32,901 nucleotides of DNA, taken from positions 1-32,901 of IMG/VR virus record IMGVR_UViG_3300033149_003834. One strand, given 5' to 3'. How positions within the stretch are numbered: position 1 is the first letter of the stretch; every line of letters begins with the position of its first letter. Both the position numbers and the translations under genes were made by a program. The notes beneath the pieces were generated by a model that saw nothing but the letters and a program-made list of their open reading frames with translations, made no database searches and was not told where the DNA came from. Below, piece by piece: positions 1 to 32,901 of this stretch. The DNA is from a virus.

Positions 1-1120
1 CGACCGTAGAAGCAGCTGTAAGGGTGATGCCCACCCCCGCTGCCCTTATGTTTCCAATGAACAATCTTGTGCTTCGGTCCGTCTGAAATTGGCGAACAGC
101 GTCCCTACGATGGCGGCCCGTCACCCTTCCGTCAATTACTACTGATTTCGCCTTGCATCGGCGCTGTAACGCCTCTATCATTTTCTGATGAACAGCAAAC
201 AGGACCAGCTTCTCATCATTGTCCCGAAGGAACTGGTTGACCCATCGTACCACACTCCGCAATTTCAACCGTGCTGCTAACCGAAGCAAGTATCCGATCC
301 GAACAAGACTTGCTGCCTTTTTTGCTCCGACTAATTTCTTGGCATCCTGCTGCCGTAGCCACTCCAAGAAATTATTACTGGCATATTCGTATTCTGCTCG
401 ATCGGAAAGGCTGCATGGTTCCACCTGCCGAATCTTCTCGGGCAAATCCTTCAACACGTCCTCCTTCCGTCGCCGGATCATCAAATTAGAAGCTAGCTCT
501 TGCTGTAGCTTCGGCAATTTAGTTGCCCCTTTGAATTCCCACCCCCAAGGACCGAGCCGTGCCCCACAGAACTCCTGTCCGTAGGACCAAAATGAGGAAT
601 AGAGATCAGGGCGAATCAAATTGAGTGTAGACCACAATTCTGCTGGCCGATTGATGAATGGTGTGCCGCTTAGAGCCAAGATATTGGGTACACCTTTGCA
701 CAGGGCTTTTGCCGCCTTGGTTCTCTTTGCCCTCATATTCTTGACAAACTGCGATTCGTCGATCACCACCGTCTTGGGCTCCAGCCCTTGTAGGTACTTG
801 CACCAATGTTGAAGAATGTCATAATTCAGGACAATCAACTTGGAAGCATCCCGAAACACCCCCTGCCCATCACTTGGAGCAAGGGTTCCCTTTAGCACTG
901 TGGCCCTCACCCCGATATGCTGAATCGCTTCGTGCTCCCAAATATACTTTACTGATGCTGGACAGATGATCACAGCGGGCAGAGCGTCTGGATTCTCTTT
1001 GAGCCATTGCAAAACGATCATCGTCTTTCCCAAGCCCATATCCAGGGCAATCAGGCTCCTGCCACCAAATCGAGTGATTCCTTGAACAGTCTCTCTCTGA
1101 AATGGAAACAATTGAGTCAT
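1..1120 (-). CDS. SNF2-family DNA helicase/ATPase, 3' end beyond window
   Basis: Superfamily 2 DNA-dependent ATPase of the SNF2 group, probably acting on phage DNA in replication, recombination or repair. I translated this frame by hand; it runs off the left edge after about 373 codons. Visible motifs: Q-like N-terminus LFPFQRE, Walker A DMGLGKT (residues 27-33), Walker B DESQ (121-124, where SNF2 proteins more often have DEAH or DESH), motif III SGTP (151-154), and motif V/VI region AAGVGITLTAAS close to the window edge. The compact layout resembles the SMARCAL1/HepA-like phage helicases rather than large chromatin remodelers. The start ATG overlaps the stop of the upstream gene as ATGA and has a very strong AGGAGGAGGAGG ribosome site 8 to 10 nt upstream. 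The C-terminal end of helicase lobe 2 is missing only because of the window boundary. Confidence 0.9.
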   Translation of the reverse strand, partial: MTQLFPFQRETVQGITRFGGRSLIALDMGLGKTMIVLQWLKENPDALPAVIICPASVKYIWEHEAIQHIGVRATVLKGTLAPSDGQGVFRDASKLIVLNYDILQHWCKYLQGLEPKTVVIDESQFVKNMRAKRTKAAKALCKGVPNILALSGTPFINRPAELWSTLNLIRPDLYSSFWSYGQEFCGARLGPWGWEFKGATKLPKLQQELASNLMIRRRKEDVLKDLPEKIRQVEPCSLSDRAEYEYASNNFLEWLRQQDAKKLVGAKKAASLVRIGYLLRLAARLKLRSVVRWVNQFLRDNDEKLVLFAVHQKMIEALQRRCKAKSVVIDGRVTGRHRRDAVRQFQTDRSTRLFIGNIRAAGVGITLTAASTV

Positions 1121-1404
1121 ATTGGTCTGTCCCTCCTCCTCCTCTTAGCAGCGCAAATCACGCAAGGTTTCAGATACACTTGCTTTCCACAGTTTGGGCA
1201 AACGTAGACTTCAACCCGCTTCGGCTTAAATTGATTTGAAGATAGGGGTGTTCGTAGAGGTCTACCCATTCCTTGCTTCCGCATCTCTTTCGCAACCATG
1301 CATACAAGATACTCTGTCACGCACAATCGTCGGCTGATAGTCTTGTATGGAACTCTCTGTTCAATCAATTTCTTGACCTTATCCCGAATTTTCTTGTTGT
1401 GCAT
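1117..1404 (-). CDS. Small HTH plus zinc-ribbon protein
   Basis: 95-aa basic protein. Residues 1-45 look like a helix-turn-helix of the resolvase or transposase type (predicted helix, then VPYKTISRRLCVTEYLVCMVAKEM). The C-terminal third has a zinc-ribbon pattern CPNCGK, then CVIC, followed by a run of arginines. It is probably a DNA-binding regulator or accessory protein, but no specific family can be named. The start has a good ribosome site (GGGAGGAAGAGT before ATG). It overlaps the preceding gene by 26 bp and the helicase start by 4 bp, so it is likely translationally coupled to the helicase. Confidence 0.72.
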   Translation of the reverse strand: MHNKKIRDKVKKLIEQRVPYKTISRRLCVTEYLVCMVAKEMRKQGMGRPLRTPLSSNQFKPKRVEVYVCPNCGKQVYLKPCVICAAKRRRRDRPI

Positions 1405-1570
1405 ACTCTTCCTCCCTCTGGTAGAGGCGCCTTAATCCTCTGCGATCTGATTCGGCTTCTTTGTGAGTCGTATAGGGTCCGATTGGGCCAGCATCGCGGT
1501 CACCCAGGATCCACCAATGGTTCCCTTGGCGTCGGATGTATAATTTCGGGATCAATCTGCTTTCTCCCAT
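1379..1570 (-). CDS. Small phage protein of unknown function
   Basis: 63-aa hydrophilic protein with a central GNHWWILGD segment followed by GPIGPYTTHKEAESDRRGLRRLY. Short phage and bacterial proteins that read '...W.V.......GPY.T..EAE.D..GL.RFY' are common next to replication genes, but I cannot attach a role. It starts 3 nt after the stop of the TSCPD gene, with AAAGGA upstream, and overlaps the next gene by 26 bp. Small size and tight packing in the operon are the main support. Confidence 0.6.
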   Translation of the reverse strand: MGESRLIPKLYIRRQGNHWWILGDRDAGPIGPYTTHKEAESDRRGLRRLYQREEEYAQQENSG

Positions 1571-1573
1571 TGA

Positions 1574-1963
1574 TCACCCAATTCCTTTCAATCGGCATGC
1601 AATTTCCTCTGGAATCCTCCCATCCCCAAACTTCAAATCCATCCACCGGAAAATATAGTCCACCAGTGAACTAGCATCCCCCAATTCTTTGTAATGGGTA
1701 GTTCCACTGGGCTCAAATTGAGTGCCGGCAAATTTGTCGCACAACTTCTCCACCGTCATCCCATATTGAAGTGCTATGCTGGCAAGAATACCGATCGTGT
1801 CCATCAGCCCACCTATTGCACTGCCCTCTTTGCCCATAACAATGAACAGCTCTCCCGGTCGTCCATCCTCATAGACCCCCACTGTAATGTAACCCTCATG
1901 GCCCATGACGAAGAACTTGTGAGTAATAGACAATCGCGTGTTGGGCAAATGTCTCCGGCTCAT
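1574..1963 (-). CDS. Stand-alone TSCPD domain of class II (B12) ribonucleotide reductase
   Basis: 129 aa. The segments GHEGYITVGVYEDGRPGE, FIVMGKEGSAIGGLMD, IALQYGMTVEKLCDKF, FEPSG and SLVDYIFRWM match the C-terminal TSCPD domain of adenosylcobalamin-dependent ribonucleotide reductase (NrdJ). The catalytic barrel with its active-site cysteines is absent and no nrdJ is present in this window. In full-length NrdJ this domain follows the catalytic part; free-standing copies occur in phages and bacteria and may act as an RNR accessory or regulator (inference). The gene overlaps the sigma-like gene by ATGA, so it belongs to the same early-type operon. A split NrdJ with its catalytic gene elsewhere in the phage is the main alternative. 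Confidence 0.85.
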   Translation of the reverse strand: MSRRHLPNTRLSITHKFFVMGHEGYITVGVYEDGRPGELFIVMGKEGSAIGGLMDTIGILASIALQYGMTVEKLCDKFAGTQFEPSGTTHYKELGDASSLVDYIFRWMDLKFGDGRIPEEIACRLKGIG

Positions 1964-2520
1964 TTCAGCGTCTCCTTAATTTCTCGGAACGATTCGGCAA
2001 CTCGCTTGATTGTCCAACCCAATCCTCGGAAGTGATTGACCAACATTTTCCGAAGGCTCGCCGACTGGCTACGTTGGCTGTGAACAAGCCCCATCAATTC
2101 GCCTGGCACTTCCAACGCCAGTTTGACGACTGCTGCCGCATCTTCTCCTAATTCTGCTAGGAACTCCGCGCGTCGAAAAGAAGAGCAAGAGTGATCCGGG
2201 AAGTTCCCCATACCATCACGCTCCCCTTCTACAGCAGAAAAGTTCACTGTTGGAAGAAGTCTGTGCCGTCTGGCCGCAGTTCTTCTTATCTCCAGCAATT
2301 TCCACCAGATCATCCGGCGCAGATATGTTGAATAGGACGATCTGGAAGCGTCGAAGTCTTCGTAAGTTTCCATAAAGACTTCATTAGCTCGGGAAAATAG
2401 CTCCTCACGATCCCCACCATAACGCTCAGCGAACCGATGAACCGTGTGCCAAATCAGCTTGACAACGTCATTGTACGTCTCCGCTTGGGCAGAATTTTCC
2501 TTTTGTACGGTTGCAATCAT
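1960..2520 (-). CDS. Sigma-70-like RNA polymerase sigma factor
   Basis: 186 aa. Residues 16-80 read like sigma-70 region 2: YNDVVKLIWHTVHRFAERYGG, an acidic helix, then DASRSSYSTYLRRMIWWKLLEIRR, the last part matching 2.3-2.4 with aromatic and basic residues for -10 melting and recognition. The C-terminal part (about 160-185, GLGWTIKRVAESFREIKETL) is a weak HTH that could stand for region 4. It probably redirects host RNA polymerase to phage promoters. The ATG has a good site (GAAGGAGATTTGAG). A consensus-like promoter lies directly upstream, so this is the first gene of the leftward sigma, TSCPD, small, HTH, helicase operon. Confidence 0.8.
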   Translation of the reverse strand: MIATVQKENSAQAETYNDVVKLIWHTVHRFAERYGGDREELFSRANEVFMETYEDFDASRSSYSTYLRRMIWWKLLEIRRTAARRHRLLPTVNFSAVEGERDGMGNFPDHSCSSFRRAEFLAELGEDAAAVVKLALEVPGELMGLVHSQRSQSASLRKMLVNHFRGLGWTIKRVAESFREIKETLK

Positions 2521-2552
2521 CTCAAATCTCCTTCGATTTTGTACTATCCTAT

Positions 2553-2585
2553 ACTATACTATATTACGGAATCCATTGCAGTCAA
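2553..2585 (-). promoter_or_regulatory. Sigma-70-type promoter for the sigma/helicase operon
   Basis: On the minus strand TTGACT (2585-2580, 5 of 6 to the -35 consensus) is followed after 16 nt by TATAGT (2563-2558, 5 of 6 to the -10). The TATAGT hexamer is repeated immediately downstream (2558-2553), so two overlapping -10 choices exist (spacers 16 and 21). It sits 33-65 bp before the sigma-like gene and overlaps the stop codon of the preceding 113-aa gene. It matches a housekeeping host sigma factor, so the sigma operon could be transcribed before the phage sigma is made. Confidence 0.65.
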
Positions 2586-2923
2586 TAGCGATCTACTGAT
2601 TTTCCAAGTATCTGCGAATTTCTGGGGGGCACGCTATCGCCTTGTGTTCTTGTCGGTGGCTTGAAAGGAGAACCATCCTCCCACTCGGCAATACCCCCTA
2701 ATTGGGACCATAGCTTCCAAAACTGATCACGGTGCACAGCTTGCCATTCTCCAATCAGCTGCTGCCTTACTCCGCCCTCATGGGGAATGGTGCACATCAA
2801 TCTCAGGCCCACTGCATGAGTAGCAATTGCCCGATGCGTCCCATCCTGCAAAACAATTTCAATCACCGTAGAATCAGGTCCCAGTAACCACTTTCGCAAA
2901 CATTTTCGCAGCCAACCTAGCAT
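2582..2923 (-). CDS. Hypothetical protein at the end of the glycan operon
   Basis: 113 aa, no recognised domain. It begins with a short amphipathic basic helix (MLGWLRKCLRKWLLG), then a beta-rich stretch (STVIEIVLQDGTHRAIATHAV), and ends in a hydrophilic PPTRTQG tail. The ATG shares one base with the stop of the glycosyltransferase before it (TGATG), which argues for coupled translation and for this start over the TTG one codon upstream. It is the last gene before the sigma-operon promoter. Confidence 0.6.
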   Translation of the reverse strand: MLGWLRKCLRKWLLGPDSTVIEIVLQDGTHRAIATHAVGLRLMCTIPHEGGVRQQLIGEWQAVHRDQFWKLWSQLGGIAEWEDGSPFKPPTRTQGDSVPPRNSQILGKSVDRY

Positions 2924-3657
2924 CAAAGTTTTGCCCCCCGACCGTGAGCAGCCTGAGTATGTCGCATCCGAAAAACACCCGGCAGATCAATTCCCCTGAT
3001 TTGCCCTTTCCTCTTGCAGAAATTTCGGTATACCGGATCACCTTTGCACGACTTGAACGAGTCTACTGGCTGCTGCCATTTAGTGAAGCGATCCAAGTAT
3101 CCGTAACGGCGCGCAAACTGACCTTGAACAATCTGGACACCGCCGATCGCCCGATTGTAGCTCTTGTCCACAAAGTCCATCTCCTCAATTCCAATTAAAC
3201 GAGGCTCCCGGATCACTCTGTCTAGGGCTTTGTCCCCAGTAGCATGGTCCTTGTGGATCTTGATCCTCTTTGGAAAAACCATCGTCACATCAATGGGCCA
3301 ATGCAAACCGACAAGGGTGTCAAAGCAATCCTCCTGAAATACATAATCCGCATCCGTGAACCAAACAATATCGGCGCGACTGGATTTCGCCGCAATGTTC
3401 CTACCAATAGCCCGCCGCCCAAGGTATTCGATATCGAGTGGAATCAGCCTCAAATTGAACTCGGGAGAACCCTCAAAGAACGTAATGACCCTGCGCGTTA
3501 GGGAGTCGTTTGGATCACAGCAAATCGTGATCTCTATCTCCGCTTCCTTTGGGACGTGAAAGATTAAAGAACTGAGTTGGTAGCAAAGAGCTGCCGAATA
3601 ATGAACCAATTCTCGGGCATAACAATGGGTAACAATTTCAACTCGTTTCTTTCCCAT
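2923..3657 (-). CDS. GT-A-fold glycosyltransferase (GT2-like)
   Basis: 244 aa, single domain. N-terminal beta strand VEIVTHCYA, then EITICCDPNDSLTRRVITFF (nucleotide-binding fold), GRNIAAKSSRADIVWFTDADYVF with the metal-binding DAD at about 100-102, and a late region with IVQGQFARRYGYLD and the acidic D/E segment expected for the acceptor site. This pattern is that of inverting GT2-type transferases using a nucleotide-sugar donor. It overlaps kdsB by 20 bp. Donor and acceptor cannot be told from sequence; CMP-KDO from the adjacent KdsB is one possible donor, but KDO transferases known to me are not of this type. Confidence 0.8.
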   Translation of the reverse strand: MGKKRVEIVTHCYARELVHYSAALCYQLSSLIFHVPKEAEIEITICCDPNDSLTRRVITFFEGSPEFNLRLIPLDIEYLGRRAIGRNIAAKSSRADIVWFTDADYVFQEDCFDTLVGLHWPIDVTMVFPKRIKIHKDHATGDKALDRVIREPRLIGIEEMDFVDKSYNRAIGGVQIVQGQFARRYGYLDRFTKWQQPVDSFKSCKGDPVYRNFCKRKGQIRGIDLPGVFRMRHTQAAHGRGAKL

Positions 3658-4345
3658 TTTCTATTCTCGTTTTGAATTCGTGAAAATCACTAGTGGTATT
3701 GATTGAGAGGTGGCCTTCCGGGATTTCAAAAGCGGCTATCTTGTGTCCTTCTTCTAGCCATGCGAGCTGCTCCAAAGACTCGAACATGCTCATGTACGTT
3801 TGAACAATAGAATCCAATTTCTGAAGTAAGGATGATTCAAAAGCATAGATCCCAGTATGAAACATCCCGACCATAGGAGCGCGAGTGAACCAATGACAAC
3901 ATTTGTTACTTACTGCCACTCGAATATCTGTTGGGCGTCCTTTCCAGGACACCAACGTAGCTATACCATAGCTACCATTGTATAAGAAATCAACCAATCG
4001 GTCCACATATTTCGGATTAACCAAAGGCTCGTCACATTGCCAATTCACCACGACATCGATCCGCCTTTGGTAGGTAGCACTTGCATTGAGTTCTCTCAGT
4101 ATCTCCACACACCTATGGGTCCCTGTCGGGTGTTCTGGATCGGTATTCCAACAGCAGAGATTGTGATCTTTGCAATAATTGTAGATTTCTTTGTCAGCAG
4201 CCGCAACTATGATCTTGTTGGCTCTTGTCTTCCGAGCCGCTTCATAAGTATGGTGAAGCAGGGCTCTGCCTCCAGCTATAAGCAATGGCTTTCTTGGCAA
4301 TCGTGAGGACTGGAGACGCGCTGGGATGACAATGACGTAGTTCAT
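3638..4345 (-). CDS. kdsB: CMP-KDO synthetase (3-deoxy-manno-octulosonate cytidylyltransferase)
   Basis: 235 aa, the normal size for KdsB, which activates KDO with CTP to give CMP-KDO for lipopolysaccharide core or capsule. Motifs: VIVIPARLQSSRLPRKPL (5-20, CTP loop), PTGTHRCVE (usual SGTDR region), NWQCDEPLVNP (usual VQGDEP; here the Gly is Cys but Asp-Glu-Pro is kept), GMFHTGIYAFESSLLQKL and ESLEQLAWLEEGHKI (usual LEQLR), and a final SDFHEF acidic position. I use the ATG 1 nt after the sulfotransferase stop; the longer frame upstream adds 19 unrelated residues. No KDO-8-phosphate synthase is present, so the phage would rely on host KDO. Confidence 0.9.
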   Translation of the reverse strand: MNYVIVIPARLQSSRLPRKPLLIAGGRALLHHTYEAARKTRANKIIVAAADKEIYNYCKDHNLCCWNTDPEHPTGTHRCVEILRELNASATYQRRIDVVVNWQCDEPLVNPKYVDRLVDFLYNGSYGIATLVSWKGRPTDIRVAVSNKCCHWFTRAPMVGMFHTGIYAFESSLLQKLDSIVQTYMSMFESLEQLAWLEEGHKIAAFEIPEGHLSINTTSDFHEFKTRIENGKETS

Positions 4346-4346
4346 T

Positions 4347-4910
4347 TTACCTACTCCAAGGGTCATATTCATACCGATCACAAAACTCAGTTTCAGCTTC
4401 ACACACTTTCATTCGCAAGAAATCATATTCAGTAAAAGGTGTTTTCTCCCATGTATTGATTGCCGGAAATTCTCGGATGGCTTCAATCGAATGCTTCTCC
4501 ACATCGAGCATTTTGAAGAACTCCATCACTGCCCAAGGAAAATCTTCCAATCGCATCACCGTAGAAGCTCGATACTCGGCGAACATCCGACCGACTTCAC
4601 CTGGCATCCGTTTCAAGTAGCTCTTAATGAAATATCGGAAACTACCAGCCCCTCTAGCCAAAGGAACGAACTTGTCCACACAAGGCACTTGTATTGCTCC
4701 ACCTTGCAGAGCATAGAAGTAAGAGACGAGCCAATCATATGGATGGCGAACCATTGTGACCATCAGCACCTTCGGATTGTCTTTGGGTGGAGGAACATGA
4801 ACCGCAGCACTGGACACATCCCCCAGACCCAAATGATTGCAGATGCTCATAAACCAACGTGTCGCTGTCCTTGGGGGGGACGCAAATTGAAACTTTTTGT
4901 AATCAATCAT
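4347..4910 (-). CDS. PAPS-dependent sulfotransferase-like protein
   Basis: 187 aa, shorter than typical carbohydrate sulfotransferases (250-350 aa). N-terminal FASPPRTATRWF (9-20) fits the 5'-phosphosulfate loop (PRTGTTWL-like), and VRHPYDWLVSYFYAL (54-68) fits the 3'-phosphate motif with Arg55 and Ser63. The middle contains MRLEDF, a motif common in sulfotransferase families. It would transfer sulfate from PAPS to a sugar hydroxyl. It is joined by ATGA to the methyltransferase before it and lies 1 nt from kdsB, so it belongs to the glycan operon. Confidence 0.8.
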   Translation of the reverse strand: MIDYKKFQFASPPRTATRWFMSICNHLGLGDVSSAAVHVPPPKDNPKVLMVTMVRHPYDWLVSYFYALQGGAIQVPCVDKFVPLARGAGSFRYFIKSYLKRMPGEVGRMFAEYRASTVMRLEDFPWAVMEFFKMLDVEKHSIEAIREFPAINTWEKTPFTEYDFLRMKVCEAETEFCDRYEYDPWSR

Positions 4911-5470
4911 CTTGTTCTCCGAAAAACTAGAAGACGGCGGCGTATTCTGTTACGGATTCCATGCTTCGCCTTCCTTGTCCTCCCGGTATCAAACACCCAT
5001 TCACGCTTGCAGAACTCTTGCTTCACATATTCCGCAGGCTGGCAATTGACATGGCTTCTCCCACTCTGTCCCAATCCAGCCCAAGTCACAATCAATCCCT
5101 TGGACGGGATTTTGCTCACTTGATCAAATAAGGCCTGCTCATATTCCTTTGGGACATGCTCTCCAACTTCGATGAACAATCCCCATTCAGCCACGTTATA
5201 GAGATGGGAACAATCAGCTGTCAGGTCTGCCCACAAAACTAATCCATCAGTGGCTTCCTCAATGTTTGGCGTGCCATCTACCCCAAATATCTGATAGCCA
5301 TGATCCCGCAACGCTCTCAAATATCGGGCTTTTCCTGCTCCTATATCAATCACCGTGGCATTGATAGGAATAATACGGCAAAGACCTTCTACCAATGACG
5401 GGATTAGTGGACGCCGCTGCTTGACCCGCCGGTAGGCTCCAGGGGGCGTATATCTGTCAGACTTCTCCAC
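4907..5470 (-). CDS. Class I SAM-dependent methyltransferase
   Basis: Rossmann-type methyltransferase of 187 aa. Motif I VIDIGAGKARYLRAL, motif II strand FGVDGTPN, and the usual D-L at the third strand (LWADLTADC). It contains GLIVTWAGLGQSGRSHVNCQ, similar to small FkbM-like or sugar methyltransferases from phage glycan loci. I chose GTG at 5470, which has GGGAGAGG 7 nt upstream and lies 4 nt after the phosphatase stop; ATGs at 5518 and 5500 lack ribosome sites and would overlap the phosphatase by 44 or 26 bp. The substrate is unknown, probably a sugar. Confidence 0.8.
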   Translation of the reverse strand: MEKSDRYTPPGAYRRVKQRRPLIPSLVEGLCRIIPINATVIDIGAGKARYLRALRDHGYQIFGVDGTPNIEEATDGLVLWADLTADCSHLYNVAEWGLFIEVGEHVPKEYEQALFDQVSKIPSKGLIVTWAGLGQSGRSHVNCQPAEYVKQEFCKREWVFDTGRTRKAKHGIRNRIRRRLLVFRRTR

Positions 5471-5474
5471 ACCA

Positions 5475-6203
5475 CTACCTCTCCCAATAATCAATTCCAT
5501 CCAAGACACCATTAGCAAATGGGAAAGGGGAATGATATATGTCCTGACCTCGCACTTCCCTTAATTCCGGTTGGGCATTGGAAACTACAATCCCTTTGAA
5601 TCCTTTGTTGAACATCCCCAAATCATTGCCAGAGTCACCGGCCACAATAACATGCTCTGGAGGCAGACCTACGCCCAGAGACACATAATCCTTTCGAACC
5701 TTCTCAACCGCTGTCCCCTTGTTAATCCCAGACGGCAGGACATCCAAGAATTGATTGTAGCTATAGACCAGGTCCACTTGCAGACCCTTTTCGATTAAGC
5801 CCTCTTCAATATCCTTCAAGAATTCACGGTCAAGTCCTTCTGCATAATAGCTAAGCTTGTATTCAGTTTGATACTTCGACGGCTGTTCCGTCAGTTCAAC
5901 CAACTGGGAAAGGTATTTCCGGACAGAATGCCTGTTCCAACTTTCTGCATGCTTACTAGGCCAAATGCTTTTACTCCTAAGATAACAATACCAAATGGCT
6001 GTCCCCATCTCAGCTATGATAATATGGGGTAATGGGGGTCTATGAAAGCAAACCAACTCTTTCACCTCGCTCAGGATTCTTCCCGTAGCATATACCAAGA
6101 TGAACTCATCACAGTGCTTTTTCCACCATTTGGTAAAAGCAATCAGGGAGCGACGATGCCCTAACAATGTCCCATCCAAATCGCAAACAAGCAGTTTTCT
6201 CAT
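5475..6203 (-). CDS. HAD phosphatase of sucrose-phosphate phosphatase type
   Basis: 242 aa. HAD motif I LLVCDLDGTLLG (Asp8 nucleophile, Asp10), motif II VYATGR, a C2-type cap in the middle, motif III region INKGTAVEKV, and motif IV GDSGNDLGMF. The C-terminus ends with FPFANGVLDGIDYW, like the 'AxGILEGI' end of bacterial sucrose- or mannosylfructose-phosphate phosphatases. It would dephosphorylate the product of the adjacent GT4 synthase. Start is the ATG overlapping the synthase stop as ATGA; a GTG two codons earlier is less likely. The synthase-phosphatase order and overlap match known sucrose or mannosylfructose operons. Confidence 0.85.
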   Translation of the reverse strand: MRKLLVCDLDGTLLGHRRSLIAFTKWWKKHCDEFILVYATGRILSEVKELVCFHRPPLPHIIIAEMGTAIWYCYLRSKSIWPSKHAESWNRHSVRKYLSQLVELTEQPSKYQTEYKLSYYAEGLDREFLKDIEEGLIEKGLQVDLVYSYNQFLDVLPSGINKGTAVEKVRKDYVSLGVGLPPEHVIVAGDSGNDLGMFNKGFKGIVVSNAQPELREVRGQDIYHSPFPFANGVLDGIDYWER

Positions 6204-7444
6204 CCCCACAGCCCTTTCAAAATCTGCTCCACAATGCCAGCCCAGGTATAGCAGGCCCGTGCTTTCTTGGGTCCATGCGAAGCAAGCCTATCCTTGAGCT
6301 GCGGATAGGTCAGCACTATACTTAGGGCCAGGCCAAACTCTGTCGAGTCCAAAGGATTTGCGGGCAAACATTCCCGTCCCCATTCAAGCTGCTCCCACAA
6401 TCCACCCTTCGTCGTTATCACCGTGGGGATGCCGCAAGCCATCGCTTCTACTGCTGTCATCCCAAACGGCTCGTAGCGACTGCTTAATGCAAACACATCA
6501 GCAGCGTGGTAGTGCTTTGCCAATTCTTCATCAGGAATGTAGTCCTTGAAAAGCACGTTATCTCGGAGGTCCAAATCGGCTGCCTTCATCCTTAGCAGAT
6601 CCATTTGCTCCTGCTCTTCTGCACTTGGTTCCGAGGAACCTACTGCCAAAACCAATTGCACATTTGGATGTCTCTCTACAACTAAAGGCATAGCCTCCAA
6701 CAACAAGTCATAGCCTTTATTAGACGCCATTCTCCCAAGTGCCAATATAATCGGACCCTCCAAGCCAAGTTCCCTTTTGATCACTCGCCTGGAAGCAAGG
6801 GACAATGGGAAGAATCTACTGTCATCATAACCTGGTGGGACAATCAAAATCTTGTTGGCGGGAACATCATATTCCCCAGCCAGCAGGATATTCCGCTGTT
6901 GCACCGTGGTAGCCACCAGCAAGTCGCACTCATCATAAACAACTTTCTCTTCCCGGATGCGATGAGCAAAGTTAAATTCCTTCTCCAATTCTTCTGGATC
7001 ACCGTGCATGCTATCCCTCTTCCATGAACCGATTGAATGAGGTGTATGGACGTGGGGAATGTGAAGGTGATTGGACAAGGTTTGGCCCGCTAAGCCACCA
7101 TCCCAATAGTGAGAGTTGATGAATGAGTATTGGTATTTCCGCAGTTTGACATACTCTTCTACTCTAGCAACCCATTCCGGAATATGATAACACAGAATCT
7201 CCTTCGGAATGAACTTGTTGCCACCACAAGGAAACCGAAGAATCCTTATCTTGGGACCCAGATGATCCACCGATGCTAGCCCTCCAAACTGGCGAGTGAG
7301 AATGTCCACATAATAGCCCAACTTAGCCAACTGTTTGGAAACTTCCAACACATAGACGACCTGTCCGCCTGTATCAGGCTTACCCAATTCCGGACAAGCA
7401 GAGACATAGCCATGCGTTGAAATCATTGCTACTCGTTTTGGCAT
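6200..7444 (-). CDS. GT4 synthase of sucrose-phosphate / mannosylfructose-phosphate type
   Basis: 414 aa, GT-B fold. The N-terminus has VAMISTHGYV, then GKPDTGGQVVYVLEVSKQLA and VDILTRQF, the signature of bacterial sucrose-phosphate synthase and mannosylfructose-phosphate synthase. SHYWDGGLAG and HTPHSIGSWK also fit. The C-terminal half has ALGRMASNKGYDLLLEA and EPFGMTAVEAMACGIPTV (E-x7-E for the donor nucleotide). It should join a hexose from UDP-glucose or GDP-mannose to fructose-6-phosphate, giving a phosphorylated non-reducing disaccharide. I use ATG 7444; the TTG four codons upstream lacks support. An extended -10 promoter lies about 175 bp upstream. Which sugar donor is used cannot be decided here. 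Confidence 0.85.
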   Translation of the reverse strand: MPKRVAMISTHGYVSACPELGKPDTGGQVVYVLEVSKQLAKLGYYVDILTRQFGGLASVDHLGPKIRILRFPCGGNKFIPKEILCYHIPEWVARVEEYVKLRKYQYSFINSHYWDGGLAGQTLSNHLHIPHVHTPHSIGSWKRDSMHGDPEELEKEFNFAHRIREEKVVYDECDLLVATTVQQRNILLAGEYDVPANKILIVPPGYDDSRFFPLSLASRRVIKRELGLEGPIILALGRMASNKGYDLLLEAMPLVVERHPNVQLVLAVGSSEPSAEEQEQMDLLRMKAADLDLRDNVLFKDYIPDEELAKHYHAADVFALSSRYEPFGMTAVEAMACGIPTVITTKGGLWEQLEWGRECLPANPLDSTEFGLALSIVLTYPQLKDRLASHGPKKARACYTWAGIVEQILKGLWG

Positions 7445-7479
7445 TTGAATCACCAATAGAGATACTTGGCTATATAAAC

Positions 7480-7569
7480 TTAGCGACCGTGCTTTTCAGC
7501 AAAATCGTCCGCCGTCCTTCCCAAAACACCCTCACAGTCCCACTTGCAATTATAGTTGCGCCCATGCAT
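7480..7569 (-). CDS. Possible 29-aa Cys-containing leader ORF
   Basis: Small open frame in the 203-bp gap before the GT4 synthase gene. It reads MHGRNYNCKWDCEGVLG and ends with DDFAEKHGR, with two cysteines four residues apart. The composition is protein-like, but there is no Shine-Dalgarno site. The frame stays open upstream to TTG 7617 and GTG 7614, which would be nearly at the predicted transcript start. It could be a real small protein, the remnant of a longer one, or chance. Low confidence. Confidence 0.3.
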   Translation of the reverse strand: MHGRNYNCKWDCEGVLGRTADDFAEKHGR

Positions 7570-7619
7570 CAAATTGCTTGGACGAATTTTCGGTGCCCAA
7601 GCTTCCAAGGACACCAACC

Positions 7620-7628
7620 ATTATATCA
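7620..7628 (-). promoter_or_regulatory. Extended -10 promoter before the disaccharide genes
   Basis: The minus strand reads TGATATAAT, a perfect TGnTATAAT extended -10 element, at the start of the only sizeable intergenic gap inside the glycan cluster. No good -35 lies at 16-18 nt, which is normal for extended -10 promoters. Transcription would start near 7613 and run into the GT4 synthase and phosphatase genes, giving them an internal promoter. Confidence 0.5.
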
Positions 7629-7647
7629 AGTAGCCTGTACATAGCGG

Positions 7648-8610
7648 TCACACATTTGGCAACTCCTGCTCAGGGAACTGAACTAACATTTCTGGCAGCA
7701 CCTGATTCCAACCAATCCGTCCGAGACCTGCTATCCCCTTCTCATGATCATTCCAATACAGCCCAGCTTGATCGCACTCCATCAAAATCGGTTTCTTCTC
7801 TATGAATTGAAAAGGACCCTCTGGATTATCAGCATGCCACAGACAAACAGAGCGCCTGCTGATTGGATGGCCAGCATCGGCGAACAGCCGCATAGCGCGA
7901 TTGCTGAAGTACATTCCGTAAGCCAACATCCAATAAGTTCCATTTGCATAAACAACACTTGCCCGCTCAATTTCCCTCAGCACTCTGTAGCCCTTCCATT
8001 TAGGATCATCCAACGCCACCCCCCTCACCGTCCATGGGCCTCCCAGCTCAACACTACGGGCAACGACTTGCCTCGGTGGTACACCCCAACGATGGCCTCC
8101 TGTCGTAACGTACATGAACCAGTCCCCACTCCTTGGATCATGAAACAGATAGGGATCGCGGCAAGAATGAAGCCATTCACCTGTCTCTTCATGCCGCCGA
8201 ATCGTGTTAAATTCGGGCAGACGAGGCTCAAAGGGAACGCGCTGCAATCTAAAGTCCTTGCCATTATGGGACGTTGCGTACAAAAGAGACTGCCCCATCT
8301 TCTTCCCGCCGGCATGATAGTCCAAATGAGAGAGGAAGAGGTGAAGGATGTTCCCTTCTGGAACAACATCCCCTGCATTTACAACACCGTATTTCCTCGG
8401 AGATGTAATAACCTTGCCTAAAAATTCCCAGTGCTTCCAATCATCACTACGGAATCCAACAGCGTGACTACGACGGAGGAACATTGGAAGGCTTGTGTCC
8501 TTGTGGTATTTAGTGGTCCTAGCCAAAGTGTAGACCCACCACTGTCCCTTCCACCTGCACCAGCAAGGGTCCCAGATACGATATTGCTTGCTGTCCCAAT
8601 CTGGTGTCAT
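7648..8610 (-). CDS. GH32/43/68-like five-bladed beta-propeller glycosidase
   Basis: 320 aa, soluble, without a signal peptide. Repeated W/Y-rich blades and the clan catalytic pattern: IWDPCW (Asp14, nucleophile or base position), SCRDPYLFHDP (Asp152, transition-state stabiliser; the RDP motif of GH32/68), and EIERASVVY (Glu213 or Glu215, acid/base). Family members cleave or transfer beta-fructosyl units (sucrose, levan) or arabinosyl/xylosyl units. Its position just upstream of the sucrose-phosphate-type synthase and phosphatase suggests action on the same sugar (inference). It overlaps the preceding glycosyltransferase by ATGA. GH43-like or GH130-like phosphorylase alternatives are possible. 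Confidence 0.75.
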   Translation of the reverse strand: MTPDWDSKQYRIWDPCWCRWKGQWWVYTLARTTKYHKDTSLPMFLRRSHAVGFRSDDWKHWEFLGKVITSPRKYGVVNAGDVVPEGNILHLFLSHLDYHAGGKKMGQSLLYATSHNGKDFRLQRVPFEPRLPEFNTIRRHEETGEWLHSCRDPYLFHDPRSGDWFMYVTTGGHRWGVPPRQVVARSVELGGPWTVRGVALDDPKWKGYRVLREIERASVVYANGTYWMLAYGMYFSNRAMRLFADAGHPISRRSVCLWHADNPEGPFQFIEKKPILMECDQAGLYWNDHEKGIAGLGRIGWNQVLPEMLVQFPEQELPNV

Positions 8611-9461
8611 TTTCTTAGCCGCCGGAGGAATTTGTTTTTCACATTGTCAATCCATCTGTCCATCCCACCAACATCTTCAATCAAACATTTCTTGAACAAC
8701 GGCATCCAGAGATCATGGCCTTTCCAGGATTTTCCGGGACGGACGTTGCAATCACCGTGATAGTGGCGTATGACCACGTCTTCATCCGTTAGCTTGCTTG
8801 ACTGATACATAGGTGAACAATTGTATTTCCCATTCTCACACATCACTGTCATTTGGTCTGGGCAGAATCGCAACATCATCAAATGCAAGACTTTCTCATC
8901 AGCAATGAAAGTTTTCTTGGCAGCCAGCGTCCACTCGTACCATGCCGGCAACACTGGGGAATTGGGGGGCGTGGCCCACACTCCACCATTCACACTCGGC
9001 CATCTCTCTTGCGTTGCTCTGTCAATCAGAGTCTTATCAATCTTCCCAAATGCCTCCAATCCCCGCACTCGGCTCCTAATGATTTTCCCACCTGTCATCC
9101 AATCACAAAACTGAGTAGCAGTAAATCCACGATCTTCGGCCATTTCAAATAGGGGATTGAGACTGCCATGAATAGTTGTGTCTGCATCCAAATACAACGC
9201 CACATCTGCCCGTGATTGCTGGGCTACTTTCATCTTGTCAAGGAATTGACTGTTCTTGCCACGATATTCCGGCTCCCGACAATATATCTTCGAGACTCTA
9301 AGCCTTTTATCTGCAGCAATTATGCTAAGCAAGTTGAAGGATTCCGGCCAAGCGTGAACAATTACATCTCCCCGCCAATGATTCTTCAGTGTCCACAAAC
9401 TCACCACCAAATATGGTAAATGGGCAGGACCAGACATCAGGTAGAAAATCTCTCGTTTCAT
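8607..9461 (-). CDS. GT-A glycosyltransferase (GT8-like)
   Basis: 284 aa. Begins REIFYLMSGPAHLPYLVVSLWTL, the usual strand-helix start of GT8-like enzymes, then FLDKMKVAQQSRADVALYLDADTTIHG with the metal-binding DAD at 92-94, and VNGGVWAT in the acceptor region. RHYHGD near the C-terminus resembles the H-x-x-G-x-x-K/H motif that binds metal in GT8 enzymes. A retaining nucleotide-sugar transferase is likely; substrate unknown. The start ATG overlaps the stop of the FkbM gene (ATGA) with AAGGAG 11 nt upstream; a GTG four codons earlier sits on top of that site and is rejected. Confidence 0.82.
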   Translation of the reverse strand: MKREIFYLMSGPAHLPYLVVSLWTLKNHWRGDVIVHAWPESFNLLSIIAADKRLRVSKIYCREPEYRGKNSQFLDKMKVAQQSRADVALYLDADTTIHGSLNPLFEMAEDRGFTATQFCDWMTGGKIIRSRVRGLEAFGKIDKTLIDRATQERWPSVNGGVWATPPNSPVLPAWYEWTLAAKKTFIADEKVLHLMMLRFCPDQMTVMCENGKYNCSPMYQSSKLTDEDVVIRHYHGDCNVRPGKSWKGHDLWMPLFKKCLIEDVGGMDRWIDNVKNKFLRRLRK

Positions 9462-10153
9462 TGCAGATAGCACTCCTTGTTAATTAAGGAAATAGGGCAA
9501 GTACAATACTCGGGCCGGAATAAATACTCCCGCACATAGACGGCATCGCACTGTCCACTCTCCGTCCTATTTGTATGGGCAGTCTGCCGAACAAAGCCAT
9601 TCTTCGCCAGAAAGCAGTGAGTCTCCAATACACCACACCAGCCCGGCGAAGGCTGGTTGTTCGTCATCTCTATATTGATGACATCGACTGATTTGAGAAA
9701 ATCAACGCCCCCCTGCAAAGCAGCCAGCTCGCTCCCTTCACAATCCAGCCAGAGTAAGATGGGTTCACCGTGAACGGTAGGATCAGGGAACATCTTGTCC
9801 AGAGTTGTGATAGGAACGGTGAATTGCACATCACCATCTTTAGACTGCCTGCGTTTGTATAAGGATGCTCCATCTTTGTGCTTTTTGCGACTGTTCAACA
9901 ATACCTCGCCTACCATATTTCCGATTGCGCAGCCAAACAATGTACCGGGATACTTCCCCTCCAATCCTGCGATAAGTTCCGGATGGGCCTCACATCCTAC
10001 AAATTTCACGTTAGGCCAGCAATCCCTCATTACATCCACTTCCTGATAATGAACGCCAATTCCTACCTGAAAAACAACTTTTGGCCTCCAGTTCAGCAGC
10101 CCGGCAACCTTTGCAACAGCTACCCCACTACGACGCAGCAATCTTGATCCCAC
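9458..10153 (-). CDS. FkbM-family SAM methyltransferase
   Basis: 231 aa. VVFQVGIGVHYQEVDVM (motif I), FVGCEAHPELIAGL (acidic end of strand 2), GCAIGNMVGEVLLN, then VPITTLDKMFPD and the family signature LWLDCEGSELAALQGG followed by INIEMT. FkbM enzymes O-methylate sugars and polyketides and are common in phage and bacterial glycan loci. I chose GTG at 10153 because it has AAGGAG 7 nt upstream and lies 14 nt after the radical-SAM-like gene; the ATG at 10195 overlaps that gene by 28 bp without a ribosome site. Confidence 0.85.
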   Translation of the reverse strand: MGSRLLRRSGVAVAKVAGLLNWRPKVVFQVGIGVHYQEVDVMRDCWPNVKFVGCEAHPELIAGLEGKYPGTLFGCAIGNMVGEVLLNSRKKHKDGASLYKRRQSKDGDVQFTVPITTLDKMFPDPTVHGEPILLWLDCEGSELAALQGGVDFLKSVDVINIEMTNNQPSPGWCGVLETHCFLAKNGFVRQTAHTNRTESGQCDAVYVREYLFRPEYCTCPISLINKECYLQ

Positions 10154-10167
10154 AACAATTCTCCTTG

Positions 10168-10872
10168 CTAGAATTTCTTTCTTCTTCGATGGCAAGTCTT
10201 ACAAACCGGCAAAGTACGGACCCTTTTACGAAGATCATCTTGCAATGCTTTCATTCTCGGGTACTCCCGCTGCATAATGGACCCCAGTGCCTCTTCATTC
10301 ACATTGCCAAACGTCACCGTCTCGGCATAGTCAACACAACATAAGCCCACATTGCCGGAGGCCCGAATCGTCAAGTCATTTAGGGGAGCAAAACAATCAC
10401 GGTAACTGTCAGGCCCATCTCCAGGATACAAAATCGATTGCTTCAACTGGGCCCGGCCTACCCTAGCTGCTTTCATCCTGCCCACACTACGCAGTCTCTT
10501 CCTCTCCGCCCTGCTATACCCGCTCACCACTAAACTGCTCAAACCAACATCAAACAGTTCTCCGGCTAATGTCCTATTGAGATACCAACCGTTCGTAATA
10601 AGCAAGGGCTGAATACCGGGCAATTCTTGGGTAATGAATCCAATCAGCCAATAGAGTCGAGGGTCAATCAGGGGTTCGTTGAATGCATGAAAAGCTACCT
10701 TCTTTCCATTACCCCACCCCATTCCTTTCAACTCTTCTATAATCTTTTTGATTGTGTTCAGTGGTAAAATGTGGACCTGTTTGAAAGTATGAACAGGGCA
10801 CAACTTATGCTCTCCCTGCAGCGGACAGCGATTTGATAGCTCAAACGTGATTCGTGCTACGTCTTCAAACAC
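10168..10872 (-). CDS. Radical-SAM/SPASM-like protein with an unusual cysteine motif
   Basis: 234 aa. The N-terminal ITFELSNRCPLQGEHKLCPVH resembles the start of radical SAM barrels, but the usual CxxxCxxC is replaced by C-x8-C with a neighbouring His. The middle has FHAFNEPLIDPRLYWLI and PLLITNGW, matching the 'GEPLL' and 'TNG' strands of radical SAM proteins. The C-terminal part (LTIRASGNVGLCCVDY, FGNV, VCKTCHRR) matches SPASM/Twitch cluster domains. Role unknown; it could modify a peptide or a sugar. GTG 10872 (GGAGG four nt upstream, 16-bp overlap with the previous gene) is preferred over starts that overlap that gene by over 100 bp. Confidence 0.65.
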   Translation of the reverse strand: MFEDVARITFELSNRCPLQGEHKLCPVHTFKQVHILPLNTIKKIIEELKGMGWGNGKKVAFHAFNEPLIDPRLYWLIGFITQELPGIQPLLITNGWYLNRTLAGELFDVGLSSLVVSGYSRAERKRLRSVGRMKAARVGRAQLKQSILYPGDGPDSYRDCFAPLNDLTIRASGNVGLCCVDYAETVTFGNVNEEALGSIMQREYPRMKALQDDLRKRVRTLPVCKTCHRRRKKF

Positions 10873-11657
10873 ATTGCCTCCGCTACTGCTTCTTTGATTC
10901 CTCTTTGTGTAGAGCGAATTTTCCAGCCCAGCCGCTTCACTTGGATTGCTTTCACTCCGAACCATCCTCTCGTCGCCATATACCAAAGAAAGCCATCTTG
11001 AGATGGGACCGGCATCTGACAAGGACCGCAAACTGCACTTGCCCCCACAGCGCATTTACGAGTGAAGTCTGTTTTGAAGAAAGCACACCAACTCACCGTG
11101 CGTTTGTGATTGAGCCGGCTGGCTCCCGGCTTCGGTCTGAGATTCAATGGAGGATGCAAAGACCATGGTCGCAACTTGTCACGGTGCTTTTCAACCCACT
11201 GGTCCAAAAAGACCATCTGGTCCGGTGGCTTGGTAAAAGACCATCGCGGGCCAATGAAGGCCGGCTCTCCCTCAAACCAATCATCCTCAATCCAGCAGTT
11301 CTGTCCCATAGCAATTGCATCCGTATCAACTTTGAGCCAGTAGGGAGTCAGAACCTGCATAGCTGGAACGAAGACATAACCCGTCAGCATTTTGTTGCGC
11401 TGGGGATTGGTCCATTTGCTTCCCCCATCCCCATTATACTCAGTTCTCAGAGGAGGCCAAGGAACCACGTTGAGATCCGGAACTTTCACCACACTCCGAA
11501 CTGCAGCTCGGTTCAGACTATCACAATCATAGAAGACAAGCCACGGGCGTTTGAAAAGATCAGGTTTGTGCAATTTCCAAGTAGGTAATGTCCAAGATAG
11601 CTGCTGCAAATGCTTAGCATCTACTCCCACCACTACCGTAAAATCAGGCACTCCCAT
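10857..11657 (-). CDS. Glycosyltransferase-like paralog 1, with DxD
   Basis: 266 aa. VVVGVDAKHLQQLSWTLPTWKLH and RPWLVFYDCDSLNR, then YWLKVDTDAIAMG with a DxD-type DTD at 111-113, WFEG, RWSFTKPPDQM, VSWCAFFKTDF and CGPCQMPVPSQDGFLWY. The nucleotide-sugar-transferase-like layout with a DxD suggests a GT-A enzyme, but no named family is obvious. It is a tandem paralog of the next gene upstream (11644-12480). Start ATG has GGAGGAACTG directly upstream and overlaps its neighbour by 14 bp. Confidence 0.7.
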   Translation of the reverse strand: MGVPDFTVVVGVDAKHLQQLSWTLPTWKLHKPDLFKRPWLVFYDCDSLNRAAVRSVVKVPDLNVVPWPPLRTEYNGDGGSKWTNPQRNKMLTGYVFVPAMQVLTPYWLKVDTDAIAMGQNCWIEDDWFEGEPAFIGPRWSFTKPPDQMVFLDQWVEKHRDKLRPWSLHPPLNLRPKPGASRLNHKRTVSWCAFFKTDFTRKCAVGASAVCGPCQMPVPSQDGFLWYMATRGWFGVKAIQVKRLGWKIRSTQRGIKEAVAEAMCLKT

Positions 11658-12480
11658 CAGTTCCTCCTTTCAGCACGTCCATGGAGAAGCTGCGGACAGG
11701 ACGATGGTCCCAACCACACTTCTTCATGTTGACCCGTTTGATTCCCAAACCAGCCCGCTTAGCAACATACCAAAGGAAACCATCTTGAGATGGGACTGGC
11801 ATCTGACAGGGACCACAAGTCCGCTCGGCAATAAGCGAGCAGTCCTTTGTAAAATTTGTTTTGAAGAACGCACACCAACTGATTATTCGACGGTGATCAA
11901 TTCGATCCGGCCTACTGGGGACAAGATTCAAGGGAGTAGTGCTAGCGAGCCCTCCCACATCATTCTCATTATTTCTTACCCATTGGTCCAACTTCAGCAT
12001 TTGATCTGCCGGCTTTGTGTAGCCCCAGCGATGAGAAATGATGACTGGATTGCCCTCAAACCAATTCGGATCAATCCAATCATCTTGCCCAGTTGCAAAC
12101 ACACAGCAATCCAACTTCAGCCAATAATGTGTTTTTACATAGGCGTCAGGGATGTGAACGAAGCCGGCCAACATCTTGTAGCGTTGTGGGCTGCTCCAAA
12201 GTGCCTCATATTGCTGGTTCTCCGTCTGTCCATCAATTGTCTGTGGTTTACCAAAGAACACGCCGTCAAGATGCGGCCATGGATATGTTTGCAAGTTTGG
12301 GTGGTCCACTATATGATGAACATTGTCACAGTTCACCTCATCACGGTCGTAGAAAACAATCATCGGATGGTTCAATAGAGAAGGTTTGTGCTCCTTCCAA
12401 GTCGGCCAAGTGCGACAAAGCATGGAAAGATGCTTGTTATCAACACCTACCACTACCGAGTAATCTATTTCACCGACCAT
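11644..12480 (-). CDS. Glycosyltransferase-like paralog 2, DxD lost
   Basis: 278 aa, co-linear with the 10857-11657 protein: VVVGVDNKHL, PTWKEHKPSLL, SPQRYKMLAGFVHIPDAYV, WFEGNP, TKPADQM, ISWCAFFKTNF and the long shared block GPCQMPVPSQDGFLWY. At the metal-binding site the first copy has DTD; here the same position reads DCC (124-126), so the second acidic residue is gone. Either this copy is inactive or metal-independent, or it acts with its partner. ATG 12480 aligns with the start of the paralog; the ATG at 12555 would add 25 unrelated residues and overlap the cupin gene by 91 bp. Confidence 0.7.
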   Translation of the reverse strand: MVGEIDYSVVVGVDNKHLSMLCRTWPTWKEHKPSLLNHPMIVFYDRDEVNCDNVHHIVDHPNLQTYPWPHLDGVFFGKPQTIDGQTENQQYEALWSSPQRYKMLAGFVHIPDAYVKTHYWLKLDCCVFATGQDDWIDPNWFEGNPVIISHRWGYTKPADQMLKLDQWVRNNENDVGGLASTTPLNLVPSRPDRIDHRRIISWCAFFKTNFTKDCSLIAERTCGPCQMPVPSQDGFLWYVAKRAGLGIKRVNMKKCGWDHRPVRSFSMDVLKGGTDGSA

Positions 12481-12887
12481 AGGTTTCCGTACTGTCTCAT
12501 TAGCCTGTGTGCAAGGTCGTCCAAATGCTCCACTTTGCTCATCCCTCCTTGGCACAACCGGATGATGTCGTCGTTCCTAACCGAGCTCCCATCGGGGAAG
12601 TATTCCTCGATTGCTTCACCATCCTCCAGCACTTGAAATTGATGGACGATGCCGCTACGAACGTCCAAGGTGTTTCCATTTGTCAAAATCTTCCTATCAA
12701 TCTTCCAAGCATGGAAAGTGACAATAGCAATGATCCCAGAGCGGACAATGAATCGATTGGCCCGATCTTCATGATAGTGAATACTGCAATACCCACCAGC
12801 TTTCAACTCCAACTCGTGGAGGCTATGCAAATCCGATTCATGGAGGCATCGTGTCCGGCCCCAGAACTTGTCTTCCCAGCTACTCAT
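12465..12887 (-). CDS. Cupin, mannose-6-phosphate-isomerase type II-like
   Basis: 140 aa, single cupin barrel. WGRTRCLHESDLHSLHELELKAGGYCSIHYHEDRANRF has the His37-x-His39 metal pair, and a later VRSGIVHQFQV has the third His. Small proteins like this resemble the isomerase domain of mannose-6-phosphate isomerase/GDP-mannose pyrophosphorylase and sugar-binding cupins. Within this operon it may isomerise or bind a phosphosugar, possibly supplying mannose-6-phosphate or fructose-6-phosphate (inference). ATG 12887 overlaps the upstream stop as ATGA; ATG 12899 is an alternative. Confidence 0.75.
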   Translation of the reverse strand: MSSWEDKFWGRTRCLHESDLHSLHELELKAGGYCSIHYHEDRANRFIVRSGIIAIVTFHAWKIDRKILTNGNTLDVRSGIVHQFQVLEDGEAIEEYFPDGSSVRNDDIIRLCQGGMSKVEHLDDLAHRLMRQYGNLWSVK

Positions 12888-13930
12888 TTCTTGTACCATT
12901 GTCTCAAATCAAACGGTTTTTGGGGTACATCCACCGTGACCATATCCATTGCTATGTCAAAGGGAACATAAGGAAACGCTCGCAGTCTTGATTGCCCATT
13001 GCAATTGAAAATGGACAATCCAAATCTCTCAAACACCCCATCCTTCTGCATCCGGCATAGCCAATCATTCACAATCCTAAACTGCCTGTTGTTTGAAAAG
13101 CAAGTTTCTTCATCTCGCTCTTCTTCAAAAGAATAGTTGTCACAAAGATCCCTTGTAGGGTCCATTCCAAAATCGATGCCCAGTAGGAAGATTTTCCTCA
13201 CTCCCATATAGTATAATAATCGGATTCCGATCAACATTGTGCATACTGTCTTTTCTTCCCCAGTTCTGTCCACTCCAGCATTGTGATTGCCCCATGCAGC
13301 TTGGGGGTCCAAAAAGAAGGAATTATCCGGTCTCAGCCAAGCCCGTCTAGCAAAGCCCCAGACATTTGGGGCATCACAAGCGGACATCCTTTGTCCACCG
13401 ATTACTAAAGGAACAAACTCACCGTCAGGCCGCTTGTGACGGAGCCTGCCCCGCCTCCTCTTCAGTTTGGGGACGGGAACAAACTTCATGATTCCAGGGT
13501 CCATCCATATTCCATCGTGAAATTTGGACGGTGGATCGGAACAGACAAAGGCCTGTGGATGGAAGCGATCATGACCAGCTACGTTATTTACGCACAGAGC
13601 CCAGCTACCAGGGGTGTTTAAGCGCTCCAAAGGCAAATCATTAGCGGAGGGCCCTCCCCCAACAAGGAAGGCAGAACGGCCAATTAAGAGGTTGTGTAGA
13701 GCTTTGGTTGGTCTAGAGGCCCTATCGACAACAAACAGGAAATCTGAGAACCTTTCAGAGAAATTCTCATCTCCCACGTGCAGCTTCTCTTTGCACCCTC
13801 GGCAGGAAGCTATTTGGGCCTTGTTCCTTCGTCTAGTGCAGACATCATGGACGCGACAGATGTGGACTGGTTCGTCACTATCCACAATCTCTTTACTGCG
13901 AAGTTCTCCAAGATACACACAATGAATCAT
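12884..13930 (-). CDS. DUF115/MAF-like sugar transferase with N-terminal zinc motif
   Basis: 348 aa. Residues 22-50 hold a cysteine/histidine cluster (CRVHDVC, then C-x2-C), a small zinc-binding arm often seen in glycosyltransferases of phage and environmental glycan loci. From about residue 80: SAFLVGGGPSANDLPLERL (glycine-rich nucleotide loop as in DUF115/MptE-like and motility-accessory-factor proteins), then ALCVNNVAG, AFVCSDPP, and KIFLLGIDFGMD. MAF proteins add pseudaminic or legionaminic acid to flagellin and related enzymes are sialyltransferase-like. A CMP-sugar would fit with KdsB in the same cluster (inference). First gene of the glycan block; starts 6 nt after the previous stop. 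Confidence 0.72.
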   Translation of the reverse strand: MIHCVYLGELRSKEIVDSDEPVHICRVHDVCTRRRNKAQIASCRGCKEKLHVGDENFSERFSDFLFVVDRASRPTKALHNLLIGRSAFLVGGGPSANDLPLERLNTPGSWALCVNNVAGHDRFHPQAFVCSDPPSKFHDGIWMDPGIMKFVPVPKLKRRRGRLRHKRPDGEFVPLVIGGQRMSACDAPNVWGFARRAWLRPDNSFFLDPQAAWGNHNAGVDRTGEEKTVCTMLIGIRLLYYMGVRKIFLLGIDFGMDPTRDLCDNYSFEEERDEETCFSNNRQFRIVNDWLCRMQKDGVFERFGLSIFNCNGQSRLRAFPYVPFDIAMDMVTVDVPQKPFDLRQWYKK

Positions 13931-13936
13931 TTGCTC

Positions 13937-14170
13937 TTACTTAACTTTGTATGGAAATAACTTGTTCAGCAATTTCTGCCTCTTTTTACATCCTCTGCAC
14001 TTTTTGATCCCCAATACCTTTGTGAACTTAGCTATTGTGTCTCCCAATCCACGTGAAGGGGCCCCCGGACAATTCCGATGAGGAGGTCTATCTGATTTTA
14101 ATGGATATACCCAATTACACAAAGAGCATTTCCAATAACCATTCACCTTTTCAAATTGACAATCAATCAT
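13937..14170 (-). CDS. Small double-zinc-motif protein
   Basis: 77 aa. An N-terminal knuckle (YWKCSLCNWVYPL ... HRNCPG) is followed by GLGDTIAKFTKVLGIKKCRGCKKRQKLLNKLFPYK. The pattern 'GLGD..A......G...C.GC..R...LN.L' recurs in small proteins near phage tail and glycosyltransferase genes; the function is unknown. The ATG overlaps the preceding stop as ATGA, and the gene ends just before the DUF115-like gene, whose ribosome site lies over its stop. It links the tail block to the glycan block. Confidence 0.6.
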   Translation of the reverse strand: MIDCQFEKVNGYWKCSLCNWVYPLKSDRPPHRNCPGAPSRGLGDTIAKFTKVLGIKKCRGCKKRQKLLNKLFPYKVK

Positions 14171-14676
14171 ATAGCAGTCACTGTGCAAGTTGAATTAGAA
14201 CCATCACAAGTGTAGGCAAGTCCATCCCAGTCCCATGGGATATCTTTATTGCTGAACTGACAATCTCTTGGAGCTGCAATACCTACATCATCCTTGAAAT
14301 AGGCACTCACGTTTGTATAAAGATCGCTATCCAAATCCACTTGAATGGATGTGCTAGTGTGAGCAACTGTAATGCGCATGCCAAACGTAATATGATTAAC
14401 ACCACAAACAGTTACTGGAAAATCATACCTCCAACGACAGTATGGATTGAAATATCCGATGAAGTCCAACACGTATGTATCATTCAAACTGGCACAACTT
14501 CCGCAGGTCCCTTCAACGATACCCGCTATTACAATGGACAACTGAGTTGGAAATGATTCAAGAGTGCACACTGGACAGCGGCTACAACAACAAGGATATC
14601 CCCTCGCAAATAGCAATGGTTTTGGGACAAACAACCCCGAGATTTTTTGTAACCAATGATCTGATGAGTGTTTCAT
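14167..14676 (-). CDS. Cys-rich tail-region protein
   Basis: 169 aa. The N-terminus has PCCCSRCPVC, followed by LSIVIAGIVEG, CGSCASLNDTYVLDFIG, CRWRYDF and VTVCGVN, and ends with CDGSNSTCTVTAI: about 14 cysteines in a beta-rich protein. The paired C-x2-C and the alternating strands look like a disulfide- or metal-stabilised virion domain at the tail tip or baseplate, but no function is established. Start ATG overlaps the previous stop as ATGA; the 178-aa reading would overlap by 31 bp. Confidence 0.6.
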   Translation of the reverse strand: MKHSSDHWLQKISGLFVPKPLLFARGYPCCCSRCPVCTLESFPTQLSIVIAGIVEGTCGSCASLNDTYVLDFIGYFNPYCRWRYDFPVTVCGVNHITFGMRITVAHTSTSIQVDLDSDLYTNVSAYFKDDVGIAAPRDCQFSNKDIPWDWDGLAYTCDGSNSTCTVTAI

Positions 14677-15557
14677 GGACAACTGATCTGAATAGCCTCC
14701 CATTGGGTATCTTCTTCATTCCACGCAGCCACAACTATATCATCCTTACTTCCACTCCAATCGAAAATATCATGGACTGTGAAAGCATTAGCGGGATCTT
14801 GGTCCGTAATAAGAGAACCTATTGGACTCATCACTTTTAGGGCATCCCCAGTGAGCGCAAAAGTAGATGCCGTCCAATCATCATCTGCCTTGCCCCTAAT
14901 CATTAAAGCATGCGGGGTCATCTGAATAATCTCAAGATCGTTTTGGTCACCCACCATTCTAGCGCATCCTCGAGAACCCTGATTGTGAGGTGAAGGGAAC
15001 TTGTCCCGAGCACGCCCTCGCCACAAACCTAATGCATCGAAGACATTAAACTCTGTGTCTTCATCCACTTCCAAAGAATCCCCATCCCATTTCAGCAGAT
15101 AAGCTCTGGCAGAACCACCCGGAGCCAAATCATATTTCAATTCGAAATGAAGTATCTCATCCGCGACAATAGGAATCAGCATCCCTCGTTGCTGATGCCA
15201 ATAAGCTGTAACCAGTTTTCCCACATCCAGAGAGATATTTATAGCAGTAGCATCCAATTGCCACTCCCTATCTTGGGATTTCCAAGTCAAGTCACCCGGA
15301 TCATAGTATCTCACTTTGCAAAGATAAAGACCACTATCTTCTGCATCATTTCCATCTATTTGATTATTGGTTATCTCCACTACCACTTGAAAGAATGAAG
15401 GCATTGAACCAGCAGCAGAGAATACCCCTCCCGCTCTCCCCGCCAAATTGGCCCCAGGAGTTGAAGCGGCAAAACGGCGCGCTACTGTAGAAAGATCGTT
15501 GACGTGCTTGGCAGTAAGGTCGTCACCTATTTTCTTGACGGGAAATGTCTCTCTCAT
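14673..15557 (-). CDS. Virion-associated protein, probable tail tip
   Basis: 294 aa, beta-rich, no signal peptide. Begins RETFPVKKIGDDLTAKHVNDLSTVARRFA, an N-terminal helix typical of phage structural proteins that assemble on a preceding partner, followed by strands with Y/W-rich segments (LYLCKVRYYDPGDLTWKSQDREWQLDA). Its location two genes after the tape measure protein suggests a tail-tip or receptor-binding role (inference). ATG 15557 has AGGAGG 6 nt upstream; it follows the previous stop by 2 nt. Confidence 0.55.
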   Translation of the reverse strand: MRETFPVKKIGDDLTAKHVNDLSTVARRFAASTPGANLAGRAGGVFSAAGSMPSFFQVVVEITNNQIDGNDAEDSGLYLCKVRYYDPGDLTWKSQDREWQLDATAINISLDVGKLVTAYWHQQRGMLIPIVADEILHFELKYDLAPGGSARAYLLKWDGDSLEVDEDTEFNVFDALGLWRGRARDKFPSPHNQGSRGCARMVGDQNDLEIIQMTPHALMIRGKADDDWTASTFALTGDALKVMSPIGSLITDQDPANAFTVHDIFDWSGSKDDIVVAAWNEEDTQWEAIQISCP

Positions 15558-15559
15558 TG

Positions 15560-16474
15560 TCAACCTCCTGGAAACAATTGATTGAGATCCGAAGAAGGAT
15601 AGACACCTTTCCCTCCAACTTGTAGCTTGGCAAACCGATTCAACTCAGGTTGCCAGAAATGATTGTGCCCAACAGTTACCCCCGCAATCTCTATATGCTT
15701 CTCTACAAACTTCATGTCAATTTCTACAGGAGGTTGATCCTCATCTGTCCTCCAAGTATATTGCTCGCGCATTGAATACCCTACGAACAGAATAGTCTCT
15801 GCTGGAGCATCATGAAGGATCGACATCGGCCTGCTATTGACCTGCCCCAATCTCGATCTCATCAAAGGCATCAATTCGTCCAAATAGCTCCGTGTGATCT
15901 GGGGCCAACGAACGGACCATGTCAATTCCGGGATCACCTGAGCGACTTGGGTATTCGGACCCTGAACTTTCGGTCCAGCCATTGACTCCCACGTAGCTTC
16001 TCCCTGAACTTGTAGCATTAAGAACTCACCGCTAGCATCGGCAGAGACTTCTAAGAAAGTGGAAGGATCATTTGGATCCGTATTATTGGGCTTGGCCGTC
16101 TCATACTGAATTGTGACCTTCAGAAACTTAGCATAGGTTCCGGTAGGGGGAAATGGATCGGTTCCGAAAGGATCAGTTGGCTTCCCAACTTCATGGGGTT
16201 CCCAACTTACAGATTTGGTAAACAGCCGATTCAATCCAGGATAAGCTCGCGTTGCTGTGAAGTGGAAAATCCCTCCCCAGATGATCATTGGTGGGAAAGA
16301 CTCCAAAGCAAAGTCTAAAAGATCCGAAGCTTGTATGATGTATTGCTCCGTGATCTTAGCGTTCTCTTCCTCAAAAGACCCCTTTGGATACCCTTCCACT
16401 AATTTGTAAGGGATGCCAAAAGGGGCAGGAGCAGTCCGCAGCCTCCATGTAGCCGGGTCTTCATATATACTCAT
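15560..16474 (-). CDS. Probable distal tail protein
   Basis: 304 aa, no clear named domain. Contains ITEQYIIQASDLLDFALESFPP, GIFHFTATRAYPGLNRLFTKSVSWEPHE and AETILFVGYSMREQYTWRTDEDQPPVEIDMKFVEKHIEIAGVTVGHNHFWQPELNRFAKL. Such mixed beta proteins immediately after the tape measure gene are usually distal tail or tail-hub proteins; that assignment here rests on position. ATGA overlap with the tape measure stop. Confidence 0.5.
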   Translation of the reverse strand: MSIYEDPATWRLRTAPAPFGIPYKLVEGYPKGSFEEENAKITEQYIIQASDLLDFALESFPPMIIWGGIFHFTATRAYPGLNRLFTKSVSWEPHEVGKPTDPFGTDPFPPTGTYAKFLKVTIQYETAKPNNTDPNDPSTFLEVSADASGEFLMLQVQGEATWESMAGPKVQGPNTQVAQVIPELTWSVRWPQITRSYLDELMPLMRSRLGQVNSRPMSILHDAPAETILFVGYSMREQYTWRTDEDQPPVEIDMKFVEKHIEIAGVTVGHNHFWQPELNRFAKLQVGGKGVYPSSDLNQLFPGG

Positions 16475-18471
16475 GTCAACACCCCCTGGCCTTTTTCCTT
16501 TACGATCTTGAGCAGTTCATCTTGCTTCTTGATACCCATCTCCAATAATTTGTTCCGCTTATCATCTTTATCTCCCTCCTTCGGTTTCAACAGGGCATCT
16601 TGAATCTTCTTCCCATAGTCCCTAAAACCAACACGCTCTCCGACCTTGAAAAATGCTTCCCCAGCTGCTTTACCAGCATCAGCAGCAGCAGCAGCATCTT
16701 CCTTTTTGTCCTCTTTTTTAGGCAGCCCAAATTCAGGTCTTTCCATTTCAAGTGCTTTTTTATCCGACTTGAGCTTGTCCCAAACTTCTCCTACCACTGC
16801 CTTCGCTCTTGCTTGGGCTTGTTTACTAGGAGTCATTGCCTTTGCAAGGTCGGGAACTTCTCCTTTGAGCCCCTTCTGAAATCCTCTGAAAGCTTTCCCT
16901 AAAGCCCCTCCCACCTCCTTTTTAATAGCACTACCAAGACCCTCCCCCAAAATTGCACGTTTAATTATTTTTGGGACTCTTTTCATTACATCCCAAATGA
17001 ATTTGATTAGCGCGATAAAGAGTTCACCTATCTTCTTCATAAGCCATAAGAAGACTAAGAAAGATTTGCGGACGGCAACTCCAAGCAATTGGGGCATAAT
17101 CTTCACAAAATTCTTGATGATGTCCCATATAATAATGAAAGCTGCATAGAGTAGCTTTGGAAAATTGCTCCAAATCAACCCCCAATTCTGTATGATAACA
17201 AGAAACCATTCTGAAAGATTCATTACAAAGTCTGACACAAACTCTAACGCCTGTAACAGAGCCTCCCCAATCGTTTCAGGGAGTTTTTGAATATCCACAC
17301 CCGTGAACGCAGAAATCTTCGCAATTATTTCATTCAACCCCCGCATGAAAGCAGCAAAGAATACAGTGAAGGCCTCCTTGATTCTCTCCCAAGCATACTT
17401 TATCTTGGCTATGCTTATCGCATAGCGTTTTTGCATACTTTCAGCAGACTTCCACCACCCAATCAGATTCTGGATTCCCGCGATCAGCGCTCCTAGTGCA
17501 GCTCCAATCAATACAAGCGGGATCAATATGACCGATTGGATAAATACCTTCTTCATAGTAACTCCGAGCAGCCTTGCCATCATTCGCCCTAACAAGAAGG
17601 CTGCAACAAGTCCCATAACAACTTTCGTCATGTTGGCGATGTGCCCAATTATCACCTTGTGCTGTTCCACTATGGGAGCGAAAGTTTCTACCAATGCCAA
17701 CTTCATTCTTGTAAAAGCCTTCCGCATTGGAAGCAAAGCATCTCCAATAGAAGTATAGACAAGCCTAATGTTATCATTGAGCGTACTAATAAGACCATCC
17801 AAAGACCTAGATTGTTTTTCCATCAGATTGAAAAACAAGCCACCCTTTCCTGTCATGTTTTGAAATGCTTTCTGTACATCTTTGAAACCGATCTTGCCAT
17901 CAGAGACCATCTTTTTGATTTCACTATCCGCCACATTGAACTGCTTCGCCAGCGTACCAACAATGGGGACACCTGCATTGATTAACTGTAACAAATCCTG
18001 CCCCATCAATCGGCTAGCAGCTCGAACCTGCCCGAATACAACAGCAAGCTCCCCAAAATTCTTGCCCGTCCCCGCTGATACATCACCTAACATCAACATC
18101 ATTTCGAGTAGATCCTTCTGCTCCACTCCAAATGCCAACAAAGTCTTGGCGGCCCTTAGAACTCCAGGCATTTCAAACGGAGTCTTAGCAGTGAAATCCC
18201 GGAGTTTGATTAGCATTTCCTGGGCCTTTTCAGCACTACCTAACATCGTCTCGAAAGAAATGGTAGTCCTTTCCATAGTCTTGGCCAGGTTGACTCCTTT
18301 CTCAATTGCAGCCCTCCCAGTAGCAGCAACGCCGGCAGAAATTCCGCCTATTGCCGTTAGAACATCCTTCAGAGCTGACTGCACCGTACTTTGCGTACCT
18401 TGCAGATCACTGCCTAACATGGAGGAGTCTGCTCTTACACGGATGAACGCTTTTGCCAGTTCCAATCCCAT
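16471..18471 (-). CDS. Tail tape measure protein
   Basis: 666 aa. The N-terminal region about 60-250 matches the tape measure domain: TISFETMLGSAEKAQEMLIKLRDFTAKTPFEMPGVLRAAKTLLAFG, GTGKNFGELAVVFGQVRAASRLMGQDLLQLINAGVPIVG, KAFQNMTGKGGLFFNLMEKQSRSLDGLISTL. Two hydrophobic stretches follow (MGLVAAFLLGRMMARLLGV and LIPLVLIGAALGALIAGI). A second hydrophobic/aromatic block and a charged, Lys-rich C-terminus come after. It sets tail length and is injected with DNA; at roughly 0.15 nm per residue a tail near 100 nm is expected. ATG lies 1 nt after the stop of the frameshifted chaperone gene. Confidence 0.93.
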   Translation of the reverse strand: MGLELAKAFIRVRADSSMLGSDLQGTQSTVQSALKDVLTAIGGISAGVAATGRAAIEKGVNLAKTMERTTISFETMLGSAEKAQEMLIKLRDFTAKTPFEMPGVLRAAKTLLAFGVEQKDLLEMMLMLGDVSAGTGKNFGELAVVFGQVRAASRLMGQDLLQLINAGVPIVGTLAKQFNVADSEIKKMVSDGKIGFKDVQKAFQNMTGKGGLFFNLMEKQSRSLDGLISTLNDNIRLVYTSIGDALLPMRKAFTRMKLALVETFAPIVEQHKVIIGHIANMTKVVMGLVAAFLLGRMMARLLGVTMKKVFIQSVILIPLVLIGAALGALIAGIQNLIGWWKSAESMQKRYAISIAKIKYAWERIKEAFTVFFAAFMRGLNEIIAKISAFTGVDIQKLPETIGEALLQALEFVSDFVMNLSEWFLVIIQNWGLIWSNFPKLLYAAFIIIWDIIKNFVKIMPQLLGVAVRKSFLVFLWLMKKIGELFIALIKFIWDVMKRVPKIIKRAILGEGLGSAIKKEVGGALGKAFRGFQKGLKGEVPDLAKAMTPSKQAQARAKAVVGEVWDKLKSDKKALEMERPEFGLPKKEDKKEDAAAAADAGKAAGEAFFKVGERVGFRDYGKKIQDALLKPKEGDKDDKRNKLLEMGIKKQDELLKIVKEKGQGVLT

Positions 18472-18472
18472 C

Positions 18473-18862
18473 TTACTTCTTCCGCCTCCCTTTCTTCCGC
18501 TCCTCTTCCATGAGCTGTCTAGCCACCGATTTGCCAGCGATTCTACCCCTTATTTCTGAGCCGTCCTCTGCCCGTCCTTTGATTTTCCCATCCTTAGCCA
18601 TTCCTATCACTGCTAAGGGAGTGGCCGTTTGGGAACGTCTCCCCTGCTTCGACTTCAATATCTTCCTGTCTGTCAAAAGCATGAGGACCTGGTCTAATGT
18701 AAAATTCGCAACTTGATTAGGAGTATAGCCGTGCCCACCTTCCCATGAATTGTCACACAAGACTCGAACGTGCCACGTCGTTATCCCGTGCAAAAGACCC
18801 CACTGCGAGATGTTCTCTTCCGGCTCGCTGCTCTCTCGGTTGGCAGCAGCGAGCCCTATCCA
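18473..18862 (-). CDS. Tail assembly chaperone extension (T part), made by -1 frameshift
   Basis: This frame has no convincing start codon or ribosome site. It is open from before the chaperone stop codon to TAA at 18473, and joins the chaperone frame at the slippery site GGGAAAT. A -1 slip gives a 340-aa G-T fusion (211 codons of G, then 129 codons here). The extension reads WIGLAAANRESSEPEENISQ, then a segment NFTLDQVLMLLTDRKILK, and ends in a basic tail ERKKGRRKK, typical of gpG-T T domains, which recruit the tail tube protein to the tape measure. A TTG at 18793 with an ORF of 106 aa is only a by-product. Confidence 0.85.
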   Translation of the reverse strand, partial: WIGLAAANRESSEPEENISQWGLLHGITTWHVRVLCDNSWEGGHGYTPNQVANFTLDQVLMLLTDRKILKSKQGRRSQTATPLAVIGMAKDGKIKGRAEDGSEIRGRIAGKSVARQLMEEERKKGRRKK

Positions 18863-18868
18863 TTTCCC
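18822..18868 (-). promoter_or_regulatory. Programmed -1 ribosomal frameshift signal with stem-loop
   Basis: Slippery heptamer G-GGA-AAT (18868-18862) in the chaperone frame, fitting X-XXY-YYZ and one base different from lambda's GGGAAAG. Six nucleotides later, across the TAG stop, starts a perfect 11-bp stem, GGCTCGCTGCT (18855-18845) with AGCAGCGAGCC (18832-18822), and a 12-nt loop. Spacing and stability are those of a frameshift-stimulating hairpin. Absence of a T-tract after it argues against a terminator. Confidence 0.9.
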
Positions 18869-19494
18869 GCTGCTGGCGAGGAGAGCCTTTCAATCTCTCT
18901 TGCCATTTCAGCGAGAGCAGCAGGAGACTTACCCATTTCTGTTGCCACCTGCTCCCGAGTCACCCCATTCTGTTTGAATGCCATCCAAATGAAAGTGACC
19001 ATTCCATCAAAACTGCCCGTGATCCACCAGGACACATAGGGCACCTTAACTTTGCGGGGTCGTCCCTTTGTCAGGTGCTTGTAATCACGATAGCCCAAAG
19101 ATCCTTGATCAAGGGAAGTGGCGCAGAGCCTTTGAAGCTTGGCATTATCTATTTTTCCACTCAATCCATACTCCTTTGTAAGCCACCTTCTCAATTCTCC
19201 CGTAATAACTATGCTGGCAGGATCGTGGGCATGCTTTACTGGCAAATCGTCTACATCCCAGCGCGCGGCCAGTTCGAGTTTTTCGGACATCAATTGCATC
19301 CGATCAACTTTTGGTAGTAGGTCCGCATTGTCTGAAAACGTCTTGAGGTAGCAGCGTTTGTATTGATCCAAGCAATATCTTTCAACCTCTGTTAATTCTT
19401 GGATAGTTAGAGGTCTGGCTTGGCACTCCTTGCCATCAATCATAATAAAAGAAGGCCCAGGAGTTCCAAGAGCCCTAGCCATGTCATCAGGCAT
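18856..19494 (-). CDS. Tail assembly chaperone (gpG-like)
   Basis: 212 aa, the in-frame product of the G/GT pair located just before the tape measure gene. Helical and charged; includes LTIQELTEVERYCLDQYKRCYLKTF, ELAARWDVDDLP, ITGELRRWLTKEYGLSG and VSWWITGSFDGMVTFIWMAFKQNG. The C-terminal end is AREIERLSSPAAGNG, with the slip site covering the last codons. Family chaperones coat the tape measure protein during tail assembly. ATG preceded by AAGGGGAATTGA. Identification rests on position and frameshift layout more than on sequence motifs. Confidence 0.85.
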   Translation of the reverse strand: MPDDMARALGTPGPSFIMIDGKECQARPLTIQELTEVERYCLDQYKRCYLKTFSDNADLLPKVDRMQLMSEKLELAARWDVDDLPVKHAHDPASIVITGELRRWLTKEYGLSGKIDNAKLQRLCATSLDQGSLGYRDYKHLTKGRPRKVKVPYVSWWITGSFDGMVTFIWMAFKQNGVTREQVATEMGKSPAALAEMAREIERLSSPAAGNG

Positions 19495-19525
19495 TTCAAT
19501 TCCCCTTATGTAAAGTACAAACTGT

Positions 19526-19738
19526 TTACGACAACATCAGTTCACGAGCGACCGAACCGTGGGGATTCCGATTGCTGATGATGCCAAAGACAAAGGCGAC
19601 ATCAGGAGGAATTCTCCGGAAAGGAGAGGGAAGGGAAGTGCTTCGGCGCTCACGTTCTTCAGAACAAGCATTGCACGGACAGGTTCTCCAGAAATGATGG
19701 CTAATACTTTCAACTACTAATACATCTGGATTATTCAT
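19526..19738 (-). CDS. Small CxC protein, hypothetical
   Basis: 70 aa. Contains FWRTCPCNACSEERERR, three cysteines in a C-x-C-x2-C pattern, followed by a basic region and FRRIPPDVAFVFG. No ribosome site is convincing, but the ATG overlaps the stop of a 18-aa frame as ATGA, so coupled translation is possible. It fills the 300-bp stretch between the membrane protein and the chaperone; no other frame there is longer. Function unknown. Confidence 0.45.
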   Translation of the reverse strand: MNNPDVLVVESISHHFWRTCPCNACSEERERRSTSLPSPFRRIPPDVAFVFGIISNRNPHGSVARELMLS

Positions 19739-19791
19739 ACAGGTACTAACTTTCCATTATAAGGACGCTTTCCCTTTCTCGTCCTACTCAT
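19735..19791 (-). CDS. Possible 18-aa basic peptide ORF
   Basis: MSRTRKGKRPYNGKLVPV, starting 8 nt after the stop of the membrane protein gene and overlapping the next small gene as ATGA. Strongly basic. It could be a short coupled leader or a chance frame; there is no clear ribosome site. Confidence 0.25.
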   Translation of the reverse strand: MSRTRKGKRPYNGKLVPV

Positions 19792-19798
19792 GGTGTTT

Positions 19799-20110
19799 TC
19801 ATTGCATGTGATTTGTAATCAGTGTTACTATAGATCCAATGAAACCAGCCATTCCAGTTCCAGCCATCGTTATCACCAGCCAAAACCACTTTGATTGATA
19901 AGTGCTTCTGGTTTCCAGCTTTGTTAACCTAGCGTCAACGCTGGCATTTCCATTGCCAAACACTATTTTACCACAGTTCTGACAATGAGCTTTGATCACT
20001 TCTATATTACCATGGAGGTCACAAAGCTCTCTATTGACAACATCAATCTTCTCAAAGATAGTACCCAATTTAGCATGGATCTCTTGAACGTCTTTATCAG
20101 TTGCTGCCAT
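19799..20110 (-). CDS. XhlA-like coiled-coil membrane protein
   Basis: 103 aa. N-terminal helix TDKDVQEIHAKLGTIFEKIDVVNRELCDLHGNIEVI (coiled coil), a HCQNCG pair of cysteines, a second helix DARLTKLETR, then one C-terminal transmembrane segment WFWLVITMAGTGMAGFIGSIVTLIT. The layout of helix, then single C-terminal TM resembles XhlA/hemolysin-type phage proteins, which help lysis. Here the gene lies between the tail tube and chaperone genes, so a virion-linked or assembly role is equally possible. ATG has AGGATGAGC upstream. Confidence 0.6.
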   Translation of the reverse strand: MAATDKDVQEIHAKLGTIFEKIDVVNRELCDLHGNIEVIKAHCQNCGKIVFGNGNASVDARLTKLETRSTYQSKWFWLVITMAGTGMAGFIGSIVTLITNHMQ

Positions 20111-20126
20111 AGATGCTCATCCTATA

Positions 20127-20555
20127 CTAGGGAAGTGTTCGGGCAGTTGCTCCGGCCTCACCTGGATAATAATACACTCCATCTGCCCCCCAAGAACTCG
20201 TCCATCCAATGATCTCTTCAGTGTCAACATCCACCGTGAGATTGAAATCATTGCAGAGAGCCCTCGGGAAATCCCAATACAGGCTCACATTGTCCAACCA
20301 AAGGACAGCGATCGCTACGTCCTCGGGTTGGAAAAGGTCAAACACCTCATCAGTGGTGTCGTACTTTCCCTCTGCCGTAAAAGTGGCATCCTTACGACCC
20401 GCAGCACGGTTGGTGAACCCAGAAGAATCACTGTCCCCCCATTCACTACCGCCTGCTAGTGTGGGATTCACGGCCCATTGAGTTGTTCTGGCGACTTGGG
20501 AAGTTCCGACAACAAATTTCCCGTTTCGGCCTGTCAAAGTATTGAGCGAACTCAT
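20127..20555 (-). CDS. Major tail (tube) protein
   Basis: 142 aa. Reads SLNTLTGRNGKFVVGTSQVARTTQWAVNPTLAGGSEWGDSDSSGFTNRAAGRKDATFTAEGKYDTTDEVFDLF, the layout of small tail tube proteins that start with 'G..G.V..G...VA....W' and continue into a beta sandwich. Position between neck genes and chaperone fits. It has by far the strongest ribosome site in the window, as expected for the most abundant tail protein. Confidence 0.8.
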   Translation of the reverse strand: MSSLNTLTGRNGKFVVGTSQVARTTQWAVNPTLAGGSEWGDSDSSGFTNRAAGRKDATFTAEGKYDTTDEVFDLFQPEDVAIAVLWLDNVSLYWDFPRALCNDFNLTVDVDTEEIIGWTSSWGADGVYYYPGEAGATARTLP

Positions 20556-20559
20556 ATTT

Positions 20560-20571
20560 GATCACCTCCTT
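20560..20571 (-). promoter_or_regulatory. Very strong ribosome binding site of the major tail protein
   Basis: AAGGAGGTGATC is complementary over 12 nt to the usual 16S rRNA 3' end (GATCACCTCCTT). The GGAGG core lies 9 nt before the ATG. Such complete complementarity is rare and matches high expression. Confidence 0.8.
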
Positions 20572-20595
20572 CTAAGGGTGTGATGAATTTTCTTA

Positions 20596-21825
20596 TCATG
20601 TTTGGCTTGACCAACTTGAACTTGAGACTGAAGAACTAGTGGACAACGATGATGATCGAGATGACGAGTCTCCTACCTTATCCAATGCTACCCAAATCGT
20701 ACCAGTAGCACTTCCACTGATTGGACCATAATCGTAAGCATCTGGAAGTTGACCGGCACCGCCCCCGCTTTGTTGCCAACAATCACCAGTCTTGTTATTT
20801 GGGGCATCTGATAATGTCCATCTGTTAGTACCACCACTGTCCCACCATAAATAGAACAATCCATTGCTATAGTAATTTCTATTGTTGAGAGATCCAGCTC
20901 GCGTATATTCCCCCAATACTATGGAAGGACTAACACCAGACCTAACTGGTCCACACCAAAGCGGTTCCAAATTGCTGGAGCTACTTGACTGGGAACTGCT
21001 ACTGCTCTCAGAACGCGAACTCACCGAACTACTGCTGGATTGGCTGGAGAAACTGCTGCTCTGCGAACTGACTGAGCTGCTGCTAACAGAACTTATGCTG
21101 GAAGCACTGGAAGCGCTTGAGGCGCTAGACCAGCTCACCAAACTGGACGTGCTATTGCTGATGCTAGAGGAGGAAACCGAACTGGATTTGCTGCTGAGTG
21201 AACTGGATTCGCTGCTGAGTGAACTACTGCTGGAACTGACAGACGATGATTCTGAAGAACTGCTCTCATTGTCATCATGCCTACCCAATATCCAAATACT
21301 GTAGTTGACAGCCCCGCCAAATGCCCGCAATCGAATACGATGACTGCTGCCGTCCACTACATCAAACCCAGACTCCGCAGGCTGGTACATTAGTATCACA
21401 CCACCACCCCGCAGCGCCCCACCTGTAGCTACCGTATGGCTGCCCATTGGCGTCCAACCATTGGTAGGATCAGGTATAACTTCCAGCTGTCCTGCAAGAG
21501 CCACATCGTTATTATTCTTGATTTTGATGGCGACAATCTCTTCCAAAGCCATCGCTTGTCCAACAATATCATTGCCAGCACCAGCGCCAGCATCAAACCC
21601 AGCAAAATCATACAGATCCAAAGTGATAGCCCCGCCGGAACCCAGATCCTTGGTTAACCATTGCCAAGCTCGATTTGCCTGATTTGCACTGACACCATTT
21701 GTCAAGGTGTCATTAGTGTTTCCATTCACTGCTCCACTAACAATCACCCCATCATCCATAGTATTGCGAACATTCGCCAGCAATTGGGCAATCACTTTTG
21801 GGCTGGCTACACTTCGATTTGCCAT
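20596..21825 (-). CDS. Structural protein with long Ser-rich linker
   Basis: 409 aa in three parts. Residues 1-186 are a beta-rich domain (WQWLTKDLGSGGAITLDLYDFAGFDAG, NDIVGQAMALEEIVAIKIKN, QLEVIPDPTNGWTPMG, RLRAFGG). About 187-284 is nearly pure Ser with E, Q, V, L, I, W and K interruptions, including an S-W-S-S-A-S-S segment. Then a small domain (LNNRNYYSNGLFYLWWDSGGTNRWTLSDAP ... TGTIWVALDK) that resembles repeat carbohydrate-associated domains in viral and environmental proteins. A short Ser tail ends SSSWSSQT. Location between terminator and tube genes points to a virion surface protein. RBS region has the usual spacing to the preceding gene. Confidence 0.6.
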   Translation of the reverse strand: MANRSVASPKVIAQLLANVRNTMDDGVIVSGAVNGNTNDTLTNGVSANQANRAWQWLTKDLGSGGAITLDLYDFAGFDAGAGAGNDIVGQAMALEEIVAIKIKNNNDVALAGQLEVIPDPTNGWTPMGSHTVATGGALRGGGVILMYQPAESGFDVVDGSSHRIRLRAFGGAVNYSIWILGRHDDNESSSSESSSVSSSSSSLSSESSSLSSKSSSVSSSSISNSTSSLVSWSSASSASSASSISSVSSSSVSSQSSSFSSQSSSSSVSSRSESSSSSQSSSSSNLEPLWCGPVRSGVSPSIVLGEYTRAGSLNNRNYYSNGLFYLWWDSGGTNRWTLSDAPNNKTGDCWQQSGGGAGQLPDAYDYGPISGSATGTIWVALDKVGDSSSRSSSLSTSSSVSSSSWSSQT

Positions 21826-21836
21826 GGTTCATTCCT

Positions 21837-22337
21837 CTATACCATCACTGGAACATCAAGCCTGAAGAGGTAAGAAATGGTCCACTGATATTCGTCATCT
21901 CCTGTGCGAATCCCAAAATCGTTCTGATACTGAGTAATCAAATGCGCTCCACTGTCCAATGTCAGAGGTTGGGGTCTCATAGTTGGGTGTCCCCCGAACT
22001 CTTGGATGATCACTTCTGCCAATGCCGCCGCTATTTCCTTTGCTGTTTGGCTGTTACCATCAATCACCCTAGCATGGATTCGGAACTCCCAAGGGATGTC
22101 ATGAATTTCATGCTTCTCATTTGTGGAGTGTCCCGTCATTCGGACTGTTGTTGTGCCCGCTTCTTGCACAAAAACACAATAGGGAAATGGCTGTTGTGGG
22201 GCAGCTTCACCGTCATTCAACACTTCGTAGATAGTTCTATTCGCAGCAGACCAATATCGATTGAACTCACCGTCTAAACCGCGGGCATTCCACAATGTCT
22301 GGATTGCTTTATGAAGTGCCGCAGCAGCTACACTCAT
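21837..22337 (-). CDS. Tail terminator / completion protein (DUF3168-like)
   Basis: 166 aa. N-terminal helix AAALHKAIQTLWNARGL, then FPYCVFVQEAGTTTVRM, EFRIHARVIDGNSQTAKEIAAALAEVII, and a C-terminal strand pair ending in YQWTISYLFRLDVPV. This alternating layout is that of small tail terminator proteins (HK97 gp10/gpU-type neighbours, DUF3168). It follows the gp10-like neck gene by ATGA overlap, as in siphoviral head-tail modules. RBS GAGGAATGAACC lies upstream of the next gene. Confidence 0.72.
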   Translation of the reverse strand: MSVAAAALHKAIQTLWNARGLDGEFNRYWSAANRTIYEVLNDGEAAPQQPFPYCVFVQEAGTTTVRMTGHSTNEKHEIHDIPWEFRIHARVIDGNSQTAKEIAAALAEVIIQEFGGHPTMRPQPLTLDSGAHLITQYQNDFGIRTGDDEYQWTISYLFRLDVPVMV

Positions 22338-22798
22338 CTGATTGGTCCTGTCAGAATCTTGACAACCGTCGGACGCTCCTTTTTGAATGTCCTTTTTAGG
22401 AAAGACCTATCCAATCTCTTGGAAGTCTCCAGAATCAACCCATAGTCCAAAGGTGTCCCAACATATCCTTCATACACTTTTGGGGAAACCTCTTTCACCT
22501 CTCCGAAAATCGTGTTTCTTAGGAGGGATGTGTCCACCTTCGGAAATTCCCCCCTTTTGCTCCGATTCGATACAACCAACCTCTTATTCACAGATCTTTT
22601 TGTCACTGGTCGATTGATATTGTGAACTACCTTTGTTTGGAGAAACTTCGTCGCTAGTTCAACTCTCATCTTCAAGGACATTGCAACCGTATTGCTGACA
22701 TTTTCAATGAACCAGTCTATCCGAACCAGCCGCGCATCAATTTGGGCAGCCCGCTTGTAACGAGCCTCCAAAACAGCATCTGACGGTCTAACAGCCAT
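22334..22798 (-). CDS. HK97 gp10-like head-tail neck protein
   Basis: 154 aa. Residues about 40-154: SLKMRVELATKFLQTKVVHNIN, TSLLRNTIFGEVKEVSPKVYEGYVGTPLDYGLILETSKRLDRSFLKRTFKKERPTVVKIL. The G-T-x-Y/D-Y-G-x-x-L/E-x-G-T region and a C-terminal helix are the gp10-like tail-completion/neck pattern. Gene order MCP, connector, gp10, terminator supports it. The ATG immediately follows the TAG of the 200-aa gene. Confidence 0.78.
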   Translation of the reverse strand: MAVRPSDAVLEARYKRAAQIDARLVRIDWFIENVSNTVAMSLKMRVELATKFLQTKVVHNINRPVTKRSVNKRLVVSNRSKRGEFPKVDTSLLRNTIFGEVKEVSPKVYEGYVGTPLDYGLILETSKRLDRSFLKRTFKKERPTVVKILTGPIR

Positions 22799-23401
22799 CT
22801 ATCCCCCGGATCGCGATAATCTATCCAGCCAATTCGGAAAATCTTTCTCATATTGTGGTTGACCATTGTGGATCCGGCTGCCTGGATTCAACAAGAAATT
22901 TCCCGGCAGTTCCTCAATGTCTTCCATGTCCGGTTTTGGCCCCTTCACCATTTTTGCATAGTTCGTGTCTAACATCCAAAGCAATTCCCGACAAAGTGTC
23001 TTCATTCGGTGGACATCCAACTCCCCCGACACAGACGGAACTCCTTGCAACTTGGAGCCAAAATCCAACGTACCCAAATTCTCCAGTCCCTTGCGTATCT
23101 GCTCGCACAGATTCTCATCATCACACAAAGGATCGATGATTGTGTAGATAAGCTTGTCCGGATTGACATGAATCTGTTGGCCGGGAATCTTCGGCAGCAC
23201 ACCAGAGCTTTTCAGCTGATTGGCCGGAATGCCTCTCTCCCCAATTTTGGAGATAATTACTGGCTTGGACGCATCAATCCTTCCACGTAACCGACATCCT
23301 GGAATGCTTTGCAACATAACATCAGCATTCCTAGGAGTGTCAATTTCCACCCCAAACGGCAGGACAATTCTCGCTTTCTTCTTCTCAATAACGGTAGACA
23401 T
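22799..23401 (-). CDS. Hypothetical connector-region protein
   Basis: 200 aa, no recognised domain. Begins with a basic strand (KKKARIVLPFGVEIDTP), then GCRLRGRIDASKPVIISKIGERG, PKIPGQQIHVNPDKLIYTI, an acidic middle and a Pro-rich end. It sits where head completion proteins are coded (between major capsid and gp10-like genes), so a head-tail connector role is suspected from position only. ATG has AGGAG 10 nt upstream. Confidence 0.5.
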   Translation of the reverse strand: MSTVIEKKKARIVLPFGVEIDTPRNADVMLQSIPGCRLRGRIDASKPVIISKIGERGIPANQLKSSGVLPKIPGQQIHVNPDKLIYTIIDPLCDDENLCEQIRKGLENLGTLDFGSKLQGVPSVSGELDVHRMKTLCRELLWMLDTNYAKMVKGPKPDMEDIEELPGNFLLNPGSRIHNGQPQYEKDFPNWLDRLSRSGG

Positions 23402-23438
23402 CTTTCATACTCTCCTAGTTCTCCTAATGACTGAATAT

Positions 23439-23477
23439 GGTCCTGCTGGTAGCGGAGAATTGACCACCAGCAGGACC
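23439..23477 (-). terminator. Strong hairpin after the capsid gene (attenuator or mRNA end)
   Basis: Perfect 12-bp stem GGTCCTGCTGGT / ACCAGCAGGACC with a 15-nt loop, 15 nt after the capsid stop (23477-23439 on the minus strand). No T-tract follows (ATATTC), so it is not a standard intrinsic terminator. It could be a partial terminator, an RNase-blocking 3' end stabilising capsid mRNA, or a processing site. Loop and stem are too long for chance. Confidence 0.55.
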
Positions 23478-23491
23478 TTGCAAAGGATGGC

Positions 23492-25174
23492 TTAGGCTTG
23501 CGCCGTAGTGGTCAGAGCAGCAGCAGCAGCTCGCTCCAACTGACCACCATATCGAGCCATCGCTACAATCAACATCTCGTTCCGTCGAATCAGGGTTTGT
23601 CCTTCAGTGCTTGTCCGGATGACCAAGCCCCGGCGGCGGTACATTCGATAGCGACCCAAGACGGCATAGAAAATCTGGCTATTCGTCAGACTCTCATTGA
23701 TCTTGTAAGGACGCTCCATCCATTGATAGCTAGAGTAATCCATTCCCCCAAGCCGTCGGGCATCAGCAGCTCCAACAGGAATTGCTCGCGCTCGCTGATA
23801 ACTGGTCTCCGTTCCACAAAAGACCACCGTATTCGCTAAGCTGGCAACGTGCTCATTTTTGGGCACCGTGAAACGTAAGGTCTCGTAGTTTCCAAGGGTG
23901 GCGGCAACACCACCAAAGGCTACCGCAGTGGCACCAGAGTTCATGATGCCTTGGGGCTGAGTCGTTCCATTGCCCGTAGCAATCACGTCGTCCAAATCTT
24001 CCAGCAATCGCTCACCGTATTGGGCAGTAATGACCTGCCCAAAATCTATTGGCGAATCACTGATAAAGTCCAGTCCGATTTGGAAGGCCCCTTCCCACCG
24101 AAAAATGGTGGTATCGAAGGCAGCCACATAAGCCGTGGTGTTGAATAGCGGGACGTTCGTACTGTCCACACCACCCCACGTTCCAGTCACCTTACCAACG
24201 CTGACGCCTTCGATCCGCCGGCCGCGATCGATCGGAACCACTTTGACCAGTGGATATAGTTCACCATGAAGCAAAGGAGCCTCAATTACATCATCGTCAA
24301 AGACGATAGGCACTGCTTCCACACCACCACTGGCTCCACCAATGCCGTCATCGATCAGCTGCTTCTGCTCCAACTCTGTCAGCTTCCGATTGCAGATGTT
24401 GGCGAAATTGGAATCACCTTCACCAATGAAGCCGCCCCAATTCATGTTTTCCATAGCATGGAAAATCAATTCTTTGTCGTGGTTGTTGAGCTTCTGGAAA
24501 CCGATCGTTCGACTGCCACCAGCTTGGGAAGTGGAGACCATGAACTTGGCATATGCCCCAATCACCGCCTTTTCACGATCGGAGGACACATCCAATATCC
24601 TTCCACCCTCATCATAGTCCCGAACAGGCTGACCTGAGAGTGGATGTTTCTTCCCACCCTTGGTAAACTCAGGATAGATAAGGGCCGTTTTGGTCGTGCT
24701 GTATTGCTCAGCAGCAGTTTTGACACGGATGTCCAAATCGTCAGCGTTGGACATCATGCCCATATTGGCGATCATTTTGGCAAAGCGACTGGGCTGAACC
24801 TTCGTTTTGACATCCTTCTTTGCCTTCTCGGGCTCGGCCTTTTCCTCTGCATCCTTTTTGGCCTTCTCAGCCTTGAGTTTCTCTTCGTCATCTTCCTTAG
24901 ACTTCTCTTCGTCATCTTCCTCAGACTTCTCTTCCTTGGGTTTTTGTAAATCAACCAGTTTGGTCAGGCCATTTGCAATAGCGTCCAGCTTGGCCCCAAA
25001 CTCATTTGCTTCCTTGTCTTCCTTGTCAGTCTGAAGTTCTACGAACTTCTCAGTCGTCAGATCGTCGTTCATCAACGCCTCCCCGACGGCCTTGCGGATT
25101 TCATCGTCTGTAGCATCTTCCTTAATGCCACAGTTACCGATAGTCCACTTCTTCAACGCGACTGTCAATTTCAT
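23492..25174 (-). CDS. HK97-fold major capsid protein with N-terminal delta domain
   Basis: 560 aa. Residues 1 to about 140 form a helical, highly charged Glu/Lys-rich region (repeated EEKSEEDDEEK and KAKKDAEEK units) that likely serves as built-in scaffold and is removed by the protease coded just upstream. The rest fits HK97 fold: PIVFDDDVIEAPLLHGELYPLVKVVPIDRGRRIEGVSVG, DFISDSPIDFGQVITAQYGERLLEDLDDVIATGNGTTQPQGIMN, VVFCGTETSYQRARAIPVGA, MYRRRGLVIRTSTEGQTLIRRNEMLIVAMARYGGQL. AAGGGGTTCAA precedes the ATG. Gene pair protease, capsid is standard. Confidence 0.93.
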   Translation of the reverse strand: MKLTVALKKWTIGNCGIKEDATDDEIRKAVGEALMNDDLTTEKFVELQTDKEDKEANEFGAKLDAIANGLTKLVDLQKPKEEKSEEDDEEKSKEDDEEKLKAEKAKKDAEEKAEPEKAKKDVKTKVQPSRFAKMIANMGMMSNADDLDIRVKTAAEQYSTTKTALIYPEFTKGGKKHPLSGQPVRDYDEGGRILDVSSDREKAVIGAYAKFMVSTSQAGGSRTIGFQKLNNHDKELIFHAMENMNWGGFIGEGDSNFANICNRKLTELEQKQLIDDGIGGASGGVEAVPIVFDDDVIEAPLLHGELYPLVKVVPIDRGRRIEGVSVGKVTGTWGGVDSTNVPLFNTTAYVAAFDTTIFRWEGAFQIGLDFISDSPIDFGQVITAQYGERLLEDLDDVIATGNGTTQPQGIMNSGATAVAFGGVAATLGNYETLRFTVPKNEHVASLANTVVFCGTETSYQRARAIPVGAADARRLGGMDYSSYQWMERPYKINESLTNSQIFYAVLGRYRMYRRRGLVIRTSTEGQTLIRRNEMLIVAMARYGGQLERAAAAALTTTAQA

Positions 25175-25238
25175 TTGAACCCCTTTTCAGTTGACAGACA
25201 TAACGAACAATTCACCACGACCGTCGCGGCGTTATTGT

Positions 25239-27053
25239 TTACTCTGTAACGGATTTTCGCAGCTTCCCTGTATTAAAATCAGGCCAGCTTGGATGGTATT
25301 TCTGTCCCATCAACTCCCGAAACTGTTTCGCTCTCTGTTCCTGAGTATCAATCTGCTCCATTGCCCCCAACACCTCCATCAATCTACTTCTCTGCTTCAC
25401 CGTAGCACAAGCCAAGACAACTGCTGTTGCGTCATTCACCGTGATCTGCTTAGGTTCATCTGCCCCGAGACTTTCCAGCACTCGTCCCAACCTGGACATC
25501 GCTTCTCGGAGGGTTGCTTTGGCTGGCCGTGGAATTTCCATTTCCACCACTTCACCTATAGCATCAATGGCGTCCCGGATCAGGGCCTCATTTCTTTTAC
25601 TGAGAACACGACCACGTTTCTGATTCTCTGACCCAGCTGAAACCTTGTTTGCAACAGAAGCTTTTGCCCCTCGATCCGCTATCTTAGGGCCAATGCTTCC
25701 GCTATCATCACCTCCCTCTGCTCCAGTCTCACTATCTGTGCCTAGCGCCAATGTTCCATCCTTACTAAAATCCTTCTCTTTCAACTCTTCTTGGCTCAAG
25801 CTATGAATATGACCGTCCGCTTCCTCTACTTTGAAAGCCTTAACTTTGTGGGTGTGGCCGTCAGCCTCTCCCGCAGTCCCATTCCCTTCGTCATCCAACA
25901 TTACTGCGTGAGTGTGGCCGTCGGCTTCTCTTGTCCTTCCCTCATAACCCTTCACTTCCGTGTCTTCGGTCGCTTTGTCTCTTTTGTGTTGATCTGCATC
26001 GGCTTCTTTTGATGCGGTGGAGGAGTCTTTTCCTCCTCCATCCTCTTTGCTTCCACTTCCGGATTTGTTCTCATTACCAACTTCCTCCCCATTGACTGTT
26101 ATTTTCAGGTCAAGTTCCACGGGCACTTGAGTAGGCCGCTTCTCCCGCAAGGTCTTTCCGTACTCCTTCATCATGGGGGAATGCAGCTTGCCGCCTTCGA
26201 CCAAAGACAGAATCACTTCCTCTGTCCCAGCATCGACATTGGACGGGACGCTCACCAAAGATTCCTCCATGATCTCCCCACGCTTCACATTAAACCCACC
26301 ACCGTTCTCAGCCTTGAACTTGGTGTATTCCAAAGCACGGAACCCGTGGGAGAAGCGCCCCATACTATTGTCCACCATCACTGCTGCGTCATGGCATAAA
26401 TCATTCATGTCCACAATGCAACTAAGCAATTTCAATTCCTCTTCGTTATGTGTCACTTCCATCAACATCTTCCCAATCGGCAAAGTGGGAACGTGTTGCC
26501 ACAACAACAGCATCTGGGGGTCAACCTCCATCCCTCCTGGATGTAGCACATCACCATCCCTATCCTTCCGGGGGGTAATGAGTGTATGCTTGAACACCAT
26601 CAAAGTATTCTTGGGAAGCTCCACATATTCATATTGCTTGATTGAAGAGCCGCCCTGCCTGCTATATTCAATCTGGTCCACCACCATATCCGGACTGCTA
26701 AAGACTAGTGTGTTTGCAGCTTTCCGCAAAACATCATCGAAACTCGTCTGCCTATTTGCTGCAAATCGATAGCAGAGGGCATTTCCAACCCCTTCCTGGA
26801 GTGTCCTCACATAACAATCAGCCGTCAAAATCCCATAGCCAAACTCTGTCTTCTTCTGGGAACGGGCTCTGATAGCGTCCAACAGTTTATCGTTGATACT
26901 CATTTTCTGTTTCCGTGATTGGTCAAACTGACTTCCACACACTGCCAAACGTTGATTGTTGTCAGGAAACTCAGTACGCATTGTTGGATTTGACATGCAA
27001 CGACTAACAAACTCCGCTCGATTCTCATCTTGCGATGGCTTTGGCAAAGGCAC
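25239..27053 (-). CDS. HK97-family prohead protease with large C-terminal tail
   Basis: 604 aa, longer than usual. Residues 1-47 hold a small domain (PKPSQDENRAEFVSRCM ... DNNQRLAVCGSQF) common at the start of phage head proteins. The protease is about 145-290, with VFKHTLITPRKDRDGDVL, candidate His187 (LLLWQHVPTLPIGK), Ser235 in FSHGF, and MEESLVSVPSN with Glu263/264. From about 320 the sequence is disordered and charged, with three EADGHxH repeats (376-382, 396-402, 411-417). A helical region near the end may act as a scaffold segment. Starts at GTG sharing one base with the previous TAG. Confidence 0.82.
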   Translation of the reverse strand: MPLPKPSQDENRAEFVSRCMSNPTMRTEFPDNNQRLAVCGSQFDQSRKQKMSINDKLLDAIRARSQKKTEFGYGILTADCYVRTLQEGVGNALCYRFAANRQTSFDDVLRKAANTLVFSSPDMVVDQIEYSRQGGSSIKQYEYVELPKNTLMVFKHTLITPRKDRDGDVLHPGGMEVDPQMLLLWQHVPTLPIGKMLMEVTHNEEELKLLSCIVDMNDLCHDAAVMVDNSMGRFSHGFRALEYTKFKAENGGGFNVKRGEIMEESLVSVPSNVDAGTEEVILSLVEGGKLHSPMMKEYGKTLREKRPTQVPVELDLKITVNGEEVGNENKSGSGSKEDGGGKDSSTASKEADADQHKRDKATEDTEVKGYEGRTREADGHTHAVMLDDEGNGTAGEADGHTHKVKAFKVEEADGHIHSLSQEELKEKDFSKDGTLALGTDSETGAEGGDDSGSIGPKIADRGAKASVANKVSAGSENQKRGRVLSKRNEALIRDAIDAIGEVVEMEIPRPAKATLREAMSRLGRVLESLGADEPKQITVNDATAVVLACATVKQRSRLMEVLGAMEQIDTQEQRAKQFRELMGQKYHPSWPDFNTGKLRKSVTE

Positions 27054-27349
27054 TATATCTCACGCCCAGTATAGTAATGAATGTTCAAATTTCCATCAAC
27101 GCCCCCAGCGCCATCCCGTACAAACTGAATTCTCAGGAGATCCGCAAGTAGAAACGATTTAGGACGTTCCGTCGTCAGCAAAAGCATGCCAGTTGCTATC
27201 GTAGGAGCGGGATTACCCGCTGTCATCGTATACCGAATATGATTAGTGTCGCTTTGCAATTCAGCAAAGTTTGCTCCGGGCGGGATTGTCAGAGCATCTA
27301 CACCCTGAACAACTGCTGTAGCAGCAACCTGTTCATAATCAAGATACAC
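27053..27349 (-). CDS. Small beta-sandwich virion protein
   Basis: 98 aa. Contains ALTIPPGANFAELQSDTNHIRYTMTAGNPAPTIATGMLLLTTERPKSFLLADLLRIQFVRDGAGGVDGNLNIHYYTG, the pattern of a small beta protein often seen in phage head modules, reading 'LT.P.GA..A.......VRY..DG..PT...G..L......' and ending in 'A..LNV.YY'. It may decorate the head or form a virion accessory. I use GTG 27349, with AGGGGG 6 nt upstream, starting 1 nt after the stop of the 98-aa gene; TTG/ATG starts at 27388/27385 would overlap it by 38 bp. Confidence 0.65.
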   Translation of the reverse strand: MYLDYEQVAATAVVQGVDALTIPPGANFAELQSDTNHIRYTMTAGNPAPTIATGMLLLTTERPKSFLLADLLRIQFVRDGAGGVDGNLNIHYYTGREI

Positions 27350-27350
27350 T

Positions 27351-27647
27351 TCAAACCCCCTTTGTTCGCTTAACCGCAGTGGCATCAATCATCACAAGCT
27401 GTTGAATAGCTCTCTTGTCCTCCGGCGTGATCCTTTCCATCCACTGTATCACCGTTCTAATATTCCACTGATCACTTCCGTGGGGAATCCCTTCACGCGC
27501 CATGGATAAATCCCGTTTGACGCCCAATCGTTTCAAGGCCTCATATGAGCAAGATCGTAGCTGACTGACCTGAGTCATGGGGGCTAGTTTGATCAAACGA
27601 ATCACATTGTTGAGATATCGCTTGGACATTTCGGTAACACGTGACAT
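27351..27647 (-). CDS. Hypothetical protein in head module
   Basis: 98 aa, helical: SKRYLNNVIRLIKLAPMTQVSQLRSCSYEALKRLGVKRDLSMAREGIPHG, then WNIRTVIQWMERITPEDKRAIQQLVMID. No domain recognised. ATG has AGGGATTGACTA upstream and lies 18 nt after the Ser-rich gene. Translation is continued by the next gene with almost no gap. Confidence 0.6.
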   Translation of the reverse strand: MSRVTEMSKRYLNNVIRLIKLAPMTQVSQLRSCSYEALKRLGVKRDLSMAREGIPHGSDQWNIRTVIQWMERITPEDKRAIQQLVMIDATAVKRTKGV

Positions 27648-27665
27648 TAGTCAATCCCTTTTCTG

Positions 27666-28355
27666 CTATGACTGGCTCGACCAGGACGAACTGGACATTG
27701 AACTGCTAGATGATGAAGTTGAAATGCTGCTTACCGATGAAGCAGAGCTGGCAACACTCGACCAGGACGAACTGGACGCACTAGAAACAGACGAACTAGA
27801 AGCAGAACTAACACTAGCACTGCTACTTGACACACTAGACTGCGACGAACTAGATGCCGAACTTCGCAAGCTTGACCAGGATGAACTGGAAATGCTGGAC
27901 GAAGATTCGCTAGAAACAGAACTTGAGCTGGATGCGCTAGACTGGCTTGAAGATGAACTGGAGCCAGAACTTGCGCTGGATGCGCTCGACCAGGACGAAC
28001 TAGATTCACTGGAAACAGAACTTGAGCTGGATGAGGACAAATCCTCCATATGAAGGATCTGCAATCTATTTTCTTGACTACTATATGGTCCCGGGAACTG
28101 CAAATCAGCTGTTTGAAAGATCAACTGGTCCGGCGCACTAGTCGTCCCATCGGCCAATGTGTCTTTCAAGATTGCTTGGAAAATGTCATCATCGGGCAAA
28201 ACTTGGGTAGTCAGCTCCACAGCCGGTCCCAGAGTGGCATTGATTGTGAGAGCAGGGGGCGTATCATCACCCGCCCGTGAAACCCTCCGAATCGTCAGCA
28301 AACGACTCGCGAGGCCGGAGGGAATTCCCAGATGAAATGTGACGTTCTTTGGCAT
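27666..28355 (-). CDS. Ser-rich structural protein
   Basis: 229 aa. The first 106 residues are a compact beta domain (NVTFHLGIPSGLASRLLTIRRVSRAGDDTPPALTINATLGPAVELTTQVLPDDDIFQAILKDT) resembling phage surface proteins. Residues 107-229 are more than 70% Ser with regular Ala/Val/Trp/Gln/Glu breaks, ending SSSSWSSQS, very close to the end of the 20596-21825 protein (SSSWSSQT). The Ser tail could be a flexible spike or an O-glycosylation substrate. ATG 28355 has TTTGGAG 7 nt upstream. Confidence 0.65.
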   Translation of the reverse strand: MPKNVTFHLGIPSGLASRLLTIRRVSRAGDDTPPALTINATLGPAVELTTQVLPDDDIFQAILKDTLADGTTSAPDQLIFQTADLQFPGPYSSQENRLQILHMEDLSSSSSSSVSSESSSSWSSASSASSGSSSSSSQSSASSSSSVSSESSSSISSSSWSSLRSSASSSSQSSVSSSSASVSSASSSSVSSASSSSWSSVASSASSVSSISTSSSSSSMSSSSWSSQS

Positions 28356-28527
28356 GATATACTCCAAAAAGAAAGGCCACTAGAAATGCCGGCGTCCTTA
28401 CAATAAGGCAACTCAGCACTGCCGCGGCCTGTGTCACACTCAGCGCACCTAGACAGTCTTTATTTTCTCAATATAGAACGAACAACCGTCTCTTACAATA
28501 CCTATTTCAACGAAATCCTTGGAAAAT
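28356..28527 (-). other. 172-bp intergenic region holding a promoter
   Basis: Longest gap of the head block outside genes. It contains the promoter-like element at 28470-28498 and two copies of CTTACAATA, at the -35 and about 90 bp downstream (28397-28405). No ORF of note is seen on either strand. Confidence 0.5.
28470..28498 (-). promoter_or_regulatory. Candidate promoter for the head/tail genes
   Basis: TTGTAA (28498-28493, 4 of 6 to the -35) is followed after exactly 17 nt by TATATT (28475-28470, 5 of 6 to the -10). It lies about 115 bp before the Ser-rich gene and could feed protease, capsid and tail genes. Mid-strength match to sigma-70 consensus. Confidence 0.45.
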
Positions 28528-28773
28528 CTAAAGTTTCCCCCGTTTCTGTTCTTTTATCCTCTTTTCCACCCCCGGCGGACGATCAAAACTAACCGGCTGG
28601 ACCTTGCATTGGAGGAGTTCTCCTTTATTTCCCCTAACATCCATGTGAAGGTTGAAATCCACACCACTCGCCATCAGTTCACAAAAATACTTGTCGAAGC
28701 GTGCCATATTCCTAATAAAGCAAGCTAATGATTTATTGTCTTTCAACACTTCTCGACATTTTGCTTCATTCAT
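28528..28773 (-). CDS. Small hypothetical protein
   Basis: 81 aa. Reads KDNKSLACFIRNMARFDKYFCELMASGVDFNLHMDVRGNKGELLQCKVQPVSFDRPPGVEKR, a helix followed by a small sheet with a basic tail. The 'NM.RF...F...M..G.DF.L..EV.G..G.L.......F.RP..' pattern recurs in small phage proteins, without a known role. Overlaps the previous gene as ATGA. Confidence 0.6.
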   Translation of the reverse strand: MNEAKCREVLKDNKSLACFIRNMARFDKYFCELMASGVDFNLHMDVRGNKGELLQCKVQPVSFDRPPGVEKRIKEQKRGKL

Positions 28774-28994
28774 AGTTCCACAATTCTCCTAGACTGGTCA
28801 ACTTCCAATTCAACCCGTGTCGGGTCAATAATCAGTATCTCAACCTGATCCCCAGCCCATCGCTGGATAGACTTATGGAGTCTTTTGTATGCTTTAAGAT
28901 CAAGGGACTGGCGAACCCGCACTAACAACCTGTCTCCGGGCTCAAACTGGATTCTTGTGCAATGGACATCAGCCAATCTGGGCTTGGTTGCCAT
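28770..28994 (-). CDS. Small hypothetical protein
   Basis: 74 aa, basic. RLADVHCTRIQFEPGDRLLVRVRQSLDLKAYKRLHKSIQRWAGDQVEILIIDPTRVELEV: a strand-helix-strand unit. Similar short proteins appear in phage head blocks. Its ATG shares bases with the stop of the membrane protein gene at 28994. Confidence 0.6.
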   Translation of the reverse strand: MATKPRLADVHCTRIQFEPGDRLLVRVRQSLDLKAYKRLHKSIQRWAGDQVEILIIDPTRVELEVDQSRRIVEL

Positions 28995-29275
28995 CAGTTA
29001 TTTCTCCAAGCGTTGTTTAGGGGAGGAAATACTGACTCCCCATCACCATCGTTATTGTCATCCCGATTCTTAGTTAGCATAAACGACAGATGGAGAATTT
29101 CTCCGTCTTCCAACTTATCTGCATGTTTTAAGAATTTGTCACGGATTGACTGACTCATGTCATTCATTCGTTTGGTTGTACCAAGACTCCCAAGCATCAC
29201 CCCAAAAAGGAGAGAAATAATCCCCACTATCACGGCACTAACCAAAGCTCCGACAAGAAACGATCCCCATTCCAT
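28994..29275 (-). CDS. Single-pass membrane protein
   Basis: 93 aa from ATG 29275. One N-terminal transmembrane helix (WGSFLVGALVSAVIVGIISLLFGVMLGSL), then a charged helix SIRDKFLKHADKLEDGE and an acidic D/N tail. A strong site GGGAGGCGAAGTG is spaced 7 nt before this ATG. The frame continues open to ATG 29398, which overlaps the preceding gene by 8 bp and would make 134 aa; that start lacks a ribosome site. Could be a holin-like, anchor or exclusion protein. Confidence 0.6.
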   Translation of the reverse strand: MEWGSFLVGALVSAVIVGIISLLFGVMLGSLGTTKRMNDMSQSIRDKFLKHADKLEDGEILHLSFMLTKNRDDNNDGDGESVFPPLNNAWRNN

Positions 29276-29390
29276 CACTTCGCCTCCCTCATTTCTATAG
29301 CTAATCCATCGCTCATGAAAATCATGTTTGAGAACAAGAATATTTGGCTGTCTTTTGGTCCAACTGGATTTTGGAAAGAGGCCTATTTCA

Positions 29391-29720
29391 TCAATCATTC
29401 CAATCCATCATAGGGACAGCCTCCCCCATCAACTCAGCCTTGATCTGCAACGTCCACTCAGCAATTGTTCGGACTGACCTCTTCTCTGCATCGGTGTGCC
29501 TCAAATCACCCTGTTTGTATCGATAGAAGCACTGTCGCCAACGGAGGAAATCTGCATCCAAATGAGTAGGAATAGGAAGCTGAATCCCCTTCATTTTCAA
29601 ATACAGACTGCAAAGATGCAAGAACTTCTCTTGGACCGCCCATGTTAAAGCAACATCATCAGGCTTGCTTTTGATTAGGACGTTCCTGTGAATCTGTTGG
29701 CCATTTCGCTTGGACATCAT
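29391..29720 (-). CDS. Hypothetical protein
   Basis: 109 aa, mostly helical: ALTWAVQEKFLHLCSLYLKMKGIQLP, DADFLRWRQCFYRYKQGDLRH, VRTIAEWTLQIKAELMGEAVPM. No domain recognised. Directly coupled to the MuF gene by ATGA. Confidence 0.6.
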   Translation of the reverse strand: MMSKRNGQQIHRNVLIKSKPDDVALTWAVQEKFLHLCSLYLKMKGIQLPIPTHLDADFLRWRQCFYRYKQGDLRHTDAEKRSVRTIAEWTLQIKAELMGEAVPMMDWND

Positions 29721-30508
29721 CCTGCTTCCTCTTTCTGCTCAACTGAACGGTACTTTTCCCCCAACTCTGCACTCTTCATAGTATCGTCTCCCAACACTTC
29801 CGTCACACCACCCTCCGGCATCCCGGCACCCAACTCCATTGATATTGTACACAGGCAATTCACCCTATCCTTTGCTGGCAAGGAAGGATGACCCGGCCAC
29901 GGCACTTTCACCCCATTCAAATCCCACTCACCATTCTCATCTGCTAGCTGCCCATCCAATCCTGCATGGGCATCACGAGTGGAATCAGCCAGGACTGACA
30001 CCCAACTCTTCCCTACGAACCGTCCCGTTTCCCCCAACTCGGACTTCAAGTGCTCCATGGACAGGTTGCGTGCTGCATTCAAAGCATTGCCTGTCTCCGT
30101 CCTTGCTATCCTTGTCGCTCTTTTCTCCCCATACACTGCCCCTAGCATACTTGTCATCTTCTTTGCCATTTCGGGGATAGATAACCCTTCTTTCAATCCT
30201 TCCTTTATCACGTTTCTAATATCGGACCGGGTTGTGGAAATGATTTCTCGCCAATACTCCTCCTCAAATACTCTTCTTAGCTCCTCCTCAATCGCATCTT
30301 TCATCCACTGGGGCAGTTCAATTGCTACACCAATGGAAATTGAACTGCCAGGTGTATCAAAATGGAGAGGAGCGGGCAAATCCCGCCCGTGCCCAGCCAT
30401 CCATTCAGAAGCTGTTGATTTGGTGAACATTTCCGTATTAACCCCATCCATTTCCATTCTCGTTAACTCCCTTTCTGTTTCCCCTCCCATTAAAGATCTC
30501 ATTGGCAA
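29717..30508 (-). CDS. Minor head protein, MuF (SPP1 gp7) domain half
   Basis: 263 aa from TTG 30508 (ATG 30502 two codons on). About 60-235 is the C-terminal part of a phage MuF/minor head protein: ELPQWMKDAIEEELRRVFEEEYWREIISTTRSDIRNVIKEGLKEGLSIPEMAKKM, RIARTETGNALNAAR, VSVLADSTRDAHAGLDGQ, DRVNCLCTI. The usual N-terminal helical half is missing here but is present in the 30929-31921 gene. The frame is open upstream with no start codon through a linker nearly identical to that of that gene. The end (DTMKSAELGEKYR) repeats the end of the 116-aa protein. Confidence 0.85.
   Translation of the reverse strand: MPMRSLMGGETERELTRMEMDGVNTEMFTKSTASEWMAGHGRDLPAPLHFDTPGSSISIGVAIELPQWMKDAIEEELRRVFEEEYWREIISTTRSDIRNVIKEGLKEGLSIPEMAKKMTSMLGAVYGEKRATRIARTETGNALNAARNLSMEHLKSELGETGRFVGKSWVSVLADSTRDAHAGLDGQLADENGEWDLNGVKVPWPGHPSLPAKDRVNCLCTISMELGAGMPEGGVTEVLGDDTMKSAELGEKYRSVEQKEEAG
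29747..29795 (-). repeat. Direct repeat B, copy 1 (end of MuF gene)
   Basis: Codes LGDDTMKSAELGEKYR at the end of the MuF ORF. Matches 45 of 49 positions, plus one extra base, to copy 2 at 30602-30651. Confidence 0.85.
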
Positions 30509-30554
30509 CTGCCCACCACCTGCTAGTGTCTTACCGGCACTGCTTCCACCCCCC

Positions 30555-30610
30555 CCACCTCCGGAAGTAAACCTACCATGACTATCCCTGGGCTGGCTTG
30601 GACGGTACTT
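30555..30610 (-). repeat. Direct repeat A, copy 2 (linker before MuF)
   Basis: 56 nt, 51 identical to copy 1 at 31407-31462, 852 bp away. In the MuF frame it codes KYRPSQPRDSHGRFTSGG. Of the five differences four are silent in that frame, so the linker appears to have been translated. Confidence 0.9.
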
Positions 30611-30932
30611 TTCCCTCCAACTCTATACTCTTCATAGTATTGTCCCCCAACCCATCCGATATAATCACTGCCTGCCCCTCTTTTGCTGACTGCGCCGTCT
30701 CTAGGAGGCCTCTCAAAACGTCTCTTACCTCCTCATCTTTTGCAATGTCCATCACCAGTTCTATTTCGTTTGCAAGCATTTCTGCATGGCCACTCCACCC
30801 TCTTTCTAACAACCCTCTCAATTCAGGATAATCATCGTCCAGACTACTAACAAAACGTCCCAAATCCCCCCATCCGCTAATGGTTGCTACATCCGCTTCC
30901 CATTTTGTATCAAGATAAGCACTTAGAGTCAT
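30582..30932 (-). CDS. 116-aa acidic protein, candidate immunity protein
   Basis: Helical acidic protein: SAYLDTKWEADVATISGWGDLGRFVSSLDDDYPELRGLLERGWSGHAEMLANEIELVMDIAKDEEVRDVLRGLLETAQSAKEGQAVIISDG. Small, acidic and coded directly after a nuclease-domain gene (ATGA overlap), the usual place of immunity genes in polymorphic toxin systems (inference). The last 20 codons (GLGDNTMKSIELEGK, then PSKPAQG) repeat the end of the MuF protein. One extra base relative to that repeat shifts it out of the MuF frame and makes it stop at 30582. Confidence 0.65.
   Translation of the reverse strand: MTLSAYLDTKWEADVATISGWGDLGRFVSSLDDDYPELRGLLERGWSGHAEMLANEIELVMDIAKDEEVRDVLRGLLETAQSAKEGQAVIISDGLGDNTMKSIELEGKVPSKPAQG
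30602..30651 (-). repeat. Direct repeat B, copy 2 (end of the 116-aa gene)
   Basis: Related to 29747-29795 (45 of 49 aligned bases). It has one inserted base near 30616 (GGAGGG for GGGGG), which breaks the frame into the following linker. Confidence 0.85.
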
Positions 30933-31921
30933 AACAGTTCCCCGATATCCTTCGTTCCGGCCAACACCCGTTTCAGCTCAGCAAAGCTCTTTATCTTCTG
31001 CATTGTATTAAGTCGAAACGCCCCAACCCCCTTCTTATAGTATATACGATGCCCTGAATACTGATCTTTGTTTGCCCCTCCAGCAAAAATATCCCTGTCA
31101 TCAATTACTACTGTATGGAGCTTTCTTCCCTTCTTCCTTGCCCATGCTTCTTTTCTCCGACGAGAATCCGGGTGCATCGTAATCTTGTCATTGCCATTGT
31201 CCAGCATTGTCTTCAATTCAATCCCGTGCGTTACTCCATGCATCTGGACTGAGACATCTACTTCCTTGTTATCCCCTGATTTCTTCCCTCTTAATTTGCG
31301 TGCCAACTCAACTTCTGCGGCTTCAGCATGGTCCTGTTTTGCTTTGGATGAAGGTTTGTATGTATTGAGCGCTCGCTGACGGCGAGTTGCCGCCGTCTCA
31401 GTCCTACCACCTCCGGAAGTGAATCTACCGTGACTATCCCTGGGCTGGCCTGGACGGTATTTCTGAATACCAATTACAGACTTCCTCGGATCAACCCCAA
31501 TCATTAACAGCGTAGAAAGAGCTGCTTCCCCCATTATCCGTGCCAAGTAGGGCGCCACCCTATCAACCAATGCATCCTGCCATTGCTGGGGATCGAATAT
31601 CTGGTTTGTTAGGATTTCGGCAGTGCCATCAAAGTCTTTGTTAGAGAGGAAAGACTTCGATGCAGAGCCCAGCCCACCCTCCTTTCCACTCGCATAGACC
31701 GTCGCCAACCGTGCCGCTGCATCTAAAATCTGGTCCCGGAAGAAGGGCCGCAGAACCCTGACCAGAATCCTTTCTATCTCTTCCATTTGCCGTATGTGGA
31801 GCTCTTTGCTAACAGATCTGCGCAATTCCCCCTTCATCGTCCTGCGGACAGCCTGCTTCCTTCGAATGTCTGCTGCCTCAACTATAGTCTTGGCAGTCTC
31901 AATTATCAACTGACTTATCAT
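30929..31921 (-). CDS. Minor head protein N-terminal half fused to a nuclease-like domain
   Basis: 330 aa from ATG 31921 (ATGA overlap; ATG 31930 is alternative). Residues 1 to about 145 are an alpha-helical N-terminal half of a minor head protein (KQAVRRTMKGELRRSVSKELHIRQMEEIERILVRVLRPFFRDQIL, QWQDALVDRVAPYLARIMGEAALSTLLMIGVD). Then linker KYRPGQPRDSHGRFTSGGG (154-172). The rest looks like a PD-(D/E)XK nuclease: DNKEVDVSV with Asp222, HGIELKTML with Glu235 and Lys237, then LHTVVIDDRD and YSGHRIYYKKGVGAFR. MuF proteins with C-terminal toxin domains are known in temperate phages. Homing-type nuclease is an alternative. Confidence 0.75.
   Translation of the reverse strand: MISQLIIETAKTIVEAADIRRKQAVRRTMKGELRRSVSKELHIRQMEEIERILVRVLRPFFRDQILDAAARLATVYASGKEGGLGSASKSFLSNKDFDGTAEILTNQIFDPQQWQDALVDRVAPYLARIMGEAALSTLLMIGVDPRKSVIGIQKYRPGQPRDSHGRFTSGGGRTETAATRRQRALNTYKPSSKAKQDHAEAAEVELARKLRGKKSGDNKEVDVSVQMHGVTHGIELKTMLDNGNDKITMHPDSRRRKEAWARKKGRKLHTVVIDDRDIFAGGANKDQYSGHRIYYKKGVGAFRLNTMQKIKSFAELKRVLAGTKDIGELL
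31407..31462 (-). repeat. Direct repeat A, copy 1 (linker before nuclease)
   Basis: Codes KYRPGQPRDSHGRFTSGG in the frame of the nuclease fusion gene. See copy 2 at 30555-30610; same orientation, period 852 bp, which is a multiple of three. Confidence 0.9.
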
Positions 31922-32112
31922 TGCTGACATCCCATCAACATAATCAAGGCAACCAACTCATCCATCCCTTTTTTCTTGTCAGCCGATGGCTCTTCAAGCA
32001 ATGCCGTCATCTCTCCTCCATCATAAAAGAAGGATACGTTGCGTGGAAACAACAGGAAGAATCCGGGACCCATCGGCCCATCTTCCCAATCTCGCGTCAC
32101 TACTTCGGGCAT
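31918..32112 (-). CDS. Small hypothetical protein
   Basis: 64 aa: TRDWEDGPMGPGFFLLFPRNVSFFYDGGEM, then a charged helix MDELVALIMLMGCQQ. It lies 5 nt after the fibre-like gene and overlaps the minor head start. No ribosome site is clear and no family is recognised. Confidence 0.5.
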   Translation of the reverse strand: MPEVVTRDWEDGPMGPGFFLLFPRNVSFFYDGGEMTALLEEPSADKKKGMDELVALIMLMGCQQ

Positions 32113-32117
32113 TGCTG

Positions 32118-32901
32118 CTAATTGGAATCAGTGTGCTCATACCATGTCAAAATCAGATGTCCGGCATTTGTTCCAGTATCCGCAGTTAAGCGGAAAGCAT
32201 ATTGAGTATCCGTCTTCAAAATCATCTCGTCCGTATCTCTATCCCTCGATGTTAATTTCTTGTCACCCCAAGTATACAAATCATGGATCACCGTCCCCCC
32301 TGATAATCCTGTAGGATCCAAAATCATGTTGCTTGTATTAACAAACGATGCAGAACTCTGGTCCTCCAAAAGATCCGTTGTGTTGAGGCTATCCCTAGAG
32401 CGATTGTAAACAGGCTGCTGCGATCCAGATTGATTTGTCCAAGTAGGTCCTTCAATCATATCTAGGTGAGCGGCAGCCTTGGACGCAAAGGCCATCATTA
32501 AGTGCATCCGCTTCGTACCAGCCGCAGTTTTGAAGGCTAAGACCAGTGTATCATTGTCTGCCATGTTCTCATTCTTAGCATGACAAATATAAGAATCGCC
32601 ATCATGTATTTCGTAATGGGCATAATCAATTACAACCATCGCATTGGTCATGCCATCCAATGAGGTTCCTGCTGCTTGGATAGGCATGGGAGTTGCAGAA
32701 CCAATCAATAAAGCACCACCACTCTCAGCCAAAACAAGCCCTGTCGCCCGCCTAATATCCGTCCCTGCACCAGTATCGAAATCATCTGTCATTTGGTTGG
32801 CGGCAGTAGAAGCACCAGCAGCAAGCGGTAGAGCAGCGGCACTGATGGGAACTGTTATCCCACTCGCTGCTATATTGACATCAACTCGATCATTGTTGAT
32901 A
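32118..32901 (-). CDS. Phage fibre or decoration-type structural protein, 5' end beyond window
   Basis: At least 261 codons; the frame is open to the right edge, so the ATG at 32792 is not the start. The upstream part reads VNIAASGITVPISAAALPLAAGASTAANQM, a linker form (LPL.-GA-.-AN-Q) common in phage virion proteins. The C-terminal domain (VVIDYAHYEIHDGDSYICHAKN, VLAFKT, SRDSLNTTDLL, LKTDTQYAFRLTAD, ILTWYEHTD) matches a widespread phage structural family known from head- or tail-associated proteins with the ending 'F.......L.WYEHT'. Probably a virion surface or fibre-like protein. Function of the family is not established. Confidence 0.72.
   Translation of the reverse strand, partial: INNDRVDVNIAASGITVPISAAALPLAAGASTAANQMTDDFDTGAGTDIRRATGLVLAESGGALLIGSATPMPIQAAGTSLDGMTNAMVVIDYAHYEIHDGDSYICHAKNENMADNDTLVLAFKTAAGTKRMHLMMAFASKAAAHLDMIEGPTWTNQSGSQQPVYNRSRDSLNTTDLLEDQSSASFVNTSNMILDPTGLSGGTVIHDLYTWGDKKLTSRDRDTDEMILKTDTQYAFRLTADTGTNAGHLILTWYEHTDSN

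Follow-up and report, generated by a model that had tools for sequence, protein, structure and literature searches.

A conserved slippery heptamer and hairpin point to a programmed −1 frameshift at a putative tail assembly chaperone gene of an unannotated phage lineage

The sequence analysed here, a stretch of 32,901 nucleotides of viral DNA (IMG/VR record IMGVR_UViG_3300033149_003834, hereafter termed the window), harbours a gene, designated G, which ends in a slippery heptamer followed by a strong hairpin. The best reading of this arrangement, and one which is very probably correct, is a −1 programmed ribosomal frameshift by which two tail assembly chaperones would be made from one gene. The phenomenon is classical and known from phage lambda; what is new is its occurrence in a phage lineage with a chaperone family missing from the libraries searched.

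The genes in the tail part of the window are encoded by the minus strand, to which all coordinates of the following elements refer. ORF G (18856..19494), a putative tail assembly chaperone gene, specifies a 212-aa 0-frame product with the C-terminal end LSSPAAGNG*, and its 3′ end reads CCA GCA GCG GGA AAT GGA TAG. The heptamer (18862..18868) is in phase, being read as G GGA AAT in the 0 frame and as GGG AAA T in the −1 frame, and is followed by the 6-nt spacer GGATAG (18856..18861), the last three bases of which are the stop codon of G. The stimulatory stem has a 5′ arm GGCTCGCTGCT (18845..18855) and a 3′ arm AGCAGCGAGCC (18822..18832), separated by a loop of 12 nt (18833..18844). A preliminary description of this DNA had placed GGGAAAT in the correct frame, and it indeed runs from 18868 to 18862 within GCG GGA AAT GGA TAG; the 6-nt spacer, perfect 11-bp stem and 12-nt loop which that description listed are likewise all present, while the overlap it reported between the signal and the stop codon holds for the spacer and not for the stem.

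Finding an in-phase heptamer close to the end of G is in itself no rare event, as one occurred within the last 40 nt in 2% of shuffles of the end of G and the sequence downstream in which base composition was kept. In the same shuffles, a heptamer combined with a perfect stem 8 bp or longer arose at a frequency of about 2e-5, and a heptamer with an 11-bp stem was never obtained (0/400,000). The window hairpin, with its perfect 11 bp, has a folding energy of −22.5 kcal/mol (z −4.6 to −4.7), and none of 200 dinucleotide shuffles was as stable.

Relatives of G were confirmed by tblastn in viral contigs, and the comparison set consists of 22 distinct loci, i.e. the window and 21 further loci from viral contigs. 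The motif NNNAAAT is located exactly 10 nt before the G stop in all 22 loci (19 GGGAAAT and three AAAAAAT), GGNTAG follows it directly in 22/22, and the A-site codon is AAT (Asn) throughout, the heptamer and spacer being there by construction in the 7 of the 22 that came via a DNA pattern, which fixed neither the G and T proteins nor the 3′ arm of the stem at those loci. The invariant final T of the heptamer may also reflect the −1-frame Trp codon TGG which starts there, and is not to be over-read. When the signal-only DNA pattern RRRAAATGGNTAGGGCYYGC was run over 2.9 million viral contigs, 21 places were retrieved, 18 of which represent the G/T pair: 16, out of the 19 pattern places examined, were matched by the G profile as well as by the T profile (E below 1e-42), and the remaining two, L010 and L018, are members already known. 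The other three matches (L030, L032 and L039) are unrelated and were discarded as chance. The sequences in the T alignment had diverged too far to be used in pattern scans; tblastn of G against INPHARED returned no match, and a G profile search of genome contigs no relative.

A stem was found in all 15 first-aligned loci, where it comprises 8–11 pairs and starts 6 or 7 nt past the heptamer, with a loop which ranges among relatives from 5 to 55 nt. Across these 15 loci, position 9 of the 5′ arm exhibits six pair types and position 8 four, position 4 alternates between U-A and C-G, and position 3 between C-G and G-C. The mean pairing of each locus with its own arm was reached by 0/100,000 permutations of arms between loci, whether 15 or 22 loci were included. 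Since the stem sits within the T coding region, synonymous resampling of T codons was employed as a control, yielding a mean of −11.6 kcal/mol (sd 0.5) against −18.9 kcal/mol observed; the protein sequence therefore does not account for the pairing. Sliding the partner register reduced pairing from 100% to 34–52%, although this control is weaker than permutation and resampling because the registers had been picked for pairing. The preliminary description had named conservation of the heptamer and stem among relatives as a test of its −1 frameshift reading, and their conservation at 22/22 loci, together with the compensatory changes, lends that reading clear support.

These data also bear on the possibility that the hairpin serves in mRNA processing, attenuation or termination, and that the heptamer is fixed only by the need to code conserved residues in two frames. 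The heptamer region does code the conserved GNG* and GKW in the respective frames, yet its first three bases are always a homopolymer, GGG or AAA, even where the residue coded in the 0 frame differs (GN to KN), the position of the stem is tied to that of the heptamer, and the T frame would be left without a route of expression, all of which render this explanation highly improbable. Much the same degree of doubt attaches to transcriptional slippage, in which RNA polymerase, rather than the ribosome, would join the frames by adding or dropping a base: a run of 6–7 A is present at the site in L011, L014 and L017, but 19 of the 22 loci carry GGGAAAT, in which the run is too short for polymerase slippage, and the stem stands at ribosomal spacing (6–7 nt) from a heptamer of fixed phase. 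A 5-bp CGAGA/TCTCG match between the loop and the downstream sequence of the window was considered as a pseudoknot but is not supported, as own pairing was no better than permuted pairing across 15 loci (p 0.086) and loop length is so variable.

Ribosomal frameshifting at the heptamer would give access to the T extension (18473..18868), which comprises 131 codons in the −1 frame counted from GGG, plus a stop codon at 18473-18475. The 129 open codons up to the tape measure gene cited in the preliminary description need recounting in this respect: the frame is open to 18473 as claimed, with 128 codons past the G stop. The −1-frame product is conserved, with 12 residues invariant and 6 more nearly so among 15 sequences, and the third codon position of T changes most (0.64 versus 0.48 and 0.38). 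As previously noted, the second part of this frame can also be read as an ORF of 106 aa starting at TTG (18473-18793), and operon-like overlap is common in phages, so that T might be a separate gene expressed from an internal start (TTG at 18793 in the window), its overlap with G being incidental. In the window, however, two TTG codons are the only starts within the first 60 codons of the −1 frame and no Shine-Dalgarno-like motif was found before either, that at 18793 included, while L006 and L023 contain no ATG, GTG or TTG in the first 50 codons even though conserved T residues begin well ahead of codon 50. For these reasons T appears much more likely to be made by fusion than from its own start; a separate T gene, which would moreover leave the invariant in-phase heptamer and the covarying stem unexplained, is improbable. 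In several relatives the heptamer lies within a stretch of less than about 35 nt that is open in both frames (13 nt in L026). The −1 frame is open there for no more than about 13–31 nt ahead of the G stop, and the shift is thereby restricted to the heptamer region.

According to the frameshift model, most ribosomes would translate G and terminate at TAG, thereby producing the 212-aa protein, while some would pause on meeting the hairpin, the P site then being occupied by GGA and the A site by AAT. The two tRNAs would then slip back by one base, from GGA to GGG and from AAT to AAA, and translation would resume at TGG into T. That slippage occurs, and how efficiently, is inferred. The expected GT fusion is approximately 340 aa, with the junction SPAAGN-WIGLA if tandem slippage follows decoding of AAT, or SPAAGK-WIGLA if the slip precedes A-site decoding; the junction proposed earlier, AAG then GKWIGLA, counts the Gly twice and should read AAGN-WIGLA or AAGK-WIGLA. 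Both GGG and AAA as XXX are canonical in X XXY YYZ heptamers. In Escherichia coli, shifting is better at AAR than at AAY codons, and better at homogeneous ZZN codons (PMC4066793); the Asn codon AAT, which occupies the A site here, is in E. coli not as slippery as AAG and thus a point against the model.

The genomic surroundings of the G/T pair are consistent with a role in tail assembly. The gene for the 666-aa tape measure protein (16471..18471, minus strand; Pfam TMP_3, E 1.4e-24) has its ATG at 18471, adjoining the T stop, and in relatives tape measure families are likewise encoded downstream of T. Upstream of G, a 142-aa protein (20127..20555, minus strand) is by position the likely major tail (tube) protein; no family match was obtained for it, and it is 59–85% identical in all 14 relatives searched, where it is always encoded upstream of G. 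The G/T pair is consequently situated between the candidate major tail gene and the tape measure gene, which is the position of a lambda-type G/GT pair, and it further shares with that type a slippery site that lies in phase close to the end of the first ORF and is overlapped by a −1 ORF, as well as conservation of the signal and of both products. In the lambda-type class, G and GT are produced in a set ratio, and GT is required for tails and absent from virions. Position and architecture strongly support the assignment of G and GT as chaperones. In lambda, gpG and gpGT, at about 30:1, attach to the tape measure protein, and the tube protein is recruited through the T part (PMC5009743); by analogy, the tape measure protein would here be coated with many copies of G and few of GT, and the tail tube protein would be brought in by the T part.

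At the level of sequence and fold, neither G nor T gave a match above noise against Pfam and PHROG, and their comparison with lambda G and T yielded nothing significant (hhalign probabilities of 0.9% and 8.9%). The tail assembly chaperone fold is an HK97 gp13-like spiral. The AlphaFold2 model of G (pLDDT 83.6) displays an N-terminal beta hairpin followed by helices; it had no significant match in the PDB, the aligned entries covering mostly one helical stretch, and matched weakly to uncharacterised Caudovirales proteins of 146–169 aa (E 0.02–0.26). The T model was poor (pLDDT 64.8). The chaperone identity claimed in the preliminary description is hence upheld by position and architecture, while its word 'confirms' is too strong because no significant match to lambda G/T was found by sequence or fold; nor can one speak of a weak sequence similarity to the lambda chaperone, as no homology is measurable at all. 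The chaperone family of this phage lineage is thus absent from the reference phage and protein collections searched.

The term 'lambda-like' is consequently right for mechanism and layout only, and not as a statement of sequence membership. Shared with lambda are the order of major tail protein, G, T and tape measure genes (V-G-T-H in lambda), the joining of a −1-frame T by means of an X XXY YYZ site close to where G ends, and the heptamer GGGAAAN, with lambda GGGAAAG in the same phase. Lambda differs in that its site lies 22 nt before the stop, as opposed to 10 nt here, its A-site codon is AAG rather than AAT, and its site is not directly followed by a stable hairpin (z +1.5 versus −4.6 to −4.7). 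Closer parallels in the A site are offered by the predicted tail chaperone frameshift sites of the Caulobacter phages phiCbK (AAAAAAC) and Colossus (GGGAAAC) and of Burkholderia phage KL1 (GGGAAAC) (PMC3556154, PMC3483164), all of which have an A-site codon for Asn and lie at the end of the chaperone gene preceding the tape measure gene, in KL1 immediately before the G stop, but have C where the present sites have T as the final base. GGGAAAT was not found at phage chaperone sites in the literature searched, the scope of which excluded most subscription papers. Bacterial −1 signals of the dnaX, IS911 and IS3 types (PMC4066793) share the combination of a heptamer with downstream structure at short spacing; they occur in other genes, and no upstream Shine-Dalgarno stimulator is claimed here.

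The main value of the present set lies in its 22 diverged natural variants with covariation, which may serve the study of bacterial −1 frameshifting with an Asn codon in the A site. It also names a tail chaperone family without a Pfam or PHROG entry and provides a reliable annotation rule (GGGAAAT or AAAAAAT, plus GGNTAG, plus a stem) for joining the two ORFs in an unannotated phage lineage. We would put forward more tentatively, as a possibility we consider rather unlikely as a whole, that this lineage possesses its own chaperone family which always combines an A-site AAT with a strong hairpin, as opposed to the Lys codon and lack of a strong hairpin in lambda, and that one conserved G/GT cassette serves tape measures of different families. 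Were this the case, the constant AAT and strong hairpin would point to a host-specific mode of tRNA-Asn slippage, and the use of one cassette for different tape measures would place chaperone specificity outside the N-terminal region of the tape measure protein.

A number of additional observations were made in the regions adjacent to these genes. The N-terminal region of the tape measure protein varies under the conserved tail-tube-like/G/T cassette, belonging to TMP_3 in the window, L017, L022 and L025, to TMP_2 in L013, to PhageMin_Tail in L011 and to other PHROGs in L026 and L027; tblastn with the window tape measure protein yielded no match in L013, L026 or L027. GIY-YIG/NUMOD3 homing-endonuclease-like ORFs are present directly after T in L019 (9099-9674), whose contig ends within the ORF, and in L026 (6231-7001), where the ORF separates T from the tape measure gene and, as called, overlaps the end of T. 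Within the structural region of the window, the proteins encoded at 20596-21825 and 27666-28367 contain long serine-rich low-complexity stretches (SSSSVSSESS), which recur in L017. Downstream of the tail genes and on the same strand, a long run of genes (2923-12899), inspected by eye only, appears to encode glycosyltransferases, a sugar-nucleotide transferase, methyltransferases, a HAD phosphatase and a radical-SAM-like protein.

Follow-up and report, generated by a model that had tools for sequence, protein, structure and literature searches.

Polyserine arms on proteins of an uncultured phage lineage and a candidate phage-encoded O-glycosylation cassette

The DNA studied here comprises positions 1 to 32,901 of the IMG/VR virus record IMGVR_UViG_3300033149_003834, which derives from an uncultured bacterial virus; this whole 32,901-nucleotide stretch is referred to as the window. 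Two minus-strand genes, encoding proteins of 409 and 229 amino acids, carry long serine-rich arms (Table 1). The 409-aa gene stands among tail genes, while the 229-aa gene, whose ATG lies at 28355, is located directly upstream of the prohead protease gene. A TTG is present 12 bases 5′ of this ATG, and a start there would yield a protein of 233 aa. A preliminary description of the window had reported two Ser-armed proteins with near-identical arm ends among genes of otherwise ordinary composition, and this picture holds. Among the open frames of the window, the peak serine share per 50-aa stretch is 0.78 in the 409-aa protein and 0.74 in the 229-aa protein, and the next minus-strand open frame peaks at 0.22. 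For the 409-aa protein the serine-rich character of the arm stands, with a second tail found at the C-terminus; its solely terminal position does not, as the main arm is internal.

Table 1. Positions of the arm-bearing protein features and of the sugar cassette genes within the window.
Feature	Position	Strand	Remark
Domain A, 409-aa protein residues 1-186, predicted jelly-roll-like beta sandwich	21268..21825	-	homologues in 41 armed contigs with complete gene, window counted
Internal Ser arm, 409-aa protein, E187 then residues 188-284 (97 aa)	20974..21267	-	
Small LW.GP domain (~100 aa) between both Ser stretches	20668..20967	-	second copy in 730-aa protein
C-terminal Ser tail, 409-aa protein residues 387-409 (23 aa)	20599..20667	-	end SSSSWSSQT
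Domain B, 229-aa protein residues 1-106, FN3-like	28038..28355	-	
C-terminal Ser arm, 229-aa protein residues 107-229 (123 aa)	27669..28037	-	end SSSSWSSQS
MptE/Maf-like putative CMP-ulosonate transferase (348 aa)	12884..13930	-	first cassette gene
Cupin / mannose-6-phosphate isomerase C-terminal-like	12465..12899	-	cassette
Putative glycosyltransferase GT303 (303 aa)	11644..12555	-	cassette; paralogue of adjoining 266-aa gene
Putative glycosyltransferase GT266 (266 aa)	10857..11657	-	cassette; conserved D.D
FkbM-type methyltransferase	9458..10195	-	cassette
GT8-like putative glycosyltransferase (288 aa)	8607..9473	-	cassette
187-aa protein, possibly sulfotransferase-like	4347..4910	-	cassette; no Pfam match
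KdsB-like CMP-sugar synthase (254 aa)	3638..4402	-	cassette
GT2-type glycosyltransferase	2923..3657	-	cassette

A fold search with domain A returned no PDB match at E≤0.001. Its best VIA fold match (Z 7.1, rmsd 3.0, 101 aligned) and its similarities to the HFTV1 turret (Z 6.2, rmsd 3.9, 101 aligned) and the KHP40 cement protein (Z 6.1, rmsd 3.2, 103 aligned) are all weak, so the label "decoration protein" is a guess. The search with domain B gave an FN3-like fold (Z 9.5, rmsd 2.0, 76 aligned). Single-sequence scans with domain A and with the LW.GP domain detected no relatives, nor did tblastn of a phage collection with domain A, the LW.GP domain, the 730-aa protein described below or the portal. 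In bacterial genomes, none of 54 pattern matches to domain A was confirmed, and thus neither a prophage nor a firm host can be assigned.

The Ser-arm phenomenon is larger than first described, extending to a third protein and to a whole lineage. Outside the window, at record positions ~41868-44060, lies the gene for a Ser-rich protein of 730 aa that shares 79% DNA identity with the C-terminal part of the 409-aa protein; in both proteins the arms are placed between folded domains. In a survey of IMG/VR contigs for arm-protein homologues, domains A and B define one phage clade. A Ser arm follows domain A in all contigs with a complete 409-type gene (41/41) and domain B in all those with a complete 229-type gene (36/36); seven distant, short homologues of domain A carry none (0/7). 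Comparison of arm length among relatives, proposed at the outset, revealed variation between phages from 22 to 285 aa (arms longer than 300 aa were excluded from the arm statistics). Across the clade, the majority of arms form the C-terminus of their protein and end at the stop codon, and some are nearly pure serine.

All six serine codons are used in the arms of both window proteins, and identical adjacent serine codons fall below expectation (0.16 versus 0.20 in the 409-aa protein; 0.05 versus 0.17 in the 229-aa protein). The same pattern extends across the clade, with all six codons present in 55 of 66 distinct arms and identical neighbours observed at 0.156 against 0.239 expected. The use of all six codons indicates that selection acts on the protein. 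Together with the under-representation of identical neighbours, it rules out slippage or a DNA-repeat artefact.

Within a given phage, arm length and arm composition vary in step between the A and B proteins. Permutation tests of composition and C-tail were performed on 23 phages, obtained by collapsing near-identical members of a set of 28, and none of 20000 permutations was as extreme; the window phage entered the covariation statistics with the Ser parts of its arm alone. Contrasts between A and B arms, calculated on a weakly supported tree, gave r=0.61 for length, 0.74 for Ser, 0.73 for Thr and 0.84 for Gly. Sign tests on this tree, with at most four usable pairs among those listed, were underpowered and decide nothing. 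The arms share some DNA 14-mers in 14/23 phages, and recombination therefore accounts for part of their likeness. In the remaining nine phages, which have no common DNA 14-mer, the likeness persists (p=0.0001), so that recent gene conversion is ruled out as its sole source there. Within-phage serine codon identity over the last 12 codons was 42/166, compared to 0.208 expected. Base composition was likewise rejected as the cause, since the correlations survive removal of record GC. A single trans-acting factor in each phage that works on both arms would be expected to produce such covariation.

The window also encodes a cassette of sugar genes. The GT4 and GT2 genes of the phage genome pass the Pfam cut-off, establishing that glycosyltransferase genes are present. 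The KdsB-like protein scores best at E 8e-46 and 156 bits against the NCBIfam KdsB models, below the cut-off of 193; hence it is called KdsB-like and its sugar is not settled. The 187-aa protein has a motif that is possibly sulfotransferase-like. The MptE-like protein reaches 15.3 bits against PF01973 (cut-off 34.6). Of 16 cassette members, 11 matched this family with E values no higher than 5, the best being 0.002, and none of 42 records exceeded the cut-off. A profile of the MptE-like family weakly matched Cst-type alpha-2,3/8-sialyltransferases best among PDB sequences (E 0.015), with GPS and G(I/V)DF stretches aligned between them. By tblastn at E≤1e-3, neither the MptE-like protein nor GT266 found a relative in a collection of 50,697 phage records that includes hundreds of mycobacteriophages.

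Cassette gene order and strand are conserved in 14 records, the conserved content being the MptE-like gene, glycosyltransferases and often the KdsB-like CMP-sugar synthase (8/14 tabulated relatives, some truncated). According to the preliminary description, Ser arms common in relatives that lack glycan genes would speak against its reading; this check did not refute it. The MptE-like gene was present in 17/17 armed records in which 9,363 bp or more extend behind A, a cut set post hoc with coordinates hand-copied from tables, and it was found in 0/4 armless records of comparable length and in 0/40 armless-or-unrelated tape-measure relatives. PF00535 occurred in 14/42 records, one of them armless, so that carrying a generic GT2 does not mark a record as armed. 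PF05159 was sought in 27 records and found in none. Because the armed phages form one clade, joint inheritance alone could account for the pairing of cassette and arms, and these counts are not independent.

Relatives of the MptE-like gene were identified in 13 bacterial genomes, 10 of which belong to Planctomycetota or Verrucomicrobiota. Their best score against PF01973 was 22.5 bits (cut-off 34.6), and one of these proteins is fused to PF05159. A Ser-rich ORF lies near the MptE-like gene at 6/13 loci, compared to 1/71 control stretches from the same genomes (one further stretch was left out, its contig carrying an MptE-like gene); the other seven loci have none. In two loci the Ser-rich ORF is 137 and 226 bp from the MptE-like gene. 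The Ser-rich proteins are mostly RHS-like, and no homologue of A, B or another virion protein was found at the 13 loci.

Taken together, these observations lend indirect and partial support to the earlier interpretation of the arms as glycosylation targets; that they form "spikes" is conjecture. We favour, with some reserve, a model in which the phage O-glycosylates polyserine arms on its virion proteins using its own sugar cassette. Within this model we infer enzyme activity, sugar identity, arm glycosylation, virion location and biological benefit. The arms would be disordered stretches of polyserine that serve as acceptors on virion proteins carrying domain A or domain B, modified in the infected cell by the products of the cassette, whose genes follow the tail genes. 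Most likely, the MptE/Maf-like enzyme would initiate or extend this modification, using a CMP-activated ulosonic acid that is possibly Kdo-like and that the KdsB-like enzyme may help to supply. GT266 and GT303, the GT8-like and GT2 enzymes, the FkbM methyltransferase and the 187-aa protein could then elaborate the glycan, such that the head and the tail of the finished virion would both bear a flexible brush of glycans.

It is also conceivable, though we regard it as doubtful, that the arms are unmodified flexible tails or linkers, acting as soluble entropic spacers that lengthen virion proteins or shield them in the manner of Saccharophagus-type carbohydrase linkers. Passages of one source describe polyserine linkers between the domains of carbohydrate depolymerases (PMC2386152), the 409-aa and 730-aa arms do separate folded domains, and a nearly pure serine composition is seen in some arms. 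However, the predominantly C-terminal arms of the clade have nothing behind them, a linker needs neither a constant sugar cassette nor covariation within a phage, and the Ser-rich neighbours of bacterial MptE-like genes would be left unexplained. Less probable still is that the cassette alters the host envelope polysaccharide, masking receptors or excluding superinfection, with nothing but a common lineage tying it to the arms. Envelope polysaccharide loci are the typical setting of Kdo cytidylyltransferases, cupins and GT2/GT4 enzymes, and the confinement of arms and cassette to one clade fits this explanation; the bacterial neighbourhood association, however, falls outside the phage clade, at loci where no A, B or other virion homologue was found and where the Ser-rich proteins are mostly RHS-like. 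That the arms are adhesive, their serine-rich stretch and SSSS[W/L/V]S end binding host or matrix glycans while the sugar genes are unrelated, is very improbable: domain B is FN3-like and a short end motif that includes a hydrophobic residue is seen repeatedly (SSSS[WLVFYH]S in the final 18 residues of 21/46 A genes and 15/37 B genes), but it is missing in over half of the genes, and serine content is instead the constant feature of the arms.

If phage-encoded O-glycosylation is correct, this lineage possesses dedicated, replaceable acceptor arms that travel together with a sugar cassette, and the resulting glycan coat might serve in shielding, adhesion or environmental persistence. The MptE-like protein would be a candidate enzyme whose acceptor, polyserine, is very simple, and a matching pairing of enzyme and Ser-rich protein would be indicated in Planctomycetota and Verrucomicrobiota. 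More tentatively, the two settings may belong to one undescribed polyserine O-glycosylation system, in which a divergent MptE/GT42-like ulosonate transferase acts on Ser-rich RHS-type surface proteins in these bacteria and, in the phage lineage, gives several virion proteins a glycan brush simultaneously.

To our knowledge, virion glycosylation is known from few phages. A literature search of partial coverage did not turn up any paper that deals with polyserine arms in phage virions. In mycobacteriophages Che8, Corndog and Myrna, phage-encoded glycosyltransferases modify capsid and tail-tube proteins, according to passages of PMC12363180 and PMC11256854. Phage glycosyltransferase genes are the common feature, virion glycosylation in the present phage being predicted from its genes; here, however, sugars would be accepted by separate proteins that bear long polyserine arms, and no relative of the MptE-like protein or GT266 was found in the phage collection with its hundreds of mycobacteriophages (tblastn, E≤1e-3). 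Maf enzymes O-glycosylate Ser/Thr and accept CMP-Kdo, as portions of PMC11339370 report. The MptE-like protein is weakly similar to these flagellin O-glycosyltransferases (PF01973, Cst-II-like central domain) and has a CMP-sugar synthase in its cassette, but it falls below the family cut-off and its putative acceptor is polyserine on virion proteins rather than flagellin. Long Ser-rich tracts are also shared with the serine-rich SRRPs of Gram-positive bacteria, in which they carry O-glycans (parts of PMC6973325 and PMC7948813); SRRPs are exported surface adhesins, whereas the phage arms are on putative virion proteins. Finally, the polyserine linkers of Saccharophagus, Cellvibrio and Teredinibacter enzymes are Ser-dominated and of low complexity like the phage arms (PMC2386152, PMC2699552). 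While these linkers join domains, most phage arms are free C-terminal tails; in the 409-aa and 730-aa proteins, arms lie between folded domains.

Both the Ser-dominated arms and what constantly accompanies them are firmly established. The arms are best read as polyserine acceptors that travel with their own sugar cassette, a reading we consider somewhat favoured overall, with the glycosylation chemistry putative. The full virus record comprises 46,535 bases, of which the window represents bases 1-32901. The minus strand carries all virion genes, and the order in reading direction is the 730-aa and 1020-aa proteins, portal, head morphogenesis protein, 229-aa protein, prohead protease, major head protein, neck and terminator-like genes, 409-aa protein, 142-aa protein, tape measure and sugar genes (portal, head, protease, neck and tape-measure names follow PHROGs matches; "terminator-like" reflects position and size alone). 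The two Ser-rich proteins of the preliminary description are both present, while its details required correction: the arm of the 409-aa protein is internal, not just terminal. Structure prediction gives a beta sandwich for the N-terminal domain of the 409-aa protein (domain A), which matches jelly rolls weakly, and an FN3-like fold for that of the 229-aa protein (domain B); gene order alone suggests their location in the particle.

The 730-aa protein contains a choice-of-anchor Q domain (NF041518; 26.3 bits, cut-off 25), a Ser stretch as linker, the small domain that is also present in the 409-aa protein and a very long SSSSSQ array, and its C-terminus repeats PVDK(V/I)L(E/K)NIG. A Ser array in locus L091 has a similar end (..GI(L/V)EFP..). 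The 1020-aa protein shows weak matches to beta-galactosidase trimerisation-domain and major-tail-protein entries. A short run of unknown bases lies shortly past window position 32901, and a 260-aa frame at the window edge extends into this run, with X residues in its translation.

Coordinates of the features discussed (L003, part of the same virus record; other L numbers, individual loci)
Feature	Location	Strand
730-aa protein, outside the window	L003:9067-11259 (record ~41868-44060)	minus
1020-aa protein	L003:6008-9070	
Stretch at the window end with the short unknown-base run	L003:1-300	
SPS-like and SPP-like genes	window 5475-7456	
Three consecutive domain A genes	L103:4798-10765	
Tandem 229-type genes	L012:96-1423	
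Ser array of 490 aa	L091:1661-3130	
MptE-like protein fused to PF05159	L189:8876-10777	

A tape-measure scan yielded 79 related loci, with true Ser arms in L012 only (L050 gave one other match, apparently an out-of-frame artefact). Scans with two-sequence and many-sequence alignments of domains A and B recovered 59 contigs, the window included. In seven, the sole matches were remote homologues of domain A (E 1e-34 to 1e-15), which lack an arm and stop 1-11 residues past the matched domain. The other 52 had an arm in every complete gene set (A in 41/41 contigs, B in 36/36), with lengths of 22-285 aa among arms of up to 300 aa; four further arm genes extend past contig ends. In L103, one of the three domain A genes has the domain C-terminally with a Ser tract before it, and two are joined to long additional regions. 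L012 bears an arm on each copy of its duplicated 229-type gene, and further proteins of clade phages also carry arms: the L012 protein that corresponds by position to the 296-aa protein of the window has one, while the window copy has none. Because arms sit on other proteins and in varied positions in these phages, they behave like a module that can move between proteins.

All six Ser codons occur in 55 of 66 distinct arms, with a minimum of four in any arm, and identical Ser codons neighbour each other less often than expected from usage (0.156 observed versus 0.239). The arms thus conserve Ser content yet avoid repetitive DNA, a codon pattern which indicates that selection acts on the arm protein sequence.

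In the 23 phages that have both genes, the two arms of one phage resembled each other more than arms of different phages did, in non-Ser composition and in their C-terminal tails (0/20000 permutations as extreme), and A and B arm lengths correlated (rho 0.65). On a tree built from the two domains, with 5/20 inner branches well supported, independent contrasts gave r=0.61 for arm length and r=0.72-0.84 for the shares of Ser, Thr, Ile and Gly, persisting after record GC was accounted for; Ala, Leu and His shares showed no significant correlation. The two arms share DNA in 14/23 phages, and in the remaining nine the likeness was still present (p=0.0001). Such likeness would be expected from a trans-acting factor reading both arms, and common selection on the surface chemistry of the particle would also produce it.

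The cassette lies downstream of the tail genes and, in 14 tabulated relatives (some loci truncated), has a single order and strand with few exceptions (G020, FkbM gene behind the GT8-like gene; G016, GT2 copies scattered). It comprises genes for the MptE-like protein, a putative CMP-ulosonate transferase (14/14), cupin (13), the putative 266-aa and 303-aa glycosyltransferases (14), FkbM methyltransferase (11), GT8-like protein (14), 187-aa protein (10), KdsB-like protein (8) and GT2 (11). The window also has adjoining genes resembling sucrose-phosphate synthase (SPS, GT4) and sucrose-phosphate phosphatase (SPP); these and its radical-SAM and 320-aa genes were found in 0/14 relatives' cassettes. 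The MptE-like gene occurred in 19/35 armed records, window included: 17 behind domain A, and two (G009, G034) elsewhere, upstream of B. When the 31 armed records in which domain A had been placed were audited (G006, where a contig end cuts A, G027 and G034, with B only, and G009, with A near a contig end, were excluded), the gene was present in 17/17 reaching at least 9,363 bp behind A and 0/14 shorter ones. It was found in 0/7 armless records, four of them long enough to judge, and in 0/40 tape-measure relatives chosen from the 79. All armed phages belong to a single clade, so this pairing represents co-inheritance rather than independent proof.

Evidence on the pairing that is independent of the phage clade comes from bacteria. 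The MptE-like alignment, scanned against 84,980 species genomes, identified 13 loci (four Planctomycetota, six Verrucomicrobiota including one labelled Akkermansia, one Bacteroidales and two further), none with homologues of A, B or the virion proteins used as queries; L179, L180 and L186 contain additional cassette homologues. ORFs rich in Ser (a share of 50% or more across 40 aa, in frames of at least 100 aa) occurred in 6/13 loci (190.5 kb) versus 1/71 control stretches (866 kb) of the same genomes, a comparison with the background of those genomes rather than with RHS-rich or surface-protein islands that lack an MptE-like gene. For stretches of at least 8 kb the counts were 6/11 versus 1/47 (Fisher p 7e-5), and the lone control ORF seems to be an out-of-frame artefact. 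Of the six Ser-rich proteins, four match RHS repeats or DUF6531, for the most part weakly, and one has a weak match to a lectin-like entry. The Ser-rich and MptE-like frames lie 137 bp apart in L189 and 226 bp apart in L187; in L189 the MptE-like protein, fused to a capsule synthesis domain, adjoins a Ser-rich RHS-like protein.

Pfam MptE-like (PF01973) gave weak matches in 11/16 phage members; these fall below the cut-off, so family membership is not claimed. Since the cassette holds a KdsB-like gene, the most economical donor would be an ulosonic acid such as Kdo. Against PDB sequences, the phage profile matched Cst-type sialyltransferases best (E 0.015). In Maf enzymes, the PF01973 domain is described as similar to Cst-II; they attach O-glycans to Ser/Thr and can use CMP-Kdo (PMC11339370).
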